A stretch of DNA of 64,000 nt from Halobacterium wangiae (GTDB taxonomy: Archaea > Halobacteriota > Halobacteria > Halobacteriales > Halobacteriaceae), in NCBI RefSeq assembly GCF_021249345.1, contig NZ_CP089588.1, positions 1,860,001-1,924,000 on the forward strand, given 5' to 3'. The notes below the pieces were generated by a model that was not told where the DNA came from, did not search any database, and was given only the letters and a program-made list of their open reading frames with translations. Positions 1 to 64,000 of this stretch are shown here, piece by piece (position 1 is the stretch's first letter; each line of letters starts with the position of its first letter). The position numbers were made by a program, and so were the translations under genes.

Positions 1-134
1 GTATCGCCTCACATCTGGTAGCTACATTTAATCTGGACTGCCGGAAGGTGGACGTGATAATCTGGCCGGTCTCGCCCTCAGTGGTCTATCTGGCAGGGGC
101 CGAGAACCAGCAGCCAGCAAGCACTACCGATCAC

Positions 135-560
135 ATGGATTCCGCCAACAACACACCAACCACTCAGGACGACTCAAACCCAGTCCCGCTCTCGAATCAA
201 CTACTGCTCTCGAATCAACTCACGCGCTCACTCGGCTTCACCGCCCTCGGAATCATCGTATTCTCTCAGCCGGTGCTCGCCCAGGATGTCGGGGCGGCGT
301 TCTGTCAGACGAGTCTCGCTCAAACCATCAAGAACGTCTTCACACTCATCCAGTTCGGCGGCCCACTCGTCGGCGGCGTCGTCGCACTCGGCGCAGCCGT
401 CCTGACACCAGTCGTGAGTCGGGTTGACCTGAAGAAGGAACTCAAGGAAACGCGTAACCAAGCTCTCGTCTGGGGTGTTCTAGTTGCACCACTGGGCACG
501 GCACTCCTGCAATTCCTCCTGAATAACGTCGTCGCGGGTGGCGCAAGTTGCACCTTCTAA
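135..560 (+). CDS. VirB2/TrbC-like small membrane protein (candidate pilin subunit)
   Basis: About 141 aa from ATG 135; the frame stays open upstream to a possible start at 48, but the ATG gives a normal N-terminus. A hydrophobic signal-like segment ends in QPVLAQ near residue 50. Two membrane helices follow, separated by a short charged loop (DLKKELKETRNQ). This signal plus two-helix plan is that of VirB2/TrbC pilins. Two cysteines lie in the mature part, one near its start and one at the C-terminus (SCTF). It is first in an operon with VirB6-, VirB3- and VirB4-like genes, which is the main support. The family call rests on topology and context, not on a signature motif. Confidence 0.55.
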   Translation: MDSANNTPTTQDDSNPVPLSNQLLLSNQLTRSLGFTALGIIVFSQPVLAQDVGAAFCQTSLAQTIKNVFTLIQFGGPLVGGVVALGAAVLTPVVSRVDLKKELKETRNQALVWGVLVAPLGTALLQFLLNNVVAGGASCTF

Positions 561-2395
561 CCCATCGCATAGTCATACTCCTCGTCCTCGCCCTCACCGT
601 CATCTCGACGACAGCCAGCGCTACAACCATCCGAGTAAGTCCTCACAACCCGGAGGCAACCAACGCGGACGCCTCTGGGTTGGATACTTTCGGTCAGTCC
701 CCTACTCCGCGAGAACTGGATTCACTAGGACCTCCGGTTCCGGATCCGGAGTACGGGATCGAGAACGAGACGTTCTACGCGCTCTGGTCAGGGGACACCG
801 ACAACACTGAGAATGAGGATGTGAGTGGACTGGGTTTTGATTTCGAGGAGAACATGCGGGAGCTCGCGTCACGGACGGACATTCCATTCGATGCGCCACC
901 CCCTGCTGTCGAGGTCTGGAATACTGGTGAACACCAAGCCTTCGATGGCCGGGACCCCACGCAGTCACTGTACCCCCGGGGAGTCGAACGCGAGCACGGC
1001 CAGTACGTTCGCGACGCCTACGTCGAACTCTTCACGATTACGCCATCGACACGCGTCATCGAAGGTACCGAACAAACACTCCTCGTCCCTCTATCGGGGA
1101 GTGTTCGGGGAATCATCGATTACCGAGTTCGCTTACCTTCACGAGTTTCGACGAACACGACCAGACGGAGGGCACGCCTCCTCGGCCACGAAATCAACTC
1201 GACACAACTGCTCGTCGACGGCACCCCAGTCGCGAATACAACGAGAACACATCGACCCAGCTTCTCCTACACAGGCCTCGACGACCCAACCAGACAATCA
1301 AATCGGCATGTCATCGGGCTGAGCGCGCGTATCTCGGCGCTCGTTGAAGTCCGTGAGTCGACATGCATAGCGTCGAATTCGAGTGGAGCCTGTACTAGCT
1401 GGGCGACGAATACGAGCACGAAACGCGAATCCATCATCGTCAGCACTAGCAAGGAGGTCGAAGTTTCAACACCCCGTGTAGTCGGTGAGCGTGCTCGCTT
1501 CCCGGACGACACGCAGGGTTTCAGTCTCGAAATCAGTGAGCCGTGGGCGGCGATCGAATCACCAACGGGCGTGATTCGGAGTCGCTGGAAATTCTTCACC
1601 ATGCGTCCACCCAACTGGACGTCGTTCACGCAAGCAACCACGAGTGGACGCGAGCACATTGACGCACCCGTCCAGCCACTCAACACGTACGCGTACCCGA
1701 GTACACGAGGCGCACGCTCAACAGAGGAATGGAGTGGGCCAAGCCTCGAAGCGATTAGTGGCCCAGAACTCAACTCACCGAGTCTCCCTGTGAATGCCGC
1801 GTTTGGAGTGCCAACAGAGGCCTATACGCGCGCCGACCACGTCGTACTCAACTCGGAGTCACCCAGAGAATTCGAGGGCAGTATCCGGACGCTCATCGCG
1901 AACGAATCACTCCCCATTCACACCGAGGACCTCCCAGTACGCGAGATCCAGGAGACGACCCTCCAAATACATGTAGTGGAGCACACGGCCACAGAGACAA
2001 TCCTTGACGTCACACTCACTGAGACACTCACCGGGGAGCCTCTTCCAAGCCGTGCGGGGACGCTCACAATCGAGGACACTCCCGTAGGGATTCCACGGTC
2101 GGGAGACGCCCGAGTGCGGATTCCCCGTGAGGACGGCGTGATAACCGCGCGCTTCGAACCAACTGAGTGGTGGGACACCACAGCCACCACAGACCGCAAA
2201 GAGACCACAGAGAGAACCGAGGATCCTCCAGCATTTGGCGCGAGTGCGGACCGCGTCTACGCTGAGGCAACCAGCCTCGACGTCCTCGGTGTCGCTTCTG
2301 GCGTGGTCCTCCCAGTGAGCGTGTTCCTCCTGGGCGTGTTCGTCATTGATCGAATCACGGGATGGCGTATCTGGCCGCCCTGGCGAGGCCTCTAA
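548..2395 (+). CDS. Large secreted, membrane-anchored protein of the secretion module
   Basis: 615 aa starting at TTG 548, which overlaps the previous gene by 13 nt. The N-terminus is a signal peptide (IVILLVLALTVISTTASA). A long hydrophilic Thr/Ser/Glu-rich exterior region follows. One C-terminal helix (residues ~580-600) ends in a short basic tail (RITGWRIWPPWRGL), so most of the protein should face outside. I recognise no enzyme motif. Its position between a pilin-like gene and a VirB6-like gene suggests a surface or mating-pair component, which is inference. Confidence 0.6.
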   Translation: MHLLTHRIVILLVLALTVISTTASATTIRVSPHNPEATNADASGLDTFGQSPTPRELDSLGPPVPDPEYGIENETFYALWSGDTDNTENEDVSGLGFDFEENMRELASRTDIPFDAPPPAVEVWNTGEHQAFDGRDPTQSLYPRGVEREHGQYVRDAYVELFTITPSTRVIEGTEQTLLVPLSGSVRGIIDYRVRLPSRVSTNTTRRRARLLGHEINSTQLLVDGTPVANTTRTHRPSFSYTGLDDPTRQSNRHVIGLSARISALVEVRESTCIASNSSGACTSWATNTSTKRESIIVSTSKEVEVSTPRVVGERARFPDDTQGFSLEISEPWAAIESPTGVIRSRWKFFTMRPPNWTSFTQATTSGREHIDAPVQPLNTYAYPSTRGARSTEEWSGPSLEAISGPELNSPSLPVNAAFGVPTEAYTRADHVVLNSESPREFEGSIRTLIANESLPIHTEDLPVREIQETTLQIHVVEHTATETILDVTLTETLTGEPLPSRAGTLTIEDTPVGIPRSGDARVRIPREDGVITARFEPTEWWDTTATTDRKETTERTEDPPAFGASADRVYAEATSLDVLGVASGVVLPVSVFLLGVFVIDRITGWRIWPPWRGL

Positions 2396-2505
2396 TGCGC
2401 ACCCAACACCACGCAGTAAGCGAGAACGAGATTCCCGATCTAGGCCTGGCGTTCTGGGTGTCCCATTGGAGTCCCGTGACGGGATTCGGTCTGGGGGTGC
2501 TCTGA
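2395..2505 (+). CDS. 36-aa micro-gene inside the secretion operon
   Basis: ATG 2395 overlaps the upstream stop (TAATG). The frame runs 36 codons to TGA at 2503-2505, and the next gene's TTG start begins at 2506. The gene therefore fills the gap exactly, which suggests translational coupling. The product has a polar N-terminal half and a Trp/Gly/Phe-rich C-terminal half (LAFWVSHWSPVTGFGLGVL). No family is recognised; it could be a small assembly peptide or only a coupling leader. Confidence 0.45.
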   Translation: MRTQHHAVSENEIPDLGLAFWVSHWSPVTGFGLGVL

Positions 2506-3738
2506 TTGCCGTCGATTCGTGACGCGATTGTTGGCGCGCTCACGGAATTACTGCGCGTGCTCTTCGAGCCGATCACGGGCATCATCGAGGAGTACGCCAA
2601 TGACCTCCTGGACGTCGTTGTATCGACGCCGCGTCCAGACACTGTTCTTGGGGCACCGGGGAACGAGCCGTGGCCTGAACTCCACGCGTACTACTGGGAT
2701 GCGATCATTCCGATTTCACTGTTGGTATGGGCGCTCTCCGTCGGACTCGTGATCATGTTGGAGGCGACGGGCCACCTCTTCAGTGGATACCATCAGACGC
2801 GATTGAAGAAGCGCGTCTTCGCCGGCCTTTTGGGGATTCTATCGTGGTGGTGGCTCGCCGCGTTCTCCCTACGATTCGTCAGCGCACTCACTGGGATTCT
2901 CCTCCCGGACCTCTCCTCGGTCACACTCTTCGAGACACTATCGTTCTCGGGGATGGGCGTACTCGGCCTCGCCATCTCCCTGACGGTGGATTTCGTGTTG
3001 TTCGCGCTGATCGCGGTCATCTACTTCGTGCGCCGAGTCACCCTCTACCTCTTCGTGTTGATGATGCCACTCCTCATCGCCCTCTGGGTACCAGGCGTCG
3101 GACCATTCGCGCTCGTCTCCCGATTCATGACCCGGCTCGCAGGATTCTACATCCCGTTCTTATTCATGACCCTCCCAATCGCCCTCCTGTTCCGACTCGG
3201 CGGTATCCTTGGAGGGAGTTTCTCACTCTCAATGGGCGGTATTGGAGCGTGGCTGACCGCGCTCGTCATTCCACTGGTTGCGGTGCTCTCACCGTTCGTG
3301 TTGGTGTGGCAGGCGAGCGCGCTCTTCTTCGTCGGTGGCCGCATGGCCCAGCACACCTCACGCCAGACCGCCGGTCGACGCGTCGATGGTGCGCGAACCC
3401 TTGGCGCAACCACTCACCGGGGCGTTCGGAATGCTCGGGCCGGGGTTCGCGGTGAGCCCGCAGTCGGCGGGAGTGGCCAATACTTGCTGGATTCGAGTCA
3501 GTCACGCGCGCACTCATTCGGCTCTGCGGTAAGCGAATCGAGTTCTAGCCTCAGAGACTCGCTTCGAGGCAGTGCTTCGAGAGCCCGTGGTGGGAGCTCG
3601 GGGAGTTCGAGTGGGGATGGTCAGGCTGAGATTTCGTTTCCAGCGATGGATGCGCGCCGAGACCCAGCTCAAACGAGACGGAGTAGGGCAGAGAGCGAAT
3701 CGGGTTCTGAGCATGATGCGGGCGGGCGGAATACCTAG
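2506..3738 (+). CDS. VirB6/TrbL-like polytopic membrane protein
   Basis: 410 aa from TTG 2506. Residues ~60-280 hold six or more hydrophobic helices, including a long pair near SLLVWALSVGLVIMLEA and RVTLYLFVLMMPLLIALWV. From ~residue 285 the protein becomes a hydrophilic Arg/Ser/Gly-rich tail. A polytopic core with a low-complexity soluble tail is the usual architecture of VirB6/TrbL proteins. The stop is directly followed by the next gene's GTG. The call rests on topology and neighbourhood. Confidence 0.55.
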   Translation: MPSIRDAIVGALTELLRVLFEPITGIIEEYANDLLDVVVSTPRPDTVLGAPGNEPWPELHAYYWDAIIPISLLVWALSVGLVIMLEATGHLFSGYHQTRLKKRVFAGLLGILSWWWLAAFSLRFVSALTGILLPDLSSVTLFETLSFSGMGVLGLAISLTVDFVLFALIAVIYFVRRVTLYLFVLMMPLLIALWVPGVGPFALVSRFMTRLAGFYIPFLFMTLPIALLFRLGGILGGSFSLSMGGIGAWLTALVIPLVAVLSPFVLVWQASALFFVGGRMAQHTSRQTAGRRVDGARTLGATTHRGVRNARAGVRGEPAVGGSGQYLLDSSQSRAHSFGSAVSESSSSLRDSLRGSASRARGGSSGSSSGDGQAEISFPAMDARRDPAQTRRSRAESESGSEHDAGGRNT

Positions 3739-4785
3739 GTGATTGAGATTATGACACCAACTACTGACCCGGGCAAGCGCATTCCGAAGTCACTGAACAC
3801 CGAAGCAAACCTGATCGGGTCCTACACACTCACGGACGCCGCAGTAGCACTCACACCCGGCGTTATTGTCGTGCTCGGCTTCCAATGGCTAATCCCACCA
3901 GGCCTAGGATTCTCACTCGCAGGCTACTCGTTCACGCTGAGTATGCTCACACTCCCCCTCGCGGCTGTCGGAGTTCTCCTCGGTGGTGTGTTCGTGCTTT
4001 TGACGCCGTCGTATACGTCGAGTCTCGGGTGGCTACAGGCCGCACTCGGATTCCACCGCGGAGAGCGCGAACTCGACTTCGAGATGGCATGCGGGGAGAC
4101 GCGCTTCGAACGCGCGCACCTGCACCGGAACGCCATAGAACGCCAGGACGGCGCCCTCATCGGGCTCGTCGAGGTGAGTGCGCCATTGCTCGCGTTGGCA
4201 ACCCCGAGCGAGTGGGCGGCCCACACGAGGGCGTTCGCGGACTTCTGCAACACCACCCTCGAATATCCCATCCAAATCTACTCCACGACACGCGCATTCG
4301 ATGTAGATTCGTATCTTTCGACGTACGAGGATAGACTCAGTGACCCTGACGTACTCGCGAATCCACGCCTGAGTTCGCTCATTGAGGGGTATATCGAGTG
4401 GTATGAGACCGAGCTCGCTTCCCGTGAGATGACGATACGCGAGCACTACGTCATCGTATCCGTTCACCCGGACTCACTCACGTTCGAATCGAATTCCATC
4501 CTACAGAAAGCGATCACACTCCCCCTCATTGGGGTGTTCGCTCGCGTACTCACCGGGGCGCGCGAACGAAACCGGAGTAAGGAGACCGCATTCGACGTGC
4601 TCGACGAACGCTGCCGAACCATTGCGTCCGGATTACGAGGAATCGAGGGTACGCACACTAAGCGAGTCGACGCCGAAACCGCAGTCGGCCTCCTCAGCGA
4701 ATTCTGGGGAACCCACAACCACCCACGCACAGAGGATGGCGTTCTCCGAGAAACGCCACTAGTAACGCCACGAGGTCGTCAATGA
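3739..4785 (+). CDS. VirB3/PrgI-like membrane protein with extra cytoplasmic domain
   Basis: 348 aa from GTG 3739; ATG 3751 is an alternative start. Two closely spaced membrane helices (residues ~30-95) follow a short cytoplasmic leader with the motif LIGSYTLTDAAVAL, like VirB3/PrgI proteins that sit beside VirB4. The remaining ~250 residues are soluble (DGALIGLVEVSAPLLALATP, then EWYETELASREMTIREHY) and resemble the N-terminal domain usually found in VirB4/TraC-type ATPases. The gene overlaps the ATPase gene by 4 nt (ATGA). The split or fusion arrangement is unusual. Confidence 0.55.
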   Translation: MIEIMTPTTDPGKRIPKSLNTEANLIGSYTLTDAAVALTPGVIVVLGFQWLIPPGLGFSLAGYSFTLSMLTLPLAAVGVLLGGVFVLLTPSYTSSLGWLQAALGFHRGERELDFEMACGETRFERAHLHRNAIERQDGALIGLVEVSAPLLALATPSEWAAHTRAFADFCNTTLEYPIQIYSTTRAFDVDSYLSTYEDRLSDPDVLANPRLSSLIEGYIEWYETELASREMTIREHYVIVSVHPDSLTFESNSILQKAITLPLIGVFARVLTGARERNRSKETAFDVLDERCRTIASGLRGIEGTHTKRVDAETAVGLLSEFWGTHNHPRTEDGVLRETPLVTPRGRQ

Positions 4786-6863
4786 GCCTTCGAGACAAGC
4801 TCGCAAACTGGCGTACCACCACCGCGAACACAACCACTCCAGAAGCAACCGATACCGAGACAGACGACCCCCGGGGAGACTCTACTCCAAGTCACTCCCC
4901 CACCAGCGAAGACTCCACGCGAATCCCGGAATGTGACGAGGATAGTTCAAGCTCAGAATCGGACTCAGAAGGCCTCGAGTATACGGTTGAACCGAGTCTC
5001 TCTAAGGAGTCTCTGGATTTCAGTGGCAGTCGCCACCAGCGGACGATCGTGCCGGGTGGCATCGAGGTCAACCCAACGAGTGTCCGAGTGGGGGAGTCTT
5101 GGGCGCGAACGCTCTGGATAGGAGAGTTCCCGGATGAACCACAGGACGGCCTCTTCGAAGCGCTGTACGCGAGCCCAGAATCGCGAACAACAGACATCTC
5201 ACTCCACATCCAACCGCGTGAAACCGAGGCGACACTGAGCGCGCTCGAAAACCAACTCGAGGACCTCGAAGCCGATCTCGAATATCTCGATGAGAAGCGC
5301 CGTGCGAGCGCACGGGGTGTCCAGGCTGACTTCGAGGACTACCGCGAGCTCTACGACGTCCTCCGGAACACGCCAACCCGCGCCTTCGGCGTCTCGATGT
5401 ACCTGGGCGTCCGCGAAGCTGACTCCGCGCATCTTCGGGGTGTGACGGACGCTGTCTCGAGTACAGCGCGGCGTGCCCCAACGAACCTTCTACCAATTAT
5501 GCCGCGCTGGCAGCAACTCCCCGCGCTCCAGTCAGTGAGCCCGCTCGGCGTCGATGCACTCGCTGAGTCCATGGATACGACGACGCCGATGCTCGGTGGC
5601 GCCTTCGGCGCGATGTACCCCTTCGTTTCTGGTGCGTTCTCCGAGCCCGGAATCGAATACGGCACCTATGCATTGAATGAGAGTCCTCTGGTTGTGGATC
5701 GCATCGAGCGCGAAACCGGGTATTGCATGCTCGTCATCGGGCAACTCGGCGCGGGGAAATCCTTCTCGACGAAACTCCAACTCGTACGCCGAGCCATGTA
5801 CGACTCTGATACGATTCTCGTGATGCTCGACCCCCTCGAGGGATTCGCGAGCGTCAATGAGGCGCTCGGTGGCGAACGAATCACTGTCGGGGGAACACGC
5901 GGATTCAATCCACTCGAAATCAAGGCTACACCCCCGCACATCATTCAGGATGTTCCAGACCTCGACCCCTGGGCTGAACAGGTCGCGTGGGTCCTCGGAT
6001 TCTTCGAGACATTCTTCCGAGACGTCGCAATGAACCCACTGAATGGTCGCACCCAAACTCTGCGGCGGGCTATCCAGGAGACTTACGAGGCTGCTGGCAT
6101 CACTCGCGACCCTAGTACGCACGACGGAGCATCCCCGACAATCCGCGACCTCATCAACGTCCTCGAGGACTTACTTGAGGACCCTCGTCGATTCGGGTAC
6201 GTAACCGAAGGAGAACAAGAAAACGTCCTGGAGGACGCCCAATCCTTACTGACTGACCTACGGCCGTCCTTCCGCGAAGGCGGGGACCTCAGTCATCTCG
6301 CACAACCAACGGAGTTCGACCTCGATGCACCCGTTTTGTACCTGGATTTGCATCAAGAAGAAGGCGCGCGAAGCCGTGGGGAGACGAGTCTCTTGATGCA
6401 GGTGTTGTTCAACGCGGTGTATGAGCGCGCGAAACAGACGAGTAAACGCGTCGTGTTTGTCATCGACGAAGCCCACTACCTCCTCAGCGAGGACGGCGCA
6501 CGCTCATTCCTCGAAACAGCCGTAAGACACAGTCGCCACTACGACCTCTCCCTACAATTCCTCACACAAACCGGCGGAGAATTCGCACTCACCCCCGAGG
6601 CGAAGACGATCGGGCGGTTGTGTTCGATGACGCTCATTCACCGCGTCAACGAGGAAGCCAGCGAACTCGCCGAGTGGTTCGACCTGAATACTCGTGAAAT
6701 CGAATGGGTCCAATCGGCGAAAGCCGGGAACGACGAAGACGGCTACTCCGAAGCACTCCTCGGTATCGACGGCGAAGGCTGGTTCCCACTCCGAGTCCGT
6801 GCAAGCGAGTATGAAACAACCGTTATCTCGAACCCGGATGCCCTCAAAGAGCACTCTGATTAA
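4782..6863 (+). CDS. VirB4/TraC-type secretion ATPase
   Basis: 693 aa. An acidic disordered N-terminus (residues 1-75) is followed by a VirB4-like N-terminal domain with a coiled coil (ENQLEDLEADLEYLDEKRR). The P-loop domain has Walker A GQLGAGKSFSTK (~residue 320), Walker B VVFVIDEAHYLL (~565) and a downstream FLTQTGGEF sensor region. These features define the HerA/FtsK-superfamily VirB4 ATPases that power conjugation and type IV secretion. It is the last gene of the operon and is followed by hairpins. No coupling protein (VirD4/TraD-like) or relaxase is visible in the window; these may lie to the left. Confidence 0.85.
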   Translation: MSLRDKLANWRTTTANTTTPEATDTETDDPRGDSTPSHSPTSEDSTRIPECDEDSSSSESDSEGLEYTVEPSLSKESLDFSGSRHQRTIVPGGIEVNPTSVRVGESWARTLWIGEFPDEPQDGLFEALYASPESRTTDISLHIQPRETEATLSALENQLEDLEADLEYLDEKRRASARGVQADFEDYRELYDVLRNTPTRAFGVSMYLGVREADSAHLRGVTDAVSSTARRAPTNLLPIMPRWQQLPALQSVSPLGVDALAESMDTTTPMLGGAFGAMYPFVSGAFSEPGIEYGTYALNESPLVVDRIERETGYCMLVIGQLGAGKSFSTKLQLVRRAMYDSDTILVMLDPLEGFASVNEALGGERITVGGTRGFNPLEIKATPPHIIQDVPDLDPWAEQVAWVLGFFETFFRDVAMNPLNGRTQTLRRAIQETYEAAGITRDPSTHDGASPTIRDLINVLEDLLEDPRRFGYVTEGEQENVLEDAQSLLTDLRPSFREGGDLSHLAQPTEFDLDAPVLYLDLHQEEGARSRGETSLLMQVLFNAVYERAKQTSKRVVFVIDEAHYLLSEDGARSFLETAVRHSRHYDLSLQFLTQTGGEFALTPEAKTIGRLCSMTLIHRVNEEASELAEWFDLNTREIEWVQSAKAGNDEDGYSEALLGIDGEGWFPLRVRASEYETTVISNPDALKEHSD

Positions 6864-6934
6864 CCCCCTTACCAGCCAGGGGGGATTCTCGCCCCGTTTG
6901 GGGATGGACTTGGTTTCAAGGCCTTGTTGAAACC
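6864..6934 (+). terminator. Three tandem stem-loops after the secretion operon
   Basis: Starting right after the VirB4 stop are three inverted repeats: CCCCCT/AGGGGG (6864-6883, 8-nt loop), CCCC/GGGG (6892-6903, 4-nt loop) and GGTTTCAA/TTGAAACC (6912-6934, 7-nt loop). Each pair is about 8 nt from the next. A transcription terminator or mRNA 3' stabiliser is the simplest reading; the last one could also be an element end. Confidence 0.45.
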
Positions 6935-6975
6935 CTCAAGGCGTGATATGTTTCTACATTCGCGTTAAATACGCA

Positions 6976-6988
6976 GCGCATATTCAGC
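6976..6988 (-). repeat. GCTGAATAY repeat, copy 1
   Basis: On the minus strand this reads GCTGAATATGCGC and continues into a partial palindrome with GCGTATTTA. Two copies on the plus strand lie at 10571 and 10695, on the other side of the 7016-10366 gene. The three copies look like terminal inverted repeats of an insertion sequence or MITE, but no transposase lies between them. Confidence 0.4.
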
Positions 6989-7015
6989 AAACGGAGCTAG
7001 TTTACCGTTCCTCGA

Positions 7016-10000
7016 TCAGTCCTCCCTCTCGGTCCACTTTTGGACGGCGTATACGAGAGCGGTGAGGGTGCCGATGAGGGTGGAGGTGATTCCGAATCCG
7101 GGCGTTGTTGTGCTGGTCGTCTGTGTGGCCGTCGACCCAGTGGATTTGGTCGCGGTGGGTGATGTCGTCTCTGTGTCGGCGTTGCTACCAGTGGGTGTTG
7201 TGGTCGTTTTCGGGGATATGAGGTCGGCAGCGCGGGGAGTTGTCTTTGTGTTGCCGATGAATCTGAGGATGTTCCGGGCTTGGACTTCGAAGTTGAACCG
7301 GAGTTCGGTGAGAAGCTTCTCACTGGTGTGAACGACCACCGCGCCGTCTCCGCGTCGACTGACCGCGGAGACCGGGTAGGCGTTCGGGTCTTCGTCGGCG
7401 TCGCGCACCGTGTTCGGTTTGGACTGGATCTGGACGGTGACGTCGTCCCCGAGATTCGTGAGCGTGCAAGCGTGGGACATCCAGCCCTCGTCGAGAATCT
7501 GGTAGGTGATGGGGGTCCGGTAGGCGGCGGGTTCGGTTCGGATCGAGTTGTCGTCCCACATATCGAGCGTGTAGATCTTCCGTGGATCGACGGTGATTTC
7601 GAAGCGCTCCGTGACACGATTGATGGACTCGTCCACCGATTCACTCACCACGACACCGAGACGACCCCCGGCTTCGACGAACCGCTCCAAGGTCGCCAGC
7701 TCACCCTCGGTAAACGTATAGTACTGGTCTTTATACGGGAATGCCGGACCGATGAGAACGCCGTCCAGCCCGTCGAGTTGCTCGGGTGTGAAGGCGGTGA
7801 TTTCGGCGAAGGACAGCTCGTATTTGGCGCCGTACTTCTCCCGGAACTCACGTAACCCATCGTAGGTTCCCACCGGGTCCTGACCGTTACCACTATAAAT
7901 TCCGATATGTAGTGTCTTTTGGGCCGGGGTGATCTGAGATTCGGCGCGCTCGGCGTTCTCGATTGCGCGATCGAACTGGCCAGCGCCATGGGCGAGGTTT
8001 GCTTCGTATATCGCCGCCTCCCCGATGGCGAGGGGGATAGATCGGCCATTCGCCGAGACGTCCTCCAGGGCGTCCGAGGCACGATCAATCGCCGTCTGCG
8101 CCTCCGACTCCGTGGCGTCCGTCGTCCGTGTCGCGGTTTTGAACCGGACGACCCCCCAGACATCGACCTCCGGGACGGTCACCGAGACGTACTCGCCATC
8201 GCGGTGGCTTGTTAACGGTACAGGGTCGGCGGTCGGTGCTATCAGGTCGACAGCATGGACTGCACCCTCCGTGTCGTGGAGTGAGAGATCGATATCGGTG
8301 ACCGGGTCGATGGCGTCGGTGTCCGAGTCGTAGTCGTAGTTCACCAGATGGACGTTCAGCCACCCATCGTCGGTCTCGATTACTTCACAGCTCAATGTCG
8401 GCGGCCCATCAACCGTGACGAGTGGTGATTCCAGGGAGGTTTCGAGGGCGTCCCCTGCTGTCGCGGTCTCTCCGTCCGCTGCCCGGCTGCCCGCCTCGGT
8501 CAAGTCTCGTACGCCGTCCAAACCTGCGAGGTCGTCGTCCCGGGGCCGGTAGTACTCGTCGTGTGTCCCCAGATTGCCCTCAATGAGCGCGGTTCCACCC
8601 TGTTCCACGAACGTCCGAACCGCGTCGATCTGCGCGTCTGTCAACGCATCGGCAAATGGGAGGACCAGCGTCTGATATGAGGAAAGCCGTTCGAGGGTGT
8701 CTGTGTCGTCCCAGAGCTCAGGGTGACCGAAGATTACCATGTCAGTCGGAATCTGGCGTTCACGTGCAGCGCGAACCCACCCATCTACACGTTTTGCCTC
8801 CTGGTCGCCGCGGCACCCGATGAATGGCCGCAGTTGACCTAATAAGGTTGGAATACTATACACGACCGCGACGTCACTGTTGGGGGCCCCACGGAGATCT
8901 TGTCTGTGAAGCCAGAGGAAATCCGCGAGAGGGCGGAGGGCTGTCGGGACCGATCCGGAGTCAGGATTCATCCACATGAGCGCAACACTGTCCGGGGGGA
9001 GGCCATTCCAGCCGTCGAGGTCGAGTTGACGCGTGGAGCCATTGGCATATACTTCGGCGAAGTTGAGCGTCTGCAGGGTCGGATACTGTTTCCCGGGGTC
9101 AAGTGTCCCGGTCCATCCGCCGGTGCCGTAGAATCCGTGTTCAACGGCGGGTTTCTCGACTGTCTGCGCCATCGCTGCGACCAGCTTGTGCGTGGCCGTT
9201 CGAATGGAGGCGAGATACGCGTTGCCGGTGGCTGGAGTACGCCCGGGAATCGTAATTGGATTCTCTACTTCAATTAGGTCGTAGACCTGACTCAGGAGTA
9301 TGGCTGCGTTCGATTTTGTGGAGATGACGCGAGTTTGTTGATTGCCGAGAGTGGTTAGTGGCGATTCGACCTGGTCGGCGGATTTGTGACCCCGCGCGCG
9401 GTAGGATTTGTAGTACTCCAAGATACGGCGGTTCTCCATGAGTCGGAACTCGTATAGAACCGGGTCGTGAACGACGTCTTCCTCTGTTTTCGTGCCGGTT
9501 TCAACGTCCCGTTGGATGGCTTGGGTATAGGTCTGGATGTCGAATTGATCGATGTTATCGACGTCTAGACGTGCCAGTCTAGCGGGTGGTAATTTTCGTA
9601 GATATTCCCGGAATGCGCGTTGTGCCCAGACTGAAAAGTCGCCGGTCATGAGGTTGCTGGCATCAGATGCTAGATCCATTTCGGTGGCGTTCGCCCCGTA
9701 TAGGGGTGCGTGTTCGTGATTTGTGAGGTGGTATGTGGTTGGGCCCGGGGCATAGAGTGAGACGGAGTACGCGGCGGTATTCCCGATTTGCATGTACCGT
9801 CTGGTATTGTTGGTGAAATCTCGAGCTGTAGATACATGGAGGGGGTGTTCGGCGGGTGAGCCATCTGGAGCCGGCCATTGTTTGGTTGCGGGGAGATCGT
9901 AGAGGTAGCCAGACATTTGATTGTCTGCTGGCCGCTGGTCGAGTGGCACGTCGTAGGGCATCCAACCGAATCCAAGGGAGGCAGGAAGTGCGAGGGACGC

Positions 10001-10366
10001 AGCGATATCCATACCATCTCTGGCGGTTTGGGGGACACTCGTTTCAAAGAAAAACGGGTCACCGCTCATCGCGGTCGTGTATCGCTGATTCCAGAAATCG
10101 GGATGGAGCTTCAGGATTTCAGTCGCCAACTCCGTGCGACTAAGGTCTGGGACGCCCGCGTCTGTCCCGTATGTATAGCTCATTCCATGGCCGATGGTGA
10201 TATGCGGGTCATCGACGGCCACCCGCGTCGAACCGGTTGGGACAGGTTCTTCCCGCCAATGTTCGGTGGGGTCTGTCGCAGCCACCGAGCCCGACGAGAG
10301 TGTAGTTAGTGATACGCCAGGTAGAACCCCCAGTGTGCGAAGAATATCGCGTCGTGAGAACTTCAC
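7016..10366 (-). CDS. Tat-exported, PGF-CTERM-like anchored large surface protein (glycosidase-like)
   Basis: 1116 aa. The N-terminus is a twin-arginine signal (MKFSRRDILRTLGVLPG). Residues ~35-480 resemble a large alpha/beta barrel with an aromatic-rich cleft. Residues ~495-600 (VAVVYSIPTLLGQL to GGTALIEGNLGTHDEYY) look like the flavodoxin-like trimerisation domain of GH42-type beta-galactosidases. A second similar Rossmann-like domain starts at LHIGIYSGNGQDPVGTYDG (~835). The C-terminus is a Thr-rich stalk, then PGFG, a helix and KWTERED, matching the PGF-CTERM plan processed by archaeosortase A. An extracellular carbohydrate-active role is inference; catalytic acids were not identified. 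Confidence 0.6.
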   Translation of the reverse strand: MKFSRRDILRTLGVLPGVSLTTLSSGSVAATDPTEHWREEPVPTGSTRVAVDDPHITIGHGMSYTYGTDAGVPDLSRTELATEILKLHPDFWNQRYTTAMSGDPFFFETSVPQTARDGMDIAASLALPASLGFGWMPYDVPLDQRPADNQMSGYLYDLPATKQWPAPDGSPAEHPLHVSTARDFTNNTRRYMQIGNTAAYSVSLYAPGPTTYHLTNHEHAPLYGANATEMDLASDASNLMTGDFSVWAQRAFREYLRKLPPARLARLDVDNIDQFDIQTYTQAIQRDVETGTKTEEDVVHDPVLYEFRLMENRRILEYYKSYRARGHKSADQVESPLTTLGNQQTRVISTKSNAAILLSQVYDLIEVENPITIPGRTPATGNAYLASIRTATHKLVAAMAQTVEKPAVEHGFYGTGGWTGTLDPGKQYPTLQTLNFAEVYANGSTRQLDLDGWNGLPPDSVALMWMNPDSGSVPTALRPLADFLWLHRQDLRGAPNSDVAVVYSIPTLLGQLRPFIGCRGDQEAKRVDGWVRAARERQIPTDMVIFGHPELWDDTDTLERLSSYQTLVLPFADALTDAQIDAVRTFVEQGGTALIEGNLGTHDEYYRPRDDDLAGLDGVRDLTEAGSRAADGETATAGDALETSLESPLVTVDGPPTLSCEVIETDDGWLNVHLVNYDYDSDTDAIDPVTDIDLSLHDTEGAVHAVDLIAPTADPVPLTSHRDGEYVSVTVPEVDVWGVVRFKTATRTTDATESEAQTAIDRASDALEDVSANGRSIPLAIGEAAIYEANLAHGAGQFDRAIENAERAESQITPAQKTLHIGIYSGNGQDPVGTYDGLREFREKYGAKYELSFAEITAFTPEQLDGLDGVLIGPAFPYKDQYYTFTEGELATLERFVEAGGRLGVVVSESVDESINRVTERFEITVDPRKIYTLDMWDDNSIRTEPAAYRTPITYQILDEGWMSHACTLTNLGDDVTVQIQSKPNTVRDADEDPNAYPVSAVSRRGDGAVVVHTSEKLLTELRFNFEVQARNILRFIGNTKTTPRAADLISPKTTTTPTGSNADTETTSPTATKSTGSTATQTTSTTTPGFGITSTLIGTLTALVYAVQKWTERED

Positions 10367-10384
10367 ACCCCGACCACGAAATCC

Positions 10385-10396
10385 AATTATATATAC
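10385..10396 (-). promoter_or_regulatory. TATA-like box of the large surface protein gene
   Basis: Minus-strand TATATATAA centred about 25 nt upstream of the ATG at 10366. In archaea transcription usually starts 22-27 nt after the TATA centre, so this predicts a leaderless transcript, as is common in haloarchaea. Confidence 0.5.
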
Positions 10397-10570
10397 ATTA
10401 TCCCACAGTCACTATCCGAGTCGTAGAAACCATCACGGCACGGGCTGGGTCCAGTCGATACGCTCACTTTCGAAGGGATTGGCAAATACCGATGGTGGGC
10501 CCCACTGCCCGGTTGAAGGTTATATCCGACAATCCAATATAGCCGGTTTTCAGATGTTCCCATCGAGGTT

Positions 10571-10599
10571 GCTGAATACACGCTCTATACTCAGCAGCT
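10571..10599 (+). repeat. GCTGAATAY repeat, copy 2, with inverted partner
   Basis: GCTGAATACACGC followed by TATACTCAGCAGC, an imperfect inverted repeat. It shares its core with copies at 6976 and 10695. It may be an insertion-sequence end or a solo remnant. Confidence 0.4.
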
Positions 10600-10627
10600 C
10601 GTTTCTCGCGGATCTTTGACGGTGCGT

Positions 10628-10652
10628 TTCCGAGAGTGGACCACTCTCGGAA
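10628..10652. promoter_or_regulatory. Perfect 12-bp-arm palindrome
   Basis: TTCCGAGAGTGG, one spacer A, then its exact reverse complement. It lies in a gene-free stretch between the surface protein gene and the TnpB relic, between two GCTGAATAC repeats. It could be a dimeric regulator's operator or a transposon-derived hairpin. No adjacent promoter is evident. Confidence 0.4.
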
Positions 10653-10694
10653 GCCACCTCGAGAGACTGCTTCCAGACTGTTCGAGGACTGTCT

Positions 10695-10717
10695 GCTGAA
10701 TACATCGCGCGTATCTA
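10695..10717 (+). repeat. GCTGAATAY repeat, copy 3
   Basis: GCTGAATACATCGCGCGTATCTAGC, with a GCTGAATAC start and a GTAT-tAGC inverted partner. It is 125 bp from copy 2, and the 12-bp-arm palindrome lies between them. The 10718-10880 interval to its right holds nothing I recognise. Confidence 0.4.
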
Positions 10718-10882
10718 GCACCGGGATCACACAGAACCCTGCTGAGCAAATGGGTCAAGTAGTGTGTCGATTAATCCCGCGCGAAACGGCCTCCTTCCAT
10801 CCAGAATAGGTTCTCATCACTCACCTGAATACTGCAGTCAATGCTCGCTGCTCTCCCTCTAAAGGAAACAGCGAGAGTTCAA

Positions 10883-10898
10883 CGGGTCACCTGACCCG
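10883..10898. repeat. CGGGTCA-cc-TGACCCG palindrome
   Basis: Perfect 7-bp arms with a 2-nt centre, about 25 nt before the preserved reading frame of the TnpB relic. It may be a structured remnant of the same transposon or an operator. Confidence 0.3.
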
Positions 10899-10924
10899 TG
10901 GGTGAATCGCGTACGCTCGCCTAA

Positions 10925-11112
10925 TGTTCATTCTGTTGCACGAATGATTCGTGTGAGGTTCAGCAAGACCACGCTGACCGGAACGCGAGTGTGAACGTGG
11001 CGTGGCGAGCGTGGGCAAAACACGCTGGTGTAGATGTTGAATCGGTTAATTACCGGACTCGCAAAACCCAACCATTTGTTCGGAAGGTGAGCCTGTCTGG
11101 GTCGGGGCGCTC
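10925..11112 (+). pseudogene. TnpB (IS200/IS605-IS1341 group) C-terminal relic
   Basis: Reading the frame of 10970, a short peptide contains CSFC...CEV followed by DHADRNASVNVAWRAWAKH. This is the hallmark end of TnpB: a zinc-finger remnant followed by the RuvC-III DxNA...N motif. A stop at 10922-10924 interrupts the frame, and everything upstream (RuvC I/II) is missing. A hairpin typical of element right ends lies just downstream (11135-11151). The gene is a dead fragment. Confidence 0.6.
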
Positions 11113-11134
11113 TGTAAACCGCCCATCCTCATCC

Positions 11135-11151
11135 CGCGAAGTCGCTTCGCG
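11135..11151. repeat. Hairpin at the right end of the TnpB relic
   Basis: CGCGAAG, loop TCG, CTTCGCG: a perfect 7-bp stem. IS200/IS605-type elements carry subterminal hairpins of this kind, and in active TnpB elements this zone also supplies the guide RNA. Here it follows a decayed TnpB tail, so it probably marks the old element end. Confidence 0.4.
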
Positions 11152-11261
11152 TGGAGTGCTATCGACGTAGGCTGAGGGAACTACAAAAGCCACGTGTCAC
11201 CCTACCCGTGGTTGTTTACCCGGTCTATTACTTTGCCCGTCAGCACAAACATCGAACAGAT

Positions 11262-11744
11262 ATGGACGGGAGTAACGGAGACGAAGGCGAATCGGAACCG
11301 CCCAACGACCACGACGAGACGACGAGAACAACGACGAAAGTTCTCACGGCGCCAACAGCCGAAGATGCAAGTGGATTCGGCTTATCGATGGTACTCCTCA
11401 CGGGAGTATTGCTCGCACTCGCATACTACGGAACCCAAGCGGTGGCCGACGAGGGGTTAGGGCAGGCGATTCCTCCACCGTTTTATCTACTCGCGCTTGC
11501 GCTCGTATTCGTGCTCGAACTGTCGCGGAGCCGGTCCACGAACGCGCAAGGGCTAGCTCGCGCAGTCGGAACGACTGCGGTTTACGGAACGCTGGTCATC
11601 CTCGCGCTCGAAGGTGGCGCGTATCTCTGGGAGAACCCTGAGGTCGCACTAGACGAATGGGCTGGAATAGCCGTACTGGCTGTTTCGCTAGTCGTGGTCG
11701 CGCTTGTATACGTCGTCTACTTGTCCGCTCTTCAGACGGAGTAA
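11262..11744 (+). CDS. Uncharacterised four-helix membrane protein
   Basis: 160 aa from ATG 11262; the frame is open to 11151, but that extension is basic and unlike the acidic N-terminus (MDGSNGDEGESEPPNDHDE). Four predicted helices span residues ~38-155 (GLSMVLLTGVLLALAYYG, YLLALALVFVLELS, TAVYGTLVILALEGGAYL, IAVLAVSLVVVALVYVVYL). No family or motif is recognised. It lies alone between the TnpB relic and the endonuclease gene. Confidence 0.65.
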   Translation: MDGSNGDEGESEPPNDHDETTRTTTKVLTAPTAEDASGFGLSMVLLTGVLLALAYYGTQAVADEGLGQAIPPPFYLLALALVFVLELSRSRSTNAQGLARAVGTTAVYGTLVILALEGGAYLWENPEVALDEWAGIAVLAVSLVVVALVYVVYLSALQTE

Positions 11745-11945
11745 TGGTGCACAGGAGGGGCGCGTATACGCCGTACCCCTTCCACTGGCGACCTTCCTAG
11801 ATACTTCCCGCACTGGGAACTCTAAGTAGAGTCCCTCAGACCCGCGCTCGTCTCCCTAATTGATTCCGCCCGGATTTTATCGCGCCCAGAATGGCCTGGC
11901 GGCGCGCTCACAACACCACGAATGAGCCACGCCAGAACTAGAATA

Positions 11946-12668
11946 ATGACCAACAATCGACCATCGCACTCGAAATACACCTACCAAGGACTCCTCGAAG
12001 CAGCACGAGAACTCGGAGACGAACTCGGTCGCTCTCCAACCACCCAGGAAGCGGCCAACGACGACCGGTTTCCGAGTATCGCGACAATCTACAAAATTGC
12101 AGACAATGGCTGGCTCGCCATCCTCGAAGATGCTGGCCTCAAACCAACCCAAGTCCGAGAATACGGCAGCGAGGAAGCCCCTCGGATCTGTGCTGACCTC
12201 CACCGTGTTCTCGAACGCGTGGACACGCCGTACCTTACGCATCGACAATACGACGACCACGGAACATACCCCACGAGCGTCGTCAAGGAATACTTCGGCT
12301 CCTGGCGGAACGCCTGCAACGAAGCAGGCATCTCACCCGGCGAAAAACACGGCACGCACTGTGAAGGCCCCAATGGAGAGATACTCGAAAGTCGGCACGA
12401 ATTCGGAGTTGCAAGTCTTCTCACTAACGTCGGAGTGGATTACCGAGCACACCCCAAGGTCGAGGACACTCCCTGGACTGCAGACTTCTACCTCCCCGCA
12501 TCTGATGTCTGGATCGAAGTCGATGGCTACCACGAGGACTCCCGGCCAAACAAAGCCGGATTCGCTGAGAAACTCGACTACCTCAAACAACACAACAACA
12601 CGGTCCTAATCGTCAAGAACGCGAACGAACTCCGCATCGCTCTCAAAGAGTACGGTATCACTCGCTAG
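11946..12668 (+). CDS. Vsr/DUF559-like endonuclease with homing-endonuclease-associated repeats
   Basis: 240 aa from ATG 11946; ATG 11922 is possible. Two copies of a ~45-residue DNA-binding repeat (ending GWLAILEDAGL and SWRNACNEAGI) match the repeats associated with homing endonucleases. The C-terminal ~100 residues form a PD-(D/E)XK/Vsr-type nuclease: LESRHE helix, WTADFYLP strand with the metal-binding Asp, WIEVDGYH with Glu/Asp and His, then a TVLIVKN strand. It probably makes a site-specific double-strand break. It ends 74 bp before an intron-containing tRNA gene, which suggests, but does not prove, a mobile-intron or tRNA-targeting history. Confidence 0.7.
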   Translation: MTNNRPSHSKYTYQGLLEAARELGDELGRSPTTQEAANDDRFPSIATIYKIADNGWLAILEDAGLKPTQVREYGSEEAPRICADLHRVLERVDTPYLTHRQYDDHGTYPTSVVKEYFGSWRNACNEAGISPGEKHGTHCEGPNGEILESRHEFGVASLLTNVGVDYRAHPKVEDTPWTADFYLPASDVWIEVDGYHEDSRPNKAGFAEKLDYLKQHNNTVLIVKNANELRIALKEYGITR

Positions 12669-12742
12669 GATACCGACCACCTCTATTTGGACTATAGTAA
12701 CCCGACACGCTAAAGGCCATCCCGCGGAAAACTCCATTTACA

Positions 12743-12856
12743 GGGCCCTTAGCTTAGTCTGGTTGAAAGCCCCCGGCTCATAACATGTCATCGCCCTGTC
12801 GTGTGGCGGGACTGTGGGTCACCGGGTGAGCGGTGGTTCAAATCCGCCAGGGCCCA
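12743..12856 (+). tRNA. tRNA with CAU anticodon (elongator Met or Ile2), interrupted by an intron
   Basis: Acceptor stem GGGCCCT/AGGGCCC with discriminator A (12856); D-arm GCTT/AAGC; anticodon stem CCCGG (12772-12776)/CCGGG (12822-12826) around loop CTCATA-A with CAU at 12779-12781; variable TGAGC; T-arm GGTGG/CCGCC with loop TTCAAAT. Removing 12783-12820 leaves a normal 76-nt tRNA. CAU could be elongator Met or the agmatidine-modified Ile2, and I cannot separate these by eye. An initiator is unlikely because the anticodon stem lacks the three G-C pairs in initiator order. Confidence 0.9.
12783..12820 (+). other. 38-nt intron in the CAU tRNA
   Basis: The insert lies after position 37, one base 3' of the anticodon, the canonical archaeal tRNA intron site cut by the splicing endonuclease at a bulge-helix-bulge. 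It has no room for an ORF. Its interior can form a small GC helix (CGCC...GGCG). Exact ends are set by restoring a 7-nt loop and 5-bp stem; a one-base shift is possible because A flanks both sides. Confidence 0.8.
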
Positions 12857-12912
12857 TCCACCCCCTCGGCGGTTCTTACTTATGCCGAAACACGGGAAGA
12901 GAAAACTCTAAC
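12843..12912 (+). repeat. tRNA 3' end plus flank; left copy of a decayed duplication
   Basis: The 3' end of the tRNA and about 55 nt beyond it are repeated imperfectly at 25740-25811. The first 39 nt match at 31 positions without gaps; a later block around GGG-AGAG-AACTCTA matches at 18 of 20. A repeat anchored in a tRNA 3' end is what an ancient att-site pair looks like. Confidence 0.5.
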
Positions 12913-13084
12913 TGCCGAGAACGCCACTCACGGGATTCTCGGAAACACGCCTCTGAGCGGTACTTCAACTATCGACTGGTCGGGGGTCGCCGCAGTCTTG
13001 CGAATACCCCAATCGAAACTACGGGGTGGGCCGCGTGACGCTCGACGTCCGCGAGGTTCCGAGTCAGGACTTCACCACCCTGAC

Positions 13085-13660
13085 TGCGTGCCCGGCCTGC
13101 GCTCTACGCGCTATGGCGGGAGGCGGGAGTCACGTACGACATCCGGAAGGAGGACTCGCACGCCTCCCGGTTCCTAAGTCGTATTCATGACGTCGAGGGA
13201 CAGGTTCTCGCCATCATCGACGAAGTGCACGTCCTAGAGGACTACGACACCCTGCAAGCTCTCTGAGTGGCGTCAAACGTAACGTTGGTCCTGGTGTGCC
13301 TGGACGAGGAACGGCTTTTTGCCGGGTCCGACCAACAGCTTCAGAGTCGATTCGGTCCCGCGCCGAAAGTCCATCTCAGTCGGTTCAACACGGACGAGAT
13401 GATGTCGATTCTCCACGGCCGCGTCGACGTAGGGCTCCGTCCAGACCTCGTCGAAGACGACGTTTTAGCGCATATCGCGGACCTCGCTGCCGGCGACGCC
13501 CGGGCAGGCATCGCGTTGCTCCGGAATGCAGCCGAACGGGCCAGCGCGAGAGCCTCGGGACTATCACGACTCGGATTGTCGACGAGGTAGAGACCGAGGC
13601 CTACGACGACATGCACGCGAACCGCATCCAGGAACTTTCAGACTCGGGTGAATCGCACGC
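13085..13660 (+). pseudogene. Broken orc1/cdc6-type replication initiator
   Basis: The frame from 13099 reads ALYALWREAGVTYDIRKEDS, then LAIIDEVHVLEDYDTLQAL, a Walker B of the Cdc6/Orc1 AAA+ family. An in-frame TGA at 13264-13266 interrupts it. The same frame then continues with NVTLVLVCLDEERLFAG, QQLQSRFGPAPKVHLSRFN and LAAGDARAGIALLRNAAERA (sensor 1, Arg-finger helix and sensor 2 region of Orc1/Cdc6). Near 13555 the frame shifts, continuing as IVDEVETEAYDDMHANRIQEL. No Walker A is found upstream. This is a dead initiator gene, a sign of an integrated plasmid or similar replicon. Confidence 0.7.
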
Positions 13661-13665
13661 CAGAG

Positions 13666-14754
13666 TTAGTCTAAATATTCTTCTTGTCTGGATTTCTTGA
13701 GGAGTGCTTGAGTAGCCCTCACTTCGTACTCCCTCAGCATCGAATCGACTTTGTTTCCTGTGAACACCCCGCCCTTTCTTAGTGAGTAAACTTCCGCATC
13801 ATCGTCGTATCCGTCAGGATCTGAAACTTGACGGATTACGCCGATGTAGTCCCACCAACCGATTAGCTCACCGGCACGCTCTGATGCATTGTTTCGGTTG
13901 ATGCTACCTTGACGCCCTTTGAGGAACTGGAGTAACTCCTCGTTACTGAAATGGAACGTCTTCTTGTCACCATCCTCGTCACGCTGATTGTGCAGATAGG
14001 GCGGTAAATACTGGTAGATTCGCTGGTGGTGGGAATCGTAGAACAGATCGATTCCGAGATGTTTGGTGTCGGCTAGCTCAACGCCCTCAGAGAGGAGTGT
14101 GGTTAAATCCCCATCTGGACTGTGACCAGTCCAATCGACCCCCTGAAAATCACTCACGAGCGAAACCGTTTCACGGTCGCCACTCACCAGCTCCCAAATA
14201 GAAACCGGCCAGTGGTTGCTACTTTCATCAAATTCTTCGACTAGATTCTCCGGAGTGACCTTCGAAATTGCCACCGCACCTTCGATTTCGTCCTGATTGA
14301 TTACTATTGAGAACTCTCGTTCGATGCTTCTCAACTCGGATTCGACGTAATCACAGAGGTTCTGGATTCGCTCGTAGGTCCTACTGGCGTTCTCGTGCTG
14401 GACGACCGCCAGTACGACTTTAGTACCGTCAGACTGGCTGTGGGCTATGAATAGGTCTGCGGGGCCGTCTTCATGCTGATCGAACGAGAGAGAGCCCGCC
14501 AGGTCCCACTGAGACTCCAAGCTCAGAGCTCCTCTGACTTGGAATGCTGATGTTAGAGTTGCTCGGAGAACGAAACGACGATTGTGTAATTCAACCTCGT
14601 TACGATAATCGGTTATCGCAGATTCAAACTCCTCGTCGTCTTCGCCCAGTTCTTTGATGCCGTCGAGTACTTGTTCTTGTTCCGCATCGGTTGCCTCCTC
14701 TTCAAACTCGTCTCGCCGATTCTTCCAATCCCTCGCCTTACCACGTAGTGTCAT
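13666..14754 (-). CDS. Uncharacterised protein, second gene of an unknown two-gene operon
   Basis: 362 aa; its ATG overlaps the upstream gene's stop by 4 nt. A charged coiled-coil-like N-terminus (residues 1-60) is followed by an alpha/beta region (SLESQWDLAGSLSFDQHEDG, then DLFIAHSQS and VVLAVVQHENA) that loosely recalls a PD-(D/E)XK or sensor fold, but the usual ExK is not present. A C-terminal part (residues ~240-360) contains WWDYIGVIRQV, winged-helix-like. No family is recognised. Soluble, no signal. Base use is more AT-rich than the flanking MoxR operon, which suggests transfer. Confidence 0.7.
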   Translation of the reverse strand: MTLRGKARDWKNRRDEFEEEATDAEQEQVLDGIKELGEDDEEFESAITDYRNEVELHNRRFVLRATLTSAFQVRGALSLESQWDLAGSLSFDQHEDGPADLFIAHSQSDGTKVVLAVVQHENASRTYERIQNLCDYVESELRSIEREFSIVINQDEIEGAVAISKVTPENLVEEFDESSNHWPVSIWELVSGDRETVSLVSDFQGVDWTGHSPDGDLTTLLSEGVELADTKHLGIDLFYDSHHQRIYQYLPPYLHNQRDEDGDKKTFHFSNEELLQFLKGRQGSINRNNASERAGELIGWWDYIGVIRQVSDPDGYDDDAEVYSLRKGGVFTGNKVDSMLREYEVRATQALLKKSRQEEYLD

Positions 14755-15971
14755 TGTTCACCCTCCACGTCAGAAACAGATGCTACCATCGCTGCACTGT
14801 TGGCGTTTTCATGTACTGCGGTGAGTACGCCGAAGAAGGTCTCTAGTTCCTCTTGTTCTGCCCGTGGAAAAATGCGTAACGCGTCAGCATCACCCCTTAT
14901 ATCGAAATAGAGCTGTTCTTGTTGGTGATACGCAGTTGCTGAGTAGTAAAGTGGGTCAGCTTCAAGGTACGTGTCAACCGGAATGTAGCCTTGCCGTGTG
15001 AACGCATCGAAGGCTGCCCTAATCTCTTCGATAGTGAACTCACTGTCGCCCTCGTTCTCTTCACCTCCCGGTATAATCAGCGCCGGTGTCGATTGCGAAA
15101 CCCTCGTGTCACTGTGTCCAACGGTGACTAAGGTGGCCTCAGTTTCATCGTATGCCCGTTTAACGTCTAGCGTTTCTTCGATAATCGGCTGGACTACATC
15201 TAGCATCTTGGTTAGTTTTCCCTTCTTGAGCTTCAGAACCCCATTCCGGTCGATTTTAAATGCTAAAACGTTCCCATCACCAGAACGATACGGATACTTG
15301 ACTCTGACCGAACTGATTAGAACGCCAAATTCGTCTCTCAGATCGGAGAGTGCGGATGCCGCATCACGTCCCCAATATGAGATTGTGCGTTTGTTGTCTG
15401 ACTCCCTATTCGACCCGACCCTTGAACCACTCGTCCGCTTGAGAATTAATTCGTCAACATAAGGCGCCCCCGAATTTGTGAGTGTACTGTCTGAACTTCC
15501 GTCGGTGATATTATTGACCAGGTTTTCAATCCGGTAGGGCGAGACGTGCAGCCTATTCGTTTGAGGAGTCCGTCGCAAACCCTTCATTATCACATCGTCA
15601 ACATACTTGCTCTTAGCCTCATCAGTATAGAAAATGAAGTAACCGGATTCGTCATCAGAATCCTCCTTTGACAAATATGCCCCAGAAGGGTCTTTGGGGC
15701 CTTCCGTTTCGTGATTCAGTTTTAATATCTCACCATACTCTTGTTCTATATACCAATCCGTCTCCCGACCAGATAGATTCTCAATAAGCTCAGAACGAGT
15801 TAGGTCGGTTACTCCTGGTATGATATGTAGGTCTCCGTGACAGATTTTGGGAAAATAGGAATTCAGGTATTGGTTAAAGTCATCCATACCCTCAAACGAT
15901 GTCCTAATCGCCCCATCGGGGAATTCATTGTCATCATCTGGCTGTTCTCGGGGGACCTCAAAAACCGCCAT
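14751..15971 (-). CDS. Uncharacterised protein, first gene of an unknown two-gene operon
   Basis: About 406 aa from ATG 15971 (MAVFEVPREQ); an upstream ATG at 15986 is possible. Soluble and acidic, with alternating alpha/beta content and no signal or membrane helix. Recognisable catalytic motifs are absent. Repeated Tyr/Glu-rich segments (YFIFYTDEAKSKYVDDVIMK, LYFDIRGDADALRIFPRAEQ) suggest a multi-domain binding protein. It is divergently oriented to the pentapeptide membrane protein gene and translationally coupled to the 362-aa gene. The pair lies among mobile relics, so a defence or conflict role is a reasonable guess only. Confidence 0.7.
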   Translation of the reverse strand: MAVFEVPREQPDDDNEFPDGAIRTSFEGMDDFNQYLNSYFPKICHGDLHIIPGVTDLTRSELIENLSGRETDWYIEQEYGEILKLNHETEGPKDPSGAYLSKEDSDDESGYFIFYTDEAKSKYVDDVIMKGLRRTPQTNRLHVSPYRIENLVNNITDGSSDSTLTNSGAPYVDELILKRTSGSRVGSNRESDNKRTISYWGRDAASALSDLRDEFGVLISSVRVKYPYRSGDGNVLAFKIDRNGVLKLKKGKLTKMLDVVQPIIEETLDVKRAYDETEATLVTVGHSDTRVSQSTPALIIPGGEENEGDSEFTIEEIRAAFDAFTRQGYIPVDTYLEADPLYYSATAYHQQEQLYFDIRGDADALRIFPRAEQEELETFFGVLTAVHENANSAAMVASVSDVEGEQ

Positions 15972-16074
15972 ACCACCAATCAGCAAGTATCCTATATTAA
16001 ACTTGTTAGTAAAGACTTTGAATCATCTTATGAGGACAAGGTTTTGTAGATGGGGTCTCTTGATTCGGTAACAT

Positions 16075-17595
16075 ATGTCCTCCCCGGCTCAGTGTGCTTT
16101 TGATCCGGCTGATGAGGACACACCACGGGGGTATAGTCTGGACTGCCAGCTGGATGCATGGGCAGGTTCGTCTGAGGGCCTTTGTATCCTCCACGCGCAT
16201 GAAAACCCTAAACCCCATGATATACTCCAGCAGGCGATTTCCGAGCAAACTCAGCCGGTAGTGAACGCCTCACTGAACGATATCAAGGACGGGTCCGACT
16301 TGGATTTCTCCGGGGCAGAGTTACCCGGCGCAGATTTCTCTAATTCCTCTCTTCGGGGTGTGAGCTTTGAAGATGCATTCTTGAAGAGCGCGAATTTTGT
16401 CAATTCAGATTTAAGCAGCGCTAAATTTATTGAAGATGCGGATTTGACCGGGGCAGATTTTACCGATGCATATTGTATTCAAACCAAGTTCTCTAAGAGT
16501 ACTATTTCGTATGCCAATTTTGTAGACTCGACAATCATCGGCGGCCACCTGTCGTACACCAAGGCAAGACGAGCGGACTTTACTGATGCTGAAATAACGG
16601 ATACCAGTCTTTTCCAGAGTGATTTACGGAATGTCGATTTTATAGACGCTGAGATTGGTGATTGTGCGTTTCAAGCCTCAAATTTAAGCAAGGCAGATTT
16701 CTCCGGTGCGACTGTAAGCCAGTGTAGTTTGGTAGATGCCAAGCTGACTGAAACTCGGTTAGCCAACGCTACACTCGATCAACGGAACGAGTACGGACGC
16801 CGCTTGTTATCTGAATATCAAGCAGACAGGCTGGCAGAGCCCAACTTCCTCGTAGATCTCTTCGAGCTACCACGAGTAGATGAACTCGGCTTTGGAGTAG
16901 AATCTAAACGACCACCGGGGGAGAATCAATCAGATCGGGGTATCACAGATTCCCCTCCTGATTCGCCATTTGAGCGGGTTAGTGAGCAAGACTACTGGTG
17001 GTGGAAAAGTAAGTCACTCGCCATCTCACGTTTCTTCCCTAGGCTTTTTGGGCAATTCAAGAGTTATGCATCTATTGTACGCAGTGGCTCCCGTCTGGAT
17101 TCTTCTGACCAGCAGGATTTGCTTTCTGCGGCTGAAAATACCTACTCAGAAATTAAATCAGCTTATCGAGGGAGTGCATGGTCAAACCTCGCGCGGAATT
17201 TTAATATTAGGGAGAAAGAGGCAAGGAAAAAGAAGCTCTCCCCTCTTCGATCTTGGTTCCAGGACGCTCTGCTCTATCGAAGTATGCGACATGGAGAAAG
17301 TCCCGGCCAAGTCTTTAAGATTGGTTTGCTACTCTGGATTTTAGCGACATTCCTATTCCTCCATCTTGGAATCAGTACGGGAACCCAGACTACAATCCAT
17401 CTGAGTCTTTCGTGGGACCTCAATATCGGCTTATTGGGTCGCTCTTTGCTATTCTCTCTGAGGAGATTATTTACTTTCTCAAACGGAGGATACGAACTCC
17501 TTCGGGGTCAATACTGGGCAACGGCGCTCTCAATTGTCGGTGCCTTGTTGGAAGCCGCGCTTGTGTTCACTCTTGGCCGACGTGCGGTGGCGTGA
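16075..17595 (+). CDS. Pentapeptide-repeat protein with C-terminal membrane/channel-like domain
   Basis: 506 aa. A short Cys/His-containing head (CAFDPADEDTPRGYSLDCQL ... CILHAHENPK, residues 7-43) may bind a metal. Residues ~70-230 are pentapeptide repeats of the A(D/N)(F/L)xx type forming a right-handed beta-helix. After a hydrophilic linker, ~80 C-terminal residues hold two or three helices around a re-entrant-looking loop (LLFSLRRLFTFSNGGYELL), resembling two-helix ion channels. AT-richer than its neighbours. Divergent from the unknown pair 13666-15971, with about 100 nt between starts. Role unknown; an effector that perturbs membranes is one possibility. Confidence 0.75.
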   Translation: MSSPAQCAFDPADEDTPRGYSLDCQLDAWAGSSEGLCILHAHENPKPHDILQQAISEQTQPVVNASLNDIKDGSDLDFSGAELPGADFSNSSLRGVSFEDAFLKSANFVNSDLSSAKFIEDADLTGADFTDAYCIQTKFSKSTISYANFVDSTIIGGHLSYTKARRADFTDAEITDTSLFQSDLRNVDFIDAEIGDCAFQASNLSKADFSGATVSQCSLVDAKLTETRLANATLDQRNEYGRRLLSEYQADRLAEPNFLVDLFELPRVDELGFGVESKRPPGENQSDRGITDSPPDSPFERVSEQDYWWWKSKSLAISRFFPRLFGQFKSYASIVRSGSRLDSSDQQDLLSAAENTYSEIKSAYRGSAWSNLARNFNIREKEARKKKLSPLRSWFQDALLYRSMRHGESPGQVFKIGLLLWILATFLFLHLGISTGTQTTIHLSLSWDLNIGLLGRSLLFSLRRLFTFSNGGYELLRGQYWATALSIVGALLEAALVFTLGRRAVA

Positions 17596-17760
17596 GACGG
17601 ACTCGAAACCACCTTCGACGTATTTAGCGGCCGTTTGAATGATGATTTCGATTTCGTCGTCGGACAGCCCATAAGTCCGTAGATGATTTCTGACAGGGAC
17701 GCGCGTTGATTACAAAACTAGCAAGCTCCTCTTCCGTTATCTCGTAGGTGTTCGCTCCGC
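17590..17760 (-). pseudogene. Possible C-terminal scrap of a DNA methylase/restriction enzyme
   Basis: On the minus strand one frame reads LRTYGLSDDEIEIIIQTAAK. Upstream in another frame is TYEITEEELASFVINA. The string YGL(S/T)DDEIEI closely resembles the last helix of Eco57I/PglX-type adenine methylases. The frame is broken and nothing else of the enzyme remains. Weak evidence from a short motif. Confidence 0.3.
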
Positions 17761-17823
17761 CCGACTCCGCATTATTGTAAGAACATAGTTAGATATTTGC
17801 CCGTCCGCTTGACGTGGCCTATC

Positions 17824-18786
17824 ATGGACGCAGCTGCTGCTCGAGAGAGCACAGGGGAAATTCTAGAGACGGTTCGAGCGGCGGTGATCGCGGAGGACCG
17901 GTTCCTAGAGGACGTGATGACCGCGTTGCTCGCCGACGGTCACGCACTCCTAGAGGACGTCCCGGGGACGGGGAAAACGTTGACCGCGCAGAGCTTCGCG
18001 ACCGCACTCGGCCTTGAGTTCTCTCGAATTCAGTTCACGCCGGACCTGCTGCCAGCGGATATCACCGGGTCGAACATCTATAATGAAGCCGAGGGGACCT
18101 TCGAGTTCCAGCGCGGCCCGATTTTCTCGAACGTGGTGCTCGCCGACGAGATCAATCGCGCGCCGCCGAAGACGCAAGCTGCGCTCCTGGAAGCGATGGG
18201 TGAGGGCCAGGTAAGTGTGAACGGGACGACCCACCAGCTCCCGGAGCCGTTTTTCGTGATTGCGACGCAGAACCCCGTCGAACAGGAAGGCACGTTCGGG
18301 CTGCCCGAGGCCCAACGCGACCGCTTCATGGTCAAGACCAGTATGGGTTATCCGGAAATGGACGGTGAGCTGGAGCTCATCGACCGGCGCGCGAACCGCT
18401 TCGAACACGTCCCGAGCGTCGACCCCGTGTTATCTGGCGCAGGAACGGTTGCGGACCTGCAGCACGTCCCGGAGACCGTTGACGTCGAGGACCGCTTGCG
18501 CGAGTACCTGGTGCGGGTTGGGCGGTTGACCCGGAAGGATGGTCGCGTGGATGTGGGCGTCAGTCCACGCGGCATCCAGAAGCTCTTCGAATGCACGCGC
18601 GCCCGGGCCGCCTTCAGAGGCCGCGACTACGCGGTTCCCGATGACGTGAAGGAGGTCGCGGTGCCGGCGCTCCAGCACCGGTTGGTGCTCAGCGCCGAGG
18701 CGCAGGCCCAGGGTGTCGAATCCCGCCAGGTCGTCGTGGACGTCCTCGACGAACTCGAGGTGCCAGCCGTCGGCGAGGCACAGTGA
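17824..18786 (+). CDS. MoxR-family AAA+ ATPase
   Basis: 320 aa from ATG 17824; a TTG at 17797 is a weaker start. Walker A is EDVPGTGKT (~residue 42), Walker B VVLADEINRAPPKTQ (~105) and sensor 1 FFVIATQNPVEQEGTFGLPE (~150). A C-terminal lid domain includes VSPRGIQKLFECTRARA. MoxR ATPases act as chaperones that help mature neighbouring DUF58/VWA or membrane partners. Four such genes follow downstream in the same direction, so it probably heads this operon. Confidence 0.92.
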   Translation: MDAAAARESTGEILETVRAAVIAEDRFLEDVMTALLADGHALLEDVPGTGKTLTAQSFATALGLEFSRIQFTPDLLPADITGSNIYNEAEGTFEFQRGPIFSNVVLADEINRAPPKTQAALLEAMGEGQVSVNGTTHQLPEPFFVIATQNPVEQEGTFGLPEAQRDRFMVKTSMGYPEMDGELELIDRRANRFEHVPSVDPVLSGAGTVADLQHVPETVDVEDRLREYLVRVGRLTRKDGRVDVGVSPRGIQKLFECTRARAAFRGRDYAVPDDVKEVAVPALQHRLVLSAEAQAQGVESRQVVVDVLDELEVPAVGEAQ

Positions 18787-18884
18787 CCACACGCGCGAAA
18801 TTCCCGGAACGAGAACGAGGTGTCCGTGAATGATGTACGTCACGCAGGCCAGTAGGATACAGTCAGCGAGGGTTGGTGGATACC

Positions 18885-21815
18885 ATGGCTGACTCGGAAG
18901 GCACGGCACTCACCGAGAGTTCGGGCTCCCGGCAATGGGGGCGGACAGTCCTCGTTGTGCTGATTGCCGTTGCAGTGGTGTTCGCTACCGGCTTGACGCC
19001 CGCCCTGGGCTCACTGACCGGTGGAACGCCGGCCAGCCAGTTCGTGCCCGTCCCGGAAAACCCCCAATCACAGGCACAGGCTGGAGGAGGCCAAGGGTCC
19101 GGCGCGTATAATTTGTCTGGGCAGCCCGGATCGACGCCAGAATCATCGAGCCAACAGTCTGGCGACCCGGCCAAGATGGGCGCGCTGTCGGCTGGAAAGC
19201 AGGCCTCCGTTGGGGGGAGCCTCGCTGCCGGGAACGACACTTACTTCCGGTCGTTGAACGACGAGGTGCACTTCGTCGCGACCAGCGAGAAACCGAGGTA
19301 CTGGCGAACCAACGCCTACGACCAGTACACTGGGGGTGGCTGGGAACAATCCGGTTCTCCGGAGCCGTACTCACCACCGATACAGGAGTCGCCCCGTGGT
19401 GACCGGATCAGTTACGCGATTGAGTTACAGCAGGCAGCGACGTCACTTCCGACGGTCTGGACGCCCCAGTACGTCGAATCGGGCGCGGAACTCTTCGTGA
19501 CGCCAACGACGTCGATTGTCACCGGGAATGCCGTCCCGGCCGGCACGCGCTATCAGGGCGTGAGCTATCGGCCACCACGTGACCCAGACATTCTGAAGAC
19601 CGCAGACGGGTCGACCCCGTCGCAGATCGAGCGCCAGTACACGCAACTCCCGAACGAATCGCGAGCGGCGCTCCAGCCGCTCGCGTCGAATCTGACAGCG
19701 AACACGACGTCGCGTTACGAGGCAGCGAAGCGCATCGAGACGTGGCTGGAATCCTCGAAATCGTATTCGCTGTCCGTGTCCGCGCCACCATCTGACGGGG
19801 TTGCTCGCCAGTTCGTCTACGAGATGGACGAAGGCTACTGCGAGTACTTCGCGACCAGCATGACCACCATGCTGCGGTCGGAAGGCATCCCCGCTCGCTA
19901 CGTTGTCGGGTACGCGCCTGGCGAACGAACGGGCCAGGACGAGTACACCGTCCGTGCGATGCACGCTCACGCCTGGGTGGAGGTGTACTTCGACGGTGTC
20001 GGGTGGGTGCGATTCGACCCGACGCCAGCGAGTGAGCGCCAGTCACAGGAAGCCCAGGCCGCGATGAACCAGGGCAGCAGCAGTTACCAGGCGGCATCCA
20101 CCGACGGCTCACCAACGAACTCCTCCTCTTCGTCAGAGACGAGCAAGCCCGGCGAGAATGACTCCCAGTCCGGGGAACAGACTACCTCGGGGTCGACGAC
20201 CACGACGGCCCCGACCGCGACAACCACCACGACCACCACTGAGACGACTGGGACGACCTCGACGACAGCAACCACGACGACCACTACAACGACGACGACG
20301 ACGTCGTCGGATGAGACGGAGCAATCGGAGTCGTCACAGAACGAGACGAAGACGGAATCGGAGGGTCCGGCTCCGCTGAATGTGAGCCTGAATCGGGAGC
20401 CAGTTCCGGGAGCACGCGTGGTTGTCACGGTGACGCGTAACAACTCGGCGGTGGCAGATGCCAGCGTCTTGTTCAACGGTGAGCCAGTTGGGCGGACCGG
20501 AGAAAATGGGACTGTCGAGGGAATCGTCCCGTACACCGAGCAGCTCGACATCTCCGTCCGGACGCTAGAGAATCCCCCGGAGCTGATCGGCGGGATGGGA
20601 ACCAATCCGGGATTCGCCTCGGTACAGCCAGCGCGGAACAATTCCTCGGAGAGCTACTCGCTCGATACTGATGCCACGGTTGCGGTGCTTGGGCGAACAG
20701 TGACCGCCAACGAGGTCCGCCTGCTGGCCACGATCGATGGCGTGCCAGTCAGGAACGCGACGGTTACTATGGACGGTGAGGCCGTGGCGAGGACCAACGC
20801 GTCGGGCGCAACCCGCGTTACACTGCCATCGGAACCTGGCGAAGCGATGATTCGCGTGCAGCGAGGCGCGGTCAACGGAACTCACACCGTCGACTTGCCG
20901 AGGTTGAATATCTCGGCGAACAGTACGGCGCCACTCGCGCTGCCGTTCACCGAAGTCACGATCAGAGCCGACATGAACGGGAGTGGCGTGACTGGGGTGC
21001 CTATCCGGGTCAACGGAGAAAAGGTTGGCACCACCGGCCCCGACGGGACGCTCACGACGCGCCTCCCACTCGCCGCCACGGCCGTCTTCGAACTCCAGCA
21101 GTTCGGCCAACAGCGGAGCACTCGCATCACTGGCCTCTACAAGAACACAGGACTCGTCGGCGGAGCACTCGCTCTCGTTGGGATACTCGTGTTATATGGG
21201 CGCCGACGCACCGGGGTGACGGGTAAATCCCTACTCGAGACTATCGTTAGTGCTGCCGTCAGGACTCTGCGGTGGCTCGTCGATACCATTCTGGTCGTCG
21301 CTGTCGGCCTCGCCGGCTGGGTCTCCCGGAGTCTCGTCCGCCTCAAGGACGCGCTGCTCGCACTGGTGGCGACACTACAGGGGAAGCTCTCCCCGCGCGT
21401 CTTGGCCGCTCGCTTCGTCGCCTGGCTCCGAGGTGTTCGCCGTCAGATAGTCACGGCGACGGAATCGGTCAAATCGAGCTTCCAGAACGTCCAGCACTCA
21501 CTGCAGACGGATAGTGATGGGACCAGGCAGTCTGATTACCGGACGTTCCGAGATGCCTGGGCGACCTTCCTGGCGTATCTCTCGGTGCGCACCCCGGACC
21601 GCTACACGCCGGGTGAGTTGGCCGAGTATGCTGTCCGGGAGGATGGGTTGCCGGCCGATGCCGTGGAGACGCTCCGGGACGAGTTCCGGGCGGTAGAGTA
21701 CGGGCGCCGCGAGCCGTCAGCCCGACTCGAACGCGTCGAAGCCGCGAGCCAGGCGATCGAGGCAGCCAAACGGCCCGATGACGAGGTCGACGCCGACGAG
21801 GGGGGTGAGGACTGA
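18885..21815 (+). CDS. Membrane transglutaminase-like protein (MoxR-DUF58 operon)
   Basis: 976 aa from ATG 18885 (TTG 18873 possible). One N-terminal helix is followed by an exterior transglutaminase core with the triad Cys in EGYCEYFATSM (~residue 320), His in MHAHAWVEVYF (~365) and Asp in GWVRFDPTPAS (~380). Then comes a Thr/Ser linker, two or three Ig-like repeats with GENGTVEG-type turns, a helix (~760), a second helix near 800 and a cytoplasmic tail ending in a DUF4129-like domain (RYTPGELAEYAVREDGLP). It lacks the multi-helix N-terminus of bacterial TgpA. Likely modifies or cross-links surface proteins; substrate unknown. Confidence 0.85.
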   Translation: MADSEGTALTESSGSRQWGRTVLVVLIAVAVVFATGLTPALGSLTGGTPASQFVPVPENPQSQAQAGGGQGSGAYNLSGQPGSTPESSSQQSGDPAKMGALSAGKQASVGGSLAAGNDTYFRSLNDEVHFVATSEKPRYWRTNAYDQYTGGGWEQSGSPEPYSPPIQESPRGDRISYAIELQQAATSLPTVWTPQYVESGAELFVTPTTSIVTGNAVPAGTRYQGVSYRPPRDPDILKTADGSTPSQIERQYTQLPNESRAALQPLASNLTANTTSRYEAAKRIETWLESSKSYSLSVSAPPSDGVARQFVYEMDEGYCEYFATSMTTMLRSEGIPARYVVGYAPGERTGQDEYTVRAMHAHAWVEVYFDGVGWVRFDPTPASERQSQEAQAAMNQGSSSYQAASTDGSPTNSSSSSETSKPGENDSQSGEQTTSGSTTTTAPTATTTTTTTETTGTTSTTATTTTTTTTTTTSSDETEQSESSQNETKTESEGPAPLNVSLNREPVPGARVVVTVTRNNSAVADASVLFNGEPVGRTGENGTVEGIVPYTEQLDISVRTLENPPELIGGMGTNPGFASVQPARNNSSESYSLDTDATVAVLGRTVTANEVRLLATIDGVPVRNATVTMDGEAVARTNASGATRVTLPSEPGEAMIRVQRGAVNGTHTVDLPRLNISANSTAPLALPFTEVTIRADMNGSGVTGVPIRVNGEKVGTTGPDGTLTTRLPLAATAVFELQQFGQQRSTRITGLYKNTGLVGGALALVGILVLYGRRRTGVTGKSLLETIVSAAVRTLRWLVDTILVVAVGLAGWVSRSLVRLKDALLALVATLQGKLSPRVLAARFVAWLRGVRRQIVTATESVKSSFQNVQHSLQTDSDGTRQSDYRTFRDAWATFLAYLSVRTPDRYTPGELAEYAVREDGLPADAVETLRDEFRAVEYGRREPSARLERVEAASQAIEAAKRPDDEVDADEGGED
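20195..20310 (+). repeat. Low-complexity ACG/ACC tract coding a Thr linker
   Basis: A run of ACN codons inside the transglutaminase gene encodes a nearly pure Thr stretch, a likely O-glycosylated stalk between the catalytic domain and the Ig-like repeats. Such tracts vary in length by slippage. Confidence 0.7.
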
Positions 21816-22444
21816 TGCGGTTCCGAACGTTCGTCGGTATCCTGGGTGTCGCCTCGCTCGGGACGGGACTCCTGTTCATGTACGAGCCCGCGCTCGCCGC
21901 AGAGCTCCCACCCCTGGAGCAAGCCAAGGCGACATTCCAGGGGATACCCCCGAGCAAGCTGCTCGTCGGCCTCGGCGGCGCGCTCTCACTGTATGCCGGA
22001 GTGGCCGCCTGGACCGCAGGTGGCCACCCAGACGAATCGCCACTGGACGCGGACACCACGCGATTCGGCGCCGCACATCAGGCACCCCCAGAGATGGTAG
22101 TCGACGACGACCGAGTGCCGGTTAACGCACTATCTGGGAAGGCCTTCGAGCAGGTCGGGGAGAGCCGGTCCAACGTGGCGACCGTCCAGCACCAGTTACG
22201 GGCCACGGTTCGCACAGCCCTCGTCCTCGACGGTCGTGATCCAGAACCCGTCATCGAGGAGGGAACCTGGACGGACAGCCGACTCGCAGCAGCATACCTC
22301 TCTGAGTCCGAGGACCTCCGGCCGTCCGTCTGGAGTCGGCTCCGAATGTGGCTCGATCTCGAGCAAGAGCGTGAACGCCGATTCCGCGTGACGCTGCACG
22401 AAGTTGAGCAATTCGTCGGGAAGCAGACTGGAGGTGACCAATGA
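21815..22444 (+). CDS. Uncharacterised membrane protein of the MoxR operon (DUF7269-like)
   Basis: 209 aa; ATG overlaps the upstream stop (TGATG). Two N-terminal helices (residues ~3-25 and ~45-65) are followed by a soluble cytoplasmic domain with a charged C-terminus (RLRMWLDLEQERERRFRVTL). The same small protein is often found between transglutaminase and DUF58 genes in haloarchaea, which is the basis of the tentative family name. It overlaps the DUF58 gene by 4 nt. Role unknown. Confidence 0.65.
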   Translation: MRFRTFVGILGVASLGTGLLFMYEPALAAELPPLEQAKATFQGIPPSKLLVGLGGALSLYAGVAAWTAGGHPDESPLDADTTRFGAAHQAPPEMVVDDDRVPVNALSGKAFEQVGESRSNVATVQHQLRATVRTALVLDGRDPEPVIEEGTWTDSRLAAAYLSESEDLRPSVWSRLRMWLDLEQERERRFRVTLHEVEQFVGKQTGGDQ

Positions 22445-23778
22445 GCGAGACCTATCAACGGATTTCGCGGTGGCAGGCCACAGGCATCGCAGCGTTACTC
22501 CTGGTCGCTGTGGGATTCCTCTACGCGTCCCCAGTCGTTGTCGCTGCCGCGGCGATACCCGTCGCGTTCACGGCCTACGAGTCGTTGTCGACTGTGTCCG
22601 CGAGCGCAGAGCTGCAGGCTGAACGAGAAATTAGTGCAACTGGCGCTCGCCCCGGCGAACACGTCGAAGTGAAGGTTTCTTTGACGAATACCGGCTCTGC
22701 GGCCATCCCCGACCTCCGCGTCATCGACGACGTCCCCGACGAACTGGCTGTCGTGTCGGGCTCCCCCCGACTGGGAGCGACACTCCGATCGGGGGACACG
22801 GAATCACTGACCTACGAAGTTGTAGCGAAGCGCGGCAGCTACGAGTTCGCCGACCCGGTCGTTCGGGGACGATCGTTCGCTGCGAGTGAGCACAGTACTG
22901 TCTCAGTCGCAACGACGGGCGATTCGACTCTGGAGGGCTTACGGGCGATCGACGCGCCACCAGTGGATAACACGGCCATCCTGCGGGCGGGCACGCAGAC
23001 GACCGACCAGGGTGGGCCAGGCGTCGAGTTCTACCGGACTCGCGAGTACCAGCCTGGTGACCCGTTGAATCGCTTGAACTGGCGGCAGTACGCGAAGACC
23101 GGGGAGTTGTCCACCGTCGAATTCCGCGAAGAGCACGCCACGCGGACGGCCCTCATCGTCGACGCTCGCCAGCCGACTCGCGTGACGCCACAGCCCGGAC
23201 ACCCGACTGCGACGGAACTCTCCGCGTACGTGAGTGCGCGGCTGTACAGCGCGCTCACGAATGCGGACGTCGAGACGATCGTTACGGCTATTGGATTACC
23301 AGACGATGTGGATGTTCGACTTGGCCCCCATGGACTTCCGTGGTCGACCGAGGAGTCCGCGACGACCGCGGAAGCAGTGCTGGACGCCGTCGACCAAGTC
23401 GCTACGCGGGGGCCAACCCGAACTACGGCTGGCTTATCGACGCCACCTGCGGGCGACGAACTGAGCGGTAGCAAGCCAGCTGTTGCGAACGGGTTACTCG
23501 CGCGATTGCCACCACGCGCGACAGTCGTTATTGCGACACCCCTCGTTGATAACTGGCCGCTCAAATTGGCTGGCGCATTGCGCCCCCATGGTTATCCGGT
23601 CACGATTGTCAGTCCAGATGTAACGACACACGGAGAGGCGCTGGAGGCTCCGGTTGGCCTTCACCGTGATCTCCGCCAGCAAACTCTCTCGCAGGCCGGC
23701 TTCACCGTCGTGGATTGGCAACTGGATACCCCACTCGATACCACCCTCGAGAGCGCCCTCGCGCACATCATCCAATGA
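22441..23778 (+). CDS. DUF58 domain protein
   Basis: 445 aa. Two N-terminal helices (IAALLLVAVGFLY, VVVAAAAIPVAFTAYESL), an exterior-type beta domain (HVEVKVSLTNTGSAAIPDLR) and the DUF58 signature YRTREYQPGDPLNRLNWRQY (~residue 200), followed by a VWA-like fold (RTALIVDARQPTRV). DUF58 proteins are standard partners of MoxR ATPases. ATGA overlaps join it to both neighbours. Confidence 0.9.
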   Translation: MSETYQRISRWQATGIAALLLVAVGFLYASPVVVAAAAIPVAFTAYESLSTVSASAELQAEREISATGARPGEHVEVKVSLTNTGSAAIPDLRVIDDVPDELAVVSGSPRLGATLRSGDTESLTYEVVAKRGSYEFADPVVRGRSFAASEHSTVSVATTGDSTLEGLRAIDAPPVDNTAILRAGTQTTDQGGPGVEFYRTREYQPGDPLNRLNWRQYAKTGELSTVEFREEHATRTALIVDARQPTRVTPQPGHPTATELSAYVSARLYSALTNADVETIVTAIGLPDDVDVRLGPHGLPWSTEESATTAEAVLDAVDQVATRGPTRTTAGLSTPPAGDELSGSKPAVANGLLARLPPRATVVIATPLVDNWPLKLAGALRPHGYPVTIVSPDVTTHGEALEAPVGLHRDLRQQTLSQAGFTVVDWQLDTPLDTTLESALAHIIQ

Positions 23779-25406
23779 GTTCCTCGATAACACCTGAAAC
23801 GACCACGGTTGACAACGCGACGTGGCGACCGACGAGAGCTGGGACTACCGTCACCGTCCTGCTTACCGCGGTTCTCACCGCGCTCGTGGCGGTCTCGCTC
23901 GACCTGACGCTCGCGCTCGGCTCCGCGTGGGTGACGGCGCTGTCGCTTGGCGGCGCGATCTGGTTCGCCACGACGCTTCGCTGGAAACTGGTGGGGCGGT
24001 TCATCGCAGGCCTGCTCGTCGGCCTGTTCGGCCTTGGCACGACTGTCGCGCTCATCTACACCGGGGTCACGCTGGCGGGGAGCCTGTTCCCGCAGCCGAC
24101 CGCGGCGCAGAGTGCGACTGCTATTCTCGCCATGGCCGCCCAACTGTTCGTCGTCTTCGGTGTGACCATCGCAGTCGTCGGAGCCGTCTCTACTGTAGGC
24201 GGACTGATCGACCGCTCTGCACTCCAGTTCCTGTGGGGAGTCACACTCCAGAGCGCTGTGCCATCCTCGGTGGGTGCAGCCGTACTCACCGCTGTCGCTA
24301 TCGTCGGAAAGGTACAGCTCCAGAGCCTGAACCAGACGGTCGAATCCACGGTCCGCACAGGCATTCACGAGGCCGTGTCGATGCTCCTTTCGCCAGCGAC
24401 CAGCCATCCGAATCTCACTTCGTTAGCGGGGCTCGTGCTCGTCACGATGTGGCTGCTAAACCGCGTGATTCGAACGCTCCCGCTCGCCGAACTCCTCGGC
24501 CCGCACCGAGTGGAGCCACTCCAGACGGCCCAACAGTCGATCAGCTACGTCTTGTTCGCGAGTGCTGTCGGAATCCTGGTCGGCCTCTGTACCGACTATC
24601 TCATTCCCGGAGCCACAATCCGTCAAGAGCTGAGTCCGTCCGCGTACCGCCTGCTGGTCGACGTGACGGCCTTCGAAGCAATCCGCGTCGTCCTCCTCGG
24701 GCTGTCCGTGCTCGGTTTGCTCCTGATTATCGTGACCACGACGGTCAAGTGGGTGGCGACGACGTCCCCGGGGAACGCGACGACGCGGTTCGCGCCCCTC
24801 GGTAGCGGGGTCGCAATCGGTGGTATCGCCCTCGTTCTCCACGGCCAGCTGGTCTGGAGTGCCCAGGACTTCGTCGCGCGGAATCTGCCACGGACCGTCT
24901 CAGGCACGTACCAGCGCCTCTCGGAGGGCGTCATCCAGTACTACGGGACGCTGACGCTGACGCTGGCGGTCTTCGCGCTCCTCTTGGTCGTCGCCGCGAG
25001 CGTGGTTCTCCTGCTCCGGGTCAGTATCTGGACACGGATTATTCCGAACACGACCACCGGGCCGGCCCTGGCTGGGTCGGGGCTGTTCTTGGCGACCGCC
25101 TTCGGGGGGACGCAGTCACTCCCGCCGACTTTCGTCTTCGTGGGGATTCTCGGTAGCTTCGTGGTCTGGGATGCTGGGCGGTTCGCGTGGACGCTCGGCA
25201 GGGAGATCGGGAGACAGGCACCAACGCACAAGGTCGAGGCAGTGCACGTGAGTGGCACGCTCCTCGTCGGCGGTATCGCGGCCGTCCTGGCGACGACGAC
25301 GCTCACGTACGCGACCGAGGTGACCATCATCAATCCCTCCACGGTCCAGGTAGCGGCCGTCGGCGTCGCTGGCTCCCTCTTCCTGCTGGTATTCGCATCC
25401 CGGTAG
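23775..25406 (+). CDS. Polytopic membrane protein closing the MoxR operon
   Basis: 543 aa from ATG 23775, which overlaps the DUF58 stop by 4 nt; the open frame upstream is a shadow of that gene. Twelve or more hydrophobic segments, short loops, no long soluble domain and no transport motif seen. Polytopic proteins of unknown function commonly end haloarchaeal MoxR-transglutaminase-DUF58 operons (DUF7519 has been used for such proteins). It probably forms a membrane platform for the others; this is inferred from position only. Confidence 0.7.
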   Translation: MSSSITPETTTVDNATWRPTRAGTTVTVLLTAVLTALVAVSLDLTLALGSAWVTALSLGGAIWFATTLRWKLVGRFIAGLLVGLFGLGTTVALIYTGVTLAGSLFPQPTAAQSATAILAMAAQLFVVFGVTIAVVGAVSTVGGLIDRSALQFLWGVTLQSAVPSSVGAAVLTAVAIVGKVQLQSLNQTVESTVRTGIHEAVSMLLSPATSHPNLTSLAGLVLVTMWLLNRVIRTLPLAELLGPHRVEPLQTAQQSISYVLFASAVGILVGLCTDYLIPGATIRQELSPSAYRLLVDVTAFEAIRVVLLGLSVLGLLLIIVTTTVKWVATTSPGNATTRFAPLGSGVAIGGIALVLHGQLVWSAQDFVARNLPRTVSGTYQRLSEGVIQYYGTLTLTLAVFALLLVVAASVVLLLRVSIWTRIIPNTTTGPALAGSGLFLATAFGGTQSLPPTFVFVGILGSFVVWDAGRFAWTLGREIGRQAPTHKVEAVHVSGTLLVGGIAAVLATTTLTYATEVTIINPSTVQVAAVGVAGSLFLLVFASR

Positions 25407-25573
25407 CTGGGGCGTGTGAGCGACCCAACTCACGTATCACGACTCCCGGATTTAGATACCGTCAACGACGTCGGTGAAACACCAAACAATCACCGTGCGA
25501 CTTGCTGAATCCCTATGGCGCCGTCCTGTAGCGGTATCTACGACTCATTTTCGTGGCCTGGTGGGTATCGGCG

Positions 25574-25714
25574 ATGTTGCTCGAGCTTCTCTCGCTTCTC
25601 GTACTTCCGATCGAGGGCGGTCTGTCCGACATCCGTCCGGTCACTCACCACCTGGGCAGGCGAGTTCTCTTAGACACGTACCATCGGCTGAATCCGACTC
25701 TCACTGCTTATTGA
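25574..25714 (+). pseudogene. Short membrane-protein-like relic (46 codons)
   Basis: ATG 25574 to TGA 25714, open upstream to 25532. It encodes a hydrophobic stretch (LLELLSLLVLPIEGGL) followed by a charged tail (GRRVLLDTYHRLNPTLTAY). The composition looks like real coding sequence, but the fragment is short and no family is recognised. It lies directly left of the repeated tRNA-end sequence. The rest of 25407-25941 holds no gene I can support. Confidence 0.25.
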
Positions 25715-25739
25715 CGACCCAGGAGTTTCTCGGGGACGA

Positions 25740-25811
25740 CTCGCCAGGCCCCATCCACTCACTCTGCGATTCTCACTTCAACTCAGAGTCCGGGTAGAGA
25801 CAACTCTACCA
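25740..25811 (+). repeat. Decayed copy of tRNA 3' end plus flank; right copy
   Basis: CGCCAGG..CCCATCCAC here corresponds to the tRNA 3' end and its flank at 12843-12912 (31 of 39 ungapped matches, then 18 of 20 in a second block). The rest of the tRNA is absent. Compatible with an ancient attR-like site or a duplication that carried the tRNA end. Confidence 0.5.
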
Positions 25812-25941
25812 CTCGAATACTGGGTTTCGAAACTAGCTTCAACGACGTCGAGTCACTCGGATAGCCAATCATCTGGATTGTAGCGCTAACTCATTCTTTA
25901 TCAACGGGGCCACTCAACAACTGACAGTACCAGTCGCAAAT

Positions 25942-26547
25942 ATGCGAGGCGAGATCAGCGTCTTCCGACCGGTCGAAGCGTACGCGGAGGCCGCCTCCTC
26001 TAGAACTCACGGTGTCGTCGCGTTCATCTCGTTCTGTGTGTTCGTCGGAACCATCGTCTTCGGCTTCGTGCCGGTCACGAGGGAGATCGAGACGTCCGGA
26101 TATTCGACCGCAGAGCTACAGGAGGCAACAACTCGGAGTGAAGTGGACACCATCCTCCAGGCTTTCGAGCCGGTCATGGATTCGGTTGTACTCCTCTCTG
26201 TCCTGGATTACGTCTTCATCGTCGCTGGGTTCTTCCTCTTCTTCTCGCTTCACTCGCTGGCGATGAAGCGACTGGCGTTCGACGCCCGCCTGGTGGTGGT
26301 TCCGAAGCTCGGGATGGTGCTGACCGTCTGTTCACGGCTCCTCGATGCACTGGAGAATCTCTGGGTTATCCTGATCTACTCGAACCCCGATAGCTATCCC
26401 AGCGCTCTCATCAGCTTGATGAACACGACTCAATCGGCGAAATGGCTGGTGGTCGCCGTCGAATATCCCGTCCTCGGAGTGGCGATCGTTCTGGTCCTTC
26501 TGGCCCGATTCACCGCTCTCTTCGATAGCAAGACGCCCCGGTTGTAA
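25942..26547 (+). CDS. Uncharacterised four-helix membrane protein
   Basis: 201 aa from ATG 25942. Helices at ~27-48 (VVAFISFCVFVGTIVFGFV), ~85-108 (VLLSVLDYVFIVAGFFLFF), ~122-145 and ~170-195 (LVVAVEYPVLGVAIVLVLL). A periplasmic-type loop with polar residues separates helices 1 and 2. No family recognised. It stands alone after the MoxR operon and the tRNA-end repeat, with no partner in the same direction. Confidence 0.65.
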   Translation: MRGEISVFRPVEAYAEAASSRTHGVVAFISFCVFVGTIVFGFVPVTREIETSGYSTAELQEATTRSEVDTILQAFEPVMDSVVLLSVLDYVFIVAGFFLFFSLHSLAMKRLAFDARLVVVPKLGMVLTVCSRLLDALENLWVILIYSNPDSYPSALISLMNTTQSAKWLVVAVEYPVLGVAIVLVLLARFTALFDSKTPRL

Positions 26548-26716
26548 TCTACTGTCCATAATCGCCCACGGACGGCTCTATTGAGGCCTGTTCTTCAATA
26601 TTCTATTGTCGGGAACAGTTGGTTGCTGAACGCTGCAAATCGAGGGTCGTAGGGTCTACCAGTTCGAAGGGGTGTTCGAATACTCGTGCGGGATACGCGT
26701 CGAGTAGTGATGCGTA

Positions 26717-27552
26717 TTAGCGGACGACGGTAACCGGTGCAGGTGACCGTCTGGCAACGAATTCTGCGACACTTCCGAGGAGAATCCTCGACGTGCCGGA
26801 CCGACCGTGACTACCCATGATCACGTGGTCGACGTTCCCGTCGTCGACGTACTCGAGAATCGCGTTCACTGGCCGATTCGGTTTCTGTCCGGCAAACACC
26901 GTCGTCGATACGTCGACGTCGTACTCGCGAGCGAGGTCTTCTGCGTCTGCCAGTAGTTGCTCTGCTTCCGCTTCGATCTGCTCGTACTGTGCTGGGGTGT
27001 GAACAAATTGTCCCTCACCGTAGTGGGTTTCCAGCGGATCGATTGCATGGAGTACTGTTGCTTCGACGTCTGGGAAGACCGTGAACGCGTATTCGAGGGC
27101 TTTTCTCGACTGTTCTGAGCCGTCGATTGGAACGAGATGATGCTTCTCACCCGTTCGTTGATTGGGGCGAACAATCGTGACGGGGACGGGCGCTCGCCGC
27201 AGTACGCGCTCGGCGACGCTCCCCATCAGGATCCGTGAGGCTCTCTCTCTCTGCCGTGGCTCCCCATCACGATCTCGTCGATGTCGTTTTCCTCGCTGTA
27301 GGTGACGATTTCACGACTCGGGCGGCCGGCTCGAATCTCGGTCTCTACCTCGATATCGTGGCGTTCTGCAAGGTCTACTAACTCGGTGAGTTTCTCCTCG
27401 GGGTTCAGGTTGTCGTCGTTCAGTACGATATATCGGAGGCCAGTGACGTGAATGAGCGTGAAGTGTCCGTCCGGGAACGTATCTATGGCGTGCTCGAACG
27501 CTTCTTTCGAGAGTGGCGACCCGTCTGTCGGTACCAGTACGTTCCGGGGCAT
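26717..27552 (-). pseudogene. Tandem universal stress protein (UspA), frameshifted in a (CT)6 tract
   Basis: Two UspA domains read in the same direction: MPRNVLVPTDGSPLSKEAFE ... EIVMGSHGR (27552-27226) and VTIVRPNQRTGEKHHLVPID ... HVIMGSHGRSGTSRILLGS (27226-26717). The first domain's frame runs off at a (CT)6 repeat (27241-27252) right after GSHGR. Removing one dinucleotide restores GRERASRILMGSVAERVL and a single ~277-aa two-domain protein with intact ATP-binding G-2x-G-9x-G(S) motifs. It is either a phase-variable gene, a recent pseudogene, or a sequencing slip in a dinucleotide tract. Confidence 0.75.
27241..27252. repeat. (CT)6 dinucleotide tract in the UspA gene
   Basis: Six CT units at the exact point where the two UspA reading frames part. 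Gain or loss of one unit (2 nt) would switch between a two-domain protein and a one-domain truncated product. Confidence 0.7.
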
Positions 27553-27689
27553 GGTAGATTATACGGCTCCAACTGTGTTAGATGTTCTCGGCCGGGGGAC
27601 ATTGGCGGGACTCTGAGCAAGACTGGGGAAATTTCGAGAAATGATTCGATTTCTGCTGTCGTCTGCTTCTGCTCGCATGGAGGAGATCT

Positions 27690-28242
27690 ACGGGGGTACG
27701 AGGTAGTTCACGCGCCCGCCTCTGCTCAGACTTCGAACTTTCGAGTACCCGCCGAACGCGGGCGAGGGCTCGCGATCCTGCCCGGCTGTTCGTGAGCTCA
27801 TGGCCTGAAATTCGATTCCCTCTCCCACAGTCCTTGAGGCAAATGGCTGCTCATCTCGTACAAGATCTGATGGAGCAGGGACGTCCGGCTCGACGATGGT
27901 TGGATCCTTGCCCTTTCGATCGACCGCTGATCGGAGTGCTGCGAGGTCGACCACGGCAGGTACACCGGTGAGGTCCTGCAGGACGACTCGGGAGGGCGTG
28001 AATGGGAGTTCGACGTTTGGTACCTCGGGTTCCCACGAGGCAGCATTGCGAACGTCTTCGGCGGTTACCGTCTCTCCGTCGACGTTGCGGAGAACGGACT
28101 CGAGGAGCACGCGGATACTGACGGGGACCCGATCGAGTTCACAGAGACCCTCGTCTCCGAGGACTGTGAGGTCGGCCATCTTCTATGGGGTGCCGTCGAA
28201 CTCGAATTCGCGAATTGCGTCGAATGGAGACGGTTCGTTCAT
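27690..28242 (-). pseudogene. acnA: Aconitate hydratase N-terminal relic
   Basis: From ATG 28242 the minus strand reads MNEPSPFDAIREFEFDGTP, then TAG where a Tyr/Phe codon is expected, then KMADLTVLGDEGLCELDRVP and VSIRVLLESVLRN, ending with WEPEVPNVELPFTPSRVVLQ and GVPAVVDLAALRSAV. These are the N-terminal blocks of AcnA-type aconitase. After SDLV the usual DHSVQVD and all cluster-binding cysteines are gone, and the rest is deleted or scrambled. The gene is dead and would not bind a 4Fe-4S cluster. Confidence 0.75.
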
Positions 28243-28368
28243 ACCTATTCCTACGGTGACGTGGCCCTTGAATCGTCTCCCCATGGACGGGATGACGATG
28301 TGGACGGTCACTTCTATCGGGTGGAATGAGAATGGCAGTGTACATGATTCGGTTTAGGACTGATTCTG

Positions 28369-28902
28369 CTACGAACTCGTCCCCGGTGGCTTCGGTTTCT
28401 CAGGTGCCGCCGATTCGATGCGGTCCTTGAAGAAGACGAGTTCCTTGTTCGTGTGGTCGTAGAGTTTCGCCTTCCCATTGAGAGCGGTCGTGAACACCCA
28501 TTTCAGCGCCCGTCCCCGTCGGTTGTTCGGGAAGTCCATCCAGACGGCGTGTGACATCCGAGTCCCGTCTGCAGTCTCTTCGAGTCGAATGGTCCCTCCT
28601 TCGGGAATCCGAACAGTGACGAGTCCGCGAAGGAGCGGATAGTACGCCGTCCCCGTCCAGACCGCCACGTTGGGATGGTCGATATACTGGAATCGGCCAT
28701 GCAGGTCGGCGTACATCCCGGCGACCTCTTCGGCCTGGTGGAACGTTGCGCCCTCTCGGGGACGGTTATCGGGCGTGTCGTATTCGAGCCCATAGTGTTC
28801 CTCGGGGTTCGACGCCGTCCAGTGGACGGGGTCGGTCACGTACTTCCAGATTTCCTCGGGAGTGGCCTCGATGGTGATTTCGGCTTTATCGGTGACGTAC
28901 AT
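28369..28902 (-). CDS. SRPBCC-fold (START/polyketide-cyclase-like) protein
   Basis: 177 aa. N-terminal ITIEATPEEIWKYVTDPVHW is the typical first strand and helix of SRPBCC proteins, followed by six beta strands and a long C-terminal helix (RALKWVFTTALNGKAKLYDH). These cavity proteins bind hydrophobic ligands or lipids; the ligand here is unknown. About 18 nt separate it from the downstream small membrane protein gene, so the two are probably co-transcribed. Confidence 0.75.
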   Translation of the reverse strand: MYVTDKAEITIEATPEEIWKYVTDPVHWTASNPEEHYGLEYDTPDNRPREGATFHQAEEVAGMYADLHGRFQYIDHPNVAVWTGTAYYPLLRGLVTVRIPEGGTIRLEETADGTRMSHAVWMDFPNNRRGRALKWVFTTALNGKAKLYDHTNKELVFFKDRIESAAPEKPKPPGTSS

Positions 28903-28920
28903 ATGTGTCTCTGTCTCCCC

Positions 28921-29220
28921 CTACCTCGCGAAGACGTTGTACAGCCACGCGAAGGGATACACGAGCACGAAGCTGATCACCGCTGCTTCGATCATGCCCG
29001 CCACGGTTCCGATAACGGTCGGTTCGAAGAACAGGTGCCACTGTTCCATCATCGCGACCGCACCCTCGTAGATGCCGATCGCGCCGAACACGCCGAGCAG
29101 GAGCATCCCGACCGCAGAGACGACTGCTGCTGCACCCGCGAGTGCCAGTGCATCGAGGTGCATCACCTCATAAGCGGCTTCTGTCTGGTACTCCCCACGA
29201 TCTGTGGTAGTGGTGCCCAT
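28921..29220 (-). CDS. Small two-helix membrane protein
   Basis: 99 aa from ATG 29220 (an in-frame ATG at 29247 gives a less likely basic extension). Two helices: LALAGAAAVVSAVGMLLLG and VIGTVAGMIEAAVISFVLVY, with a short acidic N-terminus. Resembles the small holin-like or DUF5676-type proteins often found near haloarchaeal copper or stress genes; that assignment is tentative. It is upstream of the SRPBCC gene in the same direction. Confidence 0.6.
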   Translation of the reverse strand: MGTTTTDRGEYQTEAAYEVMHLDALALAGAAAVVSAVGMLLLGVFGAIGIYEGAVAMMEQWHLFFEPTVIGTVAGMIEAAVISFVLVYPFAWLYNVFAR

Positions 29221-29443
29221 ACGTGAAGATACGGCGTGTGCGTTCAAGCAGATTCCTCCTTATAATCGAAGGTGTACTCGATCTTATCGCTCACTTGCTA
29301 CCATCCTTTCACGGAGGATTGTGTCTCGAATTCTGACTCCGTCGAAGCCCCCCACTGCGTGGAACAGGGAGTAGCCACTATTGTATGGCTCGTTGCGTGG
29401 CCGATATTGGAAGCCCAGTTGTTGATGCCAAATCCTCTCCAGC

Positions 29444-29743
29444 TTACGTCGAGAGATAGTGAAAGAAGAAGTAACCAAGGATGAGAAGACTGCCGACGAT
29501 GACGCTCACAAGCACGTAGTTCGCCCACCGCCGGTCGTCGAATTGACGCTGTGGCGTGACCGCCACGATGAGGCCGAACACGACGAGCGTCAGGATGCTC
29601 TTTCCGAGCCAATGATGTGCGAATACGCTCGCAATGAGGTCCTTGAGGCCAGGGGAGAGTTCCGTCGCGATTGAGACGGCAGTGACGAACCAGATGGATC
29701 CGACCGTCGCGACGTAGTACCGGAACTGGGAGCCGGCCGCCAT
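29444..29743 (-). CDS. Small three-helix membrane protein
   Basis: 99 aa from ATG 29743, one base after the upstream gene's stop (TGA-G-ATG). Three helices: YYVATVGSIWFVTAVSI, LGKSILTLVVFGLIVAV and YVLVSVIVGSLLILGYFFF. Unknown family. Coupled to the 159-aa membrane protein gene, suggesting a two-subunit membrane complex. Gap 29221-29443 carries no gene I can support. Confidence 0.65.
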   Translation of the reverse strand: MAAGSQFRYYVATVGSIWFVTAVSIATELSPGLKDLIASVFAHHWLGKSILTLVVFGLIVAVTPQRQFDDRRWANYVLVSVIVGSLLILGYFFFHYLST

Positions 29744-29744
29744 C

Positions 29745-30224
29745 TCAAAAGCCACCCCCGAGGAGTGTTGTCGGGCCCGTCGCCGCCCTGAATCCACTCG
29801 AAATCAGGTAACCCATCCCCGCCATAAGGAATACGAGGATGACGAGAAGTCCCGTGATTACGAGTAACGCGTACCGCGAATCACCGGTGATCTCGTCTTG
29901 GGCTTGTAACGTCATCGTTTGGAGAACGGCGAGGATTGGGAGAAAGAGAAAGATGTGTTCTTTGGCTTCCATGAAGACGAGATGACTCCACGGTTGCGGG
30001 CCTTGAACGATCGTGTCCTTGATCTGCTGGTAGCCGGTTAAGTAGTAGTTCCCGCCGACGATCCACGCCAACGCGAGCGAGAGTAGCGCCACGAGAGAGA
30101 TGCGTCTGACTCGAACCACGTTCGTCCGGTCAACGCCCCGATACAACTCGACGAACGTCCAGAGGAACAGAATCGCCGATACCTCGCCAAACAGGGCGTG
30201 AACCCCAATTCCTGGGTGTGGCAT
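29745..30224 (-). CDS. Four-helix membrane protein, possible heme/quinone-type subunit
   Basis: 159 aa. Four helices with His residues near the ends of two of them (MPHPGIGVHALFGEVSAILF; SHLVFMEAKEHIFLFLPILA), the kind of placement seen in cytochrome-b-like membrane subunits, but no family was recognised. It is the first gene of a two-gene unit with the 99-aa protein. The heme idea is inference from His placement. Gap 30225-30461 is without an obvious gene. Confidence 0.6.
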   Translation of the reverse strand: MPHPGIGVHALFGEVSAILFLWTFVELYRGVDRTNVVRVRRISLVALLSLALAWIVGGNYYLTGYQQIKDTIVQGPQPWSHLVFMEAKEHIFLFLPILAVLQTMTLQAQDEITGDSRYALLVITGLLVILVFLMAGMGYLISSGFRAATGPTTLLGGGF

Positions 30225-30461
30225 GTGAAGATATTCGATGAGCTACCACATAGCATTGACCTCCCTGAACTGTTGACAGAGAGGGAGTGGGCCTCGATCT
30301 TCCCAGGAATCACTGCTAATACCGATGACTTCGATAGCCTTTACTCTCCAGTTACTATCGTCGATGCCTTCAGCAAGTACGAACCTGGACCAATGGCGCC
30401 ACCTGGTTCGTCGATACGCTAACGATGGACGAACGCGAAGTAGTACTTCGGATGCGAAACC

Positions 30462-30971
30462 ATGGTCCAAGCTATTCGTCCAGAGAAACGGACGTTCGCC
30501 AGAAGGTATGAAGAGAGTGCAGTAATCGACGCGAGTGCTGCAGACATCTTTGCCGTTGTTGACGATCACGCCGCACTTTCCGCGCACATGAGCCAGTCGT
30601 CTTGGATGATGGGTGGTGGGCGCATGGAAACGACAGTTGACGAGGGGCACGGCCAGAAAGTCGGCTCCCACATCCGTATGAGCGGCAACGCGTTCGGAAT
30701 TCCACTGTCTTTAGACGAAGTCATCACCGAGTACGAGCCGCCGTACAGAAAGGTGTGGGAGACCGTTGGAGACGTGAAGCTCGTCGTCATCGGTCATTAC
30801 CGATGGAGCAACATCATAGAGTCGGAAGATGATCGTTCGCTGCTTCGCGTATCACTCGAGTACGATTTACCCTCCAGGAACGTTTGGCTGGGCCGTTTGT
30901 TAGGCAGAATGTACGCAAAATGGTGTGTACACCAGATGATCGAAAGCGTGCGCGATGCGTTCGAGAGATAA
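30462..30971 (+). CDS. SRPBCC-fold protein
   Basis: 169 aa. Starts with a typical SRPBCC strand and helix (YEESAVIDASAADIFAVVDD), contains a Met-rich loop (SQSSWMMGGGRMETTV), beta strands through LDEVITEYEPPYRKVWETVG, and a C-terminal helix ending in SVRDAFER. It overlaps the start of the next frame (30955). Distinct in sequence from the SRPBCC protein at 28369. Ligand unknown. Confidence 0.75.
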   Translation: MVQAIRPEKRTFARRYEESAVIDASAADIFAVVDDHAALSAHMSQSSWMMGGGRMETTVDEGHGQKVGSHIRMSGNAFGIPLSLDEVITEYEPPYRKVWETVGDVKLVVIGHYRWSNIIESEDDRSLLRVSLEYDLPSRNVWLGRLLGRMYAKWCVHQMIESVRDAFER

Positions 30972-31283
30972 TGCGGAGGAACTGTTCAACACTCTCGGCA
31001 TCGTCCTGAACCTCACCGGTGGGCGGACGGCGTTCGAACAGATGTACTTCGAACTTAACTACACGTTCTACCTCAATATCATCGCCTTCGCGCTCACGGG
31101 ATTCCTCTACTACGTCTACCGCCGAGGACTCGGCGCGCCTGGCCAGTACCGCGACCCCGTCTGTGGGATGCGAACCGACGACAGCGGGCCGACCCTCACC
31201 CACGCTGGCGAGACGTACTACTTCTGCTCGAAGCGATGCAAGCAATCGTTCGAGAAGCACCCCTCCGAATTCGCACATCAGCA
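30955..31283 (+). pseudogene. C-terminal relic of a membrane permease with YHS metal domain
   Basis: The frame encodes one helix (YLNIIAFALTGFLYYVYRR), then a YHS domain: DPVCGMRTDDSGPTLTHAGE, TYYFCSKRCKQSFEKHPSEF. The domain's Cys residues are intact. The multi-helix permease expected before it (as in metal-efflux permeases that end in YHS) is missing, and the frame runs beyond the domain into unrelated sequence at a hairpin (31284-31306). It is probably the truncated tail of a copper or other metal exporter, cut on both sides. The YHS part might still be translated from the start at 30955. Confidence 0.6.
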
Positions 31284-31306
31284 CCCCCAAGTCTCAGAAG
31301 TGGGGG
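31284..31306. repeat. CCCCCA/TGGGGG hairpin at the end of the YHS relic
   Basis: A 6-bp stem with an 11-nt loop. It truncates the permease-YHS frame and looks like the right-end hairpin of an IS200/IS605-type element. No transposase is nearby, so it is probably a scar. Confidence 0.45.
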
Positions 31307-31459
31307 TTCCCAGAGCCATGAGCATCACTGAACGCCACGGCGTGATATTAACGGTCGTGGCCAGGCAGTCCCGAGTCTTGTCTCGACCAATCAAGACTGG
31401 TGCACGGATGTCTCGCCAACTCTCAGGCATGAATGGAGATACTGGCAGATCGAGGTGGG

Positions 31460-31843
31460 ATGGATGAATCGACGGAGAGGCGATACAGGAGTCGGTGGCT
31501 TGCTCGTTGCTATCCTCATTGCGGACGCACTGCTCGGCGACTCGCGATACTCTCTGTCCCGCTGCTGGTCGCGGCGACTGGAACGGCTGCTGCCCACGGT
31601 GACGGGAGCTACGGCGGCGGCATGATGGGCGAGAGCAGCTGGGGCCTTTTCGGCGGAGCGATGGGGCTCTGGGGGCTCCTCTGGATGGGTCTCCTCATCG
31701 CCGTCCCGCTATACCTCGTCTATGCGCTACTCAACCGAGGGTCCGGCGGGAACAATGAGAAGCCGCTGTCGGTTCTCCGCGAGCGCTACGCCCGCGGTGA
31801 GCTCTCGGACGATGAATTCGATCGACGGCGAGAACAACTCTAA
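31460..31843 (+). CDS. SHOCT-tailed, Met/Gly-rich membrane protein
   Basis: About 127 aa from ATG 31460; the start is uncertain (31433, or another frame's ATG at 31464). A signal-like helix (LAILSVPLLVAATGTAAAHG) precedes an exterior GSYGGGMMGESSW motif, one or two helices (MGLLIAVPLYLVYALL) and a C-terminal SHOCT motif (LRERYARGELSDDEFDRRRE). SHOCT tails mediate oligomerisation. The GGGMMG motif is Met-rich, as in Cu(I)-binding segments. Similar proteins lie at 32373 and 33218. Confidence 0.7.
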   Translation: MDESTERRYRSRWLARCYPHCGRTARRLAILSVPLLVAATGTAAAHGDGSYGGGMMGESSWGLFGGAMGLWGLLWMGLLIAVPLYLVYALLNRGSGGNNEKPLSVLRERYARGELSDDEFDRRREQL

Positions 31844-31856
31844 CGCACCGGATGAC

Positions 31857-31875
31857 TGGAACAGTTGCTGTTCCA
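31857..31875. terminator. Palindrome after the first SHOCT gene
   Basis: TGGAACAG, TTG, CTGTTCCA: a perfect 8-bp stem 13 nt after the stop codon. It may be a terminator hairpin, or an operator for the gene that starts at 31951. Confidence 0.4.
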
Positions 31876-31925
31876 GCCGATACATCACACTCCCAACGCC
31901 CGCCGTTGCGGCACCCAACCGTTAA

Positions 31926-31939
31926 CCCCGTGGACGGGG
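31926..31939. promoter_or_regulatory. CCCCGT-gg-ACGGGG palindrome before the DUF302 gene
   Basis: Perfect 6-bp arms followed by TATAATAT and the ATG at 31951. The TATA-like string is too close to the ATG to serve as its promoter, so the palindrome is better read as an operator or hairpin in the leader. Confidence 0.35.
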
Positions 31940-31950
31940 TATAATATTAC

Positions 31951-32376
31951 ATGGAATACACAATACAGACTTCAGTCACTGGCGATTTCGACGACGTCGT
32001 CGACACGACGATCGCAGCGCTCGAAGACGAAGAATTCGGCGTCCTCTGTGACATCGACATCCAGGCGACGCTCAAGGAGAAACTCGGCGAAGAATTCCGC
32101 CAGTACCGCATTCTCGGTGCATGCAATCCACCTCTGGCATACGAAGGACTGACCGAAGAAATCGAACTCGGCGCACTCCTCCCGTGTAACGTCATCGTCT
32201 ACGAAACCGATAACGGCGAGGTCATGGTGAGTGCAGTCGATCCGCAACAGCTGGTTGGCATCGCGGACAACGCCGCGCTCGATTCCATCGGCACTGAAGT
32301 CCACGACAGATTCGAGCGAGTCCTCGACGCTGTCTCCCAGGAACTTGAAACTACTTCGGGGGCTGAGAACCGATGA
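31951..32376 (+). CDS. DUF302 domain protein
   Basis: 141 aa. DUF302 hallmarks: an N-terminal ferredoxin-like strand and helix (FDDVVDTTIAALEDEEFGVL), IDIQATLKEKLGEEF, YRILGACNPPLAYEGL with the conserved CNP, and a strand pair LLPCNVIVYETDNGEVMVSA. DUF302 proteins often accompany thiol- or metal-related genes. ATGA overlap with the SHOCT gene downstream shows they are co-transcribed. Confidence 0.85.
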   Translation: MEYTIQTSVTGDFDDVVDTTIAALEDEEFGVLCDIDIQATLKEKLGEEFRQYRILGACNPPLAYEGLTEEIELGALLPCNVIVYETDNGEVMVSAVDPQQLVGIADNAALDSIGTEVHDRFERVLDAVSQELETTSGAENR

Positions 32377-32726
32377 GTTCGTCGAACCAACTCGACACCA
32401 CGACTATCATCCTCCTGATTCTGGGGGCGATCATCGTCCTCCCGTTGCTCACGATGGGGATGGGTTTCGGCGGAATGATGGGGTACGGCGGTATGATGGG
32501 TGAGTCCGGGCCGACGAGCGGCTGGTGGCCATTCGTCGGAATGCTTGTTCCCCTCGGATTCCTCCTCGTTTTGCTCGGTGGTGGATACCTCGTCTTCCGC
32601 CGCGTAGCGGAATCAGAGTCATCCCGGGATCCTGCAATAGAGGAGTTGCGCACGGCGTACGCTCGTGGTGACATTACCGACGAAGAGTTCGAGGCTCGTC
32701 GAGATAAACTCGAACGCTCGGAGTAG
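32373..32726 (+). CDS. SHOCT-tailed, Met/Gly-rich membrane protein
   Basis: 117 aa. Two helices (TIILLILGAIIVLPLLT; PFVGMLVPLGFLLVLLGGGY) enclose an exterior loop MGFGGMMGYGGMMGESGP with paired methionines. The C-terminal SHOCT motif is LRTAYARGDITDEEFEARRD. Same plan as the products at 31460 and 33218. Starts within the DUF302 stop (4-nt overlap). Confidence 0.85.
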   Translation: MSSSNQLDTTTIILLILGAIIVLPLLTMGMGFGGMMGYGGMMGESGPTSGWWPFVGMLVPLGFLLVLLGGGYLVFRRVAESESSRDPAIEELRTAYARGDITDEEFEARRDKLERSE

Positions 32727-32886
32727 AGCAATCACAGCCCGGATATCTACGATTTCAGAATAACCGACGCGAACATCTACCCCGGGGATCGGTTCTATCG
32801 GTCCCCTTCGAATCTGGATTCTAGAACTCCACCGGCTTTTGGATGTTAATAGGAATGTGCAAAAGGCACAAGACCATAGTGGGGGT

Positions 32887-33231
32887 GTGACCGAAGTAAT
32901 CCTCTTCACCCAGGAAACGTGCGGGGCGTGCACAACACAACGAGAGAAAAACGAGGGCATCGAGGACGCGAATCCGGACGTCGAATTCCGGGAGGTCGAC
33001 ATTCAGAACGACCTGGAGACGGCAGAAGAGTACGGAGTCCGAAAGACACCCACGACACTCGTCTACGCGAACGGGGAACGGACTGACGAGTTCATCGGAA
33101 TCGTCGAGCGCGACGAGACGGAGGCGGCTATCGAACGGGCAGCCCAGCAATCGACCGGACTCGCAGAACGCCTCGCGAGCATCGTACGAGGATACCGGAA
33201 ACCGACTAATTCAGACAATGAACTACAGTAG
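32887..33231 (+). CDS. Thioredoxin/glutaredoxin-like protein (CGAC)
   Basis: About 114 aa from GTG 32887; the frame is open to TTG 32839. First strand EVILFTQETCGACTTQRE carries the redox pair CGAC, followed by FREVDIQNDLETAEEYGVRK, the cis-Pro loop TPTTLVYANGE and a final helix. A cytoplasmic thiol-disulfide oxidoreductase. It overlaps the start of the cupredoxin gene (33218), implying coupled expression. Confidence 0.8.
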   Translation: MTEVILFTQETCGACTTQREKNEGIEDANPDVEFREVDIQNDLETAEEYGVRKTPTTLVYANGERTDEFIGIVERDETEAAIERAAQQSTGLAERLASIVRGYRKPTNSDNELQ

Positions 33232-33967
33232 ACGCCAGTTTCTAGGAGCGCTCGGGACTAGCACGGCCGTGATGGCGGGACTCACCCAGTCAGTTAGTGC
33301 ACAGGAGACGCCCGTCGTCAGGATGGGGAACAACTACTTCGACCCGGTCGGGCTACACGTCGAACCCGGCACGACCGTTCGCTTCGAGATCGCTGCCGGG
33401 GCGCACTCGGCGACCGCCTACGAAAACCGGATTCCAGCTAACGCCACCGCATTCGATAGTGGGGTCATCTCCTCAGGAGGGTTCGAGCATACATTCGAGG
33501 AACCGGGCACATACGACTACTACTGCATCCCGCACAAGTCGGTCGGGATGGTCGGTCGCATCGTCGTCGGCAGCCCCGGCGGGCCAGCCGAAGAGCGCCC
33601 GATTCCGGACGGCAACGTGCCAGAGAGCGATACGATCGTCGAACAGGGCGCAATAGCGTACGGATCTAACACCGGAGGTGCCGGGAACTCTGGTGGGGGG
33701 CGGAGAGGGCCTGGGATGGGGTCTGGGCCAGGAATGATGAACGACCGGAACGGCGGGTTGCCGTTCGTCGGTGGGATACTCGGAATGCTCGGGCTGGCCG
33801 GCGGACTACTCTACTGGGTACTAGGCCGCGGTGACGTTCCTTCTCGGAGTGACAATTCCGCGCTGGAAATCCTCGAACGCCGATACGATCGAGGCGAGAT
33901 CGACGAAGCGGAGTTCCAGCGACGCCGTGAGCAGTTGGAGACAATTGGTGAGAACGAGTCTCAGTGA
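33218..33967 (+). CDS. Tat-exported cupredoxin (halocyanin-like) with SHOCT tail
   Basis: 249 aa. Tat signal MNYSRRQFLGALGTSTAVMA, then a type-1 copper domain: first His in AAGAHSATAYE (~residue 65) and YYCIPHKSVGMVG (Cys, His, Met; ~105-115). A Gly/Met-rich linker (GPGMGSGPGMMNDRNG), one helix (LGMLGLAGGLLYWVLG) and a C-terminal SHOCT motif (LERRYDRGEIDEAEFQRRRE) follow. A cupredoxin-helix-SHOCT fusion is unusual and links the copper protein to the two SHOCT genes just upstream. Confidence 0.85.
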   Translation: MNYSRRQFLGALGTSTAVMAGLTQSVSAQETPVVRMGNNYFDPVGLHVEPGTTVRFEIAAGAHSATAYENRIPANATAFDSGVISSGGFEHTFEEPGTYDYYCIPHKSVGMVGRIVVGSPGGPAEERPIPDGNVPESDTIVEQGAIAYGSNTGGAGNSGGGRRGPGMGSGPGMMNDRNGGLPFVGGILGMLGLAGGLLYWVLGRGDVPSRSDNSALEILERRYDRGEIDEAEFQRRREQLETIGENESQ

Positions 33968-33989
33968 GGTGCAGTGTCGCCGGCCATCG

Positions 33990-34919
33990 CTACACGTGTG
34001 ACGTCACTCGCTCGGGAGTCCGTTGAGGATCTGCGTCTACGCCGAGGTACTCCCCTACGGTCAGTAAGTCCGACGGCTCCAGTCCGAACGCGTCGATGTC
34101 GTTGTGGTCCGTGACGTTCGACATCTCCAGTGCCCTCGCCTGGTCGATGCCGAATGGAATTGCAGGGATGGGGTCGAGCGCGTACAGGCCAATCTCCGCG
34201 AGTTGCATCGGGACGGGGAGTATCTTGACCGACTTCCCCTCTGCACGATAGAGCATCCGGGTGACCTCACCGAACGTCAGGACCTCCGGGCCACCGAGAT
34301 CGTAGGTTTGGCCGACATGCTCGTCGTCCTCGAGCGCGTCTGCGGTGATCTGAGCCATGTCCTCGACCCAGATCGGCTGGAACGCCGGGTACCGACCGCC
34401 GTCAGGGAGGACCGTCACGTACGGGGTCGTGTAGTTCTTGATGAACGCGAACGTCTCGCTGCCCTCACCGAAGATGAACGATGGCCGGAGGACGACCCAG
34501 TCGAGGTCGGAGTACTGGACGACCATGTCGCCGATCCCCTGCGTGCGCCAGTAAGCAACCGGGCTGTCCATGCCAGCGCCCAGCGAACTCATCTCGACGT
34601 ACTGACCGACGTCGTGTTCGCTCGCGGCGTGCGCGGCGTTCATCGCCCCGCCGATACAGACGGTGTCGTGGAACGTCCCTGAACGCGGTTGGTGAAGCGG
34701 CGGTAGCGCCGTGAGGTTGACGGCGGCGTCTTTCCCGTCGAACGCCCCCGCAATCGAGTCGTAGTCGGTCACGTCGCCGCTCAGCGTGTCGACCTCGCTG
34801 GGCAACACCTCGGGGTCGGGGGAGCGTGAAAGCGACGTTACTTCGTGACCTCGCTCGACGAGCTCTGCACACAGGTAGCGCCCGACGAACCCGTCACCGC
34901 CGACGACCAGTGTTTCCAT
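33990..34919 (-). CDS. NAD-dependent epimerase/dehydratase-like (NDUFA9-type atypical SDR)
   Basis: 309 aa. Rossmann motif GGDGFVGRYLCAELVERGHE at the N-terminus, NLTALPPLHQ, and a SSLGAG/YWRTQG segment in place of the classical YxxxK, then LRPSFIFGEG and PIWVEDMAQI. This is the pattern of atypical SDRs related to the 39-kDa complex I subunit and to divinyl reductase or epimerase-like enzymes. Substrate unknown. Monocistronic, convergent with the cupredoxin gene. Confidence 0.8.
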   Translation of the reverse strand: METLVVGGDGFVGRYLCAELVERGHEVTSLSRSPDPEVLPSEVDTLSGDVTDYDSIAGAFDGKDAAVNLTALPPLHQPRSGTFHDTVCIGGAMNAAHAASEHDVGQYVEMSSLGAGMDSPVAYWRTQGIGDMVVQYSDLDWVVLRPSFIFGEGSETFAFIKNYTTPYVTVLPDGGRYPAFQPIWVEDMAQITADALEDDEHVGQTYDLGGPEVLTFGEVTRMLYRAEGKSVKILPVPMQLAEIGLYALDPIPAIPFGIDQARALEMSNVTDHNDIDAFGLEPSDLLTVGEYLGVDADPQRTPERVTSHV

Positions 34920-34994
34920 ACGATAGACTACGCCGCGAGCGTCCGTAAACCCTCAGTACCATTCGGATTCCTGCGACCAGTAGGAGCCGTAGCG

Positions 34995-36386
34995 TCAGAT
35001 GATCGAGTACTCGGCGATGGTGTCCCAGGTGCCGTACCGATCACGTATCGACCCGCGGGGGATGCTGACGATGATGAGGAGGACTCCGACAGCGACGCTG
35101 TTCCAGGTTGCTACCGTCGAAGCGCCGGTGAGTATCCACGGTGCGACGACGATCCATACCCCCAGTGGGACGTTGACGAAGCGGACGACGCGCGCGGGTT
35201 CCCCCATGGCAATCACGGAGAACGTCACGACGAGTGCACCGACGAGCTGACTGCTGTCCGCGGCCCCACCGGTGGTCCCGAAAACCGCAGGGGACGCCAT
35301 CAACCAGAGCCCGAGCCCCGTGGCGACGATGAGATACCTCGGAATCGACATCCCCCAGAACATCGACCAGAACGAGGCGGCGTCGGACCGCGTGTCCCCT
35401 TCTACGCCCGCTTCGGTCTCGGGGAACGTCCCGCCCATCCAGAACGCGTGCCACAGCGACTCGCCCTCCTGGGTCCGCCGGTAGAGGAACTGCCCCATCG
35501 CCAGGACCTCGTCGACGGTCAGCGCGATCATGAACAGCATGGCCAGCGCCGAGAGTAGACAGAGCGTACACCACGAGCCGACGGCCAGCGGCTGGAGGAT
35601 GATGAGCATGATACTGACGAACCCGAGGGGGATGACGACGATGCCGAAGAACGTGACCATCCACGGCATCGTCCGCCACCGGCGCTTGTCGCCCATGAAT
35701 CCCATCAGAACTTCAACGGCGTACGCAACGGCGCCGAGCCCGGCGTCCGAGATCGGGAACATCTCCGAGACATCGGAGGTGAGCACGTTCACCGTTCCCT
35801 GCCCGAAGAACGGCTCGAAGACGAATTCGGTGTAGCCGAGCTGGAATGCGGCCATATGCGTCGAGAAGAAGAACCCGATGAGCCCGGCGACGATGATCGG
35901 CGCCCGCTGGGCCGCGCTCGAAGGATTGTACGTCCACCCGCGCGGGACGCCTGGACCCGACATCTCCATGCGCATCACGACGAGTACCGAGAACGAGATG
36001 ACGAATACACCGACGAGCGTGTCGTTCAGGAAGGCGGCACTCGTCGGTGCCCAGAACACGAGGGGCGCGAGCAGCAACCAGAGTCCGACGAATCCGTTCG
36101 CGTAGTTCGCCCACCCGTTCCGCCGAACGAGCACGGTCGCGGCGAGGACAACCAGGAGTGACCCGCTGACGATGTCGCTGGCTGTCATCGCGACGCTCTC
36201 GTACCCGAAGGTGAACGGGCTCGCGATGAGCCAGAGGCCGAGGATAACGATGGGATACTGCGGCCATAGCTCCATCGTCGGGTGCTCGAGCATCATACTC
36301 CCCGGCTCTTGGGACTCGTGCTCGTGGCTGGCCATCCCGTCGGACGTGGCGCTGTGGCGCTCACTCATGGCGTATTCAGCCGACAA
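34995..36386 (-). CDS. Membrane protein: SPW repeats flanking a VKOR-like domain
   Basis: 463 aa (ATG 36386; ATG 36368 also possible). An acidic His/Met-rich N-terminus is followed by SPW-type helices (IVILGLWLIASPFTFGY), a middle block with helices around SWCTLCLLSAL (~residue 270) typical of vitamin K epoxide reductase (VKOR) family proteins, and a second SPW pair (GLGLWLMASPAVFG). I see only the CxxC pair and not the second cysteine pair of full VKOR enzymes, so its partner may be separate. Likely a disulfide-forming or quinone-linked membrane protein. Confidence 0.75.
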   Translation of the reverse strand: MSAEYAMSERHSATSDGMASHEHESQEPGSMMLEHPTMELWPQYPIVILGLWLIASPFTFGYESVAMTASDIVSGSLLVVLAATVLVRRNGWANYANGFVGLWLLLAPLVFWAPTSAAFLNDTLVGVFVISFSVLVVMRMEMSGPGVPRGWTYNPSSAAQRAPIIVAGLIGFFFSTHMAAFQLGYTEFVFEPFFGQGTVNVLTSDVSEMFPISDAGLGAVAYAVEVLMGFMGDKRRWRTMPWMVTFFGIVVIPLGFVSIMLIILQPLAVGSWCTLCLLSALAMLFMIALTVDEVLAMGQFLYRRTQEGESLWHAFWMGGTFPETEAGVEGDTRSDAASFWSMFWGMSIPRYLIVATGLGLWLMASPAVFGTTGGAADSSQLVGALVVTFSVIAMGEPARVVRFVNVPLGVWIVVAPWILTGASTVATWNSVAVGVLLIIVSIPRGSIRDRYGTWDTIAEYSII

Positions 36387-36540
36387 TCGAACTACGGGTG
36401 CACGAGTGAAAGTATCTCCGGCGGACGCAGGACTAGTGAGGAGGGAATTGGGTAGTCCGGTCGGACGGTGGCGTTCATCGACGAGGCCGGGCTAACTTGG
36501 TCTATACACTTTTCGAGTTCGCTGTCGTACTCGTAGTGTG

Positions 36541-37035
36541 ATGTCCGACGAGCGCTCTGATGTCAACCTCCGAGTGGGGCGAATTGCGCGAACGGACGTG
36601 GTGAGCGTATCCACCGACACGACAGTCGGTGAGGCTGCACAGACGATGGCCGACGAGAACGTGGGTGACGTCATTGTCATGGAAGACGACGAGCTCGCCG
36701 GGATCGTCACGGATCGCGATCTCGCGATGCACCTCCTGACGGACGACCACGGCACGAACGTCCTCGGGGGAGGGTCAGGGGCGGACCTCACTGTTAATGA
36801 CGTGATGACCGCCGACCCCCTGACAATCGAATCGCAGGCACGCGTCCCGCGGTTACTCCACCACATGAATCAGGCGGAAATCCGCCGAGTGCCAGTGGTG
36901 GACGATGGGGACGTGGTCGGGGTCATCACGTTTGACGATCTCGTCGTTCACTTGGCGGGCGAGAGTGCACACGTGGCCGCGCAACTCGAAAGTCTCGCCG
37001 ACGTCGTCCACGCTGGGTCACCCCAGAGGAGCTGA
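36541..37035 (+). CDS. Tandem CBS domain protein
   Basis: 164 aa. Two CBS motifs: VGEAAQTMADENVGDVIVME...GIVTDRDL and RVPRLLHHMNQAEIRRVPVV...GVITFDDL. These domains bind adenine nucleotides and act as regulatory sensors. The protein has no other domain. Neighbours are the VKOR-SPW gene (divergent) and the copper regulator region (same direction). Confidence 0.9.
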   Translation: MSDERSDVNLRVGRIARTDVVSVSTDTTVGEAAQTMADENVGDVIVMEDDELAGIVTDRDLAMHLLTDDHGTNVLGGGSGADLTVNDVMTADPLTIESQARVPRLLHHMNQAEIRRVPVVDDGDVVGVITFDDLVVHLAGESAHVAAQLESLADVVHAGSPQRS

Positions 37036-37128
37036 ACAAGACTGTAGACCCGTTACAGGGGCGTTTACAGTCGGGATAGTGCCGAAGACGAACTGGTAGC
37101 CGTGGCAACGATTTGAACCGAAGAGGGC

Positions 37129-37358
37129 CTGCTTCGCAGCATCCTCATCGTACTGGGTGTCACCGTGTTCATTCCAGTACTGATGGTGGTGTTTGCGATG
37201 CCGATGATTGGGGGAATGAGCTAATGGTGGGGCGGCGGTATGGTCGGAAATCCCATCTCATCACTGTGGGGTGTAGGGATGATGCTCGTTTGACTCGTCG
37301 TCTTCGTCTCGATGACGCAACGCTTGGAGAACGTTTGGAGTGGGTATCGTAAACCCCT
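37129..37358 (+). pseudogene. Relic of a Met-rich small membrane protein (SHOCT-family relative)
   Basis: One frame reads LLRSILIVLGVTVFIPVLMV, FAMPMIGGMS, TAA (37222), WWGGGMVGNPISSLWGVGMM, TGA (37291), LVVFVSMTQ. The two stops are in the same frame, and both sides continue a clear two-helix, Met/Gly-rich membrane protein like those at 31460 and 32373. Suppressing the stops gives WWGGGM and LV(W)LVVF, as expected for TGG-to-stop changes. It looks like a dead copy. Confidence 0.55.
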
Positions 37359-37431
37359 CGGGGTCTCCCTTTGAACGCTTAGCAGAAGGGCCACCTAAAC
37401 GCTCGAATCAAAAGGAGTATCGGCGTAGTGC

Positions 37432-37440
37432 TTTAGTAAT
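37432..37440 (+). promoter_or_regulatory. TATA-like box of the Lrp-TRASH regulator gene
   Basis: TTTAGTAAT about 25 nt before ATG 37460, predicting a leaderless transcript. Supports ATG 37460 as the start. Confidence 0.35.
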
Positions 37441-37459
37441 TCGCCCGCATTGGTCAACC

Positions 37460-38059
37460 ATGCGCGACCTCGACGAAACTGACCTCGAGATCCTCCAGCT
37501 ACTGGTCTCAGACGCTCGTCGGCCGTACAGTGACATCGCGGACGTAGTCGGTCTCTCGGCACCGGCCGTGTCGGACCGAGTAGCGAGATTACAGGAGATG
37601 GGAGTCATCAACCGTTTCACGCTCGATGTCGATCGCTCACAACTCTGGGGCGGAATTCCAGTGTTGATCACACTCGACGTCTCCTCAACGGGTTCCTCTG
37701 TTGGGTCGATCAAAGAGCAACTCTTGGACGACGGCGCAGTCGAGCACGTGTTCACAACGGCCGAAGCCGACCTCGTCATCTACGCCAGAGTCCAGGACAA
37801 CGACATCGCAGGCTGGCTTACAGATACCCTCGACGAAGGCGCGTTCGACGACTTCGAGGTGAAGCTCCTGGCAGGGGTGGACTGGTCGCCTAACTTGGGC
37901 GGAACGGAGTTTGCCCTCACCTGTGCACAGTGCGGGAATACGGTCGACAGCGAGGGAACATCGACCCGTATCGACGGAGAGTTGTACCAGTTCTGTTGTC
38001 CATCGTGCGAGAGTCGATTCACAGAGAAGTACAATCGACTTCAGCAGGAAGCTGAGTGA
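37460..38059 (+). CDS. Lrp/AsnC-type regulator with TRASH metal-binding domain
   Basis: 199 aa from ATG 37460; the in-frame extension to 37340 lies over the pseudogene and is unlikely. N-terminal Lrp HTH (LDETDLEILQLLVSDARRPY...VGLSAPAVSDRVARLQEMG), a middle RAM-like domain, and a C-terminal TRASH domain CAQCGNTVDS...FCCPSC with the metal-binding cysteines. A Halobacterium Lrp-TRASH protein (VNG1179C) is reported to control a copper ATPase gene, and here the CopA gene follows directly, so copper-responsive activation is likely. Confidence 0.88.
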   Translation: MRDLDETDLEILQLLVSDARRPYSDIADVVGLSAPAVSDRVARLQEMGVINRFTLDVDRSQLWGGIPVLITLDVSSTGSSVGSIKEQLLDDGAVEHVFTTAEADLVIYARVQDNDIAGWLTDTLDEGAFDDFEVKLLAGVDWSPNLGGTEFALTCAQCGNTVDSEGTSTRIDGELYQFCCPSCESRFTEKYNRLQQEAE

Positions 38060-38119
38060 GTGGCGTCCGGCACACCACACTTTGTATTCGAAACTCTGGC
38101 CTCACGATAGCTGAATGTC

Positions 38120-38163
38120 TGAAAGCGAAACTACACTGTATAGGGAGCCCGTATGTATAGATA
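38120..38163 (+). promoter_or_regulatory. copA promoter region
   Basis: A GCGAAACTACACTGTATAGG block (38127-38146) places a BRE-like purine stretch and TATA-like GTATAG about 22-30 nt before ATG 38164. The short gap after the regulator gene suggests a separate metal-controlled promoter for copA. Confidence 0.35.
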
Positions 38164-40767
38164 ATGAGTCAGCGAACCAGCCACATCAATATCCAGGGGA
38201 TGAGTTGTGCGAACTGCTCACAATCCATCTCCGAGGCCGTCACCTCACTCGACGGAGTCTCGGAGGCGAACATCAACTTCGCCACTGACGAGGGGTCGGT
38301 TACGTACGACCCCGAGGAGGTCTCACTCGGGGAGCTATTCGACGCGATAGAAGACGCCGGGTATTCGCCAGTGACCGACTCGGTCACGATCGCGGTCACC
38401 GACATGTCGTGTGCGAACTGTTCGGAGACGATCCAGGACGCACTCGAAAAGACGCCGGGCGTCGTCGCCGCTGACGCCAACTTCGCGACCGACGAGGCAC
38501 AGATCACGTACAATCCGGCCGAGGCGGACCTGGGAGGCTTCTACGAAGCCATCGAGAACGCCGGCTACTCGCCCGTTCGAGAGGACGCCAAAGCCGACGA
38601 CGGCTCGGGAGGCGATGCCCGAGAGGCCGCCCGACAAGAAGAAATCCGTCGGCAACTCCAGCTGACGCTGTTCGGCGCAGCACTGTCCCTCCCCCTGCTG
38701 GTGTTCATGGCCGACCACCTCCTGGGACTCGGACTCGTGGGAGACGAGCTCTTCGGCCTTCCGGCCGGATGGGTCGCGTTCGCGCTGGCGACGCCTGTCC
38801 AGGTGGTGCTCGGTAAGCCGTTCTACGAGAACTCCTACAAGGCACTCGTCACGAACGGCCGCGCCAACATGGACGTGCTGATCGCGCTGGGCTCGACGAC
38901 CGCCTACGTCTACTCCGTGGCAGTCCTGCTCGGAGTGATCTCTGGCGGGCTGTACTTCGACACGGCAGCGTTCATCCTCGTATTCATCACGCTCGGCAAC
39001 TACCTCGAGGCCCGCTCGAAGGGCCAGGCCGGCGAAGCGCTCCGGAAACTCCTCGAGATGGAGGCCGACACCGCCACCGTCATCGACGAGGATGGAACCG
39101 AGGCGGAGATCCCCCTCGACGAGGTCGACGTCGGCGACCGGATGAAGGTCAAGCCCGGCGAGCAGATTCCCACCGACGGCGTCGTCGTCGACGGCCAGTC
39201 GGCAGTCGACGAGTCGATGGTGACCGGCGAGTCCGTCCCCGTCGAGAAATCCAAGGGCGACGAAGTGGTCGGCTCCACCATCAACGAGAACGGCGTCCTC
39301 GTCGTCGAAGCGACGAAGGTCGGCGAAGACACGGCGCTCCAGCAGATCGTGCAAACGGTGAAGGAAGCGCAGTCCCGCCAGCCCGACATCCAGAACCTCG
39401 CGGACCGCATCTCCGCGTACTTCGTCCCCGCAGTCATCGCGAACGCCGTCCTCTGGGGCGTCGTCTGGTCCCTGTTCCCCGAGGCCCTCGCAGGCTTCGT
39501 CGCCGCGCTCCCGCTGTGGGGCCTCGTTGCAGGTGGTCCCGTCGCCGCTGGAGGCGTCTCGGTCTTCGAGTTCGCAACAATCGTATTCGCATCGTCGGTG
39601 CTCATCGCCTGCCCCTGCGCGCTGGGCCTGGCAACGCCCGCCGCCACGATGGTCGGGACGACCCTCGGTGCACAGAACGGCGTCCTGTTCAAAGGCGGCG
39701 ACGTCCTCGAACGGGCGAAGGACGTCGATACCGTCGTCTTCGACAAGACCGGGACGCTCACGAAAGGCGAGATGGAACTGACCGACATCGTCGTCTTCGA
39801 CAGCGACGGCCAGCCTGTCGCAGACGGTGGGAATCCCGCTACTGACGGCGGGCAATTCGCTGCTGCTGAGGGGCTTAGCGAGGACGACGTACTTCGGTTC
39901 GCGGCGATCGCCGAGAGTGCGAGCGAACACCCGCTCGCCCGGGCAATCGTCGATGGAGCCAGAGACCGCGGTATCGATGTGGCCGACCCCGATGACTTCG
40001 AGAACGTCCCCGGCCACGGCATCAAAGCAACCGTGAACAACAGTGAGGTCCTGGTCGGCAACCGGAAGCTCCTCCGGGACCACGGTATCGACCCCGCGCC
40101 TGCTCAAGAGACGATGGAGCGCCTCGAGAACGAGGGCAAGACGGCGATGTTGGTCGCCTACGAGGGTGAACTCGTGGGCGTCGTCGCGGACGCCGACACA
40201 GTCAAGGAGAGTGCAAAAGACGCCGTGAGCCAGCTCGAAGCGCGCGGCGTCGACGTGATGATGATCACCGGCGACAACGAGCGCACCGCTCGCGCTGTCG
40301 CCAAGCAGGTCGGAATCGACCCCGAGAACGTCCGCGCGGAGGTCCTCCCCGAGGACAAGTCGGACGCCGTGGAATCCATCCAGGACGGCGGTCGAAAAGC
40401 GATGATGGTCGGCGACGGCGTCAACGACGCGCCCGCACTCGCGGTCGCGTACGTCGGCACGGCCATCGGGTCGGGGACGGACGTCGCCATCGAGGCTGCG
40501 GACGTGACGCTGATGCGCGACGATCCGGTCGACGTCGTGAAGGCGATCCGCATTTCGGACGCGACGCTGGCGAAGATCAAGCAGAACCTCGTGTGGGCAC
40601 TGGGCTACAACACGGCGATGATTCCGCTGGCCTCGCTCGGCCTGCTCCAGCCCGTGCTTGCCGCTGTCGCGATGGCGTTCTCGAGCGTATCCGTACTGTC
40701 GAATAGCCTGCTGTTCCGCCGGTACACCCCCGATCACGACTACAAGCTGCTCGGCCGTTTCCGCTGA
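38164..40767 (+). CDS. copA: Copper-exporting P1B-type ATPase
   Basis: 867 aa. Two N-terminal HMA domains with MSCANC (residues ~13-18 and ~81-86), then eight helices with the CPC metal motif in [14 protein letters not shown] (~482), TGE(S) in [12 protein letters not shown] (~358), [10 protein letters not shown] phosphorylation site (~527), HP motif SEHPLARAI and [10 protein letters not shown] hinge. The TGE, DKTGT and GDGVNDAP motifs are intact, so it is an active Cu(I) exporter. It follows the Lrp-TRASH regulator and precedes a CopZ-like chaperone gene. Confidence 0.95.
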
Positions 40768-40829
40768 ACGTCTGGCCTTTCGAGGGTGTCCACTCTTTTC
40801 CGCTGAACGACACATACGTATCTCGTTGA

Positions 40830-40998
40830 GACGGTGAGCGCTGAGGACGGAGGTTCACGCGACCGAGAGTCTGTGGAAGGACCAGGAGGGAGAAATTCCC
40901 GCGCTACAGAAGTACTGTCTACACCGTGTGAACTACCCCGCCCTACTCGCCGCCTTCGGCGGCTCCTTGAGGAAGGGAGCTTAGCGCCCTCTCTTTAA
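40830..40998 (+). pseudogene. Possible IS1341-type end (TnpB C-terminal tail and hairpin)
   Basis: An open tail rich in Arg, Glu, Pro and Ser (ESVEGPGGRNSRATEVLSTP) ends in TAA at 40996-40998, over a GCCGCC-ttc-GGCGGC hairpin (40949-40963) inside a CCGCCCTACTC...CTTGAGGAAGGG context. Tails and hairpins of this type occur at the ends of haloarchaeal IS1341-type elements. No catalytic motif remains. Weak call. The rest of 40999-41231 has no recognisable gene. Confidence 0.3.
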
Positions 40999-41231
40999 GC
41001 TAATTGCCCTTTATTGTCTAGTCATCTGCATATGAGGGGGGCGAATCGATTGACGTCTACGGACTCTGCGTCTCCCCAGTTTGGTGTCGAGGACGGCCGG
41101 CTTCCTAGCCTGCGCTGGAGTACACTGAACGGGGAGTAATGGGTCGCCGCGAAGGAAGATACTGACGTAGTGGTCCCCTCCGTCAGGCGGTAGTGGACCA
41201 CACCTGGCTGCCTGCGCTGGATGAGGGCGCG

Positions 41232-41429
41232 TTACGCCGACGCGTCGTAGCCCGCGTCGTCGACGGCAGCGACGAGGGCGTCGGTGTCCGACGTACCCTC
41301 TACGGTCACGGAGTCGGATTCGCGGTCTGCGTCCGCACTCGTCACGCCATCTACGTCACTGAGCGCCTCTTCGACGGTCTGCTCACAGTGTCCACACGTC
41401 ATTCCCTCGACAGTGATTGTTTCCGACAT
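41232..41429 (-). CDS. copZ: CopZ-like copper chaperone (HMA domain)
   Basis: 65 aa. A single heavy-metal-associated domain with MTCGHCEQTVEEAL, followed by DGVTSADADRESDSVTV and VAAVDDAGYDA. Cytoplasmic Cu(I) carrier that would deliver copper to the CopA HMA domains. Convergent with copA, about 460 nt away. Confidence 0.9.
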   Translation of the reverse strand: MSETITVEGMTCGHCEQTVEEALSDVDGVTSADADRESDSVTVEGTSDTDALVAAVDDAGYDASA

Positions 41430-41596
41430 ACAGTCTACGTGTAGGACGCGACGGTCTTTATCAGTTGCTGCTTCGAATCCATTGTAACTCGCGCCGGTGA
41501 GATTAGATTCTTAGAACAGGCCGGGGTTCGTGGTAGGTTCGAAAACCGTTGGGCTGTCATCGAGCCAGTTCGCCGTCTTCGGAGTTGGCAACGACC

Positions 41597-41950
41597 TCAC
41601 TGAAAGGACAGTCCACAACCACACTGCTGGTCGGCGTTTGGGTTGTCGATGCTGAGTCCGGTCCCGTGGGCAGTGTCCTCGATGGCGACCTCAGACCCGT
41701 TGAGGTACTGCTGGCTCGGACGGTCGACGAACACGGTGATGTGATTCGTCTCGCAGACGACGTCGTCCACTGCCGGGTCGTCTGTCAGATCGAACTGGTA
41801 GGAGAGTCCTGCACAGCCGCCTCGTTCAACGGCCACGCGGAGTCCGGCGGTTTCGGAGTCGAACCCCTGGATGTGGAGCATGGACTCGATCTGCTCCGCA
41901 GCGTCGCTGGTGAGCGTGATTACTCCGCTGGGGTTGTCGTCCTTAGGCAT
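41597..41950 (-). CDS. IscA/ErpA-family (HesB) iron-sulfur carrier
   Basis: 117 aa from ATG 41950 (MPKDD); ATG 41959 is possible. A-type carrier motifs: LTSDAAEQIESML, VERGGCAGLSYQFDL with the first Cys, and C-terminal QQCGCGLSFQ with the Cys pair, plus FVDRPSQQYLNGSEVAIED. Such proteins bind and pass on Fe-S clusters. Copper damages Fe-S clusters, so its place beside copA/copZ may not be accidental, but this is only inference. Confidence 0.9.
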   Translation of the reverse strand: MPKDDNPSGVITLTSDAAEQIESMLHIQGFDSETAGLRVAVERGGCAGLSYQFDLTDDPAVDDVVCETNHITVFVDRPSQQYLNGSEVAIEDTAHGTGLSIDNPNADQQCGCGLSFQ

Positions 41951-42160
41951 GCTTATCAATGGCGTTATCCTCCCTTGGTAGTAAGGGTGACGCTGTCAGG
42001 GGGGTGGCCGTGTCGGTGAACGAGCGAGGCGCGAGTAGGCCTGTCTTCCCGGGAGTCTGGCCACCTGCGTCCACGGTTCACCTTGGCGCCGACTGGCAGG
42101 GGCGCGCACCGGGGATTTATTCCGCGGCGATAACTTGTATATAAGACTATTGGCTTACTA

Positions 42161-42168
42161 CTTATAAA
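42161..42168 (+). promoter_or_regulatory. TATA-like box before the ABC importer operon
   Basis: TTATAAAT about 60 nt before ATG 42227, predicting transcription start near 42190. A second AT-rich string (TATATAAG, 42138-42145) lies further upstream. Confidence 0.45.
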
Positions 42169-42173
42169 TGAGC

Positions 42174-42188
42174 CGCCATATGATGGCG
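42174..42188. promoter_or_regulatory. Palindrome overlapping the importer promoter (candidate NikR-type operator)
   Basis: CGCCAT-atg-ATGGCG, perfect 6-bp arms, lies between the TATA-like box and the expected transcription start. A bound repressor would block the polymerase. A NikR-like gene is present at 51471-51857; linking the two is inference. Confidence 0.45.
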
Positions 42189-42226
42189 TAACATTGTTCT
42201 ATGTGAGCCTCTTGCACACGAGTGGA

Positions 42227-43837
42227 ATGAAAGAGAAACTGTCACGGAGACAACTACTATCCGGCGTTGCCGCCGGAACCACCGTCACTCTCGCAGGGTG
42301 TACGGGGGGTGATTCCGACGACGACACTACGTCGGCGGACGGTACTTCGACGGACGGAGAGACGACGACCAAGACGTACGACGAGAACCAGCTCGAGGAC
42401 CAATTGACGGTCGCGCTGCCGACCGACCCCACTGCCGGCGTGTGGTCAGTGTACGGTGGCGTCATGCCGTACTACACGAACACACTCGAGCCCCTCATCT
42501 GGGTCACCGACGACATGGAACTACAACCGTGGCTGGCGAGCGACTGGGAATCCACGGGCGAGAAGTCCTGGGAGTTCACCATCCGCGACGGCGTCAAGTT
42601 CCACAACGGCGAGACACTGACCGCCGAACACGTCGTCTGGTCGTTCGAAACCGTCCTCAACGAGTGGTCGTACGCGCCAGGCTGGCTCCACATCAAACCG
42701 GAGAACGTCACCGCACTCGACGACCGGACCGTCGAGTTCGTGACGACGGACGTCTTCCCGACGTTCCCGGGCACCATTGCGCACAACATGGTGGCCATCC
42801 AGCACCCCGACCGGAGCCGCGAGAACAAAGATGTCATCGGCACGGGCCCGTACCAGGTGGCCAACCGCAAGAAGGGCCAGCGCGTGGAGACAGAGGCATT
42901 CGACGACTACTGGAACGGCGATGTCCAGATGCAGAACCTCGACTTCCGCGTCATCACCGACCCGACCACCCGTTCGCTCGCACTCGAGAACAACGAGGTG
43001 GACGTCGCCTACGCGCCGCCCAGTTCGAAGATCGATTCGCTGTCGCAGAACAGCAACACGCAGGTCACCAAGCAGACCTCGCCGGGGGCGATGTACGTGG
43101 GCCTCCACAACTACAAGGAGCCGACGAACGACGTCAAACTCCGCAAGGCGCTCAACCTGGCGACGTCCCAGAAGACCCTCGTGGACACCATCCTCAACAA
43201 CGTCGGCCTGCCCGCTCGCGGACCGGTCGCCAAGTCCATCTACTGGTCTGGCCACGAGAAGCTGCCAGAGTACAAGCGGGACGTCGAGAAGGCGACGTCG
43301 CTGGTCGAGGAGTCCGCCTACGACGGACAGACGCTGCAGTTCCTCGTCAGCACCGAGACGCCCAGCGGCAGGACCATTGCGTCCGCGCTCCAGGAGTGGT
43401 ACAGCGAGATCGGTGTGGACGTCGCAATCAACCAGGTCGAGGAGTCGGCGTTCGAGGACACCGTCCGGAACGGTGAGGGCCACCTGGTGCTCGAGGGTTC
43501 GGGTTCCAACAGCGGCGCTGCCGACTACCTCATCTACGAGACGTTCCACTCCGAGGGGGACGTCAACGAGCGCCTGTACGGGGAGAACGGCACCGGCGTG
43601 TACAACCCCGGCGAGGAGGTCGACACACTCATCGAGGAAGGGTTCCAGACCGGGGACAAGGAGCTCAAAGAAGAGAAGTACGAAGAGGCGCTCCGGATCA
43701 TCATGGAGGATGAAGCCAGCGTCGTGCCGCTGACGTACCAGCAGTACGTCGTCGGGTCGTACAAGGACGTCGAGAACCTTGACCTCCGTCCGATCAACGA
43801 GATGGTCCGCTGGCCCGGCGCGAAGCACCTCAAATAA
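42227..43837 (+). CDS. ABC importer substrate-binding lipoprotein (family 5; nickel/peptide type)
   Basis: 536 aa from ATG 42227. Tat signal with lipobox (SRRQLLSGVAAGTTVTLAGC), then an acidic Thr/Asp tether. The mature part is a family-5 solute-binding protein (YTNTLEPLIWVTDDMELQPW, FTIRDGVKFHNGETLTAEHV, GTGPYQVANRKKGQRVETEA). Family 5 members bind oligopeptides or nickel chelates. The nearby NikR and Ni/Co permease favour nickel. First gene of a five-gene importer operon. Confidence 0.85.
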   Translation: MKEKLSRRQLLSGVAAGTTVTLAGCTGGDSDDDTTSADGTSTDGETTTKTYDENQLEDQLTVALPTDPTAGVWSVYGGVMPYYTNTLEPLIWVTDDMELQPWLASDWESTGEKSWEFTIRDGVKFHNGETLTAEHVVWSFETVLNEWSYAPGWLHIKPENVTALDDRTVEFVTTDVFPTFPGTIAHNMVAIQHPDRSRENKDVIGTGPYQVANRKKGQRVETEAFDDYWNGDVQMQNLDFRVITDPTTRSLALENNEVDVAYAPPSSKIDSLSQNSNTQVTKQTSPGAMYVGLHNYKEPTNDVKLRKALNLATSQKTLVDTILNNVGLPARGPVAKSIYWSGHEKLPEYKRDVEKATSLVEESAYDGQTLQFLVSTETPSGRTIASALQEWYSEIGVDVAINQVEESAFEDTVRNGEGHLVLEGSGSNSGAADYLIYETFHSEGDVNERLYGENGTGVYNPGEEVDTLIEEGFQTGDKELKEEKYEEALRIIMEDEASVVPLTYQQYVVGSYKDVENLDLRPINEMVRWPGAKHLK

Positions 43838-43860
43838 CCACGCATCCAGCGTCCCTCTAA

Positions 43861-44808
43861 ATGTTACAGTTCCTCATCCGTCGCTCTGCAACCGTGTTAC
43901 TGGTCCTGTTCGGCGTCTCAGTCATCACGTTCGGTCTGATGTTCGTGACGCCGGGTGACCCCGCGGAGACGATCATGCGCCAACAGATGGGCGGTCGTGC
44001 ACCCTCAGAGGAGGCCATCGACCAGTTCCGAGAAGAGCACGGCCTCGACAAACCGATCCCGGTGCAGTACGTCGACTGGGCGGCGGACGTCGTCCAGGGC
44101 GATTTCAGACAGTCGTACTTCCAGGAGACGAAGGTGAGTAAGATGATACTCAACAGGGTGGTGCCGACGACGGAACTCGCGCTCGCCGCGATAGCCATCG
44201 CGGTGGCAATCGCCATCCCTGCTGGCATCATCAGTGCCATCCACCAGGGGCAGCCACCCGACTACCTCAGTCAGTTCGGTGCGTTGCTCGGCATCTCGAT
44301 GCCGAATTTTTGGCTCGGTTACCTACTCATCATCGTGTTCTCCGTTCAACTCGACATATTCCCCATCGCCGGTGTCGGCGGACTGGACCATCTCGTACTC
44401 CCCGCGATTACGCTGGGGACGGGAATGGCGGCCATCATCACGCGGCTCGTCCGCTCGTCGATGCTAGAGGTGCTCGACGAGGGGTACATCCAGACGGCCC
44501 ACTCGAAGGGGCTGAAGGAGAAGATTGTCGTCTACAAGCACGCGCTGCGCAACGCGCTCATCCCGGTGGTCACCATCATCGGGTTGCAGTTCGGGTACGT
44601 GCTTAACGGCGCCGTCGTGGTCGAGATCGTCTTCCAGCGCCCTGGCCTCGGGAATCTGCTCATCCAGTCCATATTCAGCCGTGATTACCCCGTCGTGCAG
44701 GGCCTGGTGCTGGTCATCGGCGCCATCTTCGTGTTGACGAACTTCGCGGTCGACATCGCGTACAGGCTCATCGACCCACGGATCTCCTTCCAGGGTGGTG
44801 ACCAATGA
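43861..44808 (+). CDS. ABC importer permease (DppB/NikB type)
   Basis: 315 aa. Six helices. N-terminal MLQFLIRRSATVLLVLFGVS, a conserved DLGFR-like VQGDFRQSYF segment and the EAA loop EVLDEGYIQTAHSKGLKEK that docks the ATPase. Follows the binding protein gene by 23 nt and overlaps the next permease gene by 4 nt. Confidence 0.9.
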   Translation: MLQFLIRRSATVLLVLFGVSVITFGLMFVTPGDPAETIMRQQMGGRAPSEEAIDQFREEHGLDKPIPVQYVDWAADVVQGDFRQSYFQETKVSKMILNRVVPTTELALAAIAIAVAIAIPAGIISAIHQGQPPDYLSQFGALLGISMPNFWLGYLLIIVFSVQLDIFPIAGVGGLDHLVLPAITLGTGMAAIITRLVRSSMLEVLDEGYIQTAHSKGLKEKIVVYKHALRNALIPVVTIIGLQFGYVLNGAVVVEIVFQRPGLGNLLIQSIFSRDYPVVQGLVLVIGAIFVLTNFAVDIAYRLIDPRISFQGGDQ

Positions 44809-45761
44809 GCAATCGACGCAAACGGTCCCGGTGGAGTCCGAGCGGGATCTCGAGAGCGGTGAAGTCGTTCTGGAACTCCCGGAAGACCCAGCAGTTCGTC
44901 TCCAACAGACTGAACCTCGTCGGACTGTTCTTCGTCTCGCTGGTGGTCTTCGCCGCGGTGTTCGCCGCGCCGATCAAGATATTCGGTATCCCGGTCCAGC
45001 CGTTCTCGATAGCACCGTACTCGCCGACCGATCAGAATCTGTTCAACCGACTCGCAGCCCCGTCGCTACAACACCCGATGGGGACAGACCAGCTCGGGCG
45101 AGACATCTTCAGCCGCATCCTGCACGGCGCACGGATCTCGATGCGGATCGCCCTGACGGTGGTCAGTATCACGCTCGTCATCGGGACGACTATCGGCGTC
45201 ATCGCTGGCTACGTCGGCGGCTGGGTCGACGAGGCACTGATGCGCCTCGTCGACATCCTCCTCGCGTTCCCGGGGCTGCTACTCGCACTGGTCGTCGCAG
45301 GCATCCTCGGACCGAGCCTCACCAACATCATGATCGCGCTCGCCGTGGTCGGCTGGACGCAGTACGCACGCGTCATCCGCGGAGAGACGCTCTCAGTGAA
45401 ACAGAAGGAATACATGAAATCCGCAGAGCTAATGGGCGTCTCGACACCACGACTACTGATGCGCCACGCCCTGCCGAACGTCATCACTCCGGTCATTGTG
45501 CTCGCGACGATGGACCTCGCGTACGTCATCCTCGGCACAGCCGGGCTCTCGTTCCTCGGCCTCGGTGCACAGCCACCGACGCCCGAGTGGGGAACGATGC
45601 TGGCAAGCGGCCGCGACTTCGTCACGACCGCGTGGTGGATCGTCAACTTCCCCGGGCTAGCGATCATGATACTCGTACTCGGGTTCAACCTGCTCGGTGA
45701 CGGGCTTCGAGACGTACTCGACCCGCGCGACGTTGGCAACGTGGAGGGCAAGGGCCTATGA
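44805..45761 (+). CDS. ABC importer permease (DppC/NikC type)
   Basis: 318 aa. A longer cytoplasmic N-terminus, a helix near residues 45-65, then LAAPSLQHPMGTDQLGRDIF (the conserved HPxGTDxxGRD block) and five helices with the EAA loop TLSVKQKEYMKSAELMGVST. Partner of the preceding permease. ATGA overlap with the ATPase gene. Confidence 0.9.
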   Translation: MSNRRKRSRWSPSGISRAVKSFWNSRKTQQFVSNRLNLVGLFFVSLVVFAAVFAAPIKIFGIPVQPFSIAPYSPTDQNLFNRLAAPSLQHPMGTDQLGRDIFSRILHGARISMRIALTVVSITLVIGTTIGVIAGYVGGWVDEALMRLVDILLAFPGLLLALVVAGILGPSLTNIMIALAVVGWTQYARVIRGETLSVKQKEYMKSAELMGVSTPRLLMRHALPNVITPVIVLATMDLAYVILGTAGLSFLGLGAQPPTPEWGTMLASGRDFVTTAWWIVNFPGLAIMILVLGFNLLGDGLRDVLDPRDVGNVEGKGL

Positions 45762-46825
45762 CGGGTGACGAACCCCTGCTCGAGGTCGAGAACCTCCACA
45801 CGCAGTTCGACACCCGCGAGGGAACGGTCCACGCCGTCGACGGCGTCTCGTTCACGGTGGAAGAAGAGGAGATCGTCGGCATCGTCGGGGAGAGCGGTAG
45901 CGGCAAGTCCGTCAACGCGCTCTCACTCGTTCGCTTGGAGGACCCCGGTAGAATCACGGAGGGGTCCATCCGGTTCAAGGGAATCGAGATGACGGATGCC
46001 GACGACAGGACCATCCGGAGAGTCCGCGGCGACGGGATGGCGATGGTGTTCCAGGACCCGATGGAGACGCTCAACCCCGTCTTCCCCGTGGGCGAACAGA
46101 TCGAGGAGTCGCTGAAGGTCCACGAGGAACCGGACGACCAGCGACTGCTCGACTACCTCAACGTCCCGCTGTTCAGCAACCGGTCGGAGCGCAAACAACG
46201 CCGCGGCCGCGTCGTCGAGTTGATGGAACAGGTCGGAATCCCGCACCCCGCCGAGCGCCTGGACGACTATCCACACGAGTTCTCAGGCGGGATGCGCCAG
46301 CGCGCGATGCTCGCCATCGCGCTCGCCAGGGAGCCGGACCTGCTCATCGCCGACGAACCCACCACGGCGCTGGACGTAACCATCCAGGCAGCCATCCTCG
46401 ACCGCCTCGAGGAACTCAACGAGGAACGTGGGATGTCGATCGTGCTCATCTCCCACGACTTCGGCACCATCGCCGAGATCTGTGACAAGGTGATCGTTAT
46501 GTACGGCGGCGAGATCATGGAAGCCGGCCGCACCGAGCAAGTGATGACCAACCCCCAGCACCCGTACACTCGCGCGCTCCTGGACTGCATGCCTCAGAAC
46601 ACACCCCGGAAAGAACCGCTCCGCATCATCGACGGCCAGGTCCCGAACCTGCTCGACCCCGAACCGGGGTGCATGTTCGCGGACCGGTGCTCGTACGCCA
46701 CCGACGAATGCCGCGGGCACGACATCGATCACGCCGAGTGCGGTGACGAACACTCCGCCGCGTGCTGTCACCTCGACGAGATCGAGGGCGACGCGGGCGT
46801 CGTGATGGAGCCTGATAACCAATGA
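45758..46825 (+). CDS. ABC importer ATPase (DppD/NikD type)
   Basis: 355 aa. Walker A GESGSGKS (~residue 45), Q-loop VFQDPMETLNPVF, signature FSGGMRQRAMLAIAL, Walker B DLLIADEPTTALD and H-loop VLISHDFG. The C-terminal oligopeptide/dipeptide-type domain has PGCMFADRCSYATDECR plus extra Cys and His residues (CGDEHSAACCH). Energises uptake with the downstream ATPase. Confidence 0.92.
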   Translation: MTGDEPLLEVENLHTQFDTREGTVHAVDGVSFTVEEEEIVGIVGESGSGKSVNALSLVRLEDPGRITEGSIRFKGIEMTDADDRTIRRVRGDGMAMVFQDPMETLNPVFPVGEQIEESLKVHEEPDDQRLLDYLNVPLFSNRSERKQRRGRVVELMEQVGIPHPAERLDDYPHEFSGGMRQRAMLAIALAREPDLLIADEPTTALDVTIQAAILDRLEELNEERGMSIVLISHDFGTIAEICDKVIVMYGGEIMEAGRTEQVMTNPQHPYTRALLDCMPQNTPRKEPLRIIDGQVPNLLDPEPGCMFADRCSYATDECRGHDIDHAECGDEHSAACCHLDEIEGDAGVVMEPDNQ

Positions 46826-47814
46826 GTTCGGAACGACCACTCGTCGAGGTGGACGGTATCTCGAAGGAGTTCGTGACAGACGACTCCCTGCTCGCCGGCA
46901 TCCTGGGCACGCGGAAGTACCTGAAGGCCGTCCGGGACGTCTCGTTGTCCATCGAGAAGGGCGAGACGCTGGCACTGGTCGGCGAGTCGGGGAGTGGGAA
47001 GTCCACGCTCGCGAACCTCGTGACGGGGCTGCACGCCCCGACAGCTGGCGAGGTCCGGTTCGAGGGCGAACCCGTGGGGACGACTACGAGCCGTGACCAG
47101 GAGACCCTCGCCGACATCGGCATGGTGTTCCAGAACCCGCGGGGGAGTCTCGACCCGCGGCTGACTATCCGGAAGGCGATTAAGGAGCCGATGCACGCCG
47201 CCGGCTGGGGCAAGCAGCGGCGCGAGGAGCGCGCCGACGAACTGATGGATATCGTCGACCTGCAGCCGGCCTTCGGGAGCCGGTACCCCTACGAACTGTC
47301 CGGCGGTCAGGCCCAGCGCGTCGCTATCGCGCGCGCCGTCGCACTCGACCCCAAACTGCTCGTGCTCGACGAACCGGTGTCCGCCCTGGACGTGAGCGTT
47401 CAGGCGAAGATCCTGAACCTCCTGATGGACCTCCAGGAGGAACTGGACCTGACGTACATGTTCATCGCGCACGACCTGAACGTCGTAGAGCACATCGCTG
47501 ACCGGGTGGCCGTAATGTACCTCGGCGAGATCATGGAACGGGCACCGACCGACCAGCTCTTCGAGACGCCGAGTCACCCCTACACCGAGTCACTGCTCTC
47601 CGCGATTCCGAGCGTGGTACCGGGCGGCCACAGCGACCGCATCGTCCTCAAGGAGGACCCACCGAGCCCAGTGAATCCGCCCTCCGGGTGCGTCTTCCAC
47701 ACGCGCTGTCCAGCCGCAGAGGACCGCTGCGGCGAGGAGGTCCCGGACGTACAGAAGGTCGGTGAGAGCCACTCGCGGTGCCACTTCGCGGAAGAGGTGT
47801 ACTCGCGTGAGTGA
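46822..47814 (+). CDS. ABC importer ATPase (DppF/NikE type)
   Basis: 330 aa. Walker A GESGSGKST, signature LSGGQAQRVAIARAV, Walker B KLLVLDEPVSALD, H-loop FIAHDLN and a C-terminal SGCVFHTRCPAAEDRCGEEV domain. Last component of the importer. It overlaps the amphi-Trp gene. Confidence 0.92.
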   Translation: MSSERPLVEVDGISKEFVTDDSLLAGILGTRKYLKAVRDVSLSIEKGETLALVGESGSGKSTLANLVTGLHAPTAGEVRFEGEPVGTTTSRDQETLADIGMVFQNPRGSLDPRLTIRKAIKEPMHAAGWGKQRREERADELMDIVDLQPAFGSRYPYELSGGQAQRVAIARAVALDPKLLVLDEPVSALDVSVQAKILNLLMDLQEELDLTYMFIAHDLNVVEHIADRVAVMYLGEIMERAPTDQLFETPSHPYTESLLSAIPSVVPGGHSDRIVLKEDPPSPVNPPSGCVFHTRCPAAEDRCGEEVPDVQKVGESHSRCHFAEEVYSRE

Positions 47815-48310
47815 TGACGACTGCTGTGGGGGCGACGACACACCGGTCGCCGGTGACGACGACATCGCAGAAGGCGACGACCCCGGTCACGCGCTTCCCG
47901 AGGCCGACCTCAACTACCCGACGCTCTCGTTCGACGAGGGAGCCGTCGCGGAAGACGGCTCGTTCGACCTCTCCAGGGAGGTGGACTACGACGAGATGAT
48001 CGCGTGGGCCGAGGACCTCGCGGGTGCACTCGCGAGCCACGACCTCGCCGTCTCTGCTCCCGAAGGCTACGTCTCGTTCGGCGTCGGGCCGAAGGAGGTC
48101 GACGTTTCCTTCGACGCCGACGAGAACCACCGGGGGGAACTGGAACTGACGTTCCGCCTCTCCGCGAAGGCGATGCTCGTCGACGACGAGGACAGCGAGC
48201 TGGTCGGTTCCCGGGGTGACCGGGGTTTCGTCCCACTCTCGATGCTCGAGGGCGACCGGGAACACTACCGGTGTTACAACTGGATCGACGACCCGGAGAA
48301 CCCCGACTGA
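47807..48310 (+). CDS. Amphi-Trp domain protein with Cys-rich head
   Basis: 167 aa from GTG 47807, overlapping the ATPase stop by 8 nt. The acidic N-terminus carries DDDCCGGDD, a likely metal-binding Cys pair. Then an amphi-Trp-type fold (DGSFDLSREVDYDEMIAWAE, LAVSAPEGYVSFGVGPKEVD, LELTFRLSAKAM). This domain often accompanies metal transport genes. Being the last gene of the importer operon, it may handle the metal after uptake; this is inference. Confidence 0.8.
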   Translation: MSDDDCCGGDDTPVAGDDDIAEGDDPGHALPEADLNYPTLSFDEGAVAEDGSFDLSREVDYDEMIAWAEDLAGALASHDLAVSAPEGYVSFGVGPKEVDVSFDADENHRGELELTFRLSAKAMLVDDEDSELVGSRGDRGFVPLSMLEGDREHYRCYNWIDDPENPD

Positions 48311-48518
48311 CGACCGACGCACGGACACCTCCTCTTCCTCGATGCGGCAGCGGTTCTACGGGGTCAGCGCGGGTGCTCTGGCTCGCACGTGTCACGTAGT
48401 AGCGCAGGTTGGTGCAGTGGTCGCTGTGCGATTCGACAGACGGGCCCCGTCCGTCAACGAGTAACGTGAGAGCGAGTGCCCGCGCCAAGCGGGTGGCGGA
48501 ACGGCAGCGGACCGTGCC

Positions 48519-49373
48519 TCAGAAGACGCCCAGGATGAAGCCGAACCCCATGACGACGAGGACCACCGCGGAGAAGAGCGGGAGGTAGGGCGTGTACTCC
48601 TCCACGCGTTCCTCGTGGTGCGTGTAGCCGGCGATGAGCAGCATCGTGAACCCGACGATGGCGACGACGACGGTCAGTGCGTAGACCAGCATCAACTCCA
48701 GGCAGTACTGGGACCCCGTGCAGAGCGCGATGATTTCGAACTCCTCCTCGTGGGCGAACCCGAGGACGAACGCGAACCCCGCGATGCCGAGTAGCCCGCG
48801 GTCGGTCGCCGACTCTAGCTCCTCCGTGTCGTGGTCGTGGGTGTGCCCGCCGACGAACGGGACGTAGTTCTTGACGGTGGCCCAGACGCCGTCGTCAGCG
48901 TGGTCGTGGTCGTGGCCGTGATTGTGCTCGTGGTTGTGGCCGTGCTCGTGGTCATGGTCGTGGCCATGGCCGTGGTCGTGGCTGGCGTGAGCGTCGTGGT
49001 GGCCGTCCCCGTCTCCGTTGCCGTGGTCGTGACCGTGTCCACCGTGGCTCCTGCCGTGGTAGTACTCGCGGATGCCCAGTGCGATGAGCAACACGCCGGC
49101 GACGTAGTTCATCCAGCCGATCTGTGTCAGGTTGAAGTATGACTTCGCCCAGAAGAACACCAGCACCATCGCGATAGAGCTGACGAGGTGCCCCACGCCG
49201 AGCAGCGTCGAGGCCGCGAGGCCGTGGAACACCGTGCGTTTCTGGTCAATGGCGTAGCTGGCGGCGACGGGCCAGCCGTGCCCGGGTTCGATGCCGTGAA
49301 CGAACCCGATGGCGATGGCGGCCACGAAGACGCCCCACTCCGTCGAGACCAGGGTCGTCAGTGGGTCGAACAT
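48519..49373 (-). CDS. Ni/Co permease (NiCoT/RcnA-like) with His-rich loop
   Basis: 284 aa from ATG 49373; the open frame to 49472 is probably not translated. Helix 1-2 carries the NiCoT/RcnA-type motif GFVHGIEPGHGWPVAASYAI. A loop of ~60 residues between helices 3 and 4 is extremely rich in His, Asp and Gly (HDHGHGHDHDHEHGHNHEH). A later motif GFAHEEEFEIIALC replaces the usual second signature. RcnA-type proteins export Ni/Co and NiCoT proteins import it; the His loop favours efflux. Confidence 0.88.
   Translation of the reverse strand: MFDPLTTLVSTEWGVFVAAIAIGFVHGIEPGHGWPVAASYAIDQKRTVFHGLAASTLLGVGHLVSSIAMVLVFFWAKSYFNLTQIGWMNYVAGVLLIALGIREYYHGRSHGGHGHDHGNGDGDGHHDAHASHDHGHGHDHDHEHGHNHEHNHGHDHDHADDGVWATVKNYVPFVGGHTHDHDTEELESATDRGLLGIAGFAFVLGFAHEEEFEIIALCTGSQYCLELMLVYALTVVVAIVGFTMLLIAGYTHHEERVEEYTPYLPLFSAVVLVVMGFGFILGVF
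48890..49060. repeat. GTGGTC/CAYGAC tandem repeats coding the His-rich loop
   Basis: Many units of GTGGTCGTG-like hexamers and nonamers on the plus strand encode His-Asp/His-Gly repeats of the permease on the minus strand. The tract is prone to length change, which would tune metal-binding capacity. Confidence 0.7.
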
Positions 49374-49505
49374 AGTTGCCGTTCGGCGGCTGTGCTGTAT
49401 AGAGATTGTTATTATCCCAACCCGGATCGTGTAATACTCGTCCGGCCCGACCGCAGTACGAGGGTCCGACAACCCCGCCGCGGCGCCTCGGCGTCGCCCG
49501 TCGCC

Positions 49506-50819
49506 TCACTCGAAGTCGTAGGGCCAGTCACCGACCAGTTTCATCCCCTCGACGCGCCCCTCTTCGCGGAAGGACTCGGCGACCTCGCGCTCGGAGCGGT
49601 GGGGAATCTCCGTCTCCTCACGCGCGAGGTCAACGGCCAGTTCCGTGAGCAGGATTGCCTGCTCGTTGACGTTGCGGCGGTCTAGTTTGTCCAGGGTGTC
49701 GGCAGCCGTGTGGCCGTACCCACGGCCTTCGGCCTCGCGCACGCCCGAGACGAAGTACCCTGGGACGCCCCAGCGCACGAGCGGCCACTGGTCCCCGCGG
49801 TACCCCTCCTTCGGGATGACCCTCGCGGGGTGGTTGAAGTGGCCAGTCGCACGCTCGACGGCCGCCTCGAGTTCGTCGAAGGTGTGCGTGAAGAACTGGA
49901 GCGTGCGACCCTGGACGACCCCGTCGAGGTTGACGATGGCTCGCACCGCGGATTCGTCCGTCTGGGCAGCGTGGTAGTCTGACCCGCAGAGGCCGACCTC
50001 TTCGGCGCCGTACGCCACGAACTCCACTCGCGAGTCGAGGTCGTCCGCGCGACGCGAGAGGGCTTCAGCGACGGCGACGAGCATCGCCGTGCCGCTGGCG
50101 TTGTCGGCCGCCCCCTCGCTCACGTCGTGACCGTCGACGTGGCTCGTGACCAGCACGCGCTCGTCGGTGTCCGGGCCGACCGATGCGTGGACGTTCTGGC
50201 TCGTCGCCGGACCGATATCAGCCGACACGGAGACGGTCACCTGCTCGCCGCAGTGACGCCGACCAAGACGGTGGCCGACCTCCTTCGAGACGCCGACCGC
50301 CGGAATCTCACCGATGGGTTGGTCGGTTCGACCGACGCTCCCCGTAGGCGGGAGACAGCCATCGACGTGGTTCCGGAAGACGAACCCCGCGGCCCCACCT
50401 TCGACGGCGAGGTAGTACTTCTCTGTGCGGTGTAGCAACCGGTCGGCGTGACTGGGCATGTTCGACGCGACCTGCACCACCTTCCCGTCGACGTCGGTCG
50501 TCTCGAAGTCCTCCGGCGTCCCATACCCGAGGTCCACGAGTTCCCCCGCGGCGGTCGCCGCCGGACTCCGCGGGAGCGCGATGCAGTCCAGGTCCTCGTC
50601 CGATGTGGTGAGCGTGCTGTCGCCGCGCTCCCACCCCTGCAAGTCGAACTCGTCGAGGCGGACGTTCCGGACGCCGACTCGCTCGAAGGCGTCACGGGTC
50701 GCCTCCGCACCCACTCGCTCCCCCTCGGATCCGGCCATGCGACTACCGATGTCCGTCAGCCGGACGAGGTGGTCCCACCCCGCGTCGCTCGCGAACGTCT
50801 CGCCGATCCACTGAGCCAT
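49506..50819 (-). CDS. M28-family zinc aminopeptidase-like protein
   Basis: 437 aa from ATG 50819. Contains the M28 metal motifs: TSHVDGHDVSEGAADNASGT (His, Asp), EFVAYGAEEVGLCGS (catalytic Glu and metal Glu), AIVNLDGVVQ (Asp) and a C-terminal GYGHTAADTLDKLD His. A PA-type inserted domain lies at residues ~105-215. No signal peptide seen. It lies between nickel-related genes but is not obviously part of the system. Confidence 0.88.
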   Translation of the reverse strand: MAQWIGETFASDAGWDHLVRLTDIGSRMAGSEGERVGAEATRDAFERVGVRNVRLDEFDLQGWERGDSTLTTSDEDLDCIALPRSPAATAAGELVDLGYGTPEDFETTDVDGKVVQVASNMPSHADRLLHRTEKYYLAVEGGAAGFVFRNHVDGCLPPTGSVGRTDQPIGEIPAVGVSKEVGHRLGRRHCGEQVTVSVSADIGPATSQNVHASVGPDTDERVLVTSHVDGHDVSEGAADNASGTAMLVAVAEALSRRADDLDSRVEFVAYGAEEVGLCGSDYHAAQTDESAVRAIVNLDGVVQGRTLQFFTHTFDELEAAVERATGHFNHPARVIPKEGYRGDQWPLVRWGVPGYFVSGVREAEGRGYGHTAADTLDKLDRRNVNEQAILLTELAVDLAREETEIPHRSEREVAESFREEGRVEGMKLVGDWPYDFE

Positions 50820-50917
50820 ACGCCGGTGATGCACTCACCCGGCAAGAATGTCGTTATTACGCTCACCCCGATTCAGTCCTAACAAGCTATTTCACTGCGC
50901 TGCAGCGTCGAGTACGC

Positions 50918-51451
50918 ATGGCAGAGAACACCGACCGGCTACTCCCGGACGTGACGAACCTGACCGACGGCGTCGACGTCGTCCACGACGTCTACGACCA
51001 ACCCGGCGTCGACACGGCGGAAGGGAGGGTGGGGATGTTGTTGCAGGGCGAGGACGTTCAGAGCCAGTTCATCGAGATGCCGGGCGGAATGTACATGGAC
51101 GAGCACGCCCACGAGACCGAATCGATCATCGTCACGCTGCGCGGCGAGTGGGTGCTCTGTGCACGCGGGGAGCGCGAGCATATGACCGCCGGCGACGTGT
51201 TCTGGTTCGGCCCCGGCGTCCCCACGGGGTACGAGGTTCCCTTCGACGACGACGCGTTCATCCTCATCTTCAAGGGGACGAAGACGGACGACAGCCCCGA
51301 GGAGTTCGTCTCCTACCTCCAGAACGAGGTTCCAGACCTCCTCGACGAGGAACGGGAAGACGGTGCGGTGTTCAGCTTCGACGAACTCGACGACGACCAC
51401 GCCGCCGTCGAGTTCGCCCGCAGGTTAGACGGCGCCACGTACCCGGAATGA
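50918..51451 (+). CDS. Single-domain cupin protein
   Basis: 177 aa. Cupin motif 1: MYMDEHAHETESIIVTLRGE (metal His residues and Glu). Motif 2: GDVFWFGPGVPTGYEVPFD. A C-terminal helical extension follows (ELDDDHAAVEFARRLDGATY). It is convergent with the NikR gene, the stops being 20 nt apart. Function unknown; a metal-binding cupin in a nickel neighbourhood. Confidence 0.85.
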   Translation: MAENTDRLLPDVTNLTDGVDVVHDVYDQPGVDTAEGRVGMLLQGEDVQSQFIEMPGGMYMDEHAHETESIIVTLRGEWVLCARGEREHMTAGDVFWFGPGVPTGYEVPFDDDAFILIFKGTKTDDSPEEFVSYLQNEVPDLLDEEREDGAVFSFDELDDDHAAVEFARRLDGATYPE

Positions 51452-51470
51452 GCGGAACGTTCGCCGACTT

Positions 51471-51857
51471 CTAGCGCCGCAGCGAGAGCACCTTCACCCG
51501 GCCTACGGCGTCGAAGTCCCGGAGCCCGTAGACCAACTGCCGCACTCGCTCCGCGTCCCCGTGGCAGAACACCATCTCGAGACACCACTCCCCTTGGTGC
51601 GTGTGGCTCGTCGTCTCGACGACGTCCTGGAAGTCGTGCTGGACGTCGTGGAGGTCGCGGATGACCTCGTGGTGTTCGTAGTCGAACGCGACGATGGCGC
51701 TCACAGTCCCCTCTGTCTCTTCCAGCGTCGCGTGTGCCTCGACGTACTCGAGCATCGCCTCCCTGATTGCGCGCGACCGCGAATCGATTCCCTCCGCCTG
51801 CCACGTCTCGTCGAACGCCTCGAGGATGTCGTCTGGAACGTTAAGGCTCGTTCGCAT
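51471..51857 (-). CDS. nikR: NikR-family nickel-responsive regulator
   Basis: 128 aa from ATG 51857 (MRTSLNVPDDILEAFDETWQ). N-terminal ribbon-helix-helix with SRSRAIREAMLEY, then an ACT-like domain. Metal ligands match NikR: one His in HDVQHDFQDVV and the SHTHQGEWCLEM cluster (HxH then Cys, in the high-affinity nickel site). NikR represses nickel uptake genes when nickel is plentiful. Likely targets in this window are the importer operon at 42.2 kb and the permease at 49.4 kb. Confidence 0.88.
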   Translation of the reverse strand: MRTSLNVPDDILEAFDETWQAEGIDSRSRAIREAMLEYVEAHATLEETEGTVSAIVAFDYEHHEVIRDLHDVQHDFQDVVETTSHTHQGEWCLEMVFCHGDAERVRQLVYGLRDFDAVGRVKVLSLRR

Positions 51858-52029
51858 GCGTGGTAGGTGACACAGTAGGAGTAAAAACCGCGCGGTCGGG
51901 GCCACCTATACGGCGTCCGGATGATCTCTGGAGATGGCAGTACGGCAGGAGTTCCGGCCCGGATTATTATGATTCGCCGAACGCGAAATAACGGAACGCA
52001 GATAACGACCCCTCCTCGAAGCAGAGCCA

Positions 52030-53253
52030 ATGGAGGCACGTTCCGGGACCCGTCAGGAAGATTCGGCTGGCGGCCTCGTACTGAAGTACTACCTCTACAA
52101 GGCCACCAAGGCGGTCGAGTTCTACCGGCCGATCATGTACCTCTTCTTCCTCGCACAGGGACTCGACTTCACCCAGATTGCCATCCTCGAGGTGGTGTAC
52201 AACCTGACCACGCTGGTCGGTGAGATCCCGACGGGGTACGTCGGCGACCGAATCGGCCGCAGGAACAGCCTGCTCATCGGGACCGCCCTGATAGCCGCCT
52301 CACTGCTCGGCATCGGCCTCGCGGAGTCGTTCCCCGCGCTGGCAGTCCTCTACGTCCTCTGGTCTGCGGGGTACAACTTCCGGTCGGGGAGCGAGGACGC
52401 GTGGCTCTACGACACGCTCACCGACGACCTCTCGGAGAACGAGTTCGCCCACGTCCGCGGCCGGGGGGAGTCCACCGCCCTCGCGGTCGGCGCCGGCGCA
52501 GCCATCGTCGGCGGCTACCTCGGCAGCATCGACCTCTCGTACCCGTGGTTTGTGGCGTCGGCCGTCACCGGACTCGGCGTCGTGGTGTTGCTCACGTTGG
52601 ACGAGCCAGAGACGTACAAGAACACGGACGCCGACGAGTTGAGCTTCCAGAAGACCGTCGGAATCGTCAAAGACGCGCTCTCGCGTCGAAACATTCGGGC
52701 TTTCATCCTCTACTACTACGTGCTGTACGCTGCCGCCACCTACCTCGTGTTCGTGTTCCTCCAGCCAATATTCCAAACCGTCGTCACCGACCTTGGCGTC
52801 GCTACGGCGCAGGTAGAGTCCCTACTCGGCTGGTTCTACGCGGCGTACAGCATCGTCGGCGCCGTACTCAGCTACTACACGGGCGCCATCAAGGACCAAT
52901 TCGGCATCCGGACGTGGTTCCTCGCGCTGCCGTTCATCGTCGGCGCGGCGCTAGTCGGGATGTACTTCGTTCCGATTCTCGCGCTCCCCACGTTTCTGGT
53001 TGCCCGGGGGCTCTCTGACGTCACGCGGTCGTTCGCCGGGCAGTACATCAACGACCGCATCGGCACGCTCGGCCGTGCCACCGTCCTGAGTTCGATGGCG
53101 ATGGTCAGCGGCCTGGCCGTTATCCCGTTCCAGCTCGGCAGCGGCATCATCTCCGACCTCGTCTCACCGTTGTTCGCACTGGCTGTCGTCGGCGTAGTCC
53201 TCGTTGTCGGTTCGTACGCGATTATCTTCTGGGAAGCACCGATTGCCGAGTGA
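52030..53253 (+). CDS. Major facilitator superfamily transporter
   Basis: 407 aa. Twelve predicted helices. The loop 2-3 motif is GEIPTGYVGDRIGRRNSLLI, the MFS motif A. A central acidic loop (DEPETYKNTDADELSFQKTV) splits the two halves. Substrate unknown. Divergent from nikR, with about 170 nt between starts. Confidence 0.88.
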   Translation: MEARSGTRQEDSAGGLVLKYYLYKATKAVEFYRPIMYLFFLAQGLDFTQIAILEVVYNLTTLVGEIPTGYVGDRIGRRNSLLIGTALIAASLLGIGLAESFPALAVLYVLWSAGYNFRSGSEDAWLYDTLTDDLSENEFAHVRGRGESTALAVGAGAAIVGGYLGSIDLSYPWFVASAVTGLGVVVLLTLDEPETYKNTDADELSFQKTVGIVKDALSRRNIRAFILYYYVLYAAATYLVFVFLQPIFQTVVTDLGVATAQVESLLGWFYAAYSIVGAVLSYYTGAIKDQFGIRTWFLALPFIVGAALVGMYFVPILALPTFLVARGLSDVTRSFAGQYINDRIGTLGRATVLSSMAMVSGLAVIPFQLGSGIISDLVSPLFALAVVGVVLVVGSYAIIFWEAPIAE

Positions 53254-53591
53254 CCTCACGAACGCCCCTCACTCCTCTCGGTCATACGTTGGGAGAATCC
53301 GTTTCCGAGGTCTGCAATCGAAACCGCGAACACCGTGTACAGATTCCGCCGGCCACCGGGCTCCGATGGTGGTTGCCAGCTGGGGAGCGCGGTGTTCGAG
53401 GCGAATCTCCCCGTCGAGTGAGCCCAATTCAACGGGTTAAGCGGGGTCGTGTGTACGAGGCGAGTGTACGAATCCGCACCGACGGCGACGACTCTCACGG
53501 GAAGGACACGACCGAGAGTGCGATGGCTCCCTCGACGGCAGTTTCCTGGCGCTCTCGCGTCGCCGGCAGCCGAGTCCGGTTCTCTACCGTG

Positions 53592-55001
53592 TCACTCGAC
53601 GTATTCGACGACGCGCGCCATCCCGGCGTCGAGGTGGTAGAGGTTGTGACAGTGGAATAGCCAGCGACCGGGGTTGTCCGCGTGGAAGTCCAGTGTCACC
53701 TGTCCCCGGTGACCGGGGACGATGACGGTGTCTTTGATCGCGTTGCCGACCTGGAAGAAGTGGCCGTGGAGGTGCATCGGGTGGACGACTGGGCTCAGAT
53801 TGGTCATCCGAATCCGGACGTGTTCGTCGGGCCGAATCTGGAGCGGGTCGGCGTCCGGGTAGGCCTGTCCGTCTATCGTCCACGTGTAGGACTGGCCCCT
53901 GCTGCGGGAGAGCGTCAGGTCGAACGTTCGATCCGGCTCTCCACTCACCCCGTCGAGCGAGGAGACCGCCCGCAAGTCTTCGTACTGCAACTGGTTACTC
54001 GCGGACGACGGTGGCTGTGGACTTCGTCCGTCCGCTGACTCGTACTCGACGACGGCTCTGGCTGGTGGTTCGTCTCCATCGAGTGCGTTCGCTTGCACGA
54101 ACCAGCTCCCCGGATTCGTCGCTTCGACGACCACGTCGTAGCGTTCGCCGGCTCCGAAGGCGAAAGAGTCAGTGTCGACGGGTTCGACGGGTCGTCCGTC
54201 GGCGTGGGTCACGGTCATCTCGTGGCCGGCGATCTGTACTCCGAAGACTGTCGCGCTGGCGGCGTTCACGAACCGGAAGCGAATCCGCTCGCCCTCTGTG
54301 ACGTCGAACCTCTCTGGATCCTCGGGGAGTCGACCGTTGACGAGGAGGCCTTCGTATGGCGGTCGAGTGTCCCCCATCATCCCGCCACCCCTGCCGCCGC
54401 CGGAAGGGAGTTCGGGCTCACGGGGGAGGTAGTCGTCGAGGACGACGACGTACTCGCGGTCGTACTCGACGTGCGGGTCGCGTTCTTCGACAATCAATGG
54501 GCCGAACAATCCACAGTCGAGCTGGAGTCCGACGTGACTGTGATAGAAGTACGTCCCCGGGGGTTCGGCACGGAACGTGTACGTGAACGTATCGCCGGAC
54601 GCGACCGGGTCCTGGGTCACGTTCGGGACGCCGTCGACCGGGTTCGGGACGGGAATCCCGTGCCAGTGAATCGTCGTCTCCTCCTGGAGGTCGTTGGTCA
54701 CTTCGACGCTGAGCACGTCGTCCTCCTGTACGCGTAGCTCCGGTCCCGGGAACTGGCCCTCGTACAGCCAGTTGGTCGTCGACGCATCGGGGCCTGGTTG
54801 AATAGTCCCGGACGCCGCGGTGAGGCTGAGGGACGTATCTGGCTCGGCCGTGACTGTCGAGCGGGGCGTCACCTCACGACCCCCACCATCATCGTCGGTG
54901 TCCGGTTGCTGACCGGCACAGCCCGCGAGCGCGCCGAGAGTGGTCGCTCCCGTCAGCTGGAGGAGTCTGCGACGGGAGAACCAGTGCTGTTTACGCGGCA
55001 C
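53592..55001 (-). CDS. Tat-exported multicopper oxidase
   Basis: 469 aa. Tat signal with lipobox (FSRRRLLQLTGATTLGALAG C). Copper sites: TIHWHGIPVP and YFYHSHVGLQ (T2/T3), HPMHLHGHFFQVG and WLFHCHNLYHLDAGM (T1 Cys with T2/T3 His). A Met-containing loop (RGGGMMGDT) lies near the T1 region. A laccase-like or copper/metal-oxidising enzyme at the cell surface; fits the copper theme of the window. The start of this gene overlaps the end of the next by 11 nt. Confidence 0.93.
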   Translation of the reverse strand: MPRKQHWFSRRRLLQLTGATTLGALAGCAGQQPDTDDDGGGREVTPRSTVTAEPDTSLSLTAASGTIQPGPDASTTNWLYEGQFPGPELRVQEDDVLSVEVTNDLQEETTIHWHGIPVPNPVDGVPNVTQDPVASGDTFTYTFRAEPPGTYFYHSHVGLQLDCGLFGPLIVEERDPHVEYDREYVVVLDDYLPREPELPSGGGRGGGMMGDTRPPYEGLLVNGRLPEDPERFDVTEGERIRFRFVNAASATVFGVQIAGHEMTVTHADGRPVEPVDTDSFAFGAGERYDVVVEATNPGSWFVQANALDGDEPPARAVVEYESADGRSPQPPSSASNQLQYEDLRAVSSLDGVSGEPDRTFDLTLSRSRGQSYTWTIDGQAYPDADPLQIRPDEHVRIRMTNLSPVVHPMHLHGHFFQVGNAIKDTVIVPGHRGQVTLDFHADNPGRWLFHCHNLYHLDAGMARVVEYVE

Positions 55002-56139
55002 AGTTGTTCGGCCCCAGTTCGAGTTCCGTCGCCTCGGCTTCGTCCTCGACGGTCTCTCTGCCGGTGTTGATCGCGATCACTGTCTCGTAGTTCGGTGGCT
55101 TCTCCGGGGCCTCCTCGGTCAATCGCTCGACGAACGCGTCGCGGTCGAGTTCGAGGAAGTCGAGTTCCTCGCGGAGGTCCCCGAGTCGGGCCTCGAGGGG
55201 TTCGCCGGGCGAGCCGTTCTCGTAGCGTCCGTCGCTCGTGACGGTGAGGTGGCCCGGCAGAATCGTCGTGTCGTCAGAGAGCTCGAGGATCGTCTCGTGG
55301 AGGGAGTCGTACAGCAGGTCTGCTCCACGCGAGGCGTCGTCCTCGCCGAACTGGAGTTCCGTCCGTCCGACGGAGTCGACGAACAGCGTATCGCCCGTCA
55401 ACAGGAGTTCGCCGTCGACGAGGTAGTTCATCATCTCGGAGGTGTGACCTGGCGTGTGGAGCGCCTCGATCTCGACGTCGCCGACTTCGAGTACGTCTCC
55501 ATCACCTAGCGGTTCGTACTTGTACTCGACACCGCGTTCGCTGGCTGCGTCGCCGAGGTGGTAGGGCACGCCGACCTCCTCGGCGAGTTCTGAGCTGCCC
55601 GAGATGTGGTCGGCGTGGACGTGCGTATCCAGGACGCGCGTGATGGAGAACCCAGCGTCCTGGGCTGCAACCTTGAACTGGTCGGTCTGTCTGGTCGCAT
55701 CGACCACGACGGCCTCTTCCGTCGCTTTCGAGCCGACGATGTAGCCGAGACAGCCCTTCGCTCGGCGCTGGACCTGTCGAACGACCAGGTCGTCGCTGGA
55801 CGTCTCGATAGGGGCGACCTCGTAGTGTTTGCTCCACTCCTCCATACCGCCGGTGACGACCGAGACGTCGTCGTAGCCGTGCTCGTCGAGGTCGAACGCG
55901 AACGGCGTCGACGTCAGACCCTTCCCGCAGATAGCGACGACCGGCCGGGCGTCGGCCAGTGCGTTCACCTCGTCGAGTTGGTCCTCGCTCAACCCCTCGT
56001 CGGGGTCGTATGGAACGTTCGCTGCGTCGCGCACGTGCCAGGCCTCGAAGCTGTCTTCGGGACGCGTGTCGATGAGCGTGAACTGTTCGTCGGCGTCGAT
56101 CTTCTCCGCGAGTTGTGCTGCAGTGATGGTCTTGACCAT
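54991..56139 (-). CDS. Rhodanese-metallo-beta-lactamase fusion (persulfide dioxygenase-like)
   Basis: 382 aa. Residues 1-110 are a rhodanese domain (LIDTRPEDSFEAWHVRDAAN, with the active Cys in VAICGKGLTSTPF). Residues ~125-370 are a metallo-beta-lactamase fold with THVHADHISGS, HTPGHTSEMMNYL and TGDTLFVDSVGRTEL. This order occurs in persulfide dioxygenase/sulfurtransferase fusions that detoxify sulfane sulfur. Transcribed with the downstream multicopper oxidase. Confidence 0.9.
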   Translation of the reverse strand: MVKTITAAQLAEKIDADEQFTLIDTRPEDSFEAWHVRDAANVPYDPDEGLSEDQLDEVNALADARPVVAICGKGLTSTPFAFDLDEHGYDDVSVVTGGMEEWSKHYEVAPIETSSDDLVVRQVQRRAKGCLGYIVGSKATEEAVVVDATRQTDQFKVAAQDAGFSITRVLDTHVHADHISGSSELAEEVGVPYHLGDAASERGVEYKYEPLGDGDVLEVGDVEIEALHTPGHTSEMMNYLVDGELLLTGDTLFVDSVGRTELQFGEDDASRGADLLYDSLHETILELSDDTTILPGHLTVTSDGRYENGSPGEPLEARLGDLREELDFLELDRDAFVERLTEEAPEKPPNYETVIAINTGRETVEDEAEATELELGPNNCAA

Positions 56140-56203
56140 GGTATCTCACCTGTGTCGTGCCGAGTCTGCCGTTCGCCGGATCTGTCGCGTGCGCCGCCGC
56201 CGT

Positions 56204-56570
56204 CTAGCGTGTTAGTTTACGTCCTGCTTGGGGGAAAGCGTTCCCGCGCGGAATCGTGGACACCTCGCAGCACGCTTCGCCGACCTGGTAGTCGACGCCG
56301 GGCTGGATAAACGAATACGGGCCGTCTGCGGGCATGTCCTGGGCTCGACCGCCATCGTCGGCGGTCTGCATCGCGTCGAACACCTCACGCGGCGTCCCGC
56401 TCCCGGCGACGTTGCCCTCGGTCAATACACAGACGCGGTCGACGACCTCGGCGGCGAACTCGAGGTCGTGCGTCGAGAGGACGACGCTGATGCCCTCCTC
56501 GTGGATCCCCTGGATGCGGTCGGCGACCAGCCGGGACCGCTCGGGGTCGAGCCCTGCGAGCGGTGGGCGC
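56204..56570 (-). pseudogene. C-terminal fragment of a CbiO/EcfA-type ABC ATPase
   Basis: Reads LAGLDPERSRLVADRIQGIH, GISVVLSTHDLEFAAEVVDR and VCVLTEGNVAGSGTPREVFD: the D-loop, H-loop and C-terminal part of a cobalt/nickel or other ECF ATPase. Walker A, the signature and most of Walker B are gone. The cut lies at the AI-2E gene's stop codon (56574), with an apparent frameshift in the remaining EPTAGLDP. A dead relic of a metal or vitamin importer. Confidence 0.65.
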
Positions 56571-56573
56571 GAC

Positions 56574-57602
56574 TCAGACCGAGTCCATGGTTCGGCGGCG
56601 TTCCGCGGCGAGCAACTCGACGATGTCTTTCGACAGCCCGAGCAGTACGGGGCCGACGAAGAGGCCGATGAACCCGAACAGAGAGACACCACCGAAGATG
56701 CCGAGGACGAGGAGCCCGGAGTTGAGTTTCGCGCCCCGCTGCATCGCGAGCGGCCGGATGAAGTTGTCCGACCCGCTGATGACGACCGAGCCGTAGACGA
56801 ACAACCCCACCGCCGCCGGAATCGACCCCACGAGGGCGAGATAGGCGACCGCCGGAATCCAGACGATGGACGCACCGATCAACGGGAGCAGCGACAGCAC
56901 GAACGTGGTCATGGCCCAGAAGACGAGGTCGTCGAAACCCAGGACGGCGAAGGCGAGGACCGTCAGTGCCGCCTGTATCGCAGCGACGATGACGTTCCCG
57001 ACCACGGCGGCCCACAGGAGGTCGTCGGTGCGCTCGAGCAGTTCGTCCATCGTCGCCGGGTCGAGCGGGGCGACCGAGCGAAGCCAGCCGACGAGTCGGT
57101 CGCCGTCTCGGAGGAGGGCGAAGAGCGTGAACAGGAACACCACGGCGCTGATGACCAGCGACGTGAGCCCGCCGAGAATCCCGACGCTGCGTCCGAGGAC
57201 GCCCCGAACACCAGTCTCGACCGCACCGGTGAGCGGCTCTGCCAGACTCGCCATGTCGACGTCCATGCCGATGTAGGCCTCGAGGACTGATTCGGCGGTC
57301 ACGCCCTGGGGTATCTCGACGCCGCGGACGAGCGATATCGCCTGGTCCGCCGCGACGCCGACGAGTATCACGACCGGGACGAGGACGACGAGCACGGTGA
57401 CTACCATCGTGGTGAGCGCGCCGAGGTTGCCCCCCAGTCTCTCCGAGAGCCGGTCGCTCAGTGGGACGGCCAGGTAGGCGGCCAGGCCAGCCGCGAGGAT
57501 GGCCTGGAGGTACGGTAACACGAGGAGGACCGACAGCCCCCCGACGAAGATCAACAGGAGGCGGAGGAAGGTGATCGAGAACTCGTCTTCGTCGCGACTC
57601 AT
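56574..57602 (-). CDS. AI-2E family transporter
   Basis: 342 aa. Eight hydrophobic segments in the pattern of the AI-2E (UPF0118) family, including the long central soluble portion (VRGVEIPQGVTAESVLEAYI), FTLFALLRDGDRLVGWLRS, and the conserved late block PAAVGLFVYGSVVISGSDNF and RPLAMQRGAKLN. Function in archaea unknown; some members are Na+/H+ or Li+ exporters. Its stop codon abuts the CbiO fragment. Gap 57603-57869 shows no gene. Confidence 0.88.
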   Translation of the reverse strand: MSRDEDEFSITFLRLLLIFVGGLSVLLVLPYLQAILAAGLAAYLAVPLSDRLSERLGGNLGALTTMVVTVLVVLVPVVILVGVAADQAISLVRGVEIPQGVTAESVLEAYIGMDVDMASLAEPLTGAVETGVRGVLGRSVGILGGLTSLVISAVVFLFTLFALLRDGDRLVGWLRSVAPLDPATMDELLERTDDLLWAAVVGNVIVAAIQAALTVLAFAVLGFDDLVFWAMTTFVLSLLPLIGASIVWIPAVAYLALVGSIPAAVGLFVYGSVVISGSDNFIRPLAMQRGAKLNSGLLVLGIFGGVSLFGFIGLFVGPVLLGLSKDIVELLAAERRRTMDSV

Positions 57603-57869
57603 GGCGAGTGAGTGCGTGCTGGCCCCGACGATTCACAGCCAAGACGTCGCTGCGCCCGTTCCGGCTGGGAGTGCGACCGAGCTAGCGCTGGCTGGCCGAG
57701 TGGCCCCGAGCACTGTCGCTCGTGTCCCTCCGAGGTCAGAACCTGGAGTCGTCCCATGGTGTGTGCGGAACTGTGTGGTCGCTCGCTGTGGCGTCCTCGA
57801 GTGGTCTGGCGGTCGGTGGGCCGAAGCAGTCTCGACCCGCGTCGACCGGCGGTGAGGCGATCACGTGAC

Positions 57870-58367
57870 TCAGCCTGCAACTTCCTCGGCGGCGAACGTC
57901 TCCCGGAGTTTCGTCTCGTCGTCCGGCGAGAGGTTCGTCTGGATGATCGAGAACGACAGCTCCTCGGTCTCCTGCTGGATGCGCTCGACCTGCGCGTCGC
58001 GTGCGAGGAGGAACAGCGCCGACTGTCCGGGTTCGATGGTCTCGCCGACCTCCTTGATGAACTCGTCGTCGACGCCGATGTCCCCCAGTTTCCCCGATAG
58101 TGCACCGCCGGCAGCGCCAGCGACCAGCCCGAGCCACGGCGCCAGAAACAGGAGGCCGACGAGCATCCCCCAGAACGCTCCGCCGAGTGCGCCCGCACCG
58201 ACTAGGCTGTGGGCCTGCTTGACCTTCGCCCGGCCGTTCTCCTTGCGGACGACGACGGCGGCGTCCTCGAGGGTGATTAGCTCTCGTTTCTGGAAGTCGT
58301 ACATCAGCTCCCGCATCTTCTCGGCGCCGTCCATGTCGTCGAACGCGAGTACCACGAGTGAACTCAT
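57870..58367 (-). CDS. DUF1269 family protein
   Basis: 165 aa. An N-terminal ferredoxin-like part (LVVLAFDDMDGAEKMRELMY, EDAAVVVRKENGRAKV), a Gly/Ala-rich hydrophobic hairpin (ALGGAFWGMLVGLLFLAPWL, AGAAGGALSGKLGDIG) and a C-terminal repeat (GQSALFLLARDAQVERIQQE). These are the standard DUF1269 blocks, a membrane-associated family of unknown role. Gap 58368-58849 (about 480 nt) holds no gene I can support. Confidence 0.85.
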   Translation of the reverse strand: MSSLVVLAFDDMDGAEKMRELMYDFQKRELITLEDAAVVVRKENGRAKVKQAHSLVGAGALGGAFWGMLVGLLFLAPWLGLVAGAAGGALSGKLGDIGVDDEFIKEVGETIEPGQSALFLLARDAQVERIQQETEELSFSIIQTNLSPDDETKLRETFAAEEVAG

Positions 58368-58849
58368 TACGACCCGACAGTTCGGCGAACTCGGGTTTTG
58401 TTATAGACACCTCGGTCACGAACAACCTGGCGTTACCCCAGTAAAGCCGACCTTGCTCGGAACTCCGACCTCGACGACCTCGTGTCGGTCCTCCCGAGGA
58501 GTACGTACGCTAGCAGGAGTCGGGGCGACGCTATCCTGTCGACCGTGTACAGTTCCGTACTGGCACTGTGGCGTAGTGTGTCTCGCTGCGGTACTCGAGA
58601 GGCGGATAGGTCCACAGAGCCACCCTCCCCCGCTGCGGTAGTTACTACCTATCACGGTGCCGCGTGTAGCACTCATCTCTTGCGTGGTAGCGGCGCCCCT
58701 CGACAGCTCGGAGACCCGTTTCGTCGACCCGTGACCGCCGTCGAGGCGTGAGGCCAGGCTAACTGGGCAGCACTCCCGTCTCGCACGGAGTGCGCGCTGG
58801 CGACGATCAGCTCGCCCAGCTGTAGCGAACGACCACCGAGGGCCACTAG

Positions 58850-59872
58850 TCAGTCGTCGTACGTGTGGAACGAGACGGCCTGTTCGAGGAGTTCGTCCGG
58901 GATTCCCGGGACCTCCTCACAGCGGACTGGCCCGGCCTCCTCGATGGCTTCGGGCTCACGCGGGAAATCCCGGAGCGCGTAGTGGATGTCGATGCCGGCC
59001 TTCGCGCCTTCGGCGAGCGCGACCGGCACCTGCTTGTGGCCCGGCGTGAGGTCGCCCACCGCGTAGACGCCGTCGACGGACGTCTGGCCGTGGTCGCCGA
59101 CGTCGACTGTGCCGTCGTCGTTGACGCCACAGCCGAGTTCGCGGGCGAGACTGTTGTTGTACTCGGCGCCGTACATCGCGAAGCCACCTCTGTACTCGCG
59201 GACGGTGTCGTCCTCGAACTCAAGGCTCTTCAGCCAGCCGTTCTCGCCGTTGTTCACGCCCGTGACGTCCTCGTGGACGACGTCGATTGGGTGGTTCACT
59301 AGCATCGTGGCTGTCTCCTCGCTCCACTCGGGGTCGTCGCCGCGCGTGAGCAGGTCGACCTGGTCGGTGAAGTTCAGCATGATGGCGGCGACGTGCGCGG
59401 CGCTCTCCGAGTGCCCCATCACGTAGACGGACTCGTCGACGAACATGTGCGCGTCGCAGTGCAGACAGTAGTGGAGGCCGCGGCCCGTCCGCGGGAGCGG
59501 CGGCTCCGGGCGCACGTCGTTCATCCCGGTCGCGAGCACGACGCGCTCCGCGCGGTAGGTCGCGTCGCCGCCCGACAGTTCGAAGCGGCCGTCCTCGGTG
59601 CGCGAACACGACGTGAGGGCGTCCCGGTGGAGGTCACAGCCGTACTCCTCGAGTTGCTCTCTGCCGACGCCGAGGTACTCGTTGCCGCTGGTCTCCTCGC
59701 GTACGCCGAGGACGTTGTGGACGTTCCGCATCATCGCCGCGCGTCCGCCGCCGCGGTCGACGAGTGCGGTGTCGTGACTGAGTCGCGTGCTGTACAGCGC
59801 GGCGCTCTGGCCAGCGGGGCCGCCACCGACGACGACCACCTCGTACTCCTCGACGGGGAGTTCGTCTGCCAT
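58850..59872 (-). CDS. Thioredoxin-reductase-like FAD/NAD(P) oxidoreductase
   Basis: 340 aa. FAD motif VVVGGGPAGQSAALYS, CxxC redox pair in HYCLHCDAHMF (~residue 132), NAD(P) region YVMGHSESAAHVAAIM, and the second FAD motif GVYAVGDLTPGHKQVPVALA. The CLHC motif is in the position of the CATC of thioredoxin reductases, but the electron acceptor could differ; several haloarchaeal members of this family act on other partners. Monocistronic. Confidence 0.85.
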   Translation of the reverse strand: MADELPVEEYEVVVVGGGPAGQSAALYSTRLSHDTALVDRGGGRAAMMRNVHNVLGVREETSGNEYLGVGREQLEEYGCDLHRDALTSCSRTEDGRFELSGGDATYRAERVVLATGMNDVRPEPPLPRTGRGLHYCLHCDAHMFVDESVYVMGHSESAAHVAAIMLNFTDQVDLLTRGDDPEWSEETATMLVNHPIDVVHEDVTGVNNGENGWLKSLEFEDDTVREYRGGFAMYGAEYNNSLARELGCGVNDDGTVDVGDHGQTSVDGVYAVGDLTPGHKQVPVALAEGAKAGIDIHYALRDFPREPEAIEEAGPVRCEEVPGIPDELLEQAVSFHTYDD

Positions 59873-60139
59873 GTGCTAGCAGACTACAGCTCGCACAAAA
59901 AGCGTGACTCTGACGGGGGTTTGGGCCGGCTCCTCGACGGCGACGTGGTCGACGGCCCGCATCTCGTCGGCGGTCACCGACGGGACGCGCTCACCGGACG
60001 GCGTATGGAACGCTGGCTGCGTTCCGTCCTCGTCTGGTGTTCCGGCTGTCACAGTTCTACGTTCGTCGTCCGGGCTGTATAAAACGGTCTCACGCGAGCA
60101 GTTCGACGGCGAGGACGAGCATGCCGAATTCCGTTCGGT

Positions 60140-61174
60140 TCACTCACCGGTTCTAGGGTCGCTCTCGGCTGTTCGCGCTTCGATGATGCGCTGGGAGCTC
60201 TCCTGGACTCTCACGAGGTGACAGAGCGGATTCCCCGGATAGACGACCGGGTTCTCGAGGACGCCGACGAGGACGCCCGTGAAGGGCGCTGTCACCTCGG
60301 TGGCCTCGGTCTTGAACGGGTTCGTGATGCGGCAGATCACCCCTCCCTCGTGGACGAGGTCGCCGTGTCCGCAATGCATGTCGACGATGCCGCCCTCGTC
60401 GGCCCGCAGCCAAGTCTTCTCGTCTCGCCCCGAGATGACGGTCCGCCAGCCCGGCCAGCGAACGGTCTGCTGTGGGTGGACGCCGTACTCGGCGAAGACG
60501 CTCCGCACGCCAGCGAGCGCCTCGTCGATGAGCGACCGCTGGAAGCGGTGGGCCTCCCCCATCTCGACGGTGATCGTCGGGATACCAGCCCTCGTGGCCT
60601 CGGTGCGCAACATCCCCGACGAGCCCTCGCTGTCCATGATGACGCTCGCGCCGAACGCGCGAGCCAGTCGGTCGACCTCGCCGTCGTCCATGTCTGCGCG
60701 GACGTGGAACATGTTGGTGCGCCCGCGGGTGGACGTGTGGAAGTCGATGCCGAGGTCACAGGGCTCGACGAAGTTCTCGAAGATGGTCGCGGCGACCCGC
60801 CGGGCGCTCGTCGACCCCTCTTCTCCGGGGAATGCGCGGTTGAGGTCGCGGTCGTACACCGGGAAGTACCGCTGCTGGGTGAGGAATCCCAGGACGTTGA
60901 GCACGGGCAGGCAGACGAGTGTCCCGTGGATGTGCTCGTGCTCCCACTCCTGGGCGACCTCGCGGACGACCTCGATGCCGTTGAGTTCGTCGCCGTGGCT
61001 CGCCGCAGAGAGCAGGACTGTCGGCCCACCGTGGTTGCTATTGATGATCGTGACCGGGATTCGGACCGGGTCACCGAGGTACGTCTCGCTCACGGGGTGT
61101 CGGAACTGTCGCGTCTCGCCCGGCGCTACCTCTCCACCGTCGTACGTGAATGGCTCGGCGGTGTTGTCGTTCAT
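60140..61174 (-). CDS. Succinylglutamate desuccinylase/aspartoacylase family hydrolase
   Basis: 344 aa from ATG 61174 (MNDNTAEPF; ATG 61189 is possible). Zn motif SAASHGDELNGIEVV (HxxE), YFPVYDRDLNRAFPG, DFHTSTRGRTN (His) and catalytic Glu in PTITVEMGEAHRF. The C-terminal beta domain (VTAPFTGVLVGVLENPVVYP) resembles a lipoyl/biotinyl-like fold typical of this family. A zinc-dependent amidohydrolase; substrate unknown. Confidence 0.88.
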   Translation of the reverse strand: MNDNTAEPFTYDGGEVAPGETRQFRHPVSETYLGDPVRIPVTIINSNHGGPTVLLSAASHGDELNGIEVVREVAQEWEHEHIHGTLVCLPVLNVLGFLTQQRYFPVYDRDLNRAFPGEEGSTSARRVAATIFENFVEPCDLGIDFHTSTRGRTNMFHVRADMDDGEVDRLARAFGASVIMDSEGSSGMLRTEATRAGIPTITVEMGEAHRFQRSLIDEALAGVRSVFAEYGVHPQQTVRWPGWRTVISGRDEKTWLRADEGGIVDMHCGHGDLVHEGGVICRITNPFKTEATEVTAPFTGVLVGVLENPVVYPGNPLCHLVRVQESSQRIIEARTAESDPRTGE

Positions 61175-61281
61175 CGGTGTGTACATCAACGCTCTGACTC
61201 GTATTAAGCCGACAACAGGGTCGGGACTGACCCCCGGAGCGTGGTAAATCGGCGCCCGGGGAGTTACACCTCACCGAACCG

Positions 61282-61722
61282 TCAGACTAGTAGAACGCGT
61301 CGTCGCGACGGAATCCGTTCGAGGGTTCGGCCGTCCGCATTCTCTCCGGTGGCGCCGTCCCACTTGACGCCGTCCGCCTCGATTCCGTCGGCGGTCGCTG
61401 CGAACTCGTAGCCAGGGTTCTCGAACGCGTGCATACCGTCGTCCGCCGGGGAGAACTGTGGGTCGTCGATCGCCGGGATGCCATCCTTCACGACGCCGCC
61501 AGTGACGACGTTGTCGCGGAGCGTCTCGGGGTCGTACGGGACGTGTCGAGCCTCGCTCGCGGTAGGTGGTGGCACCGGCTCGCTGTCGGTCGACGCGCTC
61601 GCCGTCGTACCCGGCGTCGACGGCACCGGTCTACCAGCGCCGCCCCCACCGAGACAGCCGGCGAGCACTGCTGCACCGCCAGCAGCGAAACCCCGGAGGA
61701 CGTGGCGGCGAGTGTGGTTCAT
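61282..61722 (-). CDS. Small Tat-exported lipoprotein, uncharacterised
   Basis: 146 aa. Signal MNHTRRHVLRGFAAGGAAVL followed by lipobox AGC, then a Gly/Ser/Thr tether and a ~90-residue mature domain (YDPETLRDNVVTGGVVKDGI, IDDPQFSPADDGMHA). The stretch DGIPAIDDPQF resembles DUF3179-type proteins' first motif. No enzyme motif. Adjacent to the aspartoacylase-family gene in the same direction but with 90 nt between. Confidence 0.65.
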   Translation of the reverse strand: MNHTRRHVLRGFAAGGAAVLAGCLGGGGAGRPVPSTPGTTASASTDSEPVPPPTASEARHVPYDPETLRDNVVTGGVVKDGIPAIDDPQFSPADDGMHAFENPGYEFAATADGIEADGVKWDGATGENADGRTLERIPSRRRVLLV

Positions 61723-61986
61723 GGTAACAGGTTACGCCTCTACACTGATGAGTTGAGCAGTGAGCCGCAGGTAACCCGCGACTCGGTGGGAGACGGTGGT
61801 AGTTCCAGGCTGTAGACAGTACGAGCTCCCCGTGGAGGCTCCACCAGGGGTGCTGGCGTCACCGAGCGTAGCTCTGCGCGTGCCGGGGATAGACGCGAGG
61901 GTAGAACCTGGCTGAGCGTCGATTACGAGTTCAGCGGTGCTCACTCTCGGCCTACGGCTTATCCACGCGGACGCCGAACACCGAGT

Positions 61987-62655
61987 ATGGCTACGATCGC
62001 AGAGTTCACCATCCCCGCGACGTCGTTCCCGCTCGGGAGTCTCACCGAAGATTATCCCGAAGCGACGGTCGAACTCGAGCGGGTCATCCCGACGAACCAG
62101 GCCATCATCCCCTACTTCTGGGTGCGTGGACTCGGAGACGCCAGGGAGGAAGAACTCGAAGCCTCGTTCCGGGACCACCCGGACGTCCACCGCGTCGAAC
62201 TCGTCGACGATCTCGACGGCGAGTACCTGTTACGCGTCGAGTGGCGCCTCGACTACCAGGGGGTGATGCAGGCGATCACGGAGACGGACGTCGTGTTGCT
62301 CTCCGGGTTCGGCACCTCGGAGAAGTGGACGTTCGAACTCCGAGCGGACGAACGCCACGCGATCGCCGACTTCCAGCAACGCTGCAGTGAGTACGGTATC
62401 CCCGCCGAACTGACGGCGCTCCACAACCTCTCGGAGATGCAAGCGGGGGCGCAGTACGACCTCACCGGGCCGCAGCGAGAGGCACTCCTCCTCGCCTACG
62501 AACGGGGGTACTATCAGACGCCACGCGAGGCCACGCTGGAGGAGCTGGCGGGGGAGGTCGGTATCACCGGTCAGTCACTGGGGTCACGGCTCCGCAGAGG
62601 GACGAATCGTCTCATCGGGAGCACGCTCTCCGAGTCGCCCGACACCCCCTCATAA
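61987..62655 (+). CDS. Bacterio-opsin-activator-type HTH regulator
   Basis: 222 aa. N-terminal sensor-like beta domain (ATIAEFTIPATSFPLGSLTE). The C-terminal HTH_10 domain is LTGPQREALLLAYERGYYQT, PREATLEELAGEVGITGQSL, then RLRRGTNRLIGSTL. This is the usual haloarchaeal Bat-like transcription factor arrangement, without PAS/GAF modules. Target unknown. Confidence 0.9.
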   Translation: MATIAEFTIPATSFPLGSLTEDYPEATVELERVIPTNQAIIPYFWVRGLGDAREEELEASFRDHPDVHRVELVDDLDGEYLLRVEWRLDYQGVMQAITETDVVLLSGFGTSEKWTFELRADERHAIADFQQRCSEYGIPAELTALHNLSEMQAGAQYDLTGPQREALLLAYERGYYQTPREATLEELAGEVGITGQSLGSRLRRGTNRLIGSTLSESPDTPS

Positions 62656-62714
62656 GCAGGCTTCACACGAAGAGGGAACCGTGAATTACTGTCGTGTTGT
62701 CAGTACACTCATCG

Positions 62715-63062
62715 ATGACCCGTGACCGCGTCCTATCGGACCCAGACTCCTCGCCCGACCCCGGCCTCTCCGGTATCGAGTGCCACCCAGAGAACGAATC
62801 GGTGCGGTGTACCGTGGATACGTCGATCCACTCTGTGAGCGAGGGAATCGTCGTCGCAGTAGCGAGCGCGACCGAACGCGACCCGTTAGCGCTACCGCCG
62901 CTCTACTCGGTGGTCGACCCCGACGCGCTCGACGCGCTCCTGGCCACGACGTCCGCCCGGAATGCCACCAGAGGAATCACCGCGACCTTCGAGTACGCCG
63001 GCTGTACGGTGACCGTCGAGGACCCCGGACGTATCCACGTCGAACGATTCGCAGAGACGTAG
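62715..63062 (+). CDS. HalOD1 output-domain protein
   Basis: 115 aa from ATG 62715. HalOD1 domain: VSEGIVVAVASATERDPLAL, PPLYSVVDPDALDALLA, then ITATFEYAGCTVTVED. These small proteins are output modules of haloarchaeal signalling, role unclear. It follows the HTH regulator gene by 60 nt in the same direction. Confidence 0.85.
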   Translation: MTRDRVLSDPDSSPDPGLSGIECHPENESVRCTVDTSIHSVSEGIVVAVASATERDPLALPPLYSVVDPDALDALLATTSARNATRGITATFEYAGCTVTVEDPGRIHVERFAET

Positions 63063-63068
63063 CACGCG

Positions 63069-63203
63069 ATGCCGGAGAACATCCGCTGTACGGGTTGTGA
63101 CCTGAGCCGCTACGGACTCGTACTCGGGGGCGACGAACCGAGTCCGATCGGTAACGCGGAGTGCCCCCGTTGTGACGGGACGGAGTTCGAGCGGATACTG
63201 TAG
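63069..63203 (+). CDS. 44-aa zinc-ribbon protein
   Basis: ATG 63069 to TAG 63203, starting 6 nt after the HalOD1 stop. Two CxxC knuckles, CTGC near the start and CPRC near the end, separated by a 27-residue insert, indicate one Zn-binding ribbon. Coupled to the HalOD1 gene; such tiny zinc proteins are commonly missed. Function unknown. Confidence 0.75.
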   Translation: MPENIRCTGCDLSRYGLVLGGDEPSPIGNAECPRCDGTEFERIL

Positions 63204-63338
63204 GAGTCTCGGGTAGTCCGACCGGGCCCTGTCGTCTGTGAGACTGCCGTCAATTCCATCGAGACCGAGGTAGCGGGCTCCCCGGGTGAGTGGTAGGTTA
63301 GTGCCGATTTTATGGTCCGACGACTCGACGTCTACACC

Positions 63339-64000
63339 ATGTCCACGTTCGTCGTCGTCGGCGGTGATGCTGCCGGCATGTCCGCGGCCAGTAAAGCGAA
63401 ACGCGACAATCCCGACGTCGACGTCGTCGTCTTCGAGAAGGGGGAGTGGGTGTCCTACGGCGCCTGTGGGCTGCCCTACTACATCAAGGGCGAGATCCAG
63501 TCCCTCGACGACCTCGTGTCGGTCACCCCCGAGGAGTTCCGCCAGGAGCGGGACATCGACCTCCGAACCGGCCACGAGGTCGTCGACATCGACCCCGCGA
63601 ATCGGGTCGTCACGGCGCGCAGCGCCGACGGTGAAGTGACCCAGGCGTACGACCACCTGCTCGTCGCGACAGGCGCGGAAGCGGTCCTGCCACCGATCGT
63701 GGGGTTGGAACGGGAGGGTGTCTACACGCTCGGGTCGATGTCGGAGGGCAAAGACCTCCGGGAGTACGTCGGCCGAGCGCGGTCCGAACGAGAGCTCCAG
63801 CAACCCGACCGGGGGCCTGCGTGCCAGTTCCTCGAGACGTGTCACGGACCCGTCGGCATCGTCGGGGGTGGGTACATTGGTGTGGAGATGGCGGAGGCGC
63901 TCGCGGCCAACGGCTTCGAGGTCCACCTCTTCCAGCGCGGCGACCGCATCCTGAAACAGTTCAGCGAGGAGACGAGCGAATCCATCCTCGACCACCTCGG
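63339..64000 (+). CDS. CoA-disulfide reductase-like NAD(P)/FAD oxidoreductase (cut by window end)
   Basis: Incomplete at the 3' side; 220 aa visible from ATG 63339 (ATG 63312 also in frame). FAD motif VVVGGDAAGMSAASKAKRDN, the single active-site Cys in SYGACGLPYYIKGEI, ATG motif LLVATGAEAV and NAD motif VGIVGGGYIGVEMAEALAAN. The one-cysteine SxxxCG signature is that of CoA-disulfide reductase and NADH oxidase relatives. It contains a slightly longer insert (RSERELQQPDRGPACQFLET) between helix and NAD motif. Confidence 0.9.
   Translation, partial: MSTFVVVGGDAAGMSAASKAKRDNPDVDVVVFEKGEWVSYGACGLPYYIKGEIQSLDDLVSVTPEEFRQERDIDLRTGHEVVDIDPANRVVTARSADGEVTQAYDHLLVATGAEAVLPPIVGLEREGVYTLGSMSEGKDLREYVGRARSERELQQPDRGPACQFLETCHGPVGIVGGGYIGVEMAEALAANGFEVHLFQRGDRILKQFSEETSESILDHL

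Follow-up and report, generated by a model that had tools for sequence, protein, structure and literature searches.

A linked SHOCT, DUF302, thioredoxin and cupredoxin gene module in Halobacterium wangiae, the likely core of a mobile copper resistance island

Within a 64,000-nucleotide stretch of Halobacterium wangiae DNA (hereafter the window, whose numbering is used throughout), positions 31460 to 33967 encode a set of genes that forms a real linked module in haloarchaea. Judging from gene context and sequence, we consider it likely that the cluster is what this genome has kept of a haloarchaeal module that spreads horizontally and gives resistance to copper, and probably also to silver.

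Gene content and SHOCT tails

The genes named in an initial annotation made from the DNA alone are all present, as follows.

31460..31843, + strand, SHOCT1 (PF09851, 37.6 bits; alignment to relatives)
31951..32376, + strand, DUF302 protein (PF03625, 92.3 bits)
32373..32726, + strand, SHOCT2 (PF09851, 34.8 bits)
32887..33231, + strand, thioredoxin-fold protein with a CGAC motif (PF00085, 37.9 bits; start in agreement with aligned relatives)
33218..33967, + strand, cupredoxin, hereafter CUP (Copper-bind, 42.7 bits; SHOCT, 37.1 bits)

SHOCT1, SHOCT2, and CUP each end in a SHOCT tail scoring above the PF09851 cut-off of 27 bits (the PF03625 cut-off for DUF302 is 23 bits). A search of the whole genome (3.11 Mb) found five SHOCT domains, three of which sit inside 2.2 kb of the cluster, so this grouping is not due to chance. 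SHOCT1 consists of a hydrophobic signal/anchor segment, an exterior GGGMMGESSW, another helix, and the tail. SHOCT2, which shares 72-87% identity with orthologs adjoining DUF302, has two hydrophobic helices separated by GMGFGGMMGYGGMMG, followed by the tail. CUP starts with a Tat signal (RR, MNYSRRQFL) and continues with a type-1 copper cupredoxin domain, a Met-rich linker, and one membrane helix before its tail. The Met motif of CUP has degenerated to GGRRGPGMGSGPGMMN in this genome; in most relatives it reads GGMMGPGMG.

The DUF302 protein carries the conserved cysteine motifs GACNP and LLPCN, no signal peptide was seen in it, and its solved relatives (1j3m and 1q9u) both bear only the name "uncharacterised." The CGAC protein, probably cytoplasmic, has the Trx fold with its CxxC and scores below the cut-off of the TIGR01068 equivalog model (38 versus 97). 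Gene overlaps, between DUF302 and SHOCT2 and between the thioredoxin gene and CUP, are operon-like. DUF302, SHOCT2, thioredoxin, and CUP genes are intact, with pN/pS of about 0.07-0.10 over 0.3-0.5 (0.07/0.31 for DUF302 against the related locus L049), values that show purifying selection at the level of sequence.

It had been proposed that the shared tails assemble these proteins into one membrane complex. By such a scheme the tails would self-associate in the cytoplasm and SHOCT1, SHOCT2, and CUP would present a common exterior Cu(I) surface. The three do follow one design (exterior Met residues, helix, SHOCT) and are linked and co-inherited, and in the AlphaFold model of CUP (mean pLDDT 43) the two SHOCT helices alone are predicted with confidence, so that the model is of use for them only. 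We nevertheless found no support for a tail-built complex, because a published experiment looked for oligomerization of a SHOCT domain and did not find it (PMC3581485), because the tails have only 12-15 of 26 residues in common and follow a generic SHOCT pattern, and because loci such as L051 and L064 keep the CUP tail with no SHOCT1 or SHOCT2 within 10 kb. We therefore regard the complex as unlikely. The same loci weaken the idea that CUP has its tail for the sake of the SHOCT1/2 neighbors; in L059 and L065, another SHOCT membrane protein adjoins the cupredoxin. Most likely, the tail is a cytoplasmic localization or partner-binding tag.

Conservation of the module and losses in the window copy

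Absence of co-occurrence had been named in advance as a possible refutation, and the linkage found is strong. Among 292 haloarchaeal genomes, 43 have an ortholog of the cupredoxin-SHOCT protein, and in 33 of these DUF302 lies within 3.5 kb of it (0.1 expected); SHOCT2 is nearby in 32 of the 43. SHOCT2 was also found within 700 bp of 61 DUF302 genes in 59 genomes (0.05 expected). Neighbors were counted in 29 dereplicated named loci with the cupredoxin and in a separate set of 20 loci without it. The former contain DUF302 (22 loci), SHOCT2 (22), SHOCT1 (20), a Met/His-rich exported protein (19), a YraQ-YHS permease (17), thioredoxin (16), a membrane HTH protein (15), a P-type ATPase (10), a multicopper oxidase (10), and a rhodanese-metallo-beta-lactamase (MBL) protein (9). 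P-type ATPases and multicopper oxidase each occur in 11 of the 20 loci without cupredoxin, one of which (L118) has oxidase-SHOCT2-DUF302 divergent from lrp-copA. The larger island of the relatives, often on plasmids, includes the YHS permease (best model a Cu/Zn efflux family, below its curated cut-off) and a copper-type multicopper oxidase, along with the Met/His-rich exported protein, TRASH-Lrp regulators, and P1B ATPases. It is present whole on Haloarcula marismortui pNG600, where the module spans RR_RS01535-RR_RS01590, and near-identical 20-kb copies occur in several genera. At the sequence level, these copies show both plasmid mobility and conserved gene order.

Compared with such islands, the window copy has suffered losses, marked by three features.

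30955..31467, + strand, remnant of an ArsP_1/YraQ-type permease with YHS (75% identity over 107 aa to the C terminus of the 464-aa permease L038:5655-7049; YHS PF04945, 44.3 bits)
31519..31522, no strand, deletion junction (blastn versus L049)
37063..37314, + strand, SHOCT3 pseudogene (tblastn of SHOCT3 proteins, E about 4e-27)

Window positions 30975-31519 align by blastn with L049 2227-2772 (84%) and 31522-32000 with L049 8286-8764 (92%), about 5.5 kb being absent from the window relative to L049. Left of the junction the sequence matches the 5' end of the gene for the membrane HTH regulator, and right of it SHOCT1 from about codon 9-10. As read from this alignment, the deletion took out the leader gene, the conserved promoter palindrome, and the membrane HTH regulator, and it fused SHOCT1 to the 5' end of the regulator gene, so that the first codons of SHOCT1 derive from another gene. 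The SHOCT1 frame is open from ATG 31460, and the ATG of the regulator gene itself (31464) belongs to a different frame; the junction rules out 31460 as the native start. Besides this rebuilt N terminus, SHOCT1 has lost a few residues at its C terminus. The permease is reduced to its last membrane helix and C-terminal YHS, with about 350 N-terminal residues gone and an altered C terminus. A dead fourth SHOCT protein had also been reported downstream. It is a real SHOCT3 pseudogene, 59-64% identical to a SHOCT3 family at about 37117-37314 and with 3 in-frame stops, but the membrane part is all that is left and the SHOCT tail is absent. An intact SHOCT3-like paralog is found elsewhere in the genome.

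In intact relatives, the palindrome ACGTTCTCGAACGT is conserved upstream of the leader gene; it is absent from the window, and a search of the genome found no exact copy. Because the leader gene, this promoter element, and the membrane HTH regulator are lost, copper control of the module may be altered in this genome. Whatever the module does elsewhere, one could argue that the window copy is a decaying, functionless relic, as permease, regulator, leader gene, palindrome, and SHOCT3 have each been deleted or disrupted and SHOCT1 is scarred. The intact state and low pN/pS of DUF302, SHOCT2, thioredoxin, and CUP make this improbable, and by sequence comparison the window copy is instead the trimmed, surviving core of a larger, probable copper-resistance island.

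Copper context and competing readings

Further genes of interest lie elsewhere in the window.

27688..28179, - strand, aconitase fragment (PF00330, 29.8 bits; 86% match in L049)
37457..38059, + strand, Lrp-family regulator with TRASH domain, adjoining copA (PF24273 TRASH_HVO_1752_C, 87.6 bits, cut-off 27)
38164..40767, + strand, CopA-type copper P1B ATPase (TIGR01511, 557 bits, cut-off 397)
41232..41429, - strand, HMA copper-chaperone-like protein (PF00403, 68.7 bits)
53592..55001, - strand, multicopper oxidase (84% identical to L046 6798-8231)
54991..56139, - strand, rhodanese-MBL protein (PF00581 and PF00753; 88% identical to L046 5660-6808)

From the end of the module it is 3.5 kb to the TRASH regulator and 4.2 kb to CopA, which a genome search found to be the only close one. 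No promoter element common to copA/lrp/HMA and the module was evident. The multicopper oxidase, whose best NCBIfam model is TIGR01480 copper_res_A (E 5e-82; 276 bits versus a cut-off of 479), is 20 kb from the module here, and its ortholog is directly upstream of the module in several relatives, where the rhodanese-MBL protein is its partner. The aconitase fragment is probably what remains of the acnA gene found with the island on plasmids; acnA is near the island in pNG600 and in the DL1 plasmid.

The copper context claimed at the outset proved strong, with P1B ATPases, TRASH regulators, and copper-type oxidase recurring around the relatives' modules. Genes induced by silver in Haloferax alexandrinus include copA, lrp, copZ, one plastocyanin-like gene, and one for a SHOCT membrane protein (PMC10694973). 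From gene context and family knowledge, CopA would export Cu(I), to be held at the outer face of the membrane by the Met clusters that SHOCT1, SHOCT2, and the CUP linker expose there. CUP and the multicopper oxidase might then hand Cu(I) on or oxidize it to Cu(II), and on the cytoplasmic side DUF302 and thioredoxin might deal with thiols or metal. The membrane HTH protein of the relatives (AlphaFold model, pLDDT 58) would have two helices, a cytoplasmic winged helix, and a nearly invariant exterior loop, MGSMMGxSMGxxHG, and this candidate may be a copper sensor. A bolder proposal is that these proteins form an archaeal envelope system not described before, whose Met-rich SHOCT-tailed membrane proteins and anchored cupredoxin capture and oxidize Cu(I) outside the cell, with intact copies under a new kind of sensor whose loop would bind Cu(I) and whose winged helix would act at the palindrome; we offer it tentatively, as rather doubtful.

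Three observations run against the copper reading: DUF302 and MBL-rhodanese proteins are found in sulfur-related contexts in bacteria, the search for a promoter motif common to copA and the module found none, and the permease and oxidase fall below the curated cut-offs of their copper families. The module might detoxify reactive sulfur (persulfide/sulfide) rather than copper, with rhodanese-MBL, DUF302, and thioredoxin handling sulfur and the cupredoxin accepting electrons. DUF302 does occur in sox clusters of sulfur oxidizers (PMC5037610), on an Arthrobacter plasmid genes for a metal-sensitive-type regulator, MBL, rhodanese, TauE, an MFS transporter, and DUF302 directly follow one another, and the models matched by rhodanese-MBL, itself in 9 of 29 relatives, include sulfur transferase/dioxygenase. 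However, rhodanese-MBL mostly adjoins the copper-type oxidase and is missing from most relatives, among which P1B ATPases, TRASH regulators, YHS permease, and DUF411 predominate, which leaves this alternative distinctly unlikely. It is less plausible still that CUP is an ordinary halocyanin-type respiratory carrier with incidental neighbors: its type-1 copper ligands (H63, C103, H106, and M111) are intact and invariant across 21 orthologs and pseudoazurins are its closest relatives of solved structure (E about 1e-13), but it scores below the halocyanin and pseudoazurin models (TIGR03102, 50.9 versus a cut-off of 93.8 bits; TIGR02375, 47.2 versus 109.9), and its orthologs form a sharply separate, often plasmid-borne group linked to copper-resistance genes.

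Relation to known systems

Archaea have no outer membrane or bacterial kind of periplasm, and copper handling outside their cytoplasmic membrane is poorly known. The likely copper-resistance module described here is a defined gene set in conserved order, carried intact on plasmids of haloarchaea that can be cultivated (Haloarcula), and it comes with candidates for both sensor and operator. It also suggests candidate functions for SHOCT and DUF302, domains to which none is assigned. The initial statement that no system of such composition has been described holds in the open-access literature searched, where no paper mentioned both DUF302 and SHOCT and where those on haloarchaeal copper had nothing on a SHOCT/DUF302/thioredoxin/cupredoxin gene set. 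The sole paper linking SHOCT to haloarchaeal soft-metal stress reports only the silver-induced SHOCT membrane protein (PMC10694973). The module thus appears to be undescribed as a system so far.

It is nonetheless related to known ones. All three components of the archaeal cop cluster (TRASH-domain Lrp/CopT-type regulator, CopA ATPase, and HMA chaperone; Halobacterium yvgX/VNG0702H, Sulfolobus cop genes) are in the window, 3.5-7.5 kb downstream (37457-41429), and recur in many relatives' islands, but the descriptions found do not include the SHOCT/DUF302/thioredoxin/cupredoxin module. Like bacterial plasmid Pco/Cop/Sil islands, the haloarchaeal island is mobile and combines a multicopper oxidase of putative copper-resistance type, a Met/His-rich exported protein, a P-type ATPase, and small copper proteins. 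It differs in having no recognized outer-membrane or RND parts (no PcoB outer-membrane protein or CopC/CopD was recognized among the recurrent neighbors), in carrying its Met clusters on SHOCT-tailed membrane proteins, and in having a YraQ-YHS permease, DUF302, and a cupredoxin-SHOCT fusion instead. With halocyanins and pseudoazurins, CUP shares the cupredoxin domain, His-Cys-His-Met ligands, and Tat export, whereas its C-terminal Met-rich linker, membrane helix, and SHOCT tail, as well as its sub-threshold halocyanin score, set it apart. Finally, SHOCT1 and SHOCT2 resemble other SHOCT-domain membrane proteins (former DUF2078), which are short, with membrane helices and a C-terminal SHOCT tail, but here there are three such proteins, one of them cupredoxin-fused, in a conserved set linked with copper genes.

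The five-gene cluster and its linkage across haloarchaea

The haloarchaeal chromosome containing the window is a single contig of 3.11 Mb. A whole-genome search finds five SHOCT domains in total, three of which are encoded in one short region. The cluster of SHOCT, DUF302, thioredoxin and cupredoxin proteins described in the initial annotation is confirmed. All five genes are present, with overlaps between DUF302 and SHOCT2 and between the last two:

31460-31843, SHOCT1
31951-32376, DUF302
32373-32726, SHOCT2
32887-33231, thioredoxin-fold protein with a CGAC motif
33218-33967, cupredoxin with a Tat signal, His-Cys-His-Met copper ligands, a Met-rich linker, one membrane helix and a SHOCT tail

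These genes are linked, as the initial annotation had proposed to check. Among 292 haloarchaeal genomes searched, full-length cupredoxin-SHOCT orthologs occur in 43 and are sharply set off from generic cupredoxins. A DUF302 gene lies within 3.5 kb of the ortholog in 33 of the 43 (chance expectation ∼0.1), and SHOCT2 is nearby in 32. Likewise, of the 141 DUF302 genes, 61 (from 59 genomes) have a SHOCT2-like gene ≤700 bp away (0.05 expected). At the genome level, the DUF302-SHOCT2 pair co-occurs with the cupredoxin with an odds ratio of 28 and p = 7e-19, a value that overstates independence because the genomes are related and the copies plasmid-spread.

Comparison of 29 dereplicated loci gives the upstream order permease-YHS, membrane HTH (a membrane winged-helix regulator), [rhodanese-MBL, multicopper oxidase], a Met/His-rich exported leader protein and SHOCT1, followed by DUF302, SHOCT2, thioredoxin, cupredoxin, then an opposite-strand ABC transporter and often SHOCT3, a further SHOCT membrane protein family. 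Many copies are on plasmids, and an essentially identical 20 kb is found in several genera.

The leader protein, palindrome and membrane HTH protein of relatives

The leader protein directly upstream of SHOCT1 (7885-8205 in locus L049 of Halogranum amylolyticum, and orthologs) carries the pattern WMExxMxEHMGPGxVEWMESHMGVTVDEM...GQGHC and has no Pfam match; it is possibly a copper sponge. In 15 of the 27 loci compared, which are related rather than independent, the perfect palindrome ACGTTCTCGAACGT lies 84-85 bp ahead of the leader gene's start. Most of the remaining loci have near copies; perfect 6-2-6 palindromes occur at a background rate of 0.13 per 300 bp. The element adjoins a TATA-like box, e.g. 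at 7801 in L049 and 7859 in L038. The membrane HTH gene (e.g. 6565-7146 in L071), with orthologs in many loci, is present in 15 of 29 loci with the cupredoxin and 9 of 20 without. Its product has two predicted helices flanking a nearly invariant exterior loop, MGSMMGxSMGxxHG, plus a cytoplasmic winged helix (PF24034/MarR-like), and is a candidate membrane sensor of Cu(I) that would act on the palindrome. The window's genome has no detectable homolog of this protein and no exact copy of the palindrome, which is absent from the window.

A trimmed copy in the window

Window positions 30975-31519 correspond to the L049 stretch running from the permease C terminus into the membrane HTH gene's 5' end; from 31522 on, the sequence corresponds to SHOCT1 from about codon 9-10. 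The ∼5.5 kb missing relative to L049 includes the leader gene, the promoter palindrome and all but the 5' end of the HTH gene; only the last helix and YHS remain of the permease. The HTH ATG (31464) lies in a different reading frame from SHOCT1, which must begin at the ATG at 31460 or upstream, with a new basic N terminus ahead of an intact hydrophobic segment. Decay of SHOCT1 is possible, but is not the favoured reading for the remaining four, which are intact, with pN/pS of ∼0.07-0.10 over 0.3-0.5. The multicopper oxidase and rhodanese-MBL genes lie 20 kb off in the window (84-88% identity to relatives' copies). The reported dead fourth member is indeed a pseudogene, of SHOCT3 (about 37117-37314), although it lacks the SHOCT tail; an intact SHOCT3-like paralog is found elsewhere in the genome (2481941-2482018).

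Several other features were observed. A vitamin K epoxide reductase-like domain fused to SPW repeats (34995-36386, opposite strand) adjoins the module. A conjugation-type system is represented by TrbL/VirB6-like and AAA ATPase genes (2506-6863); GC3 is lower over roughly 0-34 kb than past 41 kb, pointing to a putative integrated element. An aconitase fragment (27688-28179) matches acnA near the island on pNG600 and a Halobacterium DL1 plasmid, where acnA may serve as a reserve copy of an Fe-S enzyme sensitive to copper.

Copper context and relation to known islands

The islands hold P-type metal ATPases, HMA proteins, TRASH-Lrp regulators, YHS domains, DUF411 and multicopper oxidase. The top curated model for the oxidase is copper_res_A (E 5e-82, below the model cut-off), and that for the permease is a Cu/Zn efflux family, also scoring below cut-off. 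Even in the 20 loci having DUF302-SHOCT2 without a nearby cupredoxin, ATPases and oxidase are each present in 11, and in L118 oxidase, SHOCT2 and DUF302 are divergent from lrp-copA. In the window, the genome's only close CopA starts 4.2 kb past the cupredoxin end. The copper context is well supported, and the identity of the metal is an inference. A role in reactive sulfur is possible, since in bacteria both DUF302 and rhodanese-MBL genes are found in sulfur-related settings, but it fits the neighbourhood less well. That the cupredoxin is a plain respiratory halocyanin is unlikely because of the linkage of its ortholog group.

In a copper module, Cu(I) would be exported by CopA and held outside by Met clusters in the SHOCT proteins and the cupredoxin linker; cupredoxin and oxidase may then relay or oxidize it, and DUF302 and thioredoxin would act on the cytoplasmic side. 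Assembly of one complex through the SHOCT tails, as first proposed, is unsupported and not the default reading, because a published test found no SHOCT self-association (PMC3581485) and loci such as L051 and L064 keep the cupredoxin tail without SHOCT1/2 within 10 kb. In L059 (about 9298-9789) and L065 (about 9570), the neighbour divergent from the cupredoxin-SHOCT gene encodes another kind of small SHOCT membrane protein.

The literature searched contains no description of the module as a system, in line with the initial annotation. Its whole gene set is present on Haloarcula marismortui pNG600, for which a review recorded five CopA homologs (PMC4187130). Genes induced by silver in Haloferax alexandrinus include copA, lrp, copZ, a plastocyanin-like gene and one for a SHOCT membrane protein that may or may not belong to the families described here (PMC10694973). 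The module is best read as a variety of the known mobile copper-resistance island, with copper as the probable metal.
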